Source: Eurosta solidaginis (taxonomy: Eukaryota > Arthropoda > Insecta > Diptera > Tephritidae). From it: a stretch of 64,000 nt of DNA. The number at the start of each line of letters is the position of its first letter. Position 1 is the first letter of the stretch. Position numbers and translations under genes: made by a program. The DNA is taken from positions 77,533,183 to 77,597,182 of the forward strand of contig NC_090321.1 of NCBI RefSeq assembly GCF_040869045.1, read 5' to 3'. The notes under the pieces were generated by a model. The model was not told the DNA's origin. It worked only from the letters and a program-made list of their open reading frames with translations, and ran no database searches. Of this stretch, positions 1 through 64,000 are shown piece by piece.

Positions 1-648
1 GAAAAAGTCCCGAAATGACCCCGATGGCATCCTGAACGGATACCGAAAACCATCCAGAAATGATGCCGGAAAGGTCCACAAATGATCACCTAATAGTCTC
101 GAAATGACGCCGACGGAATCCCGGACATATCTCGAAAACCATCCAGAATGATGCCAAAAGGGTCCCCAAAAGATCCCGTATTAGTCGCGAAAATGTCCCG
201 AAATGACCCCGACAGGATCCCGGACGGATCACGAAGACCAACCAGAAATGATGCCGGTAGGTACCCTAAATGATTCCGAAATAGTCCCGAAATGACTCCG
301 TCGTGATCCCAGACGGATCCCGAAAACTATCCAGAAATGGTGCCGGAAAGGTCCCCAAATGATCCCCTAATAGTCTCGAAACGACCCCGACGGGATCCCG
401 GACGGATCCCGAAAACCATCCAGAAATGATGCCGGAAGGGTCCCCAAATGATCGCGAAATGATCCCGGAATAGTCCCGAAAAAGTCCCAAAATAACCCCG
501 AAAACTATACAGAAATTATCCCGGAAGGGTCCCAAAATGATCCCGAAATAGTCCCGAAAAAGTCCCGAAATGACCCCGGCGGGATCCCGGACGGATCCCG
601 AAAGCCATCCACAAATAATCCCGGAAGGTTCTCGATATGACCCTAACG
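1..648. repeat. ~100-bp satellite array A (window starts inside it)
   Basis: Degenerate tandem repeat built from short motifs such as GATCCCGGACGGATCCCGAA, CCATCCAGAAATGATGCCG and GTCCCGAAATGACCCCGAC. The unit is about 100 bp and has internal ~11-bp similarity around GATCCCG. Open frames on both strands here come from the periodic sequence and repeat the same few residues; they are not genes. The array is open at the left edge of the window. Confidence 0.9.
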
Positions 649-1437
649 GGAGTACAAATAAGGTGAAGCTAATTATAAAACCATGTTAATAAGGCAGCAG
701 GTGCGTTGGAGCGAATAAAAAGTTACAAAGAAACATACAGGTAAAGCTAATAAAAGCGTGCTAATAAAAACAATTGAAGGAGGGCGGATGGCGGGAGGAG
801 ACGGAGATCACCACCGACCGTTTTTCCAAAATTGTTTAGATCTCCATCTATATGAGCCAGATACCAGAAATTACTGATTTAGGAGAAAATTTATATTGAG
901 TTATAACAATTTATAGATTTTACATCAGAGGTGGGAGAAGGGGGGAGGGGGACGGAGGGTGTCACTGCTCATTATGTAAGCCCTCGACATATTTGACCCA
1001 TTGAGTCTGTAATATTGGTGAAGGCCCGTATAGGTAAAGTTATAATGTGTAAAAATTATTAAAAAGTATTTGTTCGAAGGGGGTCGTGGGTCCCTACCCC
1101 CTTTCTATGTTCGAAAAAAATTTCGCTAGTAGACTATTGTCTGTGTCCCAAATTTCATCAAAATCCGTGTAGCCGTTCTGGCGTAATTCAGTCGCAAAGA
1201 CGAAAAAATACAATAATTAAATTATAACTGTTCCTAGGGGGCGGGGACCTCCCCCCTTTTCAAAAAAATATAGCTAGTAGATCCTTCTAGACTATTGGCT
1301 ATATTTGTGCAAAATTTCATCCAAATCGGTCCAGCCGTTCTTGCGTGATTGAGTCACAAAGACAAACGTCTGGACAAACATCCAAACATCCAAACATCCA
1401 AACATCTAAACATCCAAACTTTGCCATTTATAATATA
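649..1437 (+). repeat. Non-satellite tail of composite repeat, copy 1
   Basis: The sequence directly after array A is repeated almost word for word after array B (4829-5492). Shared landmarks are GGTGAAG..AATTATAAAACCATG, a G-rich stretch, two AAATTTCATC blocks and a terminal run of CATCCAAA units before TTTGCCATTTATAATATA. The two copies therefore form one repeat type: satellite block followed by this tail. Copy 2 lacks about 100 bp present here near 1182-1280. No coding potential is seen. Confidence 0.8.
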
Positions 1438-1584
1438 CTAGCCTTTACCCGCGGCCCCGTCCGCAAGGAGAAAATTAAATATAAGGGATATTCACGTTAG
1501 CCTGCTTATCAAGTTATCTGTTTAAAAAGATGTTTCTGTCCAATTCATTTTATTTTCGTAATTGAGTAAAAAGAGAACTAAATG
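1438..1584 (+). repeat. Head of the second composite repeat
   Basis: Starts CTAGCCTTTACCCGCGGCCC, a type of motif common at ends of dispersed arthropod elements, and leads into array B after about 150 bp. Part of it (TAGCCTGCTTATCA) recurs in inverted orientation near 58935. I infer that this is the upstream end of the second composite element. Confidence 0.45.
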
Positions 1585-4500
1585 AGCTGATAACCTGACA
1601 GGATCCCCAAATGATCCCGAAATTATCCAGAAAAATCCACGAAATGACCCCGACGCTATCGCGGACAAATCCCGAAAACCATTTAGAAATGCCACGGGAG
1701 GGTCTCCAAAAGTTCCCGGAATAGTCCCAAAAAACCCGAAATGACAACGACACGATTCTAGACTTATCCAGAGAACCACAAAGAAATGATGCCTGAAGGG
1801 TACCAAAATGATCCCGAAATAGTCCCGAAAAAGTTCCGAAATGACCCTGACGGGCTCCCGGACGGTTCTCAAAAACCATCCAGAAAATATCCAGGAAGGG
1901 ACTATAGGGGATCCACGACGGATCGCGAAAACCATACAGAAATGATTCCGGAAGGGTCCCAAAATGATCCCGTATTAGTTCCGAAAAAGTCCTGAAATGA
2001 CCCCGACGGGATCCCAGACGGATTCCGAAAACTATCCAGAAATGATGCCGGAAAGGTCCTCAAATAATCCCCTAATAGTCCCGAAATGACCCTGACGGGA
2101 TCTCGAACGACTCCTAAATGACCCTGACGGGATCCCGGACAGATCTCGAAATCCATCCAGAAATGATCTTGGAAACCCAAAATAATCCCGAAACAATATC
2201 TGAAAAGTCCAGAAATTACCCCGACGGGATCCCTCACGGATCCCAAAAACTATCCAGAAATGATGCCGGAATGTCCTCAAATGATCCCCTAATAGTTCCG
2301 AAATGACCGAAAACCATCCAGAAATTATGCCGGAAGGGACCCCAAATGATCCCGAATACCATACAGAAATGATACCGGAAAATACCCCAAATGATCCCCA
2401 AATAGTCCCAAAAAAGTTCCGAAATGACTCGGAAGGGATCCCGGACGGATCCCGAAAACCATCCAGAAATTATGCCGAAAGGGTCCCCTAATGATCAGAT
2501 ACCAGTCGATAAAAAGTCCCGAAATAACCCCGACGGGATCCCGGACGGATCCTCAAAATCATATAGAAATGATGCCGGAAGGTACCCCAAATGATCCCGA
2601 AATAGTCCCGAAATGACCCTGGCAGGATCCCGTACGGATCCCGAAAACCATCCAGAAATGATGCCGAAAGGCTCCCCTAATTAGCCCGTATTAGTCCCGA
2701 AAAAGTCCCGAAATGACCCCGACGGGATTCCTGACGGATCCCGAAAAGCATCCAGAAATAATGCCGAAAGGGTCCGCAAATCATCCCGTATTAGTAAAGA
2801 AAAAGTCCTGAATTGACCCCGTCGGGATCCCGGATGGATCCCGAAAACTATCTAGAAATGATGCCGGAAGGTACCCCAAATGATCCCGAAATAGTCCCGA
2901 AATGACCCCGACGGGATCCCGGACGGATCCCGAAAACTATCTAGAAATGATGCCGGAAGGTATCCCGAATTATTCCCGAAATGACCCTGACGGGATCTCG
3001 GACGGATCCCTAAAACCATCTAGAAATGGTGCCGGAAGGTACCTCAAATGATCCCGAAATAGTACCGAAATGACCCCGACGGGATCCCGGACGGATCCCG
3101 AAAACCATATAGAAATGATGCCGGAAGGTACCCCAAAGTATCCCGAAATAGTTCCGTAATAAACCTGACGGGATCACGGACGGATCCCGAAAACCATCTA
3201 GAAATGATGCCGGAAGGTACCTCAAATGATCCCGAAATGACCCCGACGGGATCCCGGACGGATCCCGAAAACCATCCAGAAATGATGCCGAAAGCGTCCC
3301 CAAATGATCCCGTATTAGTCGAGAAAAAGTCCCGAAATGACCCCGACTGGTTCCCGGACGGATCCCGAAAAGCATCCAGATATGATGCCGAAAGGGTCCC
3401 CAAATGATCCCGTATAAGTCGAGAAAAAGTCCCGAAATGACCAAGACGGGATCCCGGACGGATCCCGAAAACCATCCAGAAATGATGCCGAAAGCGTCCC
3501 CAAATGATCCCGCATTAGTCGAGAAAAAGTCCCGAAATTACCCCGACGGGTTCCCGGACGGATCCCGAAAAGCATCCAGATATGATGCCGAAAGGGTCGC
3601 CAAATGATCCCGTATTAGTCGAGAAAAAGTCCCGAAATAACCCCGACGGGATCCCGAACGGATCCTCAAAATCATATAGAAGTGATGCCGGAAGGTACCC
3701 CAAATGATCCCAAAATAGTCCCGAAATGACCCTGATTGGATCCTGGACGGATCCCGAAAACCATCTAGCAATGATGCCGGAAGGTACCTCAAATGAACCC
3801 GTATTAGTCAAGAAAAAGTCCCAAAATTACCCTGAAGGGATCCCGAACGGATCCCGAAAACCATACAGAAATGATGCCGAAAAGGTCCCCAAATGATCCC
3901 GTATAAGTCGAGAAAAAGTCCCGAAATGACCAAGACGGGATCCCGGACGGATCCCTAAAACCATCTAGCAATGATGCCGGAAGCTACCCCAAATCATCCC
4001 GTATTAGTCGAGAAAAAGTCCAGAAATGACCCCGACGGGATCCCTGATGGATCCCGAAAACCATCTAGAAATGATGCCGGAAGGTACCTCAAAGGAACCC
4101 GTATTAGTCGAGAAAAAGTCCCAAAATGACCCTGAAGGGATCCCGAACGGATCCCGAAAACCACACAGAAATGATGCCGAAAAGGTCCCCAAATTATCCC
4201 GTATTAGTCGAGAAAAAGTCCCGAAATTACCCCGACGGGATCCCGGACGGATCCCGAAAACCATCGAGAAATGATGCCGAAAGGGTCCCCAAATGATCCC
4301 GTATTAGTCGAGAAAGGGCCCCGAAATGACCCTGACGGGATCCGGACGGAACCCGAAAACCATCCAGAAATGATGCCGAAAGGGTCCTCACATGATCCCG
4401 TATCAGTCGAGAAAAAGTCCAGAAATGACCCCGGCGGGACCCGGACGGATCCCGAAAACCATCCAGAAATGATGCCGAAAGGCTCCCCAAATGATCCCGT

Positions 4501-4828
4501 CTTAGTCGAGAAAAAGTTCCGAAATGACCCCGACGGGATCCCGGACGGATCCCGAAAACCGTCCAGAAATGATGCCGGAAGGGTCCCCAAATGATCGCGA
4601 AATAGTCCCGAAATTATCCCGGAATAGTCCCGAAAATGTCCCAAAATAATCCCGACGGAATCCCGGACGGATCCCGAAAACTATACACAAATGATCCCGG
4701 AAGGGTCCCAAAATAATCCCGGAATAGTCCCGAAAAAGTCCAGAAATGACCCCGGCGGGATCGCGGACGGATCCCGAAAACCATCCAGAAATGATCCCTG
4801 AAGGGTCTCGATATGACCCAAACGGGAT
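1585..4828. repeat. ~100-bp satellite array B (about 32 units)
   Basis: Same satellite as array A. In the better-kept part, the anchor GTATTAGTCGAG or its variants recurs at 4201, 4301, 4400 and 4499, giving a 99-100 bp period. Units differ by single-base changes and by loss of sub-blocks; units with GTATTAGTCGAG cluster at 3200-4500, which suggests local expansion of one variant. Frames on both strands are artefacts of the period. Confidence 0.92.
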
Positions 4829-5492
4829 TACAAATAGGGTGAAGATAATTATAAAACCATGTTAATAAGGCAACAGGCGCGTTGGAGCGAATGAAGAATT
4901 ACAAAGAAACATACAGGTAAAGCTAATAAAAGCGTGCTAATAAAAACAATTGAAGGAGGGCGGATGGCGGGAGGAGGAGAGTACCACTGATCGTTTTTCC
5001 AAAATTGTTTAGATCTCGATCTGTATGAGCCAGATACCAAAAATTATTGATTTTAGGACAAAATTTACATTGAGTTATAACAATTTATAGATTTTGCACG
5101 AGAGGGGAAAGGGGGAGGGGGGGGGGTGTATCACTGCTCACTTTGTAAGCCCTCGACTTATTTCTCCCATTGAGTTTGTAATATTGGTGAAGGTCAGTAT
5201 ACGTAAAGTTATAATGTGTAAAAATTGTTAAAAAGTAATTATTCGAAGGGGTCGTGGGACCCCCTTCCCCCTTTCCATGTTCGAAAAAAATTTCGCCAGT
5301 AGCCTATTATCTCTGTCCCAAATTTCATCAAAATCCGTGAAGCCGTTCTGGCGTGATCCTTCTAGACTATTGGCTATATGCATGCCAAATTTCATATAAA
5401 TCCGTCCAGCCGTTCTTGCGTGATTGAGTCACAAAGACAAACGTCTGGACAAACATCCAAACATCCAAACTTTGCCATTTATAATATATATT
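4829..5492 (+). repeat. Non-satellite tail of composite repeat, copy 2
   Basis: Second copy of 649-1437, with the same order of blocks and an internal ~100-bp deletion: GCCGTTCTGGCGTGA runs straight into TCCTTCTAGACTATTGGC. It ends in fewer CATCCAAA units before TTTGCCATTTATAATATA. Confidence 0.8.
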
Positions 5493-5521
5493 AGATATTA
5501 GATTAGATATATTAGAGTCAA

Positions 5522-6651
5522 ATAAAGAAAGTACTTTATCACATATTGTTTCCCTAGCCAATTTAAATGTTATACTTACAAAATTAAATGCGCCAATTGC
5601 AACTTCCATTAGGTCTGCTTCGTCTGCAACAAAGGCCACATCATCCCGTAGTTTCAAAACTTTAGCCGGATTCCGGCAAGAACGATGGTCATGGCCCATG
5701 CGCCAACTGCGGAAGCATGCTCCATCTGGGCGTAGTGGATACGGGCAGTTGGGCTTCATGTGCCCATGTGGCTAGCAATTAAAGCACAGCGTCGAATGTA
5801 CTTCCGGTGTCGTTGTTCTTTGCCCAGTGTTTGTTGTTGTTGATTGTTGTTTTAAGTTTGTTGTGATGAGCTGCTTGGGAGCAATTCCAGTGACGTTGGT
5901 CGCAGTAAATTTTTGTTGGTAGCGAATTACCAATGTCTTCAATTCGTCGAGAGTGCGTGCCATCATGAAGAGTTGAATGCTCTGAACCGAGTTCCCCATA
6001 CCGTCGATGATGAAATCTATTAGCTTAGTTTCGGCAATATTGGCACGCTTTGCGTTCGGCGGTCAGCGCCTTCTTTAGGGCGTCGTAATTTAGTGCGGTT
6101 GTTGTTGATAGAGACTCGTGCCATCCCTGTTAGCGAACGGCGGAAAGCAAGAAGCTTGAAGCTATCTCCGTTGAATTTCGGGAGAGCGTGCTCGATATAT
6201 CCAAAGTCTAGACGGCGCTTGTTCTTGATGGAGACCCGACCGCCGAGATCCTCGGTTCTCTTGATTAGTGTCAAGATTTCAAGCCTCTTCTAGGATCGGC
6301 AGTGGCAGTATTAGCACTTAATAAATTGGAGACATCGGCAGCATTAGTGTCTATTATATTGGCGGCCACGGCAGTAGTAGTGGCATCAATATCGACGGCA
6401 TCGCCAGTTTCGTCAGAAGCAGAGGCTATTGTATTTGCTACAGCTCCCACTACGCTCTGCAATAGGTTGCGTAACTGTTGCGTTGTGGTTGATGGAAGTT
6501 CCACCCCGGCCTCTTGTGGTGTATTCGTCAATTTTTGTTTTGGGTTGGCCATTTTAGTTATCCAATAAATATAAATTTTTCCAAATGGGGTATGTGGTTG
6601 TCTCCACACCTGAGTTATAAAATTAACGATTTTATATGTATTTAAAGTCAA
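5522..6651 (-). pseudogene. Ty3/gypsy gag remnant (mdg3-like zinc knuckles)
   Basis: Minus-strand pieces in different frames make up a broken Gag. 6651-6271 is an acidic, alanine/threonine-rich N-terminal part; 6274-6020 holds LPKFNGDSFKLLAFRRSL, typical of retroelement Gag; 5999-5772 runs to CFNC; 5759-5367 holds CPYPLRPDGACFRSWRMGH and DHRSC. The last two join into two CCHC-like knuckles, the second with a Cys changed to Ser (CFRSWRMGH). An uncertain stretch follows and no reverse transcriptase is seen. No LTR was found beside it. The two-knuckle pattern resembles mdg3/micropia-type elements; family placement is tentative. Confidence 0.65.
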
Positions 6652-7737
<1,086 letters not shown>

Positions 7738-8240
7738 TCTATATATATATAAAAGAAAGTGGCGTTAGTTACACTATTTATAACTCAAGAACGGATGAAC
7801 CGATTTGGTTGAAAATTGGTGGAGAGGTAGCTTAGAACCAGGAGACGGACATAGGATACTGTTTATCCCGTTCTGGCTAGGGTATTGAGATCAAAACGTG
7901 GACCTGCGTAATCCTGGGATGAGTTTGTACAATATGTGACTAAGCCAAAACGTGAACCCGGGTACCCCTAGAATGTGTTTATAGAATATGGATAACAAAT
8001 CAAAGCTGTTGATGAGTGCTTTAGTAGAGGGTAATTTTCATACCCTGGGTGACTAGGGTCTCGAGATATAAGCCAAAACGTGGACCCGTGTATGCCTAGA
8101 CAGTGTTTATATTGGGATATAAAATTTTCTAACAAAATTAGGGAGGCTCGAAATTCATTTCAGACCTATGGTCCCATGGACAATATTACTCAGAATGACC
8201 CATAGATTCAGAAACTGGATGTGCCTTTTCAACAATAAAT
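7738..8240 (+). mobile_element. Helitron-type 5' end, non-autonomous fragment
   Basis: Begins A^TCTATATATATATAAAAG, the TC plus TATA-rich start common to insect Helitrons, followed by AACTCAAGAACGGATGAACC and several GTGGACC/GTGAACC-type blocks about 90-100 bp apart. No Rep or helicase coding is present and no 3' hairpin with CTAG could be placed, so only the start is firm. Confidence 0.5.
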
Positions 8241-8734
8241 TTGCACCACCCTAATACATATGTATGTATTATAAAGGGTACATAGTAAAAAAATTCGAAT
8301 AACGTACCGTACACGTTCTATTTACATTTTGTTTTCGAGGCTTGTTTCTATTCGATTGCAATGCTTATGTTATGTTATATTGCAAGTTTTATTTACAGCA
8401 GACACAGTGGTTTGGGTCTTCAAACACCATGCAAAGACGGTCGGTGCAATGCCAGATCTAGGTTTTCAATTTTTGATTCAAAAATATCGGGAGAGATGTC
8501 AAAAGACGCGTCTTGACCTCAGTATTAATAAGCCGAAGACGGAAAATGTTGAGTCGTTCAAAAGATATTAACGAAAAACCGAAAAATTAAGCCGGGTCCC
8601 TCCGAAACGGGGGTGAGATTCATAGTATTTTTGTGCACAACACTATTTTCTTATTTGGCGGCCTTCCGTGCAAAACCCCTCTGTACACACATTTTTTTCC
8701 TGTGTACAACAATATTACAAAAACCACATGAAAA
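8241..8734. other. Unassigned dispersed sequence
   Basis: Intronic sequence with no supported gene. The words around GGGTCCCTCCGAAACGGG and GAAAAACCGAAAAATTAAGC look like an old dispersed repeat, but no ends or partner copy are visible. Confidence 0.35.
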
Positions 8735-9905
8735 TTGCCAACTTTAACTGCAAATATCTCATTTATTTTCCGCCATCAGATTATTGTTGTCGATGTCAGT
8801 ACGCGTCTTCTGACTCCTTTCCCGAAACGAGTATTAACAGTCGACCCCTGCTCTAGTCTTTTACCTTTTACTAACAAAGGCGAGTCATATCGACCGATAT
8901 CACTCCTTTCGCCAGTAGCGAAGACATTTACGGCATCTTTGCCTCGCCACGCACCAATATGGCTTCCATAAAATACACAGCACCACCACCGCACTAAATG
9001 CCGTAAACACCCAGATTAATTACAGACTAAATCAGGAAAAAACCCATCATAGGACGATGCTCGTGGCACTTGACATGTCAAAAGCTTTTGACACAGTCAA
9101 CCACGGCACGCTACTCCAAGACATAGAAGGCTCACACCTTCCCCCTTGTCTAAAAATATGTATCGCAAATTATATGAATGGTCGGCAAGCGTCGGTTCAA
9201 TTTAGGAACGAAATCTCAAAGCCTAGGAAAATTAAACAAGGGGTACCACAGGATGGTGTCCTTTCCCCGCTTCTGTTTAATTTCTACATATGAAACCAAC
9301 AAGAAGGAGTTACAATCATTTCCTATGCTGACGATTGCACGCTTATGGCAACAGGACCTAGCCCCTCACTTGGTGAATTAGTTTCTAAAATAAACAGCTA
9401 TCTCCCCGATATTTCTAGTTTCTTGACCTCGCGCAGCGACGAAATCCACGCCCTCTGCTTACGACGTGGAAGGAACAGATGTCGCAAATATTGGACTTCA
9501 TGCCGATGGTGTCACACTACCGACTGTCAATCACCCAAAGATTTTAGGAGTAACGTTCGATAATACTCTGAGCTTCAAGACGCATGTCATCGAAATTTTA
9601 TTTAAAGTACAAAGCCGCAACAAAATCCTCAAGTCGCTTGCCGGCAGCACCTGAGGAAAAGATAAAAAAAAACGTTGGAAAGTGAAAGTAGTGAGGTCAC
9701 AGAGCTCAACATTCAAGTGCACAACGAAATGCTGAGCAGGCAGTTTTTGTTAAATTTCCACGAACCTAGCAAACAACTGCTTGATCTAGCCCCGCCTCCA
9801 CGGGTGATACGGAACATCTCTATAAGCTTTATGACGAGAACCGGCACCTGCCAACACAACCGTTTGATCTAGACAAGCATAAGCAGGCCCTCGTCATTTG
9901 TCGCT
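8735..9905 (+). pseudogene. Jockey-clade LINE reverse transcriptase fragment
   Basis: Frameshifted pieces of a non-LTR reverse transcriptase in order: ESYRPISLLSPVAKTF (near 8880), LVALDMSKAFDTVNHGTLL (9060), KIKQGVPQDGVLSPLLFN (9228-9285), the catalytic SYADDCTLMATG (near 9330, one frame over), then KILGVTFDNTLSFKTHV (9538) and NEMLSRQFLLNFHEP (9728). The region between the last two is partly missing. The match to the other two Jockey tails in this window (24500 and 47985) supports the family. It has no endonuclease or ORF1 and is dead. Confidence 0.8.
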
Positions 9906-10562
9906 ACTTTCAGGTATTGGTATATTCGGGGTTTGACGCTGCAGCATAATTAGCGTATCCTCCGACTTCAGCACATGTGATATTCAAGCATGGGCCTTTG
10001 GAATAGTGCTCAGTGCCAGTATCAGTGCTGTATTCACCACCTTCATTCATCGTCTTTTCGGTGGAAGTCGGTGTGTCAGCGTTGGATCCCTTTAGTATCA
10101 TCGAGTAAGCTGCATCACCCGTTAGCTTACTAGTCTGTTCGTCTTTACCTTTAATTGCCACTATTGCCCTCCTATTTATGCATTGCAGCTTTTGAGGAAT
10201 GTGGTATTTCAGTACTTAGACTTCCCTCTTCGCTCTGCTTTGCAGATTTAGAGGTGTGGTTCTTGTTTACCCTTCCTCGTCTGTCTCTTAAAATCAGGGT
10301 GTAAAGTTGAGAACTGCTCACAGCAAAGCCTTTGTGAGTGAACTGTCTTCGACATTCTTTCACTGTATCATGGGGCCATGCGAAACGCTCGCTTTCGTCG
10401 ACAGTTGGGTCGATCACTGCAGTCAAGCGCTGCATATATCTTAATGCTGCCCCGTGTTGTGAGAGGGTTCTCCTAAACTCCCTGTATCGCTTCCATCCCA
10501 ACATTAGTTCTGCTTCCGAGTTGGCACATCGCTACTTTACCGAGCGCACTGACTATACAATG
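9906..10562 (-). other. Unassigned minus-strand coding-like stretch
   Basis: Two minus-strand frames (10504-10172, rich in Arg and Ser; 10161-9910, Thr/Ser/Gly-rich) show no domain I can name. They lie between a Jockey fragment and a LINE 3' tail and are probably element or captured sequence. I do not assign a function. Confidence 0.3.
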
Positions 10563-10805
10563 TCATGTTGTTGTAAATGACACTACCCGAAGGGTTTTGG
10601 AATTGTAATCGATGTTGATGGTCCTTACCGGATATAGACCCGGTACTTTCCGGTGACAAGTACCATTAAGATACAAGCCCGACCATCTCGGGAACGATTT
10701 AATATGACCGCATTGCACCTTGTAGGCGATCCCGCCTCCATCACCGAGTTCCATGAAGAACTTGGGGTCGCAAGGACCTCGCCTTCTATGAAACACGATT
10801 CGCCA
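10563..10805 (-). repeat. LINE 3' untranslated-type repeat, minus strand
   Basis: Contains CCTTGCGACCCCAAGTTCTT and, further on, GGTCGGGCTTGTATCTTAATGG and GTACCGGGTCTATATCCGG on the minus strand, ending near a CAACAACA stretch. A diverged relative lies on the minus strand at about 48925-49170 with TGCCGGG, GCACGACCG and CCCCAAA words. It behaves like the 3' end of a Jockey/I-type LINE next to which the LOA copy inserted. Confidence 0.5.
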
Positions 10806-10926
10806 CGGGTAGGTTAGGTTAGGTTGCAAGGGCTGAGCTGGGCACTATGGTAACAGCTCACTACTTAGGCCACCAATGGGCCCATTGTAATACCCTATAC
10901 GGTCTCAAAGAGGACCCCTACCCTCC

Positions 10927-11829
10927 CTAAAGCGGATCAAACCACTTCGTGGAAATTATATATTTTGCTAGAGCCTTTACTTCATAGCTAGAGACCTCAG
11001 CAAGGTCATGTAGAAAAGTTTTACCAAGGATGGCCAACCTACGCCTACTAAGCGCTGGACAATGACAGATAAGGCGCTGGACACACTCCTCCTCTTCCGT
11101 ACATCCAGGTACCCATATAAGGCAGATACTGAAGTGCTGAGCCATCTCGTTAAGAGATCTGCGGCATTCAGTGACCGACTTTGCGTTGTCGACGAATGAG
11201 TCCAGGGCCTTTAATGCGGCCTGGCTGTCTGAGAAAATAAACACCCGTTTACCATCCTTAGGCATAGACCCGAGATGGTTCACAGCCCTGTGTATTGCCA
11301 GCATTTCCGCTTGGTAAACAATACAGTGATCTGGTAGGCGAAAAGAGACCTCTAGACCCAGATCCGGTGAAAAGAGGCCAGCTCCCACCTTCCCGTCAAG
11401 CTTAGAACCATCCGTGAATATGTTGATGACTCCCGGTACCGTATGTTGTCTGGTATTCCAGTCTTGTCGCGATGGTATATATATACTATAGTTTTTAACG
11501 AAGACGTTCTTTGGCGTGTAGTGGTCAGTGCGCACCAGTATTGGGACTGGGGCGTTCGTGCCCAGGATTGTTGCGTGTCCACTAGATCCATTTGACCAGA
11601 GACCTGTTTCCCTTATGCGTAGAGCGGCGATGACCGCTATTTCCTTCGTCACCAGATCAAGAGATGGAAGATATAGCATTGTGTTGAGTGGTTCTGACGG
11701 AGTGGAGCCGAGAGCCCCGGTGATGCAGAGCTCCGAACTTCGTTGCACCTTTTGAAGCATTTTAAGATAGGTAGTTTTAGCTAGTGCAGGCCACCATACC
11801 AAAGCACCATAAAGAAGAATCGGGCGCAC
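10927..11829 (-). pseudogene. LOA LINE RT C-terminus and RNase H
   Basis: Starts within the RT thumb (RPILLYGALVWWPAL), passes through a connection region, then RNase H: FTDGSKLDGKVGAGLF (first Asp), YQAEMLAIHRAV (Glu) and FSDSQAALKAL (second Asp). The stretch LIWVPGCTEEEECVQRLICHCPALSRRRL lacks the normal HSGIEGNE segment: the WVPG block runs directly into the C-terminal CHCPAL block, so about 100 residues, including the last RNase H catalytic region and a finger, are deleted. Confidence 0.8.
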
Positions 11830-12035
11830 AATGGCTGTCTAAATCCAGTAGGCCACCTTAGGGGAGAATCCCCAGGAGGTGCCAATTGCCCTCTTGCAGG
11901 TGAACAGCGCTGCTGCTGCCTTCTTGGATCGCTCCACTATATGGCCACTCCATAATAGCTTCCTATCCAGAATGACTCCCAAATACTTGACTTGATCTCT
12001 AAACGCTAAAAACGTACCCCCAATTTTTGGTGGTG

Positions 12036-13013
12036 TTAGATTTGGTACTTGTACCTCCTCGTGAAGAGGACAAGCTGGGTTTTATCCGGGTTGACTTCCA
12101 AACCTGTGGCTGTGGCCCAGTGCGAAATTTTGGATAGTGCCCCATCCATTAGGTTGCAAAGAGTTTGCGGAAATTTCCCCCGCATGGTGACGCAGATGTC
12201 ATATGCATACGCGATCACTTGGTGACCTTCTGATTCCATGAGGCGTAGTAGTTGGTTGACGGTAACCATCCAAAGTAGTGGAGAGAGAACGCCTCCCTGC
12301 GGAGTGCCTCTGCCGACGGGTCTGCGGATCACGCATCCACCTAGCTCAGTTTTAATCTGCCTACGCGTAAGCAGATTGTATATAAACTCCACCAGGCACG
12401 CGTCGACCCCCAGATCGGTCAGCGCCGAGGTGATGGCCTCCGGGAGAACGTTGTTGAAGGCACCCGCTATATATAGAAATGCCACCAATGTGTATTCCTT
12501 GAGGTCTAGTGACCTTTCGATAACGGATACTAGTGAGTGCAAGGCCGTGTCAGTTTTCCTGCCCTTAGTATAGGCATGTTGAGCTTGCGAAAGAAGCGAC
12601 GGCTCAATCCTCCTCCTGATGTAGTCCTCTAGGATTCTTTCGAGTGCTTTAAGCAGAAAAGAAGATAAGCTTATAGGCCTATAATCATTTGGTTTGGAGT
12701 GGGAGGGTTTCCCTGCCTTGGGGATAAAGACCACGTTGACTTCCCTCCACGATACTGGTACGTAATTGAGCCTAAGACAACCTATAAACATCCCTTTTAT
12801 CCTGGGCCTTATAAGTTCGGCAGTATACTGTGGCCCCGGCGATTTATAGAGCTTGAAGGTCTGTAAAGCCCAATCTATCCTTTTATCATCTGTGATTTCG
12901 CTTATTAGCTGATCATTAGGTGACCCTCCGCTGACAATATTTGAAGACACACCCGCGCTTGCTGGGAGGTGTGTATCCATAAGCAAGTTTATGGTTTCAG
13001 CGCTGGAGTCCAT
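12036..13013 (-). pseudogene. LOA LINE reverse transcriptase
   Basis: 325-residue frame with RT blocks in order: FIPKAGKPSHSKPNDYRPIS, LSQAQHAYTKGRKTDTAL, VAFLYIAGAFNNV (normally DIAGAFD/N), GRGTPQGGVLSPLLW, then AYAYDICVTM and LEVNPDKTQLVLF. The catalytic YADD is changed to YAYD and the first Asp of the finger-palm motif is changed to Tyr (LYIAGAF), so two of the three catalytic aspartates are gone. The related copy at 17310 keeps YADD. Confidence 0.88.
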
Positions 13014-13100
13014 CCAGTGCCCATCCGGCTTTTGGACGTAACTTAGCTGGGTGGAGATTTCGATAGCACCTTCCTTAACCGGGAGGCCGCGGAAGTGGAT

Positions 13101-13400
13101 TCAATCCTGCCGCAGAAATCCCTCCAGGAGGATCGCTTTCGAATTCGGATTGCTTTTTTTATATATATTTATTTTCGTTTTATAAGCAGCCCATAAGGAT
13201 TCATGTCCATCATGCTTTGCTTTATTAAAGGCCGCCCTACATGACTTCCTAAGCTTATCAAGATCGGACGACCACCATGGTGGTTTGTGAGTTTCCATAA
13301 CCTTTTTAGTCGGGCAAGCCCTATCTAAAGCATTCCTACATTTTTGGCTGACATTATTTACAAACACGTCCAGCTCCTCCTCGCTTTCTGGGGCTCGCAC
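13101..13400 (-). pseudogene. LOA LINE linker between endonuclease and RT
   Basis: Frame with CRNALDRACPTKKVMETHKP and PPWWSSDLDKLRKSCRAAFN, the pattern that commonly joins endonuclease and RT in this LINE group. It is separated from the frames on either side by frameshifts. Confidence 0.7.
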
Positions 13401-13606
13401 CTCTTCAGATAGCTTTTTACCTATTATCTTCTTATAGTAGCCCCATTTCGTTATTCTAATATTTTGTATGTACTTAGGACTTGTGTGCGCCTGTGATATA
13501 GAAAAGCCTATATCTCTATGGTCAGAAAAGGAGTGCTCGGCTCCTCGTAATGAAATTGGGGTAATTTCCCCTATTACATATACTTAGATTAGTGCCTAAA
13601 AGATAG

Positions 13607-14191
13607 TTAAATAAAGACAACTCGGTAATTTGTATCACTGCTGCCCCACTGGGCGCGATGAGCATTGGCATCGCCTCCGAGTAGGATGAAATAATTTTGT
13701 GGATTTGCTGCTCTCACGAACTCCCTGAAATTATCCGGTGGTAATGAGCCTTGGTGATCGTGCCCTAGGTAGAAGGAAGCAAGTTTAAAGCTCCTCCCTA
13801 ACACCTCGACGCTAACCGCTGTCAGATCCTCGTCGCTAAAATTGGGTAGAAGAAAACCATTAAGAGTAGACTTAGCCAATATACATGTGCGAGGCTTACC
13901 CTTTTCCTGAGCGCTATAAAGCTTATACGCTGGTGTCCGCAGGCCACAGATCCTTTTGCCAGTTATCCACGGCTCCTGGACTAGTATGATGTCTACCGCA
14001 CCTGAAGACAGGTGCAGTAGGAGTGCAGCTGATGCTGCTTTGCAGTGATGCAGGTTTATTTGGAGGACCCGAATCACTGTTTTTTGCGCTCTCCTCCGTC
14101 GCGTCCGAATCGCCATCCTCCAGAAGCTGACCCTCAGAGTACAACCCTCTGAGAGCCAAGCTTCCGCTCGAGCCTGACGAAGCGTAGCCAC
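13607..14191 (-). pseudogene. LOA LINE endonuclease domain
   Basis: AP-endonuclease-like domain: VLQINLHHCKAASAALLLHL (Asn-bearing first block), DIILVQEPWITGKRICGL (Glu block), FKLASFYLGH, FILLGGDANAHRAQWGSSD (D-N block). The C-terminal SDH block lies out of frame further on, near 13535 (FSDHRDIGFS on the minus strand). It would nick target DNA for primed reverse transcription. Confidence 0.85.
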
Positions 14192-14824
14192 CAGTTTCTT
14201 CGCCCTCGTCTACCTCCATCTCGTCTTCACGGGGGGGGGGGGGGGGGGGGGGGGAGTTCAACCACCTCCGTACTAGACTCAAGGTTTACCAAGGCTTCAA
14301 TGTCAGCCTTGAAGCCGTAGCTTACCAAGAAATCCTGCCATTTCAGCGCTTCGACGCTTGCTCTGTCGAGCAGCAGGACTATCTGCATTGTAGCCCGTTC
14401 AATCTTCTCCACGTTAACCACCTTCCAGTTTTGGGTCGGTAGACCCGGGTTGTACTCCTGGACCAGCTCCAGGATGTCAGCTGGGTCCGTTGGCGTCACT
14501 GGAACCCAGGCTCTCGCCCTTGGTCGTGAGGGGATATCACGCGCCTCCACTACCTTGAGGCGAGCGCCCGGATACACCTCACCTATCAGCGAGACGGTGG
14601 CGAGCGGTGAGACCGCTGGCGCTTCGAGACTTCATCGCTCTCGACCCAGTCCAGCCTGAAGTCCGGCAACATTTGTTTTGCCCAAGCAAGGTTACGCTGC
14701 GCCTTTGCCCAGTCCTCCGCAGAAACTTCCCCGAGGCATTCCTGCGCAGGATCCGGGCAGCCCAGTGCTTGTCCTGGTGACTGGGCTTTTTTAGTCCCTT
14801 GACCCTAGAGCCGGCCACCCCCAC
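14000..14824 (-). pseudogene. LOA LINE ORF1 region with 24-base homopolymer
   Basis: ORF1 pieces: frame 14577-14227 (ARAWVPVTPTDPADILELVQ..) runs into a poly-Pro stretch and stops, while the continuing sense (REDEMEVDEGEETGG, then SLALRGLYSEGQLLEDGDSD) lies in another frame on the far side. The break is a run of 24 C on this strand (G at 14231-14254). By my count 23 or 26 would keep the two halves in frame. The product would be a Gag-like nucleic-acid-binding protein. Upstream, 15027-14579 also holds coding-like minus-strand sequence. Confidence 0.6.
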
Positions 14825-15650
14825 ATCCCTGGAGCCCCAGCATCCAAACCGCCAGACGCTTGACGCTGAGTGGCAGCCTTGCTGGTGGCTACGAGTTGGG
14901 CGGCAGCCGCCCCAAAGGCCACCCGGTCGGTGGCGCCTCCCCGAGAGGTACCGGCCTTCGGAATACCCAGGCTGGATTTTCCCTCCGCCCTACTCTGCCT
15001 AGCTCGGCCCTTGGCCCTACAACCCACGAGTTCTATCAGCTAACTTAAGGCCCGGCTGAGCCGTAGCCTTTGCGGAGCAAGCTCCTGTCGACTTCTTAAC
15101 AGGAGAGCCGCCCTCCTTATTATTTCTAAAAATGTTTCCTCCATACTAAAAACATCCCACGAGTAGCGGATAAGGGGAAAGGTCCACCCGGACAGAGATC
15201 TGCGATGTCCGGGTAAGGCTTAATAGCATCGAAGGTCGCCCGGTATTCGATGCACTCCGTTTGCGACTGGGCTATTTATGGGCCCCCAGCCAGGCTGATC
15301 CTCGGCACGGGTCGTAGAACACCTTGGTCCAGCCCATTAAGGAGGAAGGGAGAGAAAAAGGAAGCGAAAAAATAAAAAAAGATAGGGTTAAGGGGGGGAA
15401 GGAAGGTCGCCGTTCGAATTAGCCGCCGAAGCGTTACCAGGTGCCATCAGGAGGAGGCTCCGCCCCTACATGAGGGAGGGAGGGTGTAAAAACACCTACG
15501 AGTCGACGTTTTGGGCTGACGCCGGTGAGTGCAAGGCGCAACACCCCCATGAAAGGCACCCTTCGCCTCGGGTAAGTGAGGTTTATAATTGGGTTGGATA
15601 AGCTATAAATTGCGCTAGCAATCCCTTGAGAGGGTTGCGCTCCGCAACCT

Positions 15651-15899
15651 AATGAATCATTTGGTTATTTAGTCGTCTTCATTTGGGTATTTAGTCGTGA
15701 AAGTTTCCCATTTTCTGTGTGAATGTATTTCAGACAAGGAATAGGGATTTCGTGTTGGGTATTCTGATTATGGGGATCTTGATTTTGGTGATGAAGAGGG
15801 TAACCTCAACTCATTTTGCGGTACGTATTTGGAGCTAGTGTAAATGTAATATTAAAAACATCGTCATTATTACAACTTTTCATTCTGTCTTTAAAATAG
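15651..15899. other. End of the cassette A intron
   Basis: Short noncoding stretch between the LINE 5' end and exon 2. It ends in the acceptor CTGTCTTTAAAATAG. The LINE starts near ATTAGGTTGCGGAGCGCAAC on the minus strand. Confidence 0.5.
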
Positions 15900-16208
15900 C
15901 TTTACTCTCGTCCAAAATCTATCCGCCCACATGCGCACTCATACCGGTGAAAAGCCATACAAGTGCAAGTACTGCGAAAGCGCCTATAGGCAAATGAATG
16001 CACTACATAGCCATTTACGTATGCATCTGGGTGTAAATATTTATAGATGCAAGTTTTGCCCATTGGCGTTTCCTTTAGCTTCGAAGCTACGATTACACTT
16101 AACGTCTCATAAAAACGAAGATGCAGAAACGCGTGAACGAAATATGACAGCTTTAAAGGAAGAAGAGGCCAAATTAAAGCAGAAACTTTTTGAGAGAAAA
16201 CCTAAAAG
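15900..16208 (+). CDS. C2H2 zinc-finger cassette A, exon 2
   Basis: The first base completes the split Arg codon of exon 1, then FTLVQNLSA-H-MRT-H finishes finger 2. Linker TGEKPYK leads to finger 3 (C-KY-C-ESAYRQMNALHS-H-LRM-H), then LGVNIYR and finger 4 (C-KF-C-PLAFPLASKLRL-H-LTS-H). A charged tail follows (KNEDAETRERNMTALKEEEAKLKQ), probably helical. The exon end is ambiguous: AGGTAAG at 16207 reads as Arg-stop if retained or as a strong splice donor after AG. If spliced, the exon is phase 2 at both ends and can join cassette B exon 1. DNA-binding role inferred from fold. Confidence 0.87.
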
Positions 16209-16943
16209 GTAAGAAAATAACGTGGCATTAACAGAATATTTGATCACCGTAATGTAGTGGTAGTCAAACAGTTTCAAATATGACCGCTTTTTTTGGGCGT
16301 GTTATTAGATATCGGACAAAAAAAAAAGTGAAGAATTTTATAATGTATTATTTTCCCTTCCCTTTTTTGCTAATAGAATATGCTCGCAATGTGTTTTGAA
16401 TTCGAAATCATCAGATGGTTTTTTTTACCTATGAAAAGATCTAATTTAAATGAAACTATTTAGTTATATTTGATAACAATTTTATTAATAAGAAGGCATA
16501 TTATTTACATATACACGGAAACGTATTAACATTATTGGTGTGGAAAAAAATTAATTTTGTCAATTTTTTTCGTACATATGTATGCTTTATCTTCGGTTTG
16601 CTTTGTACTTTCGTAAAAAAGGCGTGTGTCCATATACATTACTTGCAAAGTTGACATCGGTGATCGTTTAATAAGTCATTGCTGAAAAAGGTTTCAACTT
16701 CAACGTGATCTTCCATAAAATGGTTCACAAATACCTCCCCAATGCTGTTCATAACTTGAATAATTAAATACAATTTAATATTAGTTTTATCAAGCTTTCG
16801 TACGTTTTGTCTTATAATTTTTTCGCTTTGTAAACATAGACTTATAACATCGCTCGAAGGCGGAATATATGGGCCCTGATTTTATAAAGCCGATAACCTA
16901 CGCCAATAAGCTGTTCACTGCAACTTAAGCATATTAATTTGTG
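16209..16943. other. AT-rich sequence, probable P-element 3' flank
   Basis: No gene supported up to about 16620. From about 16640 the minus strand carries weak coding resemblance to the end of a P-type transposase, such as cysteine-bearing words near 16650 and 16920, but it is too broken to call. No inverted end was recognised. Confidence 0.35.
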
Positions 16944-17280
16944 CTATAACATCCAGGATACAAAACCGGCTATATAACGTACGACCTCGTCGACAAATGG
17001 AGAAAGTTGCCACAAGGTGTCAACAAATGCATAGTCAAATTCACCCGTCGTGTCAAATTGTAGTTTCGATTTTTTGCTTATGCCAAAAGAAACACTTAAA
17101 ATTTCTAAATTATCAAAACTACAGTTTTCGTTTTGAAATTCCTTTAATTCATGTCGAACTAAAAGACGTTTATAGGCACTCTTGAATTGCTCGGAATTCA
17201 GGTTATTGTTAAAACCACCTCTTCCACGAATGGCGCCAAAAAAGATCTCTAGAAAATCCTGAGAGGGTTCATACGTCAAC
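16944..17280 (-). pseudogene. P-element transposase, C-terminal part
   Basis: Minus-strand frame starting TYEPSQDFLEIFFGAIRGRG and containing GFNNNLNSEQFKSAYKRLL. This matches the P/THAP9-type C-terminal block (YKLSQDHLE.LF..IR..GG.NNNP...F..A...LL). It is the direct continuation of the frame cut at 18985: both broken edges share the 10-bp duplication ATACGTCAAC, and YLLTY is split there. It acts in cut-and-paste transposition in the family; this copy is dead. Confidence 0.82.
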
Positions 17281-18984
17281 TATGCTAACCAGGGGGGGTT
17301 AAGATCGTGGCGTATGCCGACGACGTGGCGATCTTGGTCTCTGGTCCTTTCCCCTCCGTAATGAGCGAAATCATGGAAAGGGCCTTGGCTAAACTCAGCA
17401 GGTGGGCACAGGGATGTGGCCTTAGGTTAAATCCCCACAAGACGGACCTGCTTCTCTTCACGAGAAAGTACAAGCCACCTGCCTTCAGACTACCATTCTT
17501 AAACGGCCAGCAACTAACCCTGTCATCGAGTACCAAGTATCTGGGACTAACAATTGACTGCAAGTTGAATTGGGAAGTATGCATCGAAAAGCGGGTACGG
17601 AAGGCCTGCATCGCCTTCTATGCCTGCAAATCAATGTTTGCTAAGAAATGGGGACTCAAGGCAAGCATGGTACTTTGGGTGTACGAGGCGGTGGTGCGAC
17701 CGTTGCTTACCTATGGTTCCATAGTCTGGTGGGAAGCTCTAAGTAAGAGCTACAATCTCACCAGCGTGCAAAAAGTCCAGCGCACTGCGTGCGTTGGTGC
17801 CATAGGTACCGGACGCTCTTGCCTCACAGCTGCTTTATACCCCATTTTGCACCGCCTTCCGATCGACTTGCATATACTTTGTACATCGTCACAAACCGCA
17901 CTGAGGGGAGTCTGGGTGCTGGAAGATACTCAGCAAGGGCATAGTAGTATCCTAAAGAAACTTCCGCATGGTACATGTAGTACCGAGACAGATTACTACC
18001 CTCGCAAATTGAAGTTTGAGTACGGTTGTAATACCGCCGACGACATCCAAATCTACACTGACGGCTCCAAGATGGAATCGGGAGTGGGGGCCGGAGTCTT
18101 CTCTGAGTCCCTAGATTTTTCTGCAACATTCAGACTCCCATCGCACTGCAGCGTGTTTCAAGCAGAAATCCTCCCGATTTGGCAAGTCTGCAAATCACTG
18201 GAGGGCTTGAATGTAGCTGGTAAAGTTTGCATCCTGTCGGATAGCCAAGCAGCGATAAAAGCGCTTTCCTCGCCACACATTAACTCAAAATTAGTGTGAG
18301 CTTGTAAGCGACTCATATCCCAGTTATCCACCAATCTAGAACTACGCGTTATCTGGGTCCCGGGTCATAGGGGGATAGAGGGTAACGAGAAGGCCGACGA
18401 GCTAGCACGCAGGGGCTCATCGGAGATGAACGAGGAAATAACCAGTGTCGAAGTAGGCATACCCTTAGCAGTAGCCAAGGGGAATATCCAAAGCTTATAC
18501 TTGAAGAAAGCACAAACAAAGTGGAACAACATCACCACCAATATCAAAATCCATTTGGCCAAACTATGATGGAAAGAGGACGAGAAGTCTTCTGAACAAA
18601 TGCAGGACTAACACACGCAAACTGATAGCAGTCTGCACCGGTCATTGGGCAGTAGGTACGCATGCGGAAAAGATTGACATTCCGTATAACGACCACTGCA
18701 GAAGCTGCAAAGATCCAAATGCCAGGGAACAGTAGAACACTTTATGTGTAAATGCCCAGCTCTAGCTAGAGCCCGGCTGAGGTTCCTTGGAACCCCGTTT
18801 CTAGAAGACCTCAGAGGGTTAGCTGTGATAGCAATCCCGAATATTCTTAATTTTATCAACAACTCTGGCTGGTTATAATACATTGACCGTAACATTCCGT
18901 AGGTTTTTAGACGAGTTACATGGCATCAAAACGGCTTTAAATAGCTACTTCGGCGACCAGGGTCGCAGCCATTTCACCTTCCTT
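17281..18984 (+). mobile_element. LOA-type LINE insertion in the P transposase (10-bp TSD)
   Basis: 5'-truncated LINE of 1.7 kb flanked by perfect ATACGTCAAC copies (17271-17280 and 18985-18994). It begins inside RT: IVAYADDVAILVSGPFP with the catalytic YADD intact, LNPHKTDLLLFTRKYK, SSTKYLGLTIDCKLNWE. RNase H follows (IQIYTDGSKMESGVGAGVF, FQAEILPIWQVC, ILSDSQAAIKAL), then stops after NSKLV. Beyond the stop the sense continues in other frames with ITWVPGHRGIEGNEKADELA-type sequence at about 18340-18420 and a C-terminal CKCPALARARLRF block near 18740. Confidence 0.85.
17307..18299 (+). pseudogene. LOA LINE RT/RNase H open frame
   Basis: A 330-residue uninterrupted frame in the LINE above. Its first ~120 residues are RT palm/thumb with YADD, followed by a connection (VQKVQRTACVGAIGTGRS..) and RNase H with Asp (TDGSKM), Glu (QAEILP) and Asp (LSDSQAAIKAL) visible. 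A premature TGA after NSKLV removes the final catalytic part. It is in better condition than the LOA copy at 12-13 kb. Confidence 0.85.
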
Positions 18985-20130
18985 ATACGTCAACAAATAG
19001 TATTGGCCAAACGCCTTAGGTTTCATATATAACTCCAACATTTTTTGAAAATCAATAATTAGGCCAAGAAAACCAAGTTTTTACCAGTTCTTATCAGAGG
19101 AATATTATCAACGTTGCGCAAAGTTAATATATATTCTATAAATACTTCCGTCCGCGCTTTTAATTTAAAAAAAGTCTCTTCAGTAACGGGTCCATCAAAT
19201 TCCTTCTTAGAATATCTATTTTTACAGTTCAAAATGTCGCCAATATTATTAAAATTCATACAAAGTTCTGCAATAACATTACTGCCGTCAAATTTTGTAT
19301 TTATTACGTGGTCTGGTAAGATATTTTCTAAGAATAAAAGCGGTTTACCCACACTTCCGCTCAGTGTTTGTATAGCCAATTTAACGTTCATAATGCTATT
19401 TTTATAATTAATATGTTTCTTTGTTAATTTATTCGCTATACGCAGTCCTTGTTTTTGAACGTTGTACAAGTCAAGCAGAAATTTCCATTCAATTAGTTGT
19501 CCATCTTCCGTCTTTATAACTTTTTGTCGCCCAAACAATTCCGTACTAATTTAATCATGTGCAAAAATCAAAAAAAATATATACTTTATCTTTCGTAGCA
19601 GGATTTATGAACGTTGGATTAAATTTTGATCTATACGTGAAATTGGCTCCTAAACTAGTACACATGGTAACATTTGTTGGTGCACCATTAGAAGTAATGG
19701 AATACACCCGAGCTCCGCAGCTATGCAATGCATAAAGTGCTTCGATCACTAGAGAGACCTGCCCCTCATCACGTTGAGAACGTATTAATAAATATCCATT
19801 TGGTATCTTCCAATTGTAAAGTGAAACAGCCATTATTACTAAGACGCTGTTGGCGATGGGAATGGAGTAATTTTCTTCATATTCTTGAATTATACCCATA
19901 TCTATTCTATATCTATTTGCTCCCTAATAGCCATTTCATCAATTACGAGACTCACCAATACGATTGTCTTTTGTCCTCAAGGAAATTGCCTCTAAAGCCT
20001 GTGTTATAAAACCAGGTGAGCCATCAATAATTTGATACCACCTCCTTAATGTAGATGGATATTAATATTTAAAGGCTGCAAGTGTCGAAAATATGCTTGC
20101 GATATCAGAATTGTAGCTAAGTAGTTACAG
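18985..20130 (-). pseudogene. P-element transposase, central part
   Basis: Minus-strand sequence in the order expected for a P/THAP9 transposase. RRWYQIIDGSPGFITQALEA lies near 20020. Frame 19899-19555 contains IPNGYLLIRSQRDEGQVSLV and LHSCGARVYSITSNGAPTNV, the catalytic-domain DGAP-type block, here SNGAP with the Asp replaced. Frame 19538-19059 contains DGQLIEWKFLLDLYNVQKQG, KLTKKHINYKNSIMNVKLAI and VTEETFFKLKARTEVFIEYI. Then GFLGLIIDFQKMLELYM runs to YLLTY at the LINE junction. Stops and frameshifts separate the parts. No coding after the break is shared with the LINE. Confidence 0.85.
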
Positions 20131-20204
20131 CATCCCACTGCTATTAAGAAATTCGAACTCATTTTTTTCAGATTGAAATTATACACGGAAATACTTTCTT
20201 ACTA

Positions 20205-20860
20205 GAATCAATAGTCATGCTTGGAGGTAACTCAATGAATTCAGTGATTGGTGGCAGCGGTTGATAATGTTGCGAAAGGTGATGCGGATCGCTCACGGTA
20301 ACAATATCTAAAATATAAATATAAAATCCTTTTCTGTAAGTATATGGAAAAATGGATGTGTGGTTTATAAGAAAATTAATTGTATGAACCGGATAAACAT
20401 AAATAATACACTCCTACCGAAAGCAATATTCATGCTAGTCGTAAGCTCCATGATTGTACTGGGTGTAAATCCAACTTCTGATGTTCTGACATTCATTATG
20501 TATGTATGTATGTAGTCGATGTAACTATATCTAAAATAAGATAGCATAATTGTTATGCAAATAAAAAAAAAACAAAAATAATCCTTACATACTGGAATCA
20601 ATATCCATGCCATCAGTTACAAAACTCGTTGTTTTAAAATGTTTAGAACAAACGTTAATCATATGCCGGTATGTATCTTCAATACCGCATGCTTCCATCC
20701 ACTTTCTCCCAAGCCCAGCATTTTGGGTATACTGAAATAGAAAATGTTTTAATTATTTCATAAACCGATGTAATTTACTTACTCATCTAGGCGCCTCTCT
20801 TTATGTGCATGATCTTTGCAGAGATAGCATAATCTCGGCAATTTTTTTTTTGAATAGTTT
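20205..20860 (-). pseudogene. P-element transposase, THAP domain and linker exons
   Basis: Minus-strand exon-like block at about 20731-20593 reads KWMEACGIEDTYRHMINVCS then KHFKTTSFVTDGMDIDS, the second half of a THAP zinc finger (C-X2-H pair in VCSKHF). Upstream, about 20860-20780 reads CYLCKDHAHKERRL, a plausible first Cys pair. A later block (20310-20205) reads DIVTVSDPHHLSQHYQPLPP and looks like the linker after THAP. Splice-like GTAAGT and CAG edges are present, but phases do not all agree, fitting decay. THAP binds the transposon ends in the family. Confidence 0.7.
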
Positions 20861-21059
20861 TTATTTTAAATTATTTTCCAACAATAACCGATTTCACAAT
20901 GAATACTTGATGTGCTCATGTATTCTTCAAAGCTAAATTGTCATTTCAGGTACATTCGTTCATCGAATTTCTTTTTCTAATTTTTATATTTCTGTACTTT
21001 GATGTTGGGGAATGTACCTTGTGTTTTCTAGCAATATAGGAGTATTACATATATGAAGA
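20861..21059. other. Noncoding, upstream side of the P remnant
   Basis: AT-rich sequence. No inverted end starting CATG could be found that would close the P element here. Confidence 0.35.
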
Positions 21060-21202
21060 ATAAACTAAAATAAAATAGATCTTGGATTTTAATGTTATAA
21101 TCTTTACATTAGTAATAATTTTTTTTATTAAATGGCTGGGCTGCGGGATTAGAAATACGACAACTCGAAATCGAATCTAAGCACGGGGAGGATCATTGTT
21201 TA
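21060..21202 (+). repeat. Dispersed repeat, left half (copy broken by an LTR)
   Basis: Shares ATAGATCTTGGATTTTAATG and ATTAAATGGCTGGGCTGCGG, followed by GATTAGAAATACGACAACTC, with 26265-26400. In this copy the match breaks near the solo LTR and resumes at about 22165 with GGGGAGAATCAAAC.., whereas the 26.3-kb copy is continuous. Confidence 0.6.
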
Positions 21203-21206
21203 CTAT

Positions 21207-21783
21207 TGTCACGAATATTAGCAACACTAAGGGCTACTGCCATCTCTAGGCCGATAATTCAATCATTATGTATCTACATAAACGAATCAATAATTGCGTC
21301 TACACATATGTACGTATACGAGCAGCGGAGAATCAATGCACAAACACATGCATATATCTAAGATACTCCTGAAAGTATGCAATGAGAGAAGCTATAAAAT
21401 CGTGCAATTGTAGTTTCAGCTGAGAAATTTGAGAGCTGATGGACTAGTAGATTCTGGAAATGGAAGCGCCTAGAAGATGCGAACGTTGAAATCAGAGAGT
21501 ATAAAAGGCAGCAAATGTAGAGGCGCTGGAATTCAGTTTGAGTTGAGCTATCAAGCAGTTATTGATTAAGCACGCAATCTGTCGGGCAATAGTAGAGTTT
21601 CATTTGAGCTATCAATCAGTTTGGTTGTTAAGCAAGCTAGTTGCAAAGTATAAGTGTAATTGTGAAGTACTTTAATAAAGGCCATTTTTCCATTATTCAA
21701 TATTGGAGTTATTTATTCAACAGTTTAGGGATTCGAACCTAGCAGAAGGGCAAATAAGAGGATTTGCAAGTAAAATCGTTACA
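21207..21783 (+). mobile_element. Solo LTR, family X, plus orientation (TSD CTAT)
   Basis: 577-bp LTR running TGTCACGAAT..AATCGTTACA, flanked by CTAT on both sides (21203-21206, 21784-21787). It contains a TATA box (GAGTATAAAAGGC near 21498) and AATAAAG near 21673. The copy at 54506-55032 is the same family in opposite orientation. The 4-bp duplication suggests a Ty3/gypsy element; no internal part remains, so it formed by LTR-LTR recombination. Confidence 0.85.
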
Positions 21784-21787
21784 CTAT

Positions 21788-22440
21788 ATAGTTTTGCAGC
21801 TTAAATTGAGGTTATGTTACGAATTGAGTGGAAGGCAGTCGAATGGGGTGGAATGAAGAATAGGAGGAAGAGCAGAGATAAATTCATCAATATACCTTCA
21901 ATCTATGTTTCAATATTACAGATAAATGTAGAAAAAATAACTAAATACTTGAATATAAACAAATATTTTCTCTTCACTACTGCAAATAAGGTGTCCTAAG
22001 TGCTATATATTCCAAAATTATCACGTATATATCTGTTTAAGAATTTAACTTGAATTTTCTGAAAGATTCTCGTAATATGGGCATTAGTTTGTGTGTGTTA
22101 GGTTGTGTGTGTTTGTGTGTGCTAATTTTGAGCGGTCAGCTGTTAGTTGCGCTACTTGTTAAGATTTACAATGGGGAGAATCAAACTTCTAATTTAAAAA
22201 ATACAAAGACATTTGATGGAATCTTTGGCGGTTTAGAAATAGGTATAATGACAGCTGATATGTTTAATTCCTTTGAGTTTTTCTGTCATAATAAGGCATA
22301 ATAATTTAATAAAAAAAACTAAAATTCACTAAAATTTACAAATGTATAAAATAAAATAAAATTAAATAATATGTTTTTAACAACGAGACAGGCTCATTTG
22401 CTTCATACAATTCCTTTTTCTCTAACATCAATAACTAAAA
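21788..22440. other. Noncoding, with the right half of the broken dispersed repeat
   Basis: No gene supported. GGGGAGAATCAAACTTC and TGGAATCTTTGGCGGTTTAG at 22172-22240 correspond to 26392-26445. The 83-residue frame at 22050-22301 lies across this repeat and is not a gene. Confidence 0.45.
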
Positions 22441-22605
22441 CTATGAAAGGACGGGAAGAAACGGAAGCAAGCGAAAGAAAAGGAAAGGAATGAAAAGGAA
22501 ACGAAAGGAAGGAAAATTAAGAAAAAAGGGAATAGAGAGAAGACAAGGGAAAAGAAAACAAGAAAAGAAAAGGAAGAAAGGAGAAAAAGGAAACTATGCG
22601 ATTTT
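22441..22605 (+). repeat. Purine-only low-complexity tract
   Basis: About 160 bp consisting almost entirely of A and G (GGAAAGGA/GAAAGAAAAGG words). It is a polypurine tract with no coding meaning, directly before a SINE. Confidence 0.8.
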
Positions 22606-22624
22606 ACAAGGCGTCATGTTCACA

Positions 22625-23010
22625 ACAATTTGGCGGCAACCGTGGTGTGATGGTAGCGTGCTCCGGCTACCACACCGAAGATCCTGGGTTCACGCCCCGG
22701 GCAACCCAACATTAAAATTTTAGAAATACGGTTTTTCAATTAGAAGAAAATTTTTCTAAGCGGGGTCGCCCTTCGGCAATGTTTGGCAAGCACTCCGAGT
22801 GCATATCTGCCATGAAAAGCTCTCAGTGAAAACTCATCTGCCTTGCAGATGCCGTTCGGAGTCGGTATAAAACAAGTAGGTCCTGTCCCGCCAATTTGTA
22901 GGAAAAACTAAAAAGGAGCACGACGCAAATTGGAAGAAAAAGTCGGCCTAAAATCTCTTCGGAAGTTATCGCGCCTTACATTAATTTATTTATTTAATTT
23001 CAATTTGCAG
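22625..23010 (+). mobile_element. tRNA-headed SINE
   Basis: Pol III-type head: A-box-like TGGTGTGATGGTAGCG at 22644 and B-box-like GGGTTCACGCCCC at 22688, the acceptor-like ends of a tRNA with no intact cloverleaf. An unrelated body follows (GAAAATTTTTCTAAGCGGGG, GGCAAGCACTCCGAGTGCAT) and a tail with GATCTCTTCGGA-like and TTATCGCGCCTTACAT words before an ATTTATTTATTT tail. It depends on a partner LINE for movement in the family. It resembles SINEs known from tephritid flies; that placement is from memory and unchecked. Confidence 0.8.
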
Positions 23011-23172
23011 ATGCCGTTCGGAGTCGGTATAAAACAAGTAGGTCCTGTCCCGCCAATTTGTAGGAAAAACTAAAAAGGAGCACGACGCAAATTGGAAGAA
23101 AAAGTCGGCCTAAAATCTCTTCGGAAGTTATCGCGCCTTACATTAATTTATTTATTTAATTTCAATTTGAAT
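23011..23172 (+). repeat. Tandem duplicate of the SINE 3' part
   Basis: 162-bp exact-looking second copy of 22849-23010, starting ATGCCGTTCGGAGTCGG and ending in the ATTTATTTATTT tail. The SINE thus has one head and two 3' halves. Confidence 0.9.
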
Positions 23173-23689
23173 AAAGAAAAGCTCTGTCTTATAAACTATA
23201 TTAAACTGATTTTAAACAACACAACTTATTTGAATACACATAGCGATTTTTCATCACTCAGTGCTGTACTTCATATTTTTAGCAATTCACAATATAGCTG
23301 TCAAAACTGTTTTTTTGCTTTTGAAAAACTATGTTTTTGCTGAGAGAGGGTTTGGATATAAGCCGAAGATGTTCTTTAAGGCTCTTTTGCAGAACGTCAA
23401 GTTTAGTTTTTTAACTCAGACTTAACCTAACATGAGGGGTTAAACTCATACATTTTGGAAATTAGCTCTGAGCTAAAAAAATAACCTGTCATTCTGCAAG
23501 TGGGCCTAGAAATACTAAAAAGTTTTAAGACCGTGTTTAAATTTTAGCATACTCGACTTTTTAGTAGCCAAAAAATTGTTAGTTTAGTTACAAAATTCAA
23601 ATCCTCGCTTCCTTTTAATATCAAAAAATAAACTCGTTTTTTTATTGTCGTGATTACTTGTGTTTTTGTTTTTTTTTTTGTTTTTTCAG
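23173..23689 (+). repeat. Cassette B upstream intron, segmentally duplicated
   Basis: From about 23415 (CTAACATGAGGGGTTAAACT) to the exon, this sequence is repeated before cassette C exon 1 (about 49325-49561). Shared words include AGACCGTGTTT, TCGACTTTTTAGTAGCCAAA, TTGTTAGTTTAGTTACAAAA and the long poly-T acceptor tract. Cassette and intron were therefore duplicated together. Sequence before 23415 shows nothing assignable. Confidence 0.8.
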
Positions 23690-23833
23690 ATACAAAAACA
23701 TATGGGACAAGAAGAACTACCAATTCCCGTGCGATGTTTGTGGCAAACGATTTAAAACAAAATCGGTCTTAAAAAGACATAAACGAGATCTATGCGGCGA
23801 AAAGCCCCATAAATGTGATATTTGTGAAAAGCG
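23690..23833 (+). CDS. C2H2 zinc-finger cassette B, exon 1
   Basis: Acceptor TTTTTTCAG, donor GGTAAGTT, phase 2 at both ends. Encodes YKNIWDKKNYQFP, then finger 1 C-DV-C-GKRFKTKSVLKR-H-KRD-L-C and GEKPHK, then the CDIC half of finger 2. In finger 1 the last His and the Ser after it are replaced by Leu-Cys (CTATGC where cassette C has CATAGC). Zinc binding by this finger is doubtful, unless the new Cys substitutes as HX4C. Cassette C exon 1 is the closest relative. Confidence 0.85.
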
Positions 23834-23911
23834 GTAAGTTATCATAAAAACCTCCTCCCAATATATTTCACCAAATCTTTTCTAACTTTATTTTCTACCT
23901 GTATTAAATAG
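23834..23911 (+). other. 78-bp intron of cassette B
   Basis: GTAAGTTATCATAAA..TGTATTAAATAG. It splits finger 2. Its two halves are recognisable at the two ends of the 7.2-kb intron of cassette C (49673 and 56828-56885), so it is close to the ancestral size. Confidence 0.88.
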
Positions 23912-24211
23912 ATTTGGACAAGCTACAAAACTAAGCCAGCATATGCTTACTCATACCGGTGAAAAACCATATAAATGCAAATACTGCGAACGGTACTTTT
24001 CTACAAAAGATTCACTGAATCAGCATTTACGTGTAAATCATTTTGGTGATGATATACACAGATGTGAATCTTGTCCCTTAGCTTTTCGTTTTGCTTCGGA
24101 GCTACGGTTACACTCAACTACGCATAAAGACGAAGATCCAGAGACGAGTGAGCGAAATATGAAGGCCTTAATGGAAATGGAAGCTAAATTAAAGCAGTAT
24201 GCATTGGAAAG
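23912..24211 (+). CDS. C2H2 zinc-finger cassette B, exon 2
   Basis: Completes finger 2 (C-DI-C-EKRFGQATKLSQ-H-MLT-H), then TGEKPYK, finger 3 (C-KY-C-ERYFSTKDSLNQ-H-LRVN-H, a four-residue His spacing), FGDDIHR and finger 4 (C-ES-C-PLAFRFASELRL-H-STT-H). The tail is KDEDPETSERNMKALMEMEA and on to YALER. The end differs from the sister cassettes: AGGCAAGT replaces AGGTAAG, so the stop codon is lost and the frame would read on to 24284. Alternatively AG|GCAAGT acts as a GC donor, a non-canonical class with this very consensus. The end chosen here assumes the GC donor. Confidence 0.85.
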
Positions 24212-24499
24212 GCAAGTTCACTTTTTTATACATGTGTCGATAGGCATTCTCAAAGAGCACATATGTATGTTAAGCACGTATTAAATCTATGAGACGCTAC
24301 GTGTGTACGTTCTTGTTGTGTTGAGAAAACCAGCAGGTCTCATGCAAATGAACTCAGATTTGATCTCACGAGCAAATTAGCGAAGAGTACATAGTTGTTT
24401 TGTTGGAAGTATAGCGGGAAAGTAAGCAAATATGTGTACATATGTAATTTTCTTTGATGATATTCAAAGTTTTTACAAAAACAAACGAGAATATTCAAG
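24212..24499. other. Intron or 3' flank of cassette B
   Basis: No feature supported. If the GC donor is not used, the reading frame would add 24 residues here and stop at 24284. Confidence 0.4.
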
Positions 24500-25310
24500 T
24501 TACACTGAAATGTTAACCATATTGGACATCCACGTCGATGGAATTACGCTACCGACTGTCCTACACCACATCAAGATCTACATTTTGACGAGCATGCAAC
24601 CGCAACTATACCTAAAATCCGGGGCGTAATAAAATCCTCAAATCTCTTGCCTACAGCAATTGGAGTAAAGACAGAGAGGTGTTCGTTACCACTTACAAAG
24701 CAATTGGCAGGCCGCTTGCATGCTACGCGTCCCCGATATGGTCGCCAAGCCTAAAGGTTACTCACTGAAATAAAATACAGGCCTGTCAAAACACTGCTCT
24801 CAGAACCGCTACTGCCTGTCTTTTTATGTCTTCTTACACAGTCGAGAGTACTCCCCATTAGGGGGAGAAATGAAATGCTGAAAAAACATTTTCTGTTGAA
24901 TACCCAGAAACTTGGGCATCCCAACAGACATCTGACTGAATAGGCCAAGTTAAGACCTTCCAGGGACTTAAGTGATATCCATAAAAAGGCTTTGGACCTC
25001 TATACCGGGAATTGCCCAGTTCTTAAGATAAATACCCTGAGCACTCTCCCTAGGGAGACGCGCGTTACTCTAGATCATCTTCAATCTGGGTTCTGTAACA
25101 GGTTAAACTCTTACCTATCCAGAATTACCCCCGACATACATAACCAGCCATCTCTTTAATTGCAATTTGGAACCAACGCCTCTAACACACCCTCTCACTC
25201 TTGTCCAGCCCTGTTGAAACTGGACTCTCGTTAGAGAATATTGATGACAATTTGTGAGTTTTAAAGCCTATTGGGAGGGGCGAAGCACTGCTACAACAAC
25301 AACAACAATA
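24500..25310 (+). pseudogene. Jockey-clade LINE 3' end, 5'-truncated
   Basis: Frameshifted C-terminal RT region: DIHVDGITLPTV (24527-24562), NKILKSLAYSNW-like words at about 24630, WSPSLKVTH (24740), NTALRTATACLFMSS (24796), then NEMLKKHFLLNTQKLGHPNR (24868) and a tail ending CAACAACAACAACAA near 25300. These match the Jockey fragments at 9500 and 47985. The run of CAA units marks the 3' end. Confidence 0.78.
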
Positions 25311-25384
25311 GAATATTCAAGTTGAAGTGTTTATTCGTTTTGTTGGTTGCAACAATTTGGTGTACTGTTTTGTTAATTAATAAT

Positions 25385-26264
25385 CAGACCAATTCTAAAT
25401 ATTCTCGCGGAATTTTGTTCTCGCGGATTTTTTTATTCCCGCGAAAAATAATTGGAGAATAGGAATTTCGAATTTTCCAAGTCAGCTGTTTTGTCAATTG
25501 AAATTTCGTTGCGCATCTCTTATTTTGTTTAAAAAATTTAAAAGTTTAATTATTGTTGCCAATTTGTTTGAAATTAAGAAATAAGGTATAAACAATGCAC
25601 ATTATTGCATTTCATGTGGTATTCACTGAAATGAGTAATGAATTGGTGCCACAGCAACATCAACAGAGGAGCATAAGAAGAAGACGGCCGGAAACAAATC
25701 CGCCGGAGTTGCCTCCTGTCATTCAGCAAAGCAATTTTCTGGCAGCCAAGTCGAGTTGAGTTCGCCTTTCGCCATATACCAAAATATATTTAAGCCTTCT
25801 TAAAAAATTATTGCACAATTTCTGGATGGCTGCATCAAATATGTATACCAAGAGCTCTGCCGTTGCTTATGATATACTTTTCGACTTAAAATAAAGAATA
25901 TTGTGGTTGTAGTTGTTGTTGTATTAACAGTGAGAATATTGTGGTAGAATGTAAATACATATTTTAGCACAAATTTGTACAAATAAGTGTTCTTTCTTAA
26001 AATAACAATTTCCTTTAACTATTTTGATGCATTCCCTTTAATTTAACTAGTGAAAAAACTCCTATGAAATGGCAGAGAAATCTCCCTCTCCCGCACATTC
26101 ATAATACCTACTGTTCTCCCATAACCGGTTTCCGCTTTTTCGAACATTGTTCAGAATAGGAGGAAAGGGAGAAGTGAAAAAACTCACAAGGAATTTTTAT
26201 TTAGAATACGAGGAATGGGAGAAGGGAAAAAACTCGCACGGAATTTTCGTTTAGAATTGGGCTG
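25385..26264 (+). mobile_element. Non-autonomous TIR transposon, family Y, copy 1 (TSD AAT)
   Basis: 880-bp element with ends CAGACCAATTCTAAAT and, inverted, CAGCCCAATTCTAAAC, flanked by AAT at 25382-25384 and 26265-26267. Copy 2 at 49866-50699 has the same ends in opposite orientation and a 3-bp duplication ATT. Subterminal blocks are rich in CTCGCGG / CTCGCACGG. A central stretch (GAAGAAGACGGCCGGAAACA) might be decayed coding but gives no domain. Three-base duplications are typical of PIF/Harbinger; assignment is inference. Confidence 0.8.
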
Positions 26265-26267
26265 AAT

Positions 26268-26557
26268 ATAAAATAGACCTTGGATTTTAATGTCTGTTCA
26301 TCTTATACATTAGTAGTATTTTTTTTATTAAATGGCTAGGCTGCGGGATTAGAAATACGACAACTCGAATTCGAATCTCACCAAGGGGAGAATCAAATAT
26401 TTAAATTGAAAAATACAAAGGCATCTGATGAAATCTTTGACGGTTAAGGATTAGGTCTAATGACAGCTTGATTTTTGCGCAATTTCATCCCAAAAATTAT
26501 GAAATGAAGATTGCTTTTTTTAATTCTGAAACGTTTGCAGCTTATAAATTTCTTTTG
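26268..26557 (+). repeat. Dispersed repeat, unbroken copy
   Basis: 26268-26465 is the continuous version of the repeat that is split at 21060-21202 and 22165-22265. The rest, up to the retrotransposon TSD at 26558, shows nothing assignable. Confidence 0.55.
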
Positions 26558-26561
26558 AACG

Positions 26562-26944
26562 TGTAAACTAACCATATAGGTTAGGTTGCTCTCACCTGCC
26601 CAAACATCCACCTTGGGGGGCGCCGCCTCCAAACGGTTGCCCTTTTGTCAATTAAAATGTTCGGCGTGGGGTTTCTGCACCACGCATTCATCCAGAAAAA
26701 CAAAGATTGTGTTTTACTTTTTAAAGTCACTTTTATTCACGGAAACTAACTGAAGCACCTCCGTCTGCTTCTTGTGCAAAATTTTATTGTGGAGTTATGT
26801 ACATCATTTTTTATGTAAGTGATGTGGGCCGCAGTTGTATTTGACACGCGCGTTGTCACCTGTACGCGTCTGTCAAATACAACTTAAGGCCCAACCACAT
26901 AGAATACCTTATTATATTTTTGTGTAAGGCTTATGTTCCTTATA
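26562..26944 (-). repeat. 3' LTR of the 412-like element
   Basis: 383 bp. On the plus strand it runs TGTAAACTAACC..GTTCCTTATA and pairs with 47586-47970. It contains AATAAAAGTG on the minus strand as a likely poly(A) signal. The minus-strand start is TATAAGG rather than TG, while the end is TTTACA. Confidence 0.88.
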
Positions 26945-26957
26945 TCATCCTTCCTTT
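26945..26957 (-). other. Polypurine tract
   Basis: AAAGGAAGGATGA on the minus strand directly upstream of the 3' LTR, the expected position for the plus-strand DNA primer. Confidence 0.7.
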
Positions 26958-27024
26958 AAAAAAAGAATTTGGCAATTCGGCCGATCGCAATTGCCACATT
27001 ATTCTTTAATACTATATAAATTGG

Positions 27025-27080
27025 TTCGAATGAACGAAAATTAGGGTGTACCTTCCTTTTTTGCGATTCGTTCATTCGAA
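27025..27080. other. Long hairpin in the retrotransposon 3' region
   Basis: Perfect 14-bp inverted repeat TTCGAATGAACGAA / TTCGTTCATTCGAA with a 28-nt loop. It extends past one mismatch on the outer side (AAATTG / CAATTT). It lies about 80 bp from the purine tract. Its role is unknown. Confidence 0.75.
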
Positions 27081-27559
27081 GCAATTTTTCATTTTATATA
27101 GTTAGGTTAGCCTTATTTAAGATTTTTAGCTCACTAACATTACATTAGTATTTGCTTATCTTCTTTTTTTGGTTATAATAGGTTATAATACAATTCAATT
27201 ATGAAATCTTCAGTTTCTTATCTATATATTAGAAAAGTATATATATATAAGTACTTATTAGAAAGTAGTTTTCCATATAGAATATTGTAGGTTTTATTTT
27301 TGCCTTATTGGCTGTTTATATAATATTTTATGTACATCTATCTATTTTATTTATTCTGTTTTTGTGTACAGTTTTTTCTTTTTTTTTTGTTGTTTCATCA
27401 AGAATTGTAACATTAGGGTCGTTAATTTTAATTACCGTAAAAGGACCCTGGTATACATTTTCATATTGTGGCGTGGTTATTTTTGTACGAGAACTTTATC
27501 GCCTATTTTAATAGCTAATGGTCATGCCGTTCTATCATAAAACGTTTTGGTTTGTATTT

Positions 27560-28423
27560 TATTTTTAATTATTAAATTTTTTTGCCATTTCATGTGATTT
27601 TTGCATTCTAAATTTAATCTCTTTAGCATAGTTTTCGGCATTGTAAAGTGGATCAATTTTTTCCTTTCGTAATTCATGAGGCAAAGTTGCCTTTTTACCA
27701 AATACTAACTCGAAGGGAGAAAACTTATTGTCGAAAACTGTGCTAGTTGTTGTATTGTGTAGGAAAGTAAAGTATTTTAAGTAAATATCCCAATCATAAA
27801 AAGTATTGTTTAAATATGCACGTAAGTATTCATTAAAAACTCTATGATTACGTTCAATTGTACCAACAGTTTCGTGATGGTATGCAGTTGAAAAATTACG
27901 TTTAAAAGTTTAGTTAATTCTTCAAATAATTCATTTTTAAATTCTGAACCTAAATCTGATTTTTTTTTTTGTAATCTGATTTTATGGCGTTCATTACGCC
28001 GTAGGTTAAAATAAATGTTTCGAAAATGGCTGAAGCAATTGTTTTTGCTGATTTGTCTGGTATAGCAACTGTTACCAGATATTTGGTCATGTCGCAAATC
28101 ATGGTAACTGCGAACTTGTTACCATGTTTGGACTCAGGGAGAGGTCCTATTTTATCTATAACTAGTAGATCAAATGGTTTACAAGGAGTTGGTGTTAAAA
28201 CGAGTTTTTCTTTCGTTTTTGGTTTAACCTTGTTTAAAAGACAATCATTACAACTTTTGATATATTTCGCTAAATCACGAGTCATGTTCTTCCAATAAAA
28301 TTTTGTTCGAAGTTTTGCGTAAAGTTTTTTCATTCCGCATTGTCCATCTGAAATTGGATCGTTATTAAATAACGTAATTTTCATTAGTTTTAGTTTTGTG
28401 TCTTCGTCTGTTACTGTCTCCAC
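27560..28423 (-). pseudogene. 412-like integrase
   Basis: Frame 28423-27950 holds a zinc-binding HHCC region (MKKLYAKLRTKFYWKNMTRD.., SCNDCLLNK; the leading His is changed, GQCGMKK) and the DDE core start: LLVIDKIGPLPESKHGN (first Asp), VTMICDMTKYLVTV. A short A/T-run frameshift near 27960 is followed by DLGSEFKNELFEEL, the second Asp region with SD changed to SDL/DLG. The C-terminal sense continues in other frames to about 27560 with NKFSPFELVFGKKA. It is broken and cannot act. Confidence 0.82.
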
Positions 28424-28696
28424 TGGATCTGTTAGAATAATTTCTAATGATTTTAAAATTTTATTTCCAATATCTTTGAAATTTGTAATAATATAATGTT
28501 TGAATAAAGTAGGCCATTCAATTTGTTAAATTTTGCGTTTGCTGGCTTCTAATTCAAGCCTCGAAAGTAATTTTCATAAAGTCATTATTTCTTTAACAAA
28601 CTCAAAACTAAGTAACTCGAGCTTTTTATGTTTTATATGCGCAATAATTCCCAATTTTGTTGATTTATTATTTTTATCGTAAGTAAATTTCAGATC

Positions 28697-29293
28697 TTAT
28701 CCGTGGTACTTTTTTTTTGAAAGATTAAATGAAAGTTTGTCGTATACATGTAAAGTAAGTTGTTTTTCGTCGTTTTTGTCTGTTTTCCTAGGAAGGTTTT
28801 CATCGTCTTGCCGTTTTGTCATTGATCTTGTCTGTACTGCTAAAATTTTTTTGTTCGATTCCTTAATCTCATCGATAGTAATGCGCGGTAGTGCATCAGC
28901 ACCAACGTTTGATTTACCCTTAATATATACAATAGTAAAATTATATTCAGCTAGTTCCAGCCTTATTCTTGAAAGTTTTGAAGATGGGTCTTTCATATTG
29001 AAAAGGTATAATAGAGGTCTATGATCTGACTACAATAAAATGTGTGCCATAAACGTATGGTCGAAATTGCTTTATTGCGAAGTAAATAGCTAAGAGTTCC
29101 AATTCTATAATTGGTTTTTCTGCTCTGCTTTATTAAATGCTTTAGAAGCGTAACAAATTGGTAAATCACTACCTCGCTGTTCTTGACTCAAAATAGCGCC
29201 ACATCCAGTTGTTGAAGCATCAACGGTAATAATGAATTGTTTAGTAAAATCTGGATATTGAAGTAATTTTGGTGAAAGTAACGCTGCTTTCAC
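28697..29293 (-). pseudogene. 412-like RNase H and connection
   Basis: 29293-29105: FTKQFIITVDASTTGCGAIL (first catalytic Asp), SDLPICYASKAFNKAE; stop at 29105. The sense resumes at 28996-28697: LELAEYNFTIVYIKGKSNVG and ADALPRI (the usual ADALSR motif). A stop and frame changes separate the pieces. Confidence 0.82.
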
Positions 29294-29464
29294 AGATAAA
29301 AATGCCCTTTCGCACTCTACATCCCATACAAATTCAACTCTTTTTCTGCTAAATCGATTTAGAGGCGCTGCCAGAGACGCAAAATTAGGTATAAACCGTC
29401 TGTAATAGTTTGCGAACGCGACGAATCGTCGTACCGCGTCTTTGTCAGTCGGCTTTGTATACTT

Positions 29465-30000
29465 TTAAAATAAAATTTGTATACTTTTGGTTGCGTTTAT
29501 TTTGGAGTCGTCTGGCAACAAACCGTTGGCTGAACATTTGTAACCTAAAAATGTGACTTCTGGTCGTAAAAAGTTGCATTTATTTGGGTTAAGTTTGAGA
29601 TTGAAAGACCTACAAGTATTGAAAACTTTTGAAAGATTTTTAATATGGTGTGCTTCACTACAACCTATGACGATAATATCGTCGACGTACAAAAATGCGA
29701 CATTGGGTGGTATGCCCGAAAAAGCTATTGTCATCATTCGTGAGAATGAATTTGGTGCTATATTTAAACCGAATGGAAGCACTTTCCATCTAAATGCACC
29801 TCGGCCAGTGCTGAAAGAAGTAATGTCACGTGAGTCAGGATGCAAGGGGATTTGATGAAATCCCGAAAAAAGATCTAATGTGGAAAAATACTTTGCTCTA
29901 CCGAGATTGTGTAAAATATCGTCAACTCTAGCTAGTGGAAAGTTGTTTAAAGTCATTTTGTCCGTGTCAAGAGCGAAAATATCGGCATAATCTATGCAAA
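29465..30000 (-). pseudogene. 412-like reverse transcriptase with internal deletion
   Basis: FALDTDKMTLNN runs straight into FPLARVDDILHNLG, AKYFSTLDLFSGFHQIPL and on to FLYVDDIIVIGCSE. In the family, about 75 residues stand between these, including the first conserved RT blocks (the ..PYRL.. and ..RMCVDYRQLN.. regions). The palm YVDD motif is intact, but the deletion alone abolishes activity. Confidence 0.85.
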
Positions 30001-30041
30001 GGTCAATTTATGTTGAGTTATTTGGTTTTTTAAAATCGAAA

Positions 30042-30690
30042 TTAGTTGTTTCGTACGTGTGTCTTCTGTTTCTGTCTTGTTAATTGTATAAACATTATAA
30101 TTTGAAAGTTTTTCTGTCCGAAACTGTTTCTTTTCACATACTTTACATCATCCGTCGTGTTTATGACTTTAATTATTGGGTTACTGGAATTAACAACGCA
30201 TTTTTCAATTTCCTGCAAGTCCACGATAAGTGGCTCGGGTGAATCTCCTAAATCAAAAAGTCTGAAGATTTCACATCTTGGAGGAATGATACAACTGTCG
30301 CTTTCTGTTCCATGCAGGATTGGGATCGCGACTTTTTCATTACCTACCCAAAAGGAAATACTAATTCTTTCATAACTAATAATGCATTTGTTAATTTTCA
30401 AAAAATCTTTACCTAATATGCCATCGGATGGAATATTAAAGTCTTCATCTACTACATGTAAAGTATTTTTAAGAGAAAATTTTGAAAAATTTAAATTTAC
30501 GGTAATTTTATCTAAAGTGGAAACTGAATTAGAAGTAACACCGGCAATGTTAATAATGTCGTTTGTATTTGAGGAAATATTACTGTCTATACATGATATT
30601 TTTATTAAAGAAATGTCTGCTTGAGTGTCTACTAGGAAAGAACAAAATTTTTCTGACTCGTTAAGTTGTAATTCTATGAAATCTGAGTAA
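30042..30690 (-). pseudogene. 412-like protease and Pol N-terminus
   Basis: CSFLVDTQADISLIKISC is an aspartic-protease active-site block with the DTG/DTQA variant used in this group. It is followed by DEDFNIPSDGILGKDFLKIN, the second conserved flap (ILG.DFL), and a long Pol N-terminal region to about 30042. The next part is cut by stops before RT. Confidence 0.78.
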
Positions 30691-30733
30691 TTTAAATTTA
30701 AACAATAGATGCCTATTGGTAAGGGAAGTTCGC

Positions 30734-32041
30734 TTACTCGCTTAGTTCGTCCTCCCTCAGTGTTCGCTCCTGAGGGGCACTCGCGTTTAAAGCGCAGACG
30801 TTTGCATTTCTACCTCTACCGTTTGACGATCTAGAGTTGTTACCTCTATTGTTACTATTGTTTGAATTAGAATTTGTATTTGAACGCGTATTACTATTGT
30901 TATTATTTTGGTATCTATTTCTGTTATCATATCGATATCGCTGACTATTGTTACCGTTACGGTTGCTGTTGTATGCAAATGAACTATTGTTTCTATAACC
31001 AGTATAGCCGCGGTTTGGGTAAAAGCCACGGTAACTACCACGTGAATTTCTGAATGTATTGTTGCCACGCGATAGAAAAGCCAAAACCTGACGCTCTGTT
31101 ACTTCGTTGTTTTGTTCTACAGGTAATTTAGCTACTACGTCTTTCGGATCAGTAAATGCCGTTGAGGCTAAAATGGGTTTGACTAAATTGAATTTTGCGT
31201 TTAAACGACACACGTTAACGGTTTGTTCGACTGCCATTTCATGAGCTTTCGCTTGAGTGATCCCTTCAATAATAAGAGAATGCTCAAGTGAGTCAGCTAA
31301 ATCTTCAACTTTTTTGGCAAAATCTGTATAATTGTTGTTGTTAACGTACAACGCTGCAATTTTCCCTGCTACAACTTTCTAGTTGGCTGGTTTGATCCTA
31401 CTACGTAGAGCTAGTTTAATTTCATTAACTGAAGTTACTTGCGTTGGTATTGCTTCACGGGCTTTACCCTCTAGTTTTGATTTTAAAAATGCTATAAAGG
31501 TATTAGTTAGATCTTCAGTAGCGAACTGTTCAAGTAATTCACTTTTGTCTACAAAAGTCTCAAGTGCTAGAGGATCACCGCTGTAGTTTTCTCTAATAGA
31601 ATTAGCACATGTGTTAATGAAAGTTTTCTTTTCCTCAAGTGTTGCCATGATTTGATCATTGAGATCTGAAGCTGCATTAGAAGAAGGTGAGGCAACGTAT
31701 GTACTAATTGGATCGTTAAGATCTGGTTTTACATTAGAAGAAGTGGTAACTAAGTTAACACTATCTGAGTCGTTAAGATTTGATTTTAAAGTAGAAGAAG
31801 TTGAAGTTAATTTTGCACTATTTGAATCGTTAAGATTTGAAGCTAAATTAGAAGTTAAATTTTTACTAGAGGAATCTTCGAAGCCTGGGAAATCTGTTGA
31901 CAAAGATAATCTATTTTCCTGGTTTGTGACTTTTTCGGTCGAAGATGAATTTAAACTTTCGTAGCTTGAGGCTGAATTATAGGAATCGGATTCTGAATCT
32001 GAAGTTTTTTGCACTTGCTTACCACTTCTAAGGTTGTACAT
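30734..32041 (-). pseudogene. 412-like Gag, one nonsense break
   Basis: 32041-31379: MYNLRSGKQVQKTSD start, then a Ser/Asn/Leu-Asn-Asp repeat region with SNLNDSNSAKL, SNLNDSDSVNL, PDLNDPISTYV and SDLNDQI units. The capsid-like DKSELLEQFATEDLTNTFIA and LALRSRIKP follow. A stop and short gap follow; 31351-30734 continues with NNYTDFAKKVEDLADSLEHS and EQTVNVCR. The tail is Arg/Asn/Gly/Ser-rich (RGSYRGFYPNRGYTGYRNNS), a basic RNA-binding end in place of a CCHC knuckle. The four near-repeats of xLNDxxS are an odd local expansion. Confidence 0.85.
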
Positions 32042-32269
32042 ATGTAGTTATCAGAATAGCAAAATGAATTTAGTTTAAACTACTACGAAATTAATGAAGC
32101 ACTTATTTGGATGTGGGAATTTATAATTGAAGCTGAAATGTTGAGGAAAAAGAGAACAAAATTTTGGGAAAAGGGGATTGATTTACAGTGAATAGTCGCC
32201 AAAGAAATATTTAACAATTTATTGGAATGTATATAAGTATGAATTGGTAAAAATCTCAAAAATGTGTTA

Positions 32270-32510
32270 ATCACGGACGCACCGCTTTATTCAAAAAAAT
32301 CTTAATTGGCTTTTTGCAGAACCACCGCATATATCAAAAAAATGTTAATTGGTTTATAACGGAACCAGCGCATATATCAAAAAAGTTAATTGGTTTTTCA
32401 CGGAACCACCGCATATATCAAAAAAAATGTTAATTGGTTTTTAACGGAACCAACGCATATATCAAAAAAATGTTAATTGGTTTTTAACGGAACCACCGCA
32501 TGTATTAAAA
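32270..32510. repeat. 43-bp tandem repeat in the retrotransposon leader
   Basis: Five units of 41-44 bp, each with GGAACCANCGCATATATC and a TTAATTGGTTT block; CGCAT recurs at 32326, 32369, 32410, 32454 and 32497. The GGACGCACCG motif before it recurs at 32940 and 46896, so the leader carries a family of related repeats. Confidence 0.85.
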
Positions 32511-33000
32511 AAATCCAAAATTTACACGTTACATGCAAACTGCTTATCTAGCTCAACAGTCTTATATGGTTAAAATTAATATTATGTTGGAAAATGGGCG
32601 TATAAATAAAAAAAATTTTTTTTTCTTTTACCTGAAGTAAAAATTTTAAAAATGGAAAATCCGAAATTTGAAATTTTAAATAGAAGGTTTGTGAAATGAA
32701 TTGTAAATTTGAAGAATGGAAGCTTGAAAATATGTGAATTTGTAAAATAAATTGATGAATTTTTAATTTAGAATTTTGAAAACATGAAAAATTTTAAGAA
32801 ATTGTAAATTTGGGAAATGAATTTAAAAATTTGAGAAAAAATGAAAATTGCAGACTTGAAAATGTTGATATTTATAAAATGGTTTGGAAATTTTAAAAAT
32901 TGTTGAAAACTGAGGAAGTATTAGTGGTTCAGTTTAGACGGACGCACCGTTTTGGTAAAAATCCAAATCCGTTGTAATCAAAAAAAATCCAAAATATTTT
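32511..33000. other. AT-rich retrotransposon leader
   Basis: Mostly A/T with AAATTTTGAAAA-like words; ends in GGACGCACCG and TATTTT, which with 46896 onward recreates a continuous leader if the P-like insertion is removed. Confidence 0.5.
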
Positions 33001-34180
33001 ATACGAACCATGGTACAATTACCAGGTAGAAGCATTAGCGAAAATGCAACCCTCCCGTGTATTTTGTTGTTGCCGCTCGAACATAAACTGTCAATCCGTC
33101 TTTCAATTTCTACTGTCAAAAGTGATGTATGAAGAGATATGACACTATTTTTTCCGTCAAAAACAAAAAACAAACAACATGCTGGGAAAAAAGAAAATCA
33201 ACTAATAAATGTTGATTTTCGGATAAACAGACTTATTTAACGCAAAAGAAAGGTAATGAGCTGTTTCTTTATTCTTAGTCTTGTTTTATTCACTTTTTGT
33301 CATTTTGCAGATACAGATGAATTTGTGCAAAAATTCGAAGAGAATGAAAATGAGTTGCAAGCAATTTGTGACCAAACGACAGCAGCTAAGCAAGTTAGTG
33401 AGCCAATGGAGCCAGAATCGGATGGGACATTAGTTTTATTTGAAGAGCCTGCTGCAAGCGCGCTCAGATAACAGTACTAGGCTGTTAGCAAATGCATCCA
33501 AAACCCCATTTTTGAAGCGCAGCACCTCTGACGTGCTCAATTCAAATGAGCCGCCCACAGGTGGAATGGCGAAAAATATCAGTAGCACCACAATGACTAT
33601 TAATGCAGCTACACACGCGCAAACATTGACTTCAAATATAAGTAGCACAACATTTGCTATTGGTCCAGCACCTATAATCACAGTTGCCTCCGCTGCAGTT
33701 ACAAAATAGAAGCGTAAATGTTTGCATTTGCGTTCTTTTTATCGCCCACATACCTTACATCCTTTTTTCTTACTTTGCAGCGCTCACTGAGGCACAACGC
33801 AACAAGATGCGCGTACTTGCACACGAATATGGCACATTTAGCTCAAGTGGCAATACTAAAATCATTCGACCTGATATAAGATCACACATCTGACCACAGA
33901 TCTGATCAATGCCAATGTACCGGCGCCGTTAAATAGGAAGACAGTTTTAAAAATTAATGTAGAGTTAGCAAACGAGCAACAAAAAGAAGAGCATGTGCAA
34001 CAAGCTGCAGACCGTTTGTTAATGTGACAAATTGCAGACGCGCATGATTATTTAATAACCCCCGATTGCGCTTTTAACACCGCCGGCTTGCAGGCCAAGC
34101 AACATGGCTTCAATTTTGTAGACGCTGAGCGTCTAAAGAAGCAGCAGCAATTAGCTCTGCTAGAGGCGCCTATACAACCT

Positions 34181-35379
34181 GTGAGGACCAAATAAAACAC
34201 CATTAATTTGGCCCACACAAAACGACCCCACAACATATTCAACACAGCTTTAACACAACAGCCAGTCACAAAAGGCCCTAGCAACACGACAAACCAACAA
34301 GTCTCAGCAACACGACTAGCAATAACAACACTTAATAGCAACACAACAAACTAACAATTCTCAGCAACACAACGAGCGTTCGCAACATTTAATAGCAACA
34401 CGGTAACCATGGCAACGCAACCATTTGAGCTAGCAACACCAAACACAACAGCTATAAAAGGAACGACACAGCAGTTAGCACGGAGCTGTGGTCGTGACCG
34501 GAGCTACCAGTGGAGCGTCCCTCGAATGTGTCGGTTATACCACCAGGAGAAGTCGTTTCGTAGGAGTGAGTCGTGGCCTCAAGTGGTGAATGTGTCGGTT
34601 ATACCACCAAACACCGCATGAGACTTCGTAAGCAACGGCCCTACCGCAGTAACGCGCACCCGCGAACAGGCGACGTCCGCCCGCCTGCGACGACGCTGGC
34701 CGCAATAGCGAACACACTACGTTGGCTCCAGCACTACGCCAGCATACGACGCGGGCCACAACAGCGCTACGTAAACACACTACGCTGGCCGCAACAGCAC
34801 TACGAAAACGTACTACGTTGGCCACAGCAGTCACGATAACCTACGACGCTGACCGCAACAGCGCTACGCAACCGCACTACGCTAACATACCACGCTGGCC
34901 GCAACAACGCTACACAAACACACTACGCTGGCTGCCACGGCACTACGCAAACATACCACGTGAACCACAGCAGAGTCCGCTAACCTACGACGCTGGCCGC
35001 AACAGCGCTAAGCAGGCATACTACGTTGACCGCAGCAGAGTTACACAAATACATGACGTCAACCATACTAGAGTTACACACACGCACGCAGACGCACCGA
35101 CATAAGCCGCAGTAGAGACAGCGCAGTCGCTAGTCGTACGAGAGACACGCCGACGCAGGGCGTCACAGAAATACATTTACACACACCCAGGCAACGACCT
35201 GCAAAACGTCCTAACGGGACGATCCTAACGGGACACGAGGACCGTTGGCCCACCACTAACCATAGAAGAAGCACAAAGCGAAGTGAAGAATACAAATACA
35301 TCTTTATTTTATTACATTATTTTCATTATAGTTATAAAATATATAGAGTTAAAGAAATAAAGTGAATTTTATATGAAAA
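34181..35379. other. GC-rich insert with 36-39 bp tandem repeats (possible solo LTR)
   Basis: Interrupts the pseudogene between PIQPVRT and LQGVPNYKF. It has a TATA motif (GCTATAAAAGGA at 34450) and repeats of ACGCTGGCCGCAACAGCGCT through 34680-35060, and ends AT-rich with AATAAAGTG. The left edge GTGAGG could be a donor and TTTGCAAG an acceptor, but the phases disagree, so this is either an LTR-like insertion or a swollen intron. Frames on both strands come from the tandem repeat. Confidence 0.5.
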
Positions 35380-36391
35380 CGATTTGCAAGGTGTCCCGAA
35401 TTACAAATTTGTTGTAAGTGAACCTTGGACACGGCGAGTATACCCCAAGCACTTATTGAAGAAGCACCGGGGCAGGAAAAAGCTTCGTTACAAACCATAT
35501 ACATTATCGGTCACCTCTTCTAATACAGAGGAGGAGGAAGAGGTCGCGATACCTTTGCAGGACTACAGCGATCCGTATAAACGTAGTCAAGAGTTGCTTG
35601 ATAGTAATTTTACCTGTTCAACACACAGGCCATACATACGTTTGAATATGTCGCACACACCAATGATTGTTGCAGCAATGATATCACGCGAATCTTTACA
35701 ACAACTGAAAGTGAATAGCATAAGCGTTATAACGCTCACGGAATTTCTGCAAAAATCTGTAATACTACCGATGACTACACATTTGGGTTTGGTTAACAAT
35801 GAGGTGATGCGCCTGTTTCTCGAAGAACTGCGAATACTTGACCATTTGCGTAGTTTGAGACATTATTTCTTTTTGATGGATGGCGAGTTTGGTTCGATTA
35901 TATGTGATGGCATGATTGGCAAGCTGGAGATTGGAGCAACGCCTGCCAAGCTGCTTAATTATCAAATGTTGCACTCGGGCTCAAGCATAACAGGTAAGCA
36001 AATGTGATGCCATGTCGCAAAGAACGAACTAATGGCTATTCAGAATGAAAGGCCTAAAAACTGCAAAATATTATCAAAGATAAAAAGCAAAAAAAAAGAT
36101 ACAGATATAAAGAAGTTCGAAGTGCACTGAAAAAAAGTACTCGCAGCATAGCAAAAAAAAAATCATATTCATTCATTCCTATTTGTCACTCTTTTATTAA
36201 AGAGCGGAATGTTAATACAACTACAACAACAACAGGTTAAAAATGGAAAGTTTTAGTATGGGTCAGACATTTTTTGTTGTGTTCAAAGATCTTAAGTATA
36301 CACAAGAAGAAAATCAAATATGCCCCTTAAGATATGCAACGTCTTTTTGTTATGCTTATGAAAATGTTGAATATTTGATATTTCTACTACT

Positions 36392-37112
36392 AGGTTAGGT
36401 TAAAGTGGCTGCCTCCGCTGTCCGAGCGGAGACTCACGTAGGCCGTTGTGGCGCGTTGTGCTACCACGCGGGGGCCCCTATTTCCTGTTACCCTACTTTC
36501 GAAGAAGAAGAAAGTTTAGACCCCAGTGAGGCTAAACCAGCGCGTTTGTCTGATGAAACGCAAGATGTCGTTTGGGTTTGTAGATTCAAGCTCCGCAAGG
36601 CACCCAAAGTAGTGTCTGTGGAGGCATTGGTACCTGGTTTTTGACAGTGCGGGACAGTGGCACAGATAGTGCTCTACGCTTTCTATCTCCTCTTCATCCC
36701 TACAGCTGCGGCAGAAGTCATTTGTCTGTAGGCCCATATAGGCACCGTCAGTGCCCATGAGACAGTGACCTGTGAGAAGGCCCACTAGTAGGCTTATGGA
36801 GATACGGTTTAACAATATCACCGATTGCGATCTCTTTTCATCCAGCTTAGGCCTGATTTGCTTGGATATACTACATGTAGGTTCCTTGGCCCATCTGGCG
36901 TTTGCTTGATCCATGAAAAGAGATCGTAGGCAGTGTTTGCAAGTGTTTAGAGGAGGGCTGGCCCAACCAGCGGAGGTTATTGTTTGCAGGTTGGTGCCTT
37001 CCCTAGCTAGCTCATCCGCGGCGCAGTTTCCTGAGATGTCACAGTGGCCAGGAACCCATATTACCATATTTATGCTACTAATATTTTTCGAAAAATGGCA
37101 AAGAAACAACAC
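36392..37112 (-). pseudogene. LOA-type LINE 3' end in an intron of the captured gene
   Basis: Minus-strand 5'-truncated LINE: MVIWVPGHCDISGNCAADEL with the RNase H C-terminal block, SLLVGLLTGHCLMGTDGAYM, FCRSCRDEEEIESVEHYLCH, CPALSKTR and RFIRQTRWF. It ends in AACCTAACCTAG at 36392. The 198-residue frame is open. It lies between intact splice sites of the pseudogene intron. Confidence 0.85.
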
Positions 37113-38067
37113 ATATAACGGATGTCAATTCGATTTGGGAGCAAAATGGCTGCAATTGTCAAAAAATGTGTCAGTCGAGCAAACCTCTTGTGATTGAATC
37201 ATGATGATGTTCTATATTAATAGATTTTCAAAACTTTCAGGCAACGATAAAAACGGTGAAAATCTCTCATTCACCATCAGCGATGTATCTTTGAAATTTT
37301 ATCTCAGCAGTCCGGGCGTATTAAATGTACTCAGCTTCAGTTATCGCATCGAATGGCCTCTAAATCTTATACTCACTCCTGAGACACTCGAACAATATGG
37401 CAACATTTTCAAATATCTGATTAAAGTGCGCCGAATTAGTTGGGTGCTAGAGCGCGCTTATCAAATCCTTAAGGAGGCTGTGAAAAAACAAGGCAAAGCC
37501 ATACTCAAATAACCACAGTATCGCCATATTCAACTGATGCGTCATAAATTCTATCATTTTGAACATGCGCTACAAAATCACATCACAGCAAATGCATTGC
37601 AAGCATCATGGAAGACCTTCAAAGATGATTTATTACAAGCGAAGTCAATTGAAAATATTTATCGCAAGCATGCCACGTATCTGAAAAGGATACTCTTTCT
37701 TTGCATGCTAAATCGTCATACCGCAGAGTTTTATAATACTATTGAAAATATATTTAAAATATCGTTACGGTTTTACAAGTAAGTTATCAGTACAAAAGTT
37801 TATAATTTTTCTTTTATAATTTACACATTTCTTTTATTTCTCAAAGTAATCTAAAGTCACGCGAATTTAAGAAACGCAGCGGCGATGAGCGAAAAACTAT
37901 CCAATGATGAACAAAAATTTGATAAATTTATCAAATTTACAATTTATCTAGGTAACAAAATTGTACGTCATGGTTATCAGGAGGAGATTGGCCAATTCAT
38001 TGCCTTAATTAATTTTAGTCAGTACTATAGCGCGAGCACAATCGTTTAGAGCTTAAAAAAAAAAAAA

Positions 38068-40475
38068 AACAAGTAAGGAAGGTTAAGTTCGGGTGTAACC
38101 GAACATTACATACTCAGTTGAGAGCTATGGTGACAACATAAGGGAAAATAACCATGTAGGAAAATGAACCGAGGGTAACCCTGGAACGTGTTTGTATGAC
38201 ATGTGTATCAAATGAAAAAGGTATTAAAGAGTATTTTGTGAGGGAGTGTGCCATAGTTCTATAGGTGGACGCCATTTAGGGATATCGCCATAAAGGTGGA
38301 TCAGGGTTGACTCTAGAATTTGTTTGTACGATATGGGTATCAAATGAAAGGTGTTAATGAGCATTTTAAAAGGGAGTGGGCCTTAGTTCTATGGGTGGAC
38401 GCCTTTTCGAGATATCGCCATAAAGGTGAACCAGGGGTGACTCTAGAACGCGTTTGTACAATATGGGTATAAAACGAAAGGTGTTAATGAGTATTTCAAA
38501 AGGGCGCGCGGCTTAGTTCTATAGGTGGACGCCTTTTCGAGATATCGCCATAAAAATGGACCAGGGGTGACTCTAGAATGTGTTTGTACGATATGGGTAT
38601 CACATTAAAGGTATTAATGAGGGTTTTAAAAGGGAGGTTGTATAGGTGGTCGCCTTTTCGAGATATCGGCATAAAGGTGGAGCAGGTGTGACTCTAGAAT
38701 GCGTTTGTACAATATGGGTATCAAACGAAAGGTGTTAATGAGTATTTTAAAAGAAAGTGGGCCTTAGTTCTATAGGTGGACGCCTTTTCGAGATATCGCC
38801 ATAAAGGTGGACCAGGGGTGACTCTAGAATATGTTTGTACGATATGGGTATCACATTAAAGGTATTAATGAGGGTTTTAAAAGGGAGTGGGCCGTAGTTC
38901 TATGGGTGGACGCATTTTCGAGATATCGCAATAAAGGTGGACCAGGGGTGACTATAGAATATGTTTGTACGATATGGGTATCAAATGAAAGGTGTTAATG
39001 AGTATTTTTAAAGGGCGTGGGGCTTAGTTCAATAGGTGGACGTCTTTTCGAGATATCGCCATAAAGGTGGACCAGGGGTGACTCTAGAATATGTTTGTAC
39101 GATATGGGTATCAAATTAAAGGTATTAATGAGGCTTTTAAAAGGGAGTGGTGGTAGTTGTATATGTGAAGGCGTTTTCCAGAGACGAGCAAAATGTGGAC
39201 GAGGGTGACCCAGAACATCGTCTGTTGGATACCGCTAATTTATTTATATATATAATACCACGAACAGTATTCCTGCCAAGATTTCAAGTGTTTTTTTTTC
39301 TCCCTGCAGAACTTTTTCATTTTATTCTACTTAATATGGAAGGTGTCACAGCCATTTTACAAAGTTTTTTTCTAAAGTTATATTTTGCGTCAATAAACCA
39401 ATGCAATTACCATGTTTCATCCCCTTTTTCGTATTTGGTATAGAATTATGGCATTTTTTCATTTTTCGTAATTTTCGATATCGAAAAAGTGGGCGTGGTG
39501 ATAGTCGGATTTCGGCCATTTTGTATACCAATACAAAATGAGTTCAGATAAGTACGTGAACTGAGTTTAGTAAAGATATATCGATTTTTGCTCAACGGTC
39601 GACTGTGTATAAAAAATGGGCGTAGCTTCAACCGATTTCGCCCTTTTTCATAGAAATAAGTTATGGTCCCAGAATCTAAACCCGTACCAAATTTCACAAG
39701 GATTGGTAAATGTTCGACTTATGGCATTAAAAGTATCCTAGACAAATTAAATGAAAAAGGGCGGAGCCACGCCTATTTTGAAATTTTCTTTTATTTTTGC
39801 ATTTTGTTGCACCGTATCATTACTGGAGTTGAATATTGACATAATTTACTTATATACTGTAAAGATATTAATTTTTTTGTTAAAATTTTACTTACTGGTC
39901 GTTCTCCGATTTTGCAAATTTTTATTAAGCATACATATATTAGTAGGAGTAACGTTCCTGCCAAATTTCATTATGATATCTTCAACGACTGCCAAATTAC
40001 AGCTTGCAAAAGTTTTAAAATTACCTTCTTTTAAAAGTGGGCGGTACCACGCCCATTGTCCAAAATTTTACTAATTTTCTATCCTGCGTCATAAGTTCAA
40101 CTCACCTACCAAGTTTCATCGCTTTATCCGTCTTTGATAATGAATTATCGCACTTTTTCGGTTTTTCGAAATTTTCGATATCGAAAAAGTGGGCGTGGTT
40201 ATAGTCCGATATTGTTCATTTTAAATAGCGATCTGAGATGAGTGCTCAAGAACCTACATACCAAATTTCATCAAGATACCTCAAAATTTACTCAAGTTAT
40301 CGTGTTAACGGATGGACGGACGGACGGACATGGCTCAATCAAATTTTTTTTCGATCCTGATGATTTTGATATATAGAAAACTATATCTATCTCGATTCCT
40401 TTATACCTGTACAACCAACCGTTATCCAATCAAAGTTAATATACTCTGTGAGCTCTGCTCAACTGAGTATAATAA
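38068..40475. mobile_element. Non-autonomous dispersed element, family Z, copy 1
   Basis: Begins CAAGTAAGGAAGGTTAAGTT then CGGGTGTAACCGAACATTAC and ends TGCTCAACTGAGTATAA; the ends contain an inverted ACTCAGTTGAG / CTCAACTGAGT. The interior holds the 130-bp array, then four or more AAAGTGGGCG-type blocks and GGACGGACGGACATGGCTC near the end. Copy 2 (49688-56822) has the same start, the same GGACGGACGG block and an equivalent end. No coding is supported. Confidence 0.7.
38170..39180. repeat. 130-bp tandem array inside family Z
   Basis: About eight units. The anchor ACTCTAGAA recurs at 38310, 38440, 38570, 38691, 38821, 38951 (ACTATAGAA) and 39081, giving 130 bp throughout except one 121-bp unit. 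Each unit has TTTGTACGATATGGGTATCA, GGTGTTAATGAG, TTAGTTCTATAGGTGGACGC and TTTTCGAGATATCGCCATAA. Confidence 0.93.
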
Positions 40476-40736
40476 ATAGTACAAAATGTTTATTTTAAAT
40501 GTCTCAAATGTAAGCGCTGAATTTACTTTTTAAAAACTCGAATTTTTAATGTTACTATGTATGTGTATATTGTTGTCTATACAATATGTTTGTATGTATA
40601 TGTATACATGTAAAAAATAAAGGGAAAGTATAGTTTTGTGATTTACTAATCACTATTAATATAATTTAATGTAATTCAATTGTTCAGTTCACAATAAAAT
40701 GGTTTTAGTTATAATATTGATTTAATTTTAACACAT

Positions 40737-41053
40737 TAATTTAGCATATTAATTGAAAATAGATATTTGATTCAGCTTTGTTTCACACGGCTTGACTGAT
40801 GTTAACAACGGATTTCTTGACAACCGACGGCGCGCAACTTGACTTTAAGACTGGTTTGTTAGGCCCACTGCTACTTGAAAAAAAAAACGACTGTATCAAC
40901 TGCTTGTAGGTACAACGGATCAACTGAGAGAGTAAAGGCGACTGGAAGTCATATGTACTACTTATTGTTGTAAACTAAACGGAGCAGCATTGAGTGGTTG
41001 TTGTTGGCTACTGTGGTTGGCGACTGTTGTTAGCTAATGACCACTGTTTACAT
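40737..41053 (-). repeat. 3' LTR of gypsy element 2
   Basis: Plus-strand TAATTTAGCATATTAATTG..ACTGTTTACAT. The Gag-Pol stop codon (ATG TAA) lies on its minus-strand start, so coding runs right up to the LTR. Confidence 0.78.
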
Positions 41054-44000
41054 TCGGCCATTCTGATCTTCGTCATCTGACCCATCTGACATCAATTCTT
41101 CCGAGTTACAAACATAGCGCCACAATTTCATATTGTCAGCGGATGTTGATGTCTCAAATGGACCTTCGCAATTTTCAGCTTTTTTCACATCATACCGGTC
41201 GTTACGTTTAACCTTTGTGACAACGTAGGGTCCAAGAAATTCGCTAGCCAATTTTTTGCCAGCTACAAATTGGGTACGTTTGATTGCTACAACGTCGTTT
41301 ACTTTGTATATAGGTGCATTTTTTCGTTGCTTATCGTAGTTTTTCTTATATTGAGCTTGGGCTTTAAGGATTTGCTGCTTCACGTCACGGCGTAGATTTT
41401 GCCGTTCATCTTCAAACCCATCGATCAGCTCATTGCGTAATATATCCAGCACCCTGTTACTAATATCACCCCTCATCTTCACTCCAAACATGATCTGGAA
41501 TGGTGAACGTTTTGTTGATGAGTGCACATGAGAATTAATGGCTTTTTGTACTAGCCCGACGTATTTGTACCATTTCGCAGGCTCGTCAGTTGATAGTTTT
41601 GACAACACCTGCAGAACGGATCGGTTGACGCGCTCAACCTGGCCATTGCCACGAGCGACACCTGTAGTGATAGTAACATGAGTGATTCCATTTTTCTTAC
41701 AGAAATCGTTGAAGTTATTGGAGGTAAAACCCGAACCCTTATCGCTGATTATTCGTGCTGGATTGCCAAATACGGTTGTCCATTCATTCATCCTACGTAT
41801 TACCTCTTCAGCATTCGTCGTCTTTGTTGGAAAAAGCCATGTAAATTTGCAAAATGCATCCACAAGAACTAGGATGTATTTGTATTGCTTTGCCGTGGCG
41901 TCCATTGGCCCGAGGTGGTCTATGTGCAGCGTTTCGAGCGGTTGATCTCCCTTTTCAATGCAGTTCAATAAGCATTCTTTTTTACCCAGCTTTTTATTGT
42001 GTACTATGCACTTTACACAATTGTCTATGCAACGTCTTACTTTATTTTGCAAATGTGGTATAAAATAGTTTTGCTGTATAGCGTGTACTGTTTTTAGTTC
42101 GGCGAAATGACCAACGTTATGTGCATCACGAATTATGTCAGCTTCTAACGATCTGGGCACCACTAATAATTCGTGTCCATCTACTGATTTGAATAATAAA
42201 TCGCCTTTTACTATGTAATTTTGGTATTGCTTAGTTTTGAGTATTTCGCGCACTGCTATCAAGTGCTCATCTTCTTTTTGGGCTTTTCTTATACGTGTGG
42301 TAACATCTGACATAACAACAAATATATCTACAACTGGGTTACGACTAAGGCTGTCGACATGCCTCATTTTTGGCGCTATACGGTGTTCAACTTTAAATCT
42401 GAAGTCTTGGAAATTCATAATCCATTGCGCAACTTCTCTCGGAATATTTTTTTTCGACGTGGTGCTTTTAAAAGCGGAGCAATCTGTGATTAGTGTGAAG
42501 TCTACTCCAAGTAAGTAGTGCCGAAACTTTTGCATTGCGAGATGAGCTGCTTTTACTTCTAACACATAGCTGTGTAGCCTAGACTCTTGCGGTGTTGTTT
42601 TTTTGCTCCAGAAGTATACGGGATGCAGTTCACCCTCGAAAACTTGCATCAAGGCTGCACCAAAACCCTCTTTGGAAGCATCAGTATGTAACTCTGTTCT
42701 CGCGTTTCTATCGTACAACTTGAGCACTGGTTCTTCTGCTAGCTTCTTTTTGAGTTCATTAATCGCCGCAAGCTCGACTTGGCCTAATTTGAAAGTACTG
42801 TCTTTTTTCAGCAAATCGGTAAGTGGACGTGCTATTATGGAATAATCTTCCACAAACTTTCTAAAAAAGCCGGTCAAGCCCAGAAATGATTGTATGTCTT
42901 TGACGTTCTTGGGCGTTGGAAACTGCTGTACCGCCCTCGTTTTCTCACTGCCAGGTCGCACTGTCCCACTTTCGATTACGTGGCCCAGAAAATTAATTTT
43001 TGTTTGCATAAACGCACATTTTTGCCACTTTATTTTAAGGCCGTATTCAGAAGCTTTAATTATCACTTTTTGCAGCTTTTTCGTACATTCGTCTGCCGTA
43101 ACACCGAAGATAATTATATCGTCCATATATAGCTGCATAACACCTTCATTCACCATATCTTGAAAAATGTAATTTATGTACCGTATAAAAACGGCTGGCG
43201 AATTACAAAAACCAAAAGGTGCATAATTAAATTCAAATACGCCTTCTTTAGTAACAAACCCGGTATATTTTTTGGCAGATTCTTTAATTGGGACATGGAA
43301 AAACCCATTTTCCAGGTCCATTACACAAAAATATTTAGCTTTTTGTAATTTCTCTAAAACATCGTCTATTATTGGTAGTGGAAAAGAGTCTTTAAGCACC
43401 ATCGAGTTTAGTTTTCTAAAATCGATACAAACACGATATGAACCATCCTTTTTTTTCACAACTACCACTCTACTTGCAAATTCAGAGGTAGAGTGCCTAA
43501 CAATACCTTGTTCTAGCCACTGATCAACTTGTTTCCTCACCGCCTCTTGCTCTTCAAATGGAAGCCGACTTGGCGATTGGCGAAAGGGTCTAATATTATC
43601 ACCAATAATGTCCATCGCAATAGGGCATTCGCGATCACCTTTTATTGGTTTATAAAGTTTAATAATTTCCACGATTGCGTCTTTAAAACAAACTGGTACT
43701 ACGAGATCGTGCTGATATTCACTTATATTATACACTTTCAATTCGTTTTCAAAGGTTTCATCAGTAAGCTTACTGAAATTATAACCACTTTTATCAAAGA
43801 CAACCTTGAATCTGTTTAGGAAGTCAAAACCAAGTAAAATGTCAAATTTTATATTCTTGTCACACACTACCAAAAAGGTTTGCTCACAGCTCAAATTATC
43901 AACAACAACATTACAGCAGCAACTGCCTTCAACTTTGTTTGATACATTACCAAGTCCACAAAGTAATTTGTCGGATTCTTTTAACAAAATGTTTGACAAG

Positions 44001-44641
44001 AATTTTTCATAAAAACTTTTTCTTATAATTGATACGTCGGACCCCGTGTCGACTAAGGACTTCGCCTCGGTACCGTTTATGGTAATATATTTAAAACGGT
44101 TACAAACAGATATAACATTAACATCTTTATTTTGATTTTTAGCAGGGCAAACTTTCGCGTGGTGGCCACTTTTGTTACAATTAAAACACTTCATAGGCTC
44201 CTTACACGCTGGCCTTTTGTGCTCTGTAGAGCCACAGTTGAAGCAGTGTTCTTTTTTCGACGTATTATTATTATTTTTATTATTTCTCACAACCGGCTGA
44301 TCACTTTTAAATGCATAGTCAAATGTTTCATGACGTTCAATTAATTCTTTCACAGTTTTGCAATTATATAATACAAATTTTATTTCGGGTTTAACGCGTA
44401 ACCCATTAACAGCATAGAGGATTACCGATGCATCATCAACTGACCCAAGTGATGCCAACTTTTTAACACGCAGAACATACTCATGGAAATTTTCATCACT
44501 ATGTTTTTTCATTTCTCTTAGTTCTTTATGCAATTCCGCACTTGTATAGTCTTTATGAAATTCGTCAATTAATTTTTCACGTAAGCTAACGTAGTTATTG
44601 ACGCAAACCGACTCTAAAAATAATTGAGCCTGTTTTATCAT
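41048..44641 (-). CDS. Gag-Pol polyprotein of gypsy element 2 (1197 residues, N-terminally truncated)
   Basis: One uninterrupted frame. Residues ~1-110: C-terminal capsid (LREKLIDEFHKDYTSAELHK). ~130-165: two CCHC knuckles, CFNCGSTEHKRPAC and CFNCNKSGHHAKVC. ~195: protease LVDTGSDVSII. ~380-530: RT with YRVCIDFRKLN and YMDDIIIFG. ~640: RNase H HTDASKEGFGAAL. ~850: integrase zinc region with AHNVGHFAEL and CIDNCVKC. ~910-1010: integrase core, LHIDHLGPMD (Asp), IISDKGSGFT (Asp), GNGQVERVNR (Glu). C-terminus: basic, YKVNDVVAIKRTQFVAGKKL and FLGPYVVTKVKRNDRYDVKK. All catalytic residues are present. The ATG used is internal to gag, so the natural start is lost. Confidence 0.9.
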   Translation of the reverse strand: MIKQAQLFLESVCVNNYVSLREKLIDEFHKDYTSAELHKELREMKKHSDENFHEYVLRVKKLASLGSVDDASVILYAVNGLRVKPEIKFVLYNCKTVKELIERHETFDYAFKSDQPVVRNNKNNNNTSKKEHCFNCGSTEHKRPACKEPMKCFNCNKSGHHAKVCPAKNQNKDVNVISVCNRFKYITINGTEAKSLVDTGSDVSIIRKSFYEKFLSNILLKESDKLLCGLGNVSNKVEGSCCCNVVVDNLSCEQTFLVVCDKNIKFDILLGFDFLNRFKVVFDKSGYNFSKLTDETFENELKVYNISEYQHDLVVPVCFKDAIVEIIKLYKPIKGDRECPIAMDIIGDNIRPFRQSPSRLPFEEQEAVRKQVDQWLEQGIVRHSTSEFASRVVVVKKKDGSYRVCIDFRKLNSMVLKDSFPLPIIDDVLEKLQKAKYFCVMDLENGFFHVPIKESAKKYTGFVTKEGVFEFNYAPFGFCNSPAVFIRYINYIFQDMVNEGVMQLYMDDIIIFGVTADECTKKLQKVIIKASEYGLKIKWQKCAFMQTKINFLGHVIESGTVRPGSEKTRAVQQFPTPKNVKDIQSFLGLTGFFRKFVEDYSIIARPLTDLLKKDSTFKLGQVELAAINELKKKLAEEPVLKLYDRNARTELHTDASKEGFGAALMQVFEGELHPVYFWSKKTTPQESRLHSYVLEVKAAHLAMQKFRHYLLGVDFTLITDCSAFKSTTSKKNIPREVAQWIMNFQDFRFKVEHRIAPKMRHVDSLSRNPVVDIFVVMSDVTTRIRKAQKEDEHLIAVREILKTKQYQNYIVKGDLLFKSVDGHELLVVPRSLEADIIRDAHNVGHFAELKTVHAIQQNYFIPHLQNKVRRCIDNCVKCIVHNKKLGKKECLLNCIEKGDQPLETLHIDHLGPMDATAKQYKYILVLVDAFCKFTWLFPTKTTNAEEVIRRMNEWTTVFGNPARIISDKGSGFTSNNFNDFCKKNGITHVTITTGVARGNGQVERVNRSVLQVLSKLSTDEPAKWYKYVGLVQKAINSHVHSSTKRSPFQIMFGVKMRGDISNRVLDILRNELIDGFEDERQNLRRDVKQQILKAQAQYKKNYDKQRKNAPIYKVNDVVAIKRTQFVAGKKLASEFLGPYVVTKVKRNDRYDVKKAENCEGPFETSTSADNMKLWRYVCNSEELMSDGSDDEDQNGRM

Positions 44642-44672
44642 TTTTCCGCGCGCTTATTATCATTTTTCCGCG

Positions 44673-44984
44673 AGCATATTAATTGAAAATAGATATTTGA
44701 TTCAGCTTTGTTTCACACGGCTTGACTGATGTTAACAACGGATTTCTTGACAACCGACGGCGCGCAACTTGACTTTAAGACTGGTTTGTTAGGCCCACTG
44801 CTACTTGAAAAAAAAAAACGACTGTATCAACTGCTTGTAGGTACAACGGATCAACTGAGAGAGTAAAGGCGACTGGAAGTCATATGTACTACTTATTGTT
44901 GTAAACTAAATGGAGCAGCATTGAGTGGTTGTTGTTGGCTACTGTGGTTGGCGACTGTTGTTAGCTAATGACCACTGTTTACAT
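44673..44984 (-). repeat. 5' LTR of gypsy element 2 (inner end clipped)
   Basis: Same as 40743-41053 with one C/T difference (TAAACTAAACGG against TAAACTAAATGG) and one extra A in a run. It is adjacent to the deletion scar. Confidence 0.8.
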
Positions 44985-45434
44985 ACATATATCTAATTTT
45001 ACTATTCATTAATATAAATGCGTTGAATTATGGTAAATGGTGCTTGTTACCGGGTCTATATGCGGTCATAATTTCATTTCACAGAAAGAAATTTTACTGT
45101 ATTAATTCGTAAAATGTTTGAAAAAACTGCGAAATATGAAATTTTCACAACAAATCAAATTCGTCTTTGCTCTAACAACCAGGAGGCTTTTGTATCAATT
45201 TCGGTTTTAGGCCGGATCTGGTATCGGTACCTGCTATGGCAAAAGTTCGGTTTGGAGTGTTTCCGTATCGGTTATACTCCGGTTTTGTTTTCTTGTCATC
45301 CCCTTTTTTTCTATGTACTGCCCTGAAAATAACCATAATTTTAATAATATGGAGGATATAAATAATCCCAAAGTAAATTTATAATATGTAAAACATAATT
45401 GTCCAGCAAATTTTTCTCTTGGTATACTGTTTGT
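44985..45434. other. Unassigned sequence within the P-like element
   Basis: No supported gene. It lies downstream of the third histone-type stem-loop in minus-strand terms. Confidence 0.4.
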
Positions 45435-45585
45435 GGCTCTGATAAGGGCCGTTTTGCGTACGTATAATTGATTAGCAATTTTTTCTCTTTGTTGATTAGT
45501 GGTGGCCCTGATAAGGGCCGTTTTTCGTATACTTGTATAGCATATTTTTGCTCTTTGTAAAATTATGGTGGCCCTGAAAAGGATC
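45435..45585 (-). promoter_or_regulatory. Three tandem histone-type 3' stem-loops with downstream purine elements
   Basis: On the minus strand: GATCCTTTTCAGGGCC (45585-45570), GGCCCTTATCAGGGCC (45519-45504) and GGCCCTTATCAGAGCC (45450-45435). Each has 6-base arms around a UNNC loop (the second perfect, the others with one or two imperfect pairs), is preceded by AAAAC or AAAAAC and followed by ACCA or ACAA. About 15 nt on comes CAAAGAG or CCAAGAGA. That is the complete layout of a replication-dependent histone pre-mRNA end: SLBP-binding stem-loop and U7-type downstream element. Spacing is 66 and 69 bp. No histone coding lies nearby; the upstream minus-strand gene is an acidic non-histone protein. 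Confidence 0.8.
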
Positions 45586-45599
45586 GTTTTTCGTATCGT

Positions 45600-46815
45600 C
45601 AGGGTTGTGCTGAAATATAGATATAATTTTTATTTGATTTCTCTTCATGCTCCACTTTGAGCGTGGATATATATTGAGATACGAATTGCTCCGTCTTTGC
45701 TTTGGTAATGCCTTTAGCAATGAAACTTTCGGTTGCACTAATAAGACAGTGGACTTTATTACTTCACCGTTTTTGTAGCTGTTTGTGTTAGCCTTTGATA
45801 TTATATTCTCTTGATTACTTTCATCGTTGCTGCTGCTAACAACTTCTATTATTTTTTCTTTAACGCTAATTACCTGCACATCACTTTCATCAGACGAATC
45901 GATTTGGGTACGATATTCTTGTACTGGACTTGCTTGATATATAGTTGAAGTTAATTTTTCTTTATAGCCTTTTCAAATTGCATACTATACCGAGCAGAGC
46001 TGAGCGGTGAATCGGTAGTTGCGATCATTGGTTAAGCGGTTGTTTATTCGGTGTGCTAACTACAACGGGTTTTATAGGTTTTCCAGTTTGGTTTGTTTCT
46101 TCTACATCACTCGCAGCACTATTATCAATAAAGCTCCTACTACTTTCTGCATCACCAACCGAACTTCTACCAGTTGCTTCAGATGCAGATTGTTCCAAAA
46201 ATGCATTTTTATTTTTTTTCAACCTTCTTGGATTCATGTCTGCTATCAACACGCATTGTGCTTTGTTCTCGCACTGTAGTAACTTGACTTTTTCTGGAAC
46301 TTTCTTCTACCTCTGGACGTGCATCCGAGTATTATATTTCACTTGAATCTGATAGATCCGATGGCCTTATTCCTGTGATACTCATACGCGTACGCGGTGA
46401 AAGCGCCTGTCTGTCAGATTCGTCATCTTCCTCTTCATCAGAATTATCGGATGATCTTAAGCCCGTAATACTCATACGGGTGCGCGAAGATAAAGCGTGT
46501 TTGTCAGTTTCATCCTCACCTGACGTAGTAATAACTCGTCGATTTCTGTTTTCAGCACTATTGTGTTTGCGGACCACAAAGCTTTCATCCGAGCATGTAG
46601 CAACAACAAGAATTAATTTTATGTGTGTAATATATAAAATGAAAAGTTTTATTTACTTCATTGCCGGACTCTTCAATTACCAGCTCGCCACTCGGTAACT
46701 CTCCATCTGCAAAACAAAAGAATGCATAACCAACCACGTTTATTAACCGTACAATTTTCTTACCTGCACCAAAATAAAATAAACAAAAAAAGTAAACATA
46801 AACTAAGTTTGACAT
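45600..46815 (-). pseudogene. Captured fragment of an acidic Ser-rich nuclear-type protein gene
   Basis: Reads inward from the right end of the P-like element. Exon-like part 46706-46657 (DGELPSGELVIEESGNE) with CAG before and GTAAAT after; then 46577-46332 (SFVVRKHNSAENRNRRVITT.., with two near-repeats SSRTRMSITGLRSSDNSDEE and SPRTRMSITGIRPSDLSD). 46252-46025 (FLEQSASEATGRSSVGDAES) and 45960-45600 (SSDESDVQVISVKEKIIEVV) follow after stops or frameshifts. Low complexity with acidic serine clusters and basic patches suggests a nuclear regulatory or chromatin protein N-terminus. I cannot name the gene. Intron traces again point to DNA-level capture. Confidence 0.55.
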
Positions 46816-46895
46816 TTTATGATCAGCTTCGAATGAAAAAACATGTAAAATGCAACTCTGATGCTTTTACCTGGTTATTGTACCATGATACGAAC

Positions 46896-47570
46896 GGACG
46901 CACCGTTGTATTCAAAAATAAAAAAAATTATAATATTTAATGTGGACGCACTGCACTTAATAAAAATTGTAAATTTTTTTGTATACATATATGAAAAAAA
47001 ACCCGTAGGAAAAATTTTATTAATAAATACATATATCATATACTTATTTTTTTCTTCTTCACTGCTGCTATGATGATGATGCCGCTGTTGTTAATGCTGC
47101 TGCTAGCCTTGTTGTAGCAATGCTAGCCTTCGCTGCCGACGGTGATTGCTGCTACTGGGCTTTGCTGTTGATGGCGTTCGTTGCTGCTGACGTTCGCTGC
47201 CGATGGCGGTGGTACAGTTTACGATCCTGTTATCTGAGTGGCGTGGGTTTTGAATGCCGCTATTTAATTGGCGTGAATTTTTATATGCCGATATTATGTA
47301 TATTATAATTAAATGATTTATGTTATCTTTTGATCTTTTTAATTTAAAACTTTGTAGTTCGTAGAATTTAGTTCTTTATGTTATTTCCGTAGTGTTTAGT
47401 TTTTAGATAATTTGTTGTATTAGGAAATAGTATTTTGTAGATTTTTGTTATTTCGCATTTTAAAATTGTATATTTTTATTATTTCCGCATTTTCAGTTTT
47501 TAGAAAATTGTTGTATTAAGTTTAATAATTTTCCACACCGCACGCACTCACTCACCTGTACCACCAAAGA
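46896..47570. other. Retrotransposon leader, 5' part
   Basis: Starts GGACGCACCGTTGTATTC, a unit shared with 32274 and 32940, and runs through (GCT/GCC)-rich words at 47060-47210 to the primer site. No coding is supported. Confidence 0.5.
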
Positions 47571-47585
47571 CCATCACGGTCGCCA
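47571..47585 (-). promoter_or_regulatory. Primer-binding site, tRNA-Arg type
   Basis: TGGCGACCGTGATGG on the minus strand, directly after the ...TTTACA end of the 5' LTR. 412 and mdg1 elements are known to use a tRNA-Arg-type site beginning TGGCGACCG. Confidence 0.75.
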
Positions 47586-47970
47586 TGTAAACTAACCATA
47601 TAGGTTAGGTTGCTCTCACCTGCCCAAACATCCATCTTGGAGGGCACCGCCTCCAAACGGTTGCCCTTTTGTCAATTAAAATGTTCGGCGTGGGGTTTCT
47701 GCACCACGCATTCATCCAGAAAAACAAAGCTTGTGTTTTACTTTTTAAACAGTCACTTTTATTCAGGAAAACTAACTGAAGCACGTCCGTCTGCTTCTTG
47801 TGCAAAATTTTATTGTTGAGTTATGTACATCATTTTTTATGTAAGTGATGTGGGCCGCAGTTGTATTTGACATGCGCGTTGCCACCTGTACGCGCCTGTC
47901 AAATACAACTTAAGACCCAACCACATAGAATACCTTATTATATTTTTGTGTAAGGCTTATGTTCCTTATA
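47586..47970 (-). repeat. 5' LTR of the 412-like element
   Basis: 385 bp, partner of 26562-26944 with about a dozen differences by eye, such as CCACCTTGGGGGGCGCC against CCATCTTGGAGGGCACC. It is followed by TSD AACG. Confidence 0.88.
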
Positions 47971-47984
47971 AACGCATCGATTTT

Positions 47985-48460
47985 GCTGGTAATATTCTAG
48001 GACAGGGGTCGAATGCTAATAAACGACCAAAAATGTCCCTGATATGGTCGTCAAGCCTAAAGATTACCCACTGGAAGAAGCTGCAGGCCTGCCAAAATAC
48101 TGCCCTCAGAACCACCACGGGTTGTCTCCTTATGCCCCCAGAACACCATCTACATAATGAGGCGAGAATACTCCCAATAAGGGAAAGAAATGAAATGCTA
48201 ACCAAACAGTTTCTGTTGAATACCCAGAAACCTGGGTCACCTCCGCAAGCACTATGAGGAAATACGGCACCTGAGAACACAGCCGTATGAAGCCAAAAAA
48301 CATAAGAAGGTCCTTGGTGAACTCCATAAACAGGCGTCGGACCTATATGTCAGGAATTGCCCGGTGAATCCAGTACTCAAAGAACAATACCCTAAACTTG
48401 CACACTCCCTATGTGTCAATAACCTGAAAGATTTCACTGATGCCAGAAATATTTGAAAAA
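47985..48460 (+). pseudogene. Jockey-clade LINE C-terminal fragment
   Basis: Frame 47946-48257 contains SLIWSSSLKITHWKKLQACQ, NTALRTTTGCLLMPPEHHLH and RNEMLTKQFLLNTQKPG, the same blocks as at 24740-24920. The sense continues past a stop with frames to about 48460 (RTIPX.. and CVNNLKDF words). The 412-like element inserted just left of it. Confidence 0.78.
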
Positions 48461-49324
48461 AAAAACGTTCAAAAAAGTAATCTTCCAAAAAGAGACTTTG
48501 ATCCTACCCCGGGTTTTGGAGCGACCCGGGGGTATTGTTCAGATTATTGGTACCGAGGTCAAAACGTGCCTTTTGAACACTCTCTTGACATTTTTGGACG
48601 TGTATTAATAGTCTACACCTCTTTTTAATATATTTCATGATGGGAAAAGTTATTCAACACAAAACAGAAGGACGGACAAGGTAGGAGGTATACTAATTTG
48701 GTGGAATATTAATTGAAGTTCTGGCTTTAGTCCTGATCCCTTAAACCTGAATTGTTTGAGCTGTGAGAAGATCCGTTTTGGAAACCTATCATTGAATTCG
48801 CCGCTGCGGCGAACTTTAGGCAGGGGCTCCGAAGCCAGATAGATCGTGTACACATCTGGCCAAGCCTACGCTGACAGTGAAGATACCAAGCGAGCTGCAT
48901 GTGCATGTTCTTACGAGCATAATATCTTCATTATATAGCTCACGTTGTTGCTTTAACGACAATGACAATCCCCAAATGCTTTGGGGGAATGTTGGGTGTT
49001 GATAGTCCTTTGCCGGGTATAGATTCGGTTCGTTCGATTAAGGTTCTAGCACGACCGTCTCACACGGTAGAAAATCATCTAATAGCCATTCACCTGGAAA
49101 TGATCATCATGGGCGGCTGACTTACAGATCAATGGGATCATTGTACAAACGTGTAATGTAACCATAATCCCCGTCCTGGGCTTTATTTGTTTGTATAGTC
49201 TTACATACATTTTTTCCTCTGAATAAAAAAGGAGTTTTGTAAAGTGACCACATTCTTATTTGTAAGGGCGTTCAAGATGGCGACGTTAGAGCGAGAAACT
49301 GCTTACATTCGTCACCTTCTATCA
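48461..49324. repeat. Unassigned flank with a minus-strand LINE 3' tail
   Basis: 48925-49170 on the minus strand has words of a LINE 3' untranslated region (GCCGGGTATAGA, GCACGACCGTCTC, CCCCAAATGCTTTGGGGG in the plus sense), as at 10563-10805. The rest, including GAGGTCAAAACGTGCC at 48557, is dispersed-repeat-like without ends. Confidence 0.4.
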
Positions 49325-49561
49325 TGACCTAACATGAGGGGTTAAACTCATACATTTTTTTTTAATTTTTGAAATTTGCCACTCTGCAAGTGGGCCAAAA
49401 AATACCAAAAATTTTTAAGACCGTGTTTTTATTTGAACATACCTATTCGACTTTTTAGTAGCCAAAAAGTTGTTAGTTTAGTTACAAAATTCAAACCCTC
49501 TCTTCCTTTTAATAATAAACTCGTTTTTTTTATTGTCTTGATTACTTGTTTTTTTTTTCAG
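49325..49561 (+). repeat. Cassette C upstream intron, duplicated block
   Basis: Partner of 23415-23689, starting CTAACATGAGGGGTTAAACT and ending in a long poly-T acceptor. It shows that exon and intron were copied as one unit. Confidence 0.8.
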
Positions 49562-49672
49562 ATACCCGTGCGATGTTTGTGGCAAACATTTTAAAACAAA
49601 ACGGGTCTTAAATATCCATAAACGAGATCATAGCGGCGTAAAGCCCCATAAATGTAATTTTTGTGAAATGCG
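49562..49672 (+). CDS. C2H2 zinc-finger cassette C, exon 1
   Basis: Phase-2 exon between poly-T-CAG and GGTAAGTT. Encodes YP, then finger 1 (C-DV-C-GKHFKTKRVLNI-H-KRD-H), SGVKPHK and the CNFC half of finger 2. It is shorter than the B exon by the KNIWDKKNYQF insert, and finger 1 keeps the normal His. The Val in the linker (SGVKP for SGEKP) is unusual. It joins exon 2 at 56886 after a 7.2-kb intron. Confidence 0.83.
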
Positions 49673-49865
49673 GTAAGTTATCATAAACAAGTAAAGAAGT
49701 CTAAGTTCGGGTGAAACCGAACATTACATACCCAGCTGTACACTTGAAATGCTATTGTTGTTTGTTTTGTGTGCTTAATAGTGTTACAAGCTTGCGCAAT
49801 GATACATATACATATAGTTCTTTTCGTTTGGTACAAAACTATTTTTCGCTAAGATTTAACTTATT

Positions 49866-50699
49866 CAGCCCAATGCTAAACAAAAATTCCGTGCGAGTAT
49901 TTTCCCTTCTCCTATTCCTCGTATTCTAAATAAAAATTCCTTGCGAGTTTTTTCATTGCTCCCTTTCTTCCTATGCTGAACAATGTTCGAAAAAGCGGAA
50001 ACCGGTTATGGGAGAAAATTAGGTATTATGAATGTGAGTGAGAGGGAGATTTCTCTGCCAATTCTTAGGAGTTTTTCAATTGTTAAATTAACGAAAATGC
50101 ATCAAAATAGTTAAAGTAAATTGGTTCTTTTAAGAAAGAAAACTATTTGTACATATATATGCTAAAATATGTACATTATACCACAATATTCTTTATTTAT
50201 GTCCAAAACTATATCATAAGCAACGGAAGAGCTCTTGGTATATTTGATGCAGCCATCCAGAAATTGTGCAAGGATTTTTTAAGAAGGATTAAATAGATTT
50301 TGGCATATGACGAAAGACGAATTCAACTCGACTTGGCCGCCAGAAAATTGCTTTGCTGAATGGAAGCAGGCAACTCCAGCGGATTTGTGTTATCCCGCCG
50401 CCTGCTTCTTATGTATGCTCCTCCGTTGATGCTGCTGTGGCACCAATTCATTACTATAGTCAATACCATATGAAATGCAATGTTGTGTATTGATCATATT
50501 TTATTTTTAAATTTTAAGCAAACTTTTCAATTTCTTAAACAAAAATAGAAATCAGCAACAAAATTTCAATTGGCAAAACAGCTGACTTCGAAAATTCGAA
50601 ATTCCTATTCCCCAATTATTCTTCTCCCTAAGAGAAAAGAATAGGAGGAATTTTTCCGCGAGAATAAAAAAATCCGCGAAAATATTTATAAGTGGTCTG
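49866..50699 (-). mobile_element. Family Y TIR transposon, copy 2 (TSD ATT)
   Basis: 834 bp, inverted relative to copy 1; ends CAGCCCAATGCTAAAC and, inverted, CAGACCACTTATAAAT, with ATT on each side (49863-49865, 50700-50702). Closing the gap restores the host element sequence ..CTTATTATTTTTGTC.., which is seen intact at about 51010 (CTTATTATTTTCGTCTACGA). This confirms both ends. Confidence 0.88.
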
Positions 50700-52360
50700 A
50701 TTATTTTTGTCTACGACCCTTTTTAAAGTTATTTACATAAAAGTGGGCGTGGTCCTTAACCAATTTTATCATTTTTACTAGAAATATTTCCTGCCATAAG
50801 GAAAATATGTGTACGAAATTTTGTTACGATATGTGCATTTTTCTTCGAGTTATGGCTCCCGAAACATTGAAAATTGCTTAGACAAAAAAGGGCCGTGCCA
50901 CACACATTTTCAAAAATGTTTGTGTTTTCCAATCTAATGTTATGATTCAATTTAGAAAGTAAAATTCTATTGATGCAAAAGCTCTTTTTCGCTTAGATAT
51001 AGCTTATTATTTTCGTCTACGACCCTTTTAAAAATCTTTTATATAAAAGTAGGCGTGGTCTATATAAATATTTCCTGCTATAGGGAAAATTTGTGTACCC
51101 AATTTTATTACGATCCGTTAATATTTCTTCGCGTTATGGCTCCCGAAACTTATAAAGTTGCTTAGTCATAAAAGGGGCGGTGTCACGCCCATTTTTTTAA
51201 ATTTGAAGTTTTTCCTATTTGTTGTTATAAATCCACTTGGGAAATGAAATACCATTGATGTAAAGCTCATTTTCGCTAAGATATAGCTTATTTTATTCGT
51301 ATACGACCCTTTTAAAAATCTTAATCGATTTCGTTAATTTTTATTCAAAGCATTCCTTATAGTAAAGGCAACCTCTCTTCCGAATTTTGTTACGATAGGT
51401 TTACCGATTTTTTATTTATGATTAATAATATTTGTAAAATTGATTTTATCACAAGTGGGCGGTGCCACGCCCATTTTAAAAATTTTTTACAAATTTTTAT
51501 CCAGAGTCTTATCAATATCAGTCCACACATCAGATTTCAACATTCTAGGTGCATTATTTACTAAATAATCATGTTTTTTGTGTGTTTCCAATCTATATAT
51601 GTATATAAAAATAAGTGCACATTTTTGGTGTTACTTTCCAGCGTCCCAAATTGTTGTTCCTACACACTTACTAACTTTTTACTCTGATAACTTAAGAATA
51701 AAAAAATTAAAAAAAAGTAATGAAGAAATGTATTTATGATGTGTTGTACTGATTCATCTACATCTGATCGAGTTTTCTTAAACAAGAGTATGAACAATGA
51801 ACATGGCTGCCATTTTGGCAATAGGGATTTTTCTGATACAATGGAAAGACATACACCACAAGACAACATATCTGTCACATCGTACTTTCGGTGTATATAG
51901 ACATTAGGTCTTTTTGTTATGAACTATGGAGAATCAACACGTGTGCTTAATATTTATGTAGTTTTCGATTCGTAATTGAGTATTTCTTCATTTTCAATTG
52001 AATTCATATCAATATTTATAATACATTGGGAATTCCTTCTGTAAGTATGTCGTATCGTTGAACAAAAACATAGTAGAAAATTGTGGCAATGGTGTATCAT
52101 GTTTTTCTCTTCAAATTTATTTTTTCAAATGTTCTTCGCTCCTTTTACAAAATACATTTAGTGATTTCAACTGCATCTAGTCGTGCGCACGTGTTTTATT
52201 GTGTTTTTCATAAAAAGTTTTGCACGGTTTGTATTTTCGTTTTGTCTTTTGTTTGCTTTTCTTAAATTAAATTGCTTGCGGTGAACATGGAGTTTTAGTG
52301 AATTTTTGCAAATATATTTTATCTGAGATGAAAATCGTGAGTTGGGTGAACGTTGCATAA

Positions 52361-54000
52361 TTGGCTCACATACAAAACGAGCGATTATTTGCGATCTCCA
52401 AAGATCAGAACAATGAATTGGTGAAATTATTCAAAACCGTTCTCGATCGTATGCCATCTGATAATCACAAAATCACAATGAGAGCGGATAAAACGCCTTT
52501 TAGTGAGCATGCCAGAAGATTTAATGTACCGACGATTGATGAAGTGGCAATTGTAATTGTTGGCGATCAGTTTCAATCTCGCGATATTGGTCTTCATCGT
52601 AGAAATGAACAATTACAGCGTGTTTCGGAGCTTCATCGCAGTTACGACGCATTACAATATCCAATTCTACATTGGAAAGGTGATGATGGTTCTCACATTA
52701 ATATACCACTGATAGATCCAAGAACCGGTAAATAATATACTAATTATATTAATCAGATATTAAATAAAAACTAAAATTTAAAATCGAATGAACATATTTT
52801 TTACAGGTCGAGATGTTCAAAAGAAAGTTAGTGCGATGAATTATTATTCTTATCGATTGATGATTAGTGCACAAGAACAAAACTACATTCTGACATGTGG
52901 TAAAATTTTTCACCAATACATTGTAGACATGTATGCAAAACTTGAAACTGAACGTCTCAATTTCATCCGATTCAATCAAGCCAAATTGCTATCTGAAGAA
53001 TACATACATTTGCAAGAGGCAATAGCGAATGTGAATGAAATCGGACGTCTGACGATATTACCAGCTTCTTATATTGGTAGCCCACGCCACATGCACGAAT
53101 ATGCACAATATGCTATATCATATGTTCGAAAATACTGCCGACCAGATCTTTTCATCACTTTTAAGTGTAATCCGATGTGGAACGATATAAAAAACAAATT
53201 GTTCGACGGTCATTCACCAACAGATCGACACGATGTTACAGCACGTGTATTCCGGCAAAAATTGAAGGCACTGATCGATTAAATTGTGAAATTAAGCGTT
53301 TCTGGAAAGGTACAATGTTGGATGTACTCGATTGAATGGCAAAAAAGAGGGTTGCCACACGCACATATATTGATATGGCTGGTACGTAAAATAACACCGA
53401 ACGATATTGATAGCGTCATATCAGCCGAAATACCAGGTCAAACCATCGATCCAGAATTATTTGAAGTGGTAACAAAAAACATGATTCACGGACCACGTGG
53501 TGAAATAAATATGAATTCACCATGTATGGTCGATGGGAAATGTTCAAAGCGGTATCCGAGAGCATTAATTTCCGTTACTATAACAGGCAATGACGGATAT
53601 CCATTGTATCGACGTCGGTCATTTGAAAATAATGGTAAAACGGCGATAATAAGAGTGCGCAATCAAGGCATCGAAGTTGACAATCGTTGGGTCGTGCCAT
53701 ATTCACCGATACTGTCAGAAGTTTTTCAGGCTCATATAAATGTTGAGTACTGTAACTCAGTAATGTCTCTCAAATACATTTGTAAATATGTGAATAAAGG
53801 AAGTAATATGGCTGTTTTTAGAGTAGATAGTGAAAAAAAAAATGATGAAATCACTTAATATCAAATGGGGCGATACATAAGCAGTAATAAAGCAGTTTGG
53901 CGCATCTTTTCGTTTCCTTTGCACGAAAGACATCCTGTTGTTGTCCATTTGGCAGTTCATCTGGAGAATGGTCAACGAGTTTATTTCACTACTGAGAATG
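52361..54000 (+). pseudogene. Helitron 1 N-terminal region and Rep/HUH endonuclease, with a 79-bp intron
   Basis: 52361-52727 encodes YDALQYPILHWKGDDGSHIN and similar Helitron N-terminal sequence. GT at 52728 and AG at 52806 bound a 79-bp intron that restores RTG-RDVQKKV in frame. Then RLNFIRFNQAKLL, GSPRHMHEYAQYAISYVR and DLFITFKCNPMWNDIK; a stop at 53280; WQKRGLPHAHILIWL (His-x-His metal site), MIHGPRGEINMNSPCMVDGK, YPLYRRRSFENNG, NVEYCNSVMSLKYICKYVNK (tyrosine motif YICKY). A stop follows at about 53858, and the sense goes on (WRIFSFPLHERHPVVVHLAV). The family nicks and joins DNA in rolling-circle transposition; this copy is broken. Confidence 0.88.
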
Positions 54001-54505
54001 TACAGCAGAGATCAGCACAATAACCAGCAACTACTTTAACTCCTTTTTTCAATTGTGTGAAATCGACACATTTGCCACAAATTTGATATATGTTGATATA
54101 CCGCAATATTACACCTAGAATGCATCATCGAAAAAATTTCAACGGCGTAAACAAGGAACACCAGTTGATGGTCATCCAGGTATTTTCCAAACAGATGCCT
54201 TGGTCAGGATGTATACGGTACATTCCAACAATGCTAAATGTTTCTATTTGCGAATGTTGTTGGTAAACGTTCGAGGACCAAAATCATTTCAGGATTTAAG
54301 AACAGTTCACGGTCATTTTTGTCAGACATATCGCGAAGCATGTAAGCTCTTGCATTTGTTAGAAGATGACACTCATTGGGACGCAACACTTCATGATGCA
54401 TCGATTTCATCTCATCCACAGCAAATACGAATGTTATTTTCGATTATAATATCAACATGCATGCCATCGAATCCAATTGAATAAAGATTACACGACTGAA
54501 GATAT

Positions 54506-55032
54506 TGTAACGAATTTACTGCAAATCCTCTTATTTGCAACCTTCTGCTAAGTTCGAATCTCTAAACTGTTGAATAAATAACTCCAATATTTAATAATGC
54601 AAAATGGCCTTTATTAAATAACTTCACAATAAATAACTATACTATTGCCCGACAGATTGCGTGCTTAATCAAAACTGATTATTGCGCCTCTACCGTTGTT
54701 GCCTTTTATACTCTCTGATTTCCTCGTTTGCATCTTCTAGGCGCTTCCATTTCCAGAATCTACTAGTTGGCCATCAGCTATCAAATTTCTCAGCTGTAAC
54801 TACAGATGCACTATTTTATAGCTTCTCTCATTGCATACTTTCGGGAGTATCTCAGATATATGAATGTGGTTGTGCGTTGCTTCTCCGCTGCGTGTACATA
54901 AATATGTGTAGACTTAATGATTGATTAATTTATGTAGATACATAATGATTGATTTATGGATGTGCATACAATCACTGCTTAGCATCGGCTTAGAGATGGC
55001 AGTACCCCTTAGTGTTGCTAATATTCGTAACA
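54506..55032 (-). mobile_element. Solo LTR, family X, minus orientation (TSD ATAT)
   Basis: Same family as 21207-21783, inverted; 527 bp, ends TGTAACGAAT..ATTCGTAACA on the plus strand, flanked by ATAT (54502-54505 and 55033-55036). It interrupts Helitron coding between DYTTEDI and LIRMRRRAMDPD. It has a TATA motif and AATAAA on the minus strand. Confidence 0.88.
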
Positions 55033-55036
55033 ATAT

Positions 55037-56469
55037 TTTAATTCGGATGCGTCGTAGAGCAATGGATCCTGATTTGCTGATTACATTGGAAATGTACAAT
55101 GAAGCTTTGATAATAATTGAAGACGTGTATGTGTCTTGCGATTGCCAATAAAGCATTGGGGCAGTTAGCTTTGATTTCACCAAATCGACCAGTGCATGAT
55201 TTATTTGATCGAGAGTTGCAGCGTGAACAACAATTCGATTGTGACGATTTCCGTACATTTGTTCAATCCAGCCCTGTCGGCACGGGAAAACATTTGTGAT
55301 TTCATTGATTTTAGCAACTATTTGATCGCAACAGAAAATTGCTTTGGCACTCGCTTCTTCTGGAATTGCGGCAACTTTATTGGATGGAGGACGAACAGCT
55401 CATTCAGCTTTAAAATTGCCATTGAATATATAGGTGGTTGAAACTCCAACCTGTGACATATCCAAAAATTCAGCGATGGCAAAAGTTTTGCAACAAGCAG
55501 CGGTCGTTCTATGGGATGAGTGTACAATGGCAAACAAAAAATCATTGGAAGCATTAAATCGAACGATGCAAGATTTACGTGGAAACCGAAGGCTTTTTGG
55601 TAGTGCCTTAATTTTATTGTCAGGTGACTTTCGACAAACATTGCCCGTTATTCCACGATCAACACCGGCAGATGAGATCAATGCATGTTTGAAGTGTTCC
55701 CTTTTGTGGCGATACGTGAAAAAATTAACATTACACATAAACATGCGTGTTCAGTTGCAAAATGATCAGTCTGCAGAGCAGTTCTCGAGGCAATTGTTAA
55801 GGATCGGAAATGGCAAAATTCCAATCGACAAAACAAATGGTTTGATTACATTGCCAAACAATTTTTGTACAATTATCGATTCGAGAGAACGCGCAATACT
55901 GGCACCAAATCATCACATTCTGAAAAAATTGCCAGGTGTGGTGACAACACAAGTCAGTGGATACCGCAATGAATGAAGTTGACGCAGTAAATTATCCAGT
56001 TGATGTTTTGAATTCATTGGAGCCGTCTGGTATGCCACCGCATTGTTTAAATTGGAAGGTCGGCTCATCAGTTATATTATTACGGAATTTAAATGCACCA
56101 AAATTGTGTAATGGAACAAGACTGAATGTAAAAAAGTTGTTGACGAATTTAATTGAAGCAACAATACTGACCGGCAAAGCGAAAGGTGAATTTGTGCTTA
56201 TACCGCGAATCCCACTGATACCAACAGACATGCCGTTTGAATTCAAGCGTTTGCAATTTCCAGTGCGCCTGTCATTTGCTATGTCAGTCAACAAGGCGAA
56301 AGGACAAACGCTTCGAGTATGCGGATTGAATTTGGAGGAACCCTGCTTTTCGCACGGACAGCTATACGTTGTCTGTTCCAGAGTAGGCATTCCAAATTGT
56401 TTGTTAATCATATCCCAGATGGAAAAACGAAAAATGCAGTGTATCCAAATGTTTTGGATTAAAAATTGA
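55037..56469 (+). pseudogene. Helitron 1 Pif1-type helicase
   Basis: LIRMRRRAMDPDLLITLEMY, LALISPNRPVHDLFDREL, then a damaged Walker A (SPVGTGKHL, normally GTGKT) at about 55270. Frame 55434-55976 has the Walker B-like AAVVLWDECTMANKKSLEAL and LLSGDFRQTLPVIPRST. Frame 55957-56469 has [56 protein letters not shown] and [11 protein letters not shown]. The stretch between the two frames is shortened. It is a superfamily 1B helicase that unwinds DNA during transposition in the family. Confidence 0.87.
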
Positions 56470-56885
56470 AATAAAGATTTAAAAAATTCTATGATATTTT
56501 ATTCTTTTTCCAATATTTCTATTGGTGTAGCGAAGCAAACCGGGGTCCCGCTAGTGTTATATATATAAAAAGTGGGCGTGGTTATCATCCGATTTGGCTT
56601 ATTTTCAATACCTATCTATTCTGGGTCCAGATAAGCTCGTGTACCAAATTTGGTGTAGATATCTCAATATTTACTCAATTTATAGTGTTAACGGGCAGAC
56701 GGACGGACGGACGGACATGGCTCAATCAAATTTTTTTCGATACTGATGATTTTGATGTATGGAACCAACTGTTATCCAATCAAAGTTATAATACCCTGTG
56801 TACAAGTACAGCTGGGTATAAAAACGTCGTCCTAATATATTTCACCAAATTTTTTCTAACTTTATTTTCTGCCTGTATTAAATAG

Positions 56886-57173
56886 GTTTTCACGAACTAC
56901 GAACCTAAGGGATCATATGCGTACTCATACCGGTGAAAAACCATATAAATGCAAATACTGCGACCGGTGCTTTACGACAAAAAACCTACTGCATAGGCAT
57001 TTAAGTGTACATCTGGGTAATTATATACACAGATGTGAATCTTGTCCTTTAGCTTTTCGTTTGGCTTCGAAGCTACGGTTACACTCAACTACGCATAAAG
57101 ACGACGATCCTGAGACGCGTGAGCGAAATATGGCAGCTTTAAGGGAAGAAGAGGCTAAATTGAAAGTAAATAG
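56886..57173 (+). CDS. C2H2 zinc-finger cassette C, exon 2
   Basis: Acceptor TGTATTAAATAG. Completes finger 2 (C-NF-C-EMRFSRTTNLRD-H-MRT-H), TGEKPYK, finger 3 (C-KY-C-DRCFTTKNLLHR-H-LSV-H), LGNYIHR, finger 4 (C-ES-C-PLAFRLASKLRL-H-STT-H) and the tail KDDDPETRERNMAALREEEA. It ends AGGTAAAA, again either Arg-stop (TAA 57175-57177) or AG|GTAAAA donor in phase 2. No further cassette exon is seen in the rest of the window. Confidence 0.87.
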
Positions 57174-58672
57174 GTAAAATGGAATTCATAAACTCCGTAG
57201 ACTGTGATCTTATATTAAGGTTAATTACTCCGTAAATCGTGGAATTAAGGGCCGGTATTGTGTTATACGATACGTGATCGAAAACAATTTTTGACATCGC
57301 AATATCTCTTAAATGGTGAATCGGATTAAATAAATACTAGTATCGCCCGTGGTCGAAACTTGTGTTTTTTTTCAACTCACTCTATGCATCCAGTGTTGGG
57401 GTATTGCACTACCCCTACTATGCGTTAATAGTTGAGCAGTGAGTGGAAATATAGCAAACTGATCTATCTTACTTAAAGTTCTCAATAAAATTTTGAATTT
57501 GACCTAAGACGTTGTAATCGTTGATTGCATTTTCTTAAATTTTCTACAAACTTTTCAAATGTAATTATAAGTTTTGGTATGGAGCTCCGTAAAAAAAATA
57601 TAACAAATATGTAAAATCAAATGAAATTTACATAGAATTGTGGTGAAATTACTTGAAATTGAATTGAAAATTTGCTTTTTCCATACCACCCGGGAGATAC
57701 GCCGTTGGCGCGCTACCGAAGTTAGTTTTGGGTGCTCGGTTCCCCAGTAGGCTTATATCACCAATATAAACTACATATACATATATCGCCCATTTACTTC
57801 AATAGCGTCATAATTCAAAAAACTCGAATTTTTAGTTAAGGACGAAGAAATGTGCTAAAGGAATTTAACCTATTTCACACCACCCGTTAGGTATGCAATT
57901 GGTGCTCTACTATTACATATGTATTTATCATTAATTAAATTAAATTATAATTAATTAAATTAGTTAAATTAATTATAAATACATATCTAATATGTAAACG
58001 AAAACGAAAATTTCGAATAGAATAGAGGATACCTTCATAAAAAATAAAATAAAAATATAAAGTATGTAATGGAAAAGAAAGCAGAGTTTTCTAAACAAAT
58101 TTAAAGTAAAAGAAAAAAAAAATAAGGTACTTAAAGTGCAAAAAAATTAAATAAAGGGAATAAGCAGTTCCATATCAAAACGCAATAAACGCACTTAAAT
58201 TTTTTCGGCGATTTAATGTTATCATTGTGGGAATATGAAGATTCTAATGCTCGGATATTTAATGTGAGAATTCCAATGTTGGGATGTCTAATTTACAAAT
58301 AGTAATATTGAGATGTTTTCTGATATTTTATTTTATTTTATTTTTAAAACCAACTGGTCTAACCTACTTAAAGTTTCCATTAAAAATTTGGTCTTGACCT
58401 AAGACGTTATACTTTTTGATTGTATTTCCTTAAATTACATTTCAAATGTAATAATTACGTTTTAGTATGGAACTCCCTAAACAAAATATTAGAAATATGT
58501 AAAATCAAATGAAATTGACATTGAATTATGGTGAAATGCCTTGAAATTGAATTGAAAATTTGCTTTTTCCACACCACCCGGGAGGTACGCAGTTGGCGCG
58601 TTACCGAAGTTAGTTTTGGGTGCTTGGTTCCCCAGTAGGCCTATATCACCCATATAAACTACATATACATAT

Positions 58673-58717
<45 letters not shown>

Positions 58718-59254
58718 AAAATTTTAAATAAAATATTCCAGATAAAATAAAGTGTCACAGGTAACTCACAAATTAATATAAATAATAAATTAAATAATAT
58801 AAATAAATTAAAAACTTAACACAACAACAAATATATACATATTTAACATTACTGGTCTCTTTTCGTCAGCATGATTATCAATTTATTTGTTTAAAAATTA
58901 TTTGCGAAAAATATAACCACATAAGCAAATAACCTGATAAGCAGGCTTTCGTGAATAGACCAAATATAATTAAATAAAATTTTTAAGTGCATATATACAC
59001 TTATCACCATGCGCCATGCCATATATAACTGCAATATGAAAATTTTAAAATATAATTTTACACAATATTGAAGAATATCTTGATTTTAACTAACCTCGAG
59101 TACTGCCCATTTCTCAAGTATAAAAGGGAAAAAGAGTAAAGGAGAGACGCCAAAAAATCTATACTTAGATAACTTAATTCGTCTACATGCAAATGTTTTA
59201 AAAACTTTTCTCAGTTAACGCGAATTTAAATTCATGGATTTGCATTGCTTACAT
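57174..59254. repeat. AT-rich region with a ~330-bp direct duplication and TA microsatellite
   Basis: 57450-57775 and 58355-58672 are direct repeats about 905 bp apart. Shared landmarks are TTGACCTAAGACGTT, TATGTAAAATCAAATGAAAT, TTGAAATTGAATTGAAAATT and GTTAGTTTTGGGTGCT..TTCCCCAGTAGGC. A TA run lies at 58675-58713. TACTAGTATCGCCCG at 57338 resembles the head motif at 1436. Words near 58935 match the head of the satellite composite inverted. No gene is seen. Part may be the 3' side of Helitron 2. Confidence 0.65.
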
Positions 59255-59749
59255 TTAGCAGTTTGGATTTATAACTTCGGGGAAAACAATATTTTTCGTG
59301 AATACCCTTTCATCGCCAGCTAAGTGACCTTGATTATTATGTTCGCTTACATAAAACTTTAGACTGTCAAAGGACCTGACTCTACTTGCAGCTACGTATA
59401 ATTGCCCATGTGTAAATACAGGCCGCCTCAACAAAATTCCAACTTTTTCAAACGTTTGACCTTGCGACTTATTTACGGTCATTGCGAAAGATGGTATTAC
59501 TGGAAACTGGGTCCATTGAAAATTAAAGGGTAATATGGTTCCTGAATAAGTTAATTTGATGCGCGGAATAAGAATTCGTTTGCCTTTTGAATATCCGGTT
59601 AAAACTTCACAATCAATGGCGTTGTTGTGAAGGCACTTAACCCTCATTCGTGTCCCGTTCACTAAGACATCCTTTGTATTAAGGTTTCGAATGAGCAGTA
59701 CGACGCAATTAAGCTTCAGTGAAAGCTTATGCGGTGGAAGTCCGCTCAC
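59255..59749 (-). pseudogene. Helitron 2 helicase C-terminus
   Basis: SGLPPHKLSLKLNCVVLLIR, LVNGTRMRVKCLHNNA, SFAMTVNKSQGQTFEKVGIL and THGQLYVAASRVRSFDSL are the closing motifs of Pif1/RecD-type helicases in Helitrons. A frame break before 59749 separates it from the main helicase frame. Confidence 0.87.
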
Positions 59750-59971
59750 ATTGAGGGAATTCAGAAACTCAGTGGGATAATTATTGACTTCTCTTTCATC
59801 GTCGCAAGCAATTTTATCAAAACTATTATATGTTTTGAATTAACCAGGTATGCGGATTAAGTATGTCATTATTAACCAGGGAGCAGTCCTCATTGGTTGC
59901 TGCTAAAATTGCAGAACTCACAACTTGATCTGACAATAAATTTTCTTCAATATTTCCAAATACGTCATCAA

Positions 59972-60943
59972 TTAGGTTACTTCATTTCCCACTAATTGCT
60001 GTGGTATTTCAATGACATTATCTCCAAACTGTGGATATAAAGGTGTTTGACCATCACCAATTTGCTTTAAAAATTCTACAAACTGCAGCTCGTGTGGTAA
60101 TTCTCTCATGTTTTGGTTTAATGTTTCATGATGAAAAGAAGCAAATTCATTCCAACTAATAATACAGTTTTCAACCAAAACAGCACGTGATCCATGAGGA
60201 ACAACGGGTAGAATTTGTCTAAAATCGCCACAAAAAAGTATTGTTTTCCCAGCAAACAGCTGGCATTTATCATTTTCATCGGAACACAAATCACGCAGTA
60301 GTCTATCTATAGCTTTCAAAATTAAAAGTGGGCACATGGAAATTTCGTCAATTATTATCAGCGCAGCTGAATTTATATATCTTCCTTGAGCACTGTTTGG
60401 GGTGATATTCGGTACAGAATTTTCGACAACAGGAATGGGTAATTTAAACACATTGTGCACTGTTCTTCCACCAATCAAAAGAGTTGATGCTATGCCACTA
60501 AAAGCAGTCTCAATGCATGGAAGATTAAGTGAATTCAACCTGTGAATTAAAGCAGTTTGCATAAAAGTTTTACCGCAACCTGCATGAGCAGTAACGCAGA
60601 ACACATTAGAACCAGTATCATGAAACTGTATTTCCTGGATAACGCGGTCTATTATTGTACGTTGCTCGTTGTTTGCTCGTGAGTAATAGTCTTCAAATAA
60701 AATTAGCTCATTTTCAGGTTGAGGAACATCTATACTTGTTACAGCAGGATTTGCTGTGGGCACTGGTAATCCAAGGCTGTGACATGTCACGTTTTGACTA
60801 AGTAGCACATCTTCGATTTCTAACAGTGCACCATTAAATGAAAATGTTTCATCGCTTTCTCTCAGGAAATCTTCAGAAAGAAACTCAACCAAAGCATTTG
60901 CTGGAACATTTAGCGCACATATCACACCAAATAAGTGACGCAT
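59972..60943 (-). pseudogene. Helitron 2 helicase core
   Basis: 323-residue frame. VFCVTAHAGCGKTFMQTALI is Walker A (GCGKT intact), AFSGIASTLLIGGRTVHNVF, ALIIIDEISMCPLLILKAID is Walker B (DE), TILFCGDFRQILPVVPHGSR is motif III. This part is uninterrupted. It resembles Pif1-family ATP-dependent DNA helicases. Upstream coding (LLLLHVTGPKSFMDVRTYNG, near 61090) is joined through a TAG in EAC*GN near 61015. Confidence 0.9.
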
Positions 60944-61341
60944 TTGTTTAGGAGAATGAAATTGTCGCGCTTCTTCTAAGCACTCGTGCCATTCGTTATC
61001 ATTTGAGGCGTTCCCCTAGCACGCTTCCACAAATGTATTATATATAACCCCATTATATGTTCGAACGTCCATAAACGATTTTGGCCCAGTTACATGTAAA
61101 AGGAGCAAACGTAAATGGAAGAGTTCAATATCCTTCGGCGACACAACATACATGCGAGCAATAGTTTTATCACCGCCTCGCTGTCTTTTTTTTCCATTTC
61201 TTGGTTTTATCTTCCCAAGTATAATGCAATGGAATTTCTATATATTCATATGAATTTGCCGAAGGATCTTCAATATTCAAATGAAAAAATGCCAACAACC
61301 TGGTTTTTCTCATATTCTGAACAGCTCGTTGTGCCTGACCA

Positions 61342-63308
61342 TTAGTAAACACAACTTTGCGGTAAGTGAACGTCAAGTCGCGTTACTGAATGGGACTGAC
61401 AGTGCATAGGGAATTGGAAAATTCGCCAAGCCGCTTCAGTGGAACCAACGTAACGTCCATTCAAAAAGTTTTGAATCTCGTCACAATTGTCTACTTCACC
61501 AGCATTAACGTGTTCAGTAGCTAACCTGACAGTTGCACTTTCATATCCTTTATATACATATTTATAAATGTATTTCACACTTTTAACCGTTGAGCAAACC
61601 TCAACATTAATGTGGCAATTAAATTTGGCAAGCAAATATGGATTATATGGTACAACATAACGGTTATCAAGAGACGCACCACGAATATCAACATTAACAC
61701 CATTACCACGTCTTCTATACATTGGAAACCCATTCACCTCTTCTCGCGTGGACTCGCAAAAATTTTTGGGAAAACTCTTGGAACAATTACCATTTCTCAT
61801 GCAAACTGCCTTAACATTCAAAGCACCACATGGCCCATCCATCATATGTTTCGAAACGTATTCATGCAATTTTGGGTTTATTTCAATTGTCAGGAATTTC
61901 CGCACATACGGCTTTGTCTATATCACTAACACCTTCAAGTTTATCCCTTTGATCTAATGTTAGCAATATGTGTGCATGAGGCAAACCTCTCTTTTGAAAT
62001 TATATTGTATAAATATAAGCAGCAACAGTAGGTGTATTTTTTTTCAAGCGAGCTTGAAGAAAACGCTTCAACTAGCTACACAGTTTCATTATGCCAAAAC
62101 CATACAGATGGTGGAGATTTATCAGCTAATTGTTACTTTTTTTCGCTGCTATGACATTTCTACTTCTAGCGCAGTATGTTTTTGACACTCAACCAGAGAA
62201 TTGCAAAAACAAAATACATGAAATGCGTGTGTTTGTTTGTATGTATGTCACCCTGCCGCCACGCTGTTATTTTGTTATTTATGTTTATCTGCACATTCGT
62301 ATGTTCATTTCATTCGCTCGTTCACAATAGTGCCCTATTTTTGAATATGCAACACTACACAACACTATCAATCAGGTCGACAATTACCTAAGCGGTTTCA
62401 ACTGAAAGCGCTTAGCCAACTCAACTCGATTACTTTTTATTGTTGCTTTCCATGCAATTCGGTAAGCTAGCTAGTGTTTTAATTGTACTAGTTAGCAACG
62501 AAATACAGCTAGTACCAAAAACTTTTTTTGTAGTTATTGTGCTTATTAAATCATTTAGTTTCGCACTGAACACGCGAACTATAATTTCTGGGCGATAATT
62601 TGGTGTTTCATTGAAATCAACACTCCTGGTAATTTCTGGCCAATTTGGATTGCATGTCATTGTAATAAACAGAGATGGTTTACCAAAATGACGGACTATA
62701 TGCATAGCGTTCAAATAGTTTTGGTACATGTTTCTGGGAGAGCCGGTGAATGAAGATGGCAGAATAATTCTTCTTCCAATATTTTCATGTCCATTACTAT
62801 GAGGGTTTGTGATCAGATAATCTGTTATGTTATACAAAACATCACACCTCAGGTTTTCTTGATTAAGTCTTAAAAAGTTAAGTCTTGTTCCCTCAACTCG
62901 AACATACATATCTACAATCCACTGTAGATAAAGCTTTTTAGAATGATGTAGAAGACTGAATTCGTCTCTGATCGCAAGCCGAAATGACGCGAACTCAAGC
63001 ATAGTAGTTTTAATTCTAGCTCGACTTAAAGTAGACGTACTTTGTCTGCTATGCAATATATCAGGATTCCATCCCGCGTTTCCATTGGGAAATAGTAGTG
63101 GATAGGCCAACGGATCCAAAGATGAATCTAAAACGGAAATATTCTTTACCGTACCACTCCTTTTATAAAATGATACCATCCTTCTATCAAATGGAGGTTC
63201 ACCATCTGTTGTACTAAATATCACGGCAACATCTGTTGCAAGAGCATCATTAAATCTACCCATCTCTATATTCGGCATCTCACGATTAACCGTAATGAGT
63301 AAACACAT
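61342..63308 (-). pseudogene. Helitron 2 N-terminal region and Rep/HUH endonuclease
   Basis: 63308-62430: LDPLAYPLLFPNGNAGWNPD, YLQWIVDMYVRVEGTRLNFL, SFTGSPRNMYQNYLNAMHIV, KPSLFITMTCNPNWPEI. The sense breaks after TTKKVFG at about 62510 and resumes near 62040 with AYIYTI and then FQKRGLPHAHILLTL (HUH site, about 61995-61955). A one-base loss in AVCAEIPDN follows; 61905-61342 has HMMDGPCGALNVKAVCMRNG, NGFPMYRRRGNGVN, STVKSVKYIYKYVYKGYE (tyrosine motif). It has the same catalytic logic as Helitron 1 but is a distinct family. Confidence 0.87.
62040..62510. mobile_element. ~470-bp insertion in Helitron 2 Rep
   Basis: Separates VFG from TVAAYIYT of the Rep protein. It has no coding sense in the Helitron frame and contains weakly inverted words (CTTCAACTAGC near 62070 and GTTTCAACTGAAAGCGCTTAG near 62395). 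No clean target duplication was found; it could be a MITE or SINE. Confidence 0.5.
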
Positions 63309-63699
63309 TTCCTTATATAAATTAAAATATTTTATTTAATTTTTTAAATAGTTTTATTTATTTATTTAAACAAGGTCTACTGATACTAATACTACATATA
63401 TCGTAGCGCACGACCTTCGCATTCAAATTGCAACCAAAATCTGATCAGAAAGAATTCCAATAAGAATTGGCCTACCGCTTACTTGCTCTCCGCTGTAACA
63501 AGAAACTGGTTTTCGCTATGAAACAAACATTATACAAAAATACTGAGGTTACCGCTAGCTTACTCCATTCTACCATGCATTATACTCTCCCAGAAGTCAA
63601 CGTTGTTCACCGCAAACATTATACTCTATTCGGTGAACATTATTATCATAATGAGAAAGAATTCAAATAAGAAATGGCCGTTATCATACAAACAGATAG
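63309..63699. other. AT-rich flank, nothing assigned
   Basis: No gene or element end is supported between Helitron 2 and the terminal tandem repeat. Confidence 0.4.
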
Positions 63700-64000
63700 C
63701 TCTCCCAGCAATAACCCACTCTTACATTGCAAGAGATGGCTATGCCGTTAAGTATTGTACTAGTGATGTTAAATTGTGCATCACTTAATCTTACATTGCA
63801 AGTGATGACGATGACGCAAAGTGTTGTCCTCGTGATGTCAAACTGTGCATCACTTATTCTTACATTGCAAGTGATGTTGATGTCGCGAAGTGTTCTACTC
63901 GTGATGTTAAAGAGTGCATCACCTACTCCTACACTGCAAGTCAAGGTGATGACGTTATGTATTGTACTCGTGATGCTATAGAGTGCATCAGAAAGCAGAT
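63700..64000. repeat. 69-bp tandem repeat (open at the window end)
   Basis: TTACATTGCAAG recurs at 63722, 63791 and 63860, and CTACACTGCAAG at 63929: an exact 69-bp period. Units also share TGTACTCGTGATG-type and GTGCATCACTTA-type words, with GTGATG..CATCAC inside each unit. 69 is a multiple of three, so both strands stay open; the frames seen here are artefacts. Confidence 0.93.

What the first reader, a model, noticed from the sequence alone, without database searches (positions are those of the whole stretch)
33001..46895. P-like inverted-repeat element that captured host genes by a DNA route
Seen: inverted ends matching at 28 of 32 bases and starting CATGGTACAAT, with perfect 8-bp ATACGAAC duplications. 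No transposase lies inside. A gamma-tubulin complex gene starts near one end and an unknown gene near the other, both reading inward and both with intron traces. Known: P elements make 8-bp duplications and begin CATGATGAAATAAC; Pack-type gene capture is best known from plant MULE, CACTA and hAT elements. Inferred: a Pack-like P-superfamily element in a fly. The P transposase remnant at 17-20 kb shows that the superfamily was present in this genome.
Basis: partly seen in the sequence, partly recalled or inferred. Interest (0 to 1): 0.88.

Follow-up and report, generated by a model that had tools for sequence, protein, structure and literature searches.

The report
Fly P element carrying host genes
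In a gall fly's genome, a jumping gene of the P-element family has picked up pieces of two ordinary cell-division genes from two different chromosomes, and relatives with the same ends carry a piece of a third gene, so insects too have transposons that collect host genes.

Summary
In detail: inverted ends (28/32), perfect 8-bp ATACGAAC duplications, 13,879 bp between. The element sits in the leader of an LTR retrotransposon.

Left cargo is the second half of GCP6 (codons 833 to stop), not a gene start. Right cargo is TTF2/lodestar (codons ~24-363). Both are broken copies with introns kept. The parents lie on two chromosomes (C4, C1), the element on a third (C3).

CATGGTACAAT occurs 1,165 times in the genome (control 443). 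I looked at 16 inverted pairs of this word: 14 share the window's longer ends at both termini; 13 have perfect 8-bp duplications, two 9-bp. Fourteen carry pieces of NFS1 (cysteine desulfurase). One of these also carries P-transposase domains (THAP, RNase H C-terminal, Tnp_P_element_C; PDB 6p5a E=9e-22).

So this is a true P-element family with exchanged host cargo: a Pack-type system in an insect. Inferred: ectopic gap repair at a P element, then transposition of the gene-bearing copy (divergence 3.5% per lineage against 1.6% for the host retrotransposon, p=0.011). Copy number of the GCP6/TTF2 version could not be tested; the genome search answered once.

The parts
33001..33008 (.). target site duplication ATACGAAC, left
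33009..33040 (+). left terminal inverted repeat, 28/32 to the right one; 10/14 to the P-element head CATGATGAAATAAC
33009..33269 (+). left transposon end shared with other copies (first ~170 bp at 85-88% in most), with a presumed first exon and a splice donor AAAG|GTAATKAGCTG at 33253 conserved in 10 of 16 left ends read
33270..38052 (+). captured GCP6 tract, codons 833-1626 of the Eurosta protein, introns kept, codons 1021-1107 deleted, in-frame stops at 33707, 34025 and 37510, frame changes; 1.3-kb insertion at 34180-35490
36519..37124 (-). non-LTR RNase H-like fragment inside a GCP6 intron (RNase_H E=0.012, below the family's cut-off)
38067..40480 (.). high-copy repeat with a 130-bp tandem array, just after the GCP6 stop codon
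40743..44984 (-). nested LTR retrotransposon, LTRs 99.4% identical (young)
45066..45637 (.). transposon interior shared with other copies (45066-45393 at 92.8% to L039, 45085-45393 at 94% to L054, up to 45637 at 78% to L054), including a 66-bp minisatellite
45638..46766 (-). captured TTF2/lodestar tract, codons ~24-338, weaker matches to 336-363 and 416-429; intron 46763-46707 kept, stop at 46334-46332, frame changes
46767..46887 (-). right transposon end shared with other copies (91-95% over 109-121 bp in most); in L054 the transposase reads inward from this end
46888..46895 (.). target site duplication ATACGAAC, right
26562..47970 (-). LTR retrotransposon interrupted by the element: LTRs 26562-26944 and 47586-47970 (96.4%), 4-bp duplication AACG, reverse transcriptase, protease and integrase zinc-binding pieces
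16000..21400 (-). remnant of another, distant P-like transposase (TNP-like GTP-binding, RNase H C-terminal and weak THAP matches), with a non-LTR element on the other strand in between

Best explanation
Shown: the element is a gene-carrying member of a P-element family in the window's genome, taken to be Eurosta solidaginis. Its ends are those of a family whose copies hold different host genes (NFS1 in 14 of 16 examined; GCP6 plus TTF2 here) and, in one examined copy, P-transposase domains. The cargo was copied from genomic DNA, since introns are kept, and its two parts come from two chromosomes. Inferred: after excision or breakage of a P copy, the two broken ends were repaired by copying ectopic templates. 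The left side copied GCP6 from inside an intron and the right side copied TTF2 from the end of an exon; the TTF2 side joins back to the old interior at 45637/45638. The gene-bearing copy was later moved by P transposase in trans into the leader of an LTR retrotransposon. The left end supplies a first exon and splice donor, so chimeric transcripts are possible, but both gene pieces are too broken to make the parental proteins.
For: TIR and 8-bp TSD. Insertion inside an LTR retrotransposon with its own 4-bp TSD. GCP6 and TTF2 identity with Eurosta as best hit. Parents on contigs of 279,015,510 and 396,922,850 bp, the lengths of C4 and C1 of the window's own assembly, while the window lies on C3. 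The two genes also have different contig lengths in 6 of 6 other fly species with large contigs in both lists. Introns splice to the parental protein. Of 16 pairs chosen by the terminal 11-mer, 14 match the longer window ends at both termini and 13 have perfect 8-bp TSDs. NFS1 pieces in 14 of 16. P transposase domains in L054. Copy-only substitutions give 3.5% per lineage (CI 2.5-4.8) against 1.57% for the outer LTRs, p=0.011, so capture probably predates this insertion.
Against: Only one copy with GCP6/TTF2 was seen, and its copy number was never tested (genome search answered once). L054 shows no match to the central GTP-binding domain in the frames scanned, so it may be internally deleted; no complete transposase was shown. 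The 10-bp transposase-binding and 11-bp subterminal repeats described for Drosophila P were not found. Three of 16 pairs lack a perfect 8-bp TSD (two have 9 bp, one is imperfect). Two of 16 (C1:34669128 and C1:106454535) match the family at one terminus only (TIR 18/32 and 19/32) although their 8-bp TSDs are perfect. The pairs share the first 11 bases by choice. Pfam did not find NFS1 in the L037 or L045 frames scanned; the NFS1 call rests on PDB similarity and on tblastn between copies. The age test compares amino-acid with LTR changes and is only moderately strong (GCP6 alone p=0.021, TTF2 alone p=0.067); LTR gene conversion would bias it.
Confidence: 0.88

Rival explanations
1. In situ gap filling: an ordinary copy of the family inserted into the retrotransposon, and only there was its interior broken and refilled with GCP6 and TTF2. 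The gene-bearing version itself never moved.
For: PMC8277862 (passages and section 7) finds that most single-copy animal Pack-TIRs arise without transposition. The TTF2 tract is bounded by family sequence on both sides, as gap filling would leave it. Only one GCP6/TTF2 copy is known.
Against: The captured tracts look about twice as old as the host retrotransposon insertion (3.5% against 1.57% per lineage, p=0.011). NFS1-bearing relatives do move, with distinct TSDs.
Confidence: 0.15
2. Macrotransposition: two P copies next to the two genes became joined by a chromosomal rearrangement, and the outer ends then moved everything between them.
For: Macrotransposition is proposed for a composite P-MITE in PMC1562414 (passages). 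Both genes read inward from the ends. Two pairs with perfect TSDs but only one family end hint that unusual ends can be used.
Against: The parents are on different chromosomes. The ends are only about 260 and 121 bp of transposon, family interior lies beside TTF2, and both genes are truncated at internal points.
Confidence: 0.07
3. A host segment framed by chance repeats, or an assembly artefact.
For: None found.
Against: TIR and TSD statistics, nested position in an LTR element, 14 of 16 other pairs with the same longer ends.
Confidence: 0.01

Closest known systems
P element of Drosophila and P families of Anopheles (PMC7776569, PMC1562414, PMC4004357; passages only)
   Same: TIRs of about 31 bp, 8-bp TSD, head CATG...AATAAC (10-11 of 14 bases), THAP-type P transposase domains in a copy with the same ends, many internally changed copies.
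   Different: Copies carry host genes with introns; 28/32 rather than perfect TIRs; the Drosophila subterminal repeats were not found; central transposase domain not detected in L054.
Pack-TIRs of animals (PMC8277862; abstract, passages and section 7)
   Same: Host sequence between DNA-transposon ends, copied at the DNA level, mobilised copies with distinct TSDs.
   Different: That survey of 100 animal genomes found none in insect reference genomes and one fly family (Ssk-FB4) in populations. Median captured length there was 224 bp, and 87% were hAT or TcMariner. Here the family is P, the GCP6 and TTF2 tracts span about 4.8 and 1.1 kb of the window, one element holds two genes from two chromosomes, and one family carries three host genes.
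Pack-MULE / Pack-TYPE elements of plants (PMC8903248, search listing and start of abstract only)
   Same: Non-autonomous TIR elements that capture and shuffle coding DNA.
   Different: Plant hosts; the superfamilies were not checked here.
P-MITEs (PMC1562414) and Galileo (PMC4168063); passages only
   Same: P-superfamily derivatives. P-MITEs have P ends around unrelated interiors, with ectopic gap repair discussed; for Galileo, defective copies are ascribed to aborted repair, slippage or template switching.
   Different: No host genes reported in the passages seen.

Membership tests
P element | Terminal inverted repeats near 31 bp | tested here: met
   28/32 in the window; 26-29/32 in L039-L047, 28/32 in L053 and L054, 19/32 without gaps in L052 and 18/32 in twin1, 19/32 in the C1:106454535 pair
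P element | 8-bp target site duplication | tested here: met
   14 of 17 elements including the window; 9 bp in 2, imperfect in 1
P element | P transposase encoded by a copy with the same ends | tested here: met
   L054: THAP 3e-8, TNP-like_RNaseH_C 1.1e-6, Tnp_P_element_C 6.2e-5; PDB 6p5a 9.1e-22. Partial THAP matches in 12 further copies
P element | Complete, autonomous transposase gene | tested here: inconclusive
   No GTP-binding domain match in L054 + frames; the rest of the genome was not searched
[quoted passage not shown]
   The subterminal words shared by the two ends lie in opposite orientation; by my estimate they are near chance
Pack-TIR / Pack-type element | Host sequence between TIRs with an identified parental gene elsewhere | tested here: met
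   GCP6 on the contig of 279,015,510 bp, TTF2 on the contig of 396,922,850 bp
Pack-TIR / Pack-type element | DNA-level capture (introns kept) | tested here: met
   Four introns splice to the parental proteins; NFS1 intron in L037
Pack-TIR / Pack-type element | Parental locus without flanking TIR element | not tested
   Parental loci could not be located; the genome search did not complete
Pack-TIR / Pack-type element | Several copies moved as a unit | tested here: inconclusive
   Shown for NFS1-bearing copies with distinct TSDs; not testable for the GCP6/TTF2 version

The most novel reading that the evidence does not exclude
A P-element family in a living insect acts as a gene-shuffling platform. 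Its left end carries a first exon with a conserved splice donor and its right end the transposase's 5' region, so newly captured exons can be transcribed as chimeras at either end. Cargo has been exchanged repeatedly (NFS1, GCP6, TTF2, possibly a fourth ORF), including on a transposase-bearing copy.
Probability: 0.35. Interest if true: 0.9.

Novelty: new variant of a known kind. Interest (0 to 1): 0.8.

Why it matters
P elements are among the best-studied animal transposons, and their gap repair is textbook knowledge (recalled). Yet a published survey found no Pack-type elements in insect reference genomes (PMC8277862). A P family with three captured host genes, kilobase tracts, retained introns and a transposase-bearing relative would show that P elements shuffle genes in nature. 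With 1,165 occurrences of its terminal word in one assembly (443 for the control word), it offers a large set for testing how gene capture works.

Tried and rejected
Rejected: retrogene capture (introns kept); a single contiguous host segment (parents on different chromosomes); the Rfam Histone3 hit as a gene feature (45478-45524 falls in the family's 66-bp minisatellite); the window's own P remnant as the source (distant; no DNA match to L052-L054 or twin1 among the rows shown, a listing that was cut). Led nowhere: paper search for the terminal letters (76 papers hold either word, 20 listed, none about transposons by title); viral-contig scan for the ends (none); Pfam on + frames of L040, L042 and L045 and on ten frames of L037/L038 (nothing, so Pfam missed the NFS1 and THAP remnants there); subterminal repeat search. 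A pair 14.0 kb apart on C1 (106454535), close to the window element in size, was checked for GCP6 and TTF2 in its outer 4 kb at each end: none. The paper searches showed no P element with captured host genes among the titles and abstract starts listed.

Not done: copy number of the GCP6 and TTF2 tracts, parental loci, genome-wide transposase search, empty sites elsewhere.
Full report
What was claimed and what is there. The sequence confirms it: TIRs at 33009 and 46887 match at 28 of 32 bases and are flanked by perfect ATACGAAC copies. In 12 Markov surrogates no comparable inverted pair appeared. In the real window two further inverted offsets have identical flanking octamers, but they lie inside a long inverted repeat at 25379-26268 / 49862-50705.

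Where it sits. The element interrupts an LTR retrotransposon on the minus strand: LTRs 26562-26944 and 47586-47970 are 96.4% identical, the outer duplication is AACG on both sides, and a reverse transcriptase, a protease and an integrase zinc-binding piece lie between. The insertion lies between the 5' LTR and the first long ORF. The element in turn holds a younger LTR retrotransposon (40743-44984, LTRs 99.4%) and a high-copy repeat with a 130-bp array (38067-40480) that recurs in at least 8 of 20 sampled 10-kb stretches, one of them weakly (the listing was cut).

What it carries. The left cargo matches GCP6 (PDB 9eoj, E=5e-48) and best of all GCP6 of Eurosta solidaginis. It covers codons 833 to the stop, with codons 1021-1107 missing, in-frame stops at 33707, 34025 and 37510 and several frame changes. 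The right cargo matches TTF2/lodestar of Eurosta, codons about 24-338, with weaker matches to 336-363 and 416-429, a stop at 46334-46332 and frame changes. Introns at 33714-33780, 35994-37240, 37779-37846 and 46763-46707 splice to the parental residues (K-P-L-T, T-G-N, F-Y-N-N-L-K, G-A-D-G-E) as I read the junctions. The route was therefore DNA. A second TTF2 intron near 46656-46600 and the 1.3-kb insertion at 34180-35490 show no clean splice sites.

Which genome, and where the parents are. The window lies at C3:77533183-77597182 of its assembly. C1 has 396,922,850 bp, the contig length given for Eurosta TTF2, and C4 has 279,015,510 bp, that of Eurosta GCP6. I take the assembly to be Eurosta solidaginis. 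The two parents thus lie on two chromosomes and the element on a third. In six other flies present in both lists with large contigs (Bactrocera neohumeralis, Zeugodacus cucurbitae, Cochliomyia hominivorax, Haematobia irritans, Musca autumnalis, Lucilia cuprina) the two genes also have different contig lengths. These are cluster-level values, and the Lucilia GCP6 entry is a weaker, partial match, so they are supporting evidence only. Musca vetustissima was left out because its contigs are short.

Relatives with the same ends. The 11-mer CATGGTACAAT occurs 589 times forward and 576 times reverse in the genome, against 235 and 208 for the reversed control word (the first 100 places were listed, all on C1). 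From that listing I chose by eye 16 inverted pairs 2.4-14 kb apart, so they are not a random sample and share the first 11 bases by choice; several palindromic pairs a few tens of bases apart and unpaired sites were not followed. The 16 are L037/L038, L039-L047, L052, L053, L054, twin1 (L048+L049), twin2 (L050, L051, outer 960 bp only) and C1:106454535 (L055, L056, outer 4 kb only). Fourteen match the window's longer ends at both termini; twin1 and C1:106454535 do so at one terminus only. Thirteen have perfect 8-bp duplications, two have 9-bp ones (C1:7499624 and L053), one (L044) is imperfect. Where matched, identity is mostly 85-88% over 130-170 bp on the left and 91-95% over 109-121 bp on the right; L039, L041 and L052 match over shorter or broken stretches. 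A 66-bp minisatellite and neighbouring interior at 45066-45637 recur in other copies. Of the eight loci, L031-L035 carry the 11-mer without the longer ends.

Their cargo. Twelve of the 16 hold the C-terminal part of mitochondrial cysteine desulfurase NFS1 (PDB 5kz5, E=1.1e-32 for joined pieces of L037), with an intron kept in L037; in L046 only the first piece matched. L039 and L054 hold a middle part (Aminotran_5, E=1e-8 in L039; 98% alike between the two), making 14 of 16. In twin2 and C1:106454535 no NFS1 was found in the parts fetched. GCP6 or TTF2 was found in none of the parts searched (the middle 584 bp of the C1:7499624 element were not fetched).

The transposase. L054 (C1:129929763-129935152, 5,390 bp, TSD GTGTGGCA) encodes a THAP domain (3e-8), a TNP-like RNase H C-terminal piece (1.1e-6) and Tnp_P_element_C (6.2e-5); its C-terminal pieces match the P transposase structure 6p5a at 9.1e-22. 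No GTP-binding domain was seen in these frames, so this copy may be defective. Twelve further copies keep partial THAP matches. The window's ends also resemble the Drosophila P head (10 and 11 of 14; head sequence from PMC4004357; 10 of 63,986 plus-strand 14-mers of the window reach 11). The family is therefore P proper by transposase, duplication length and ends.

Time order. At 422 residues invariant in five other tephritids, the GCP6 copy alone changed 31, the Eurosta gene alone 5, and 11 changes are shared; for TTF2 (129 residues, three outgroups) the numbers are 9, 5 and 16. Four positions with X were dropped. This gives about 3.5% per lineage (2.5-4.8) against 1.57% for the outer LTRs (p=0.011; GCP6 alone 0.021, TTF2 alone 0.067) and 0.32% for the inner LTRs. 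Read plainly, capture came first, then insertion into the retrotransposon, then the inner insertion. The test assumes the copy was unconstrained from the start and that LTRs did not convert each other.

How it most likely works. Shown: P ends, host DNA, two unlinked sources, family interior directly beside the TTF2 tract, related copies with other cargo. Inferred: ectopic gap repair at each side of a broken P copy, as discussed for P-MITEs and Galileo (PMC1562414, PMC4168063, passages) and modelled for animal Pack-TIRs (PMC8277862, abstract, passages and section 7), followed by transposition with P transposase supplied in trans. The left end carries a presumed first exon and the donor AAAG|GTAATKAGCTG, found in 10 of the 16 left ends read including the window. 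In the window it stands 58 bp before an acceptor-like site at the first GCP6 exon. Chimeric transcripts are possible but untested.

Novelty. Pack-TIRs are known in animals. The survey read here found none in insect reference genomes and one fly family in populations. My paper searches showed no P element with captured host genes among the titles and abstract starts listed, within an open-licence library only. I rate it a new variant of a known kind.

NFS1 was recounted from 13 of 15 to 14 of 16, because L054 also holds a piece and a sixteenth pair was fetched. The claim that all pairs share the window's ends became 14 of 16 at both termini.

Noticed in passing
L039:525-857 and L054:4614-4946 (minus): An unidentified 111-aa ORF (GKRDLLAELYSDLSPKYIGF...) lies next to the NFS1 piece in two copies; no Pfam match for the L054 version. 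It may be a fourth captured gene or a part of the P family.
   Followed up: partly
L015:1875-1892 and 7119-7136 (minus): The variant end CATGGTGGAATAACCAGG occurs twice in one sampled 10-kb stretch, each beside different sequence; it may mark a sister family.
   Followed up: partly
C1:34669128-34681087 (L048+L049) and C1:106454535-106468530 (L055, L056): Two long units (11,960 and 13,996 bp) have perfect 8-bp duplications, but one terminus matches the family only over about its first 15 bases; alternative ends may have carried off longer stretches. The first holds a whole 3.6-kb NFS1-type copy.
   Followed up: partly
window 45478-45524 (minus): Rfam Histone3 stem-loop hit just above threshold (34.4 against 34 bits); it falls in the family's 66-bp minisatellite with a palindromic GGCCCTTATCAGGGCC core and is probably spurious.
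   Followed up: yes
window 25379-26268 and 49862-50705: An inverted repeat pair of about 0.85 kb (82-90% identical) flanks the nested stack of elements.
   Followed up: no
L034 and L035: Two loci 7.6 kb apart are 99.9% identical and contain the terminal 11-mer between or beside 268-bp inverted arms that match the flank of the C1:7499624 copy.
   Followed up: no
window 33041-33050 and 46847-46856: AAAATGCAAC lies just inside or at the edge of both TIRs in the same direction on the + strand, unlike the TIRs themselves; near chance level by my estimate, unexplained.
   Followed up: partly
window 6-4807: A long array of tandem units, about 100 bp among other periods, rich in ATCCCGAAA.
   Followed up: no
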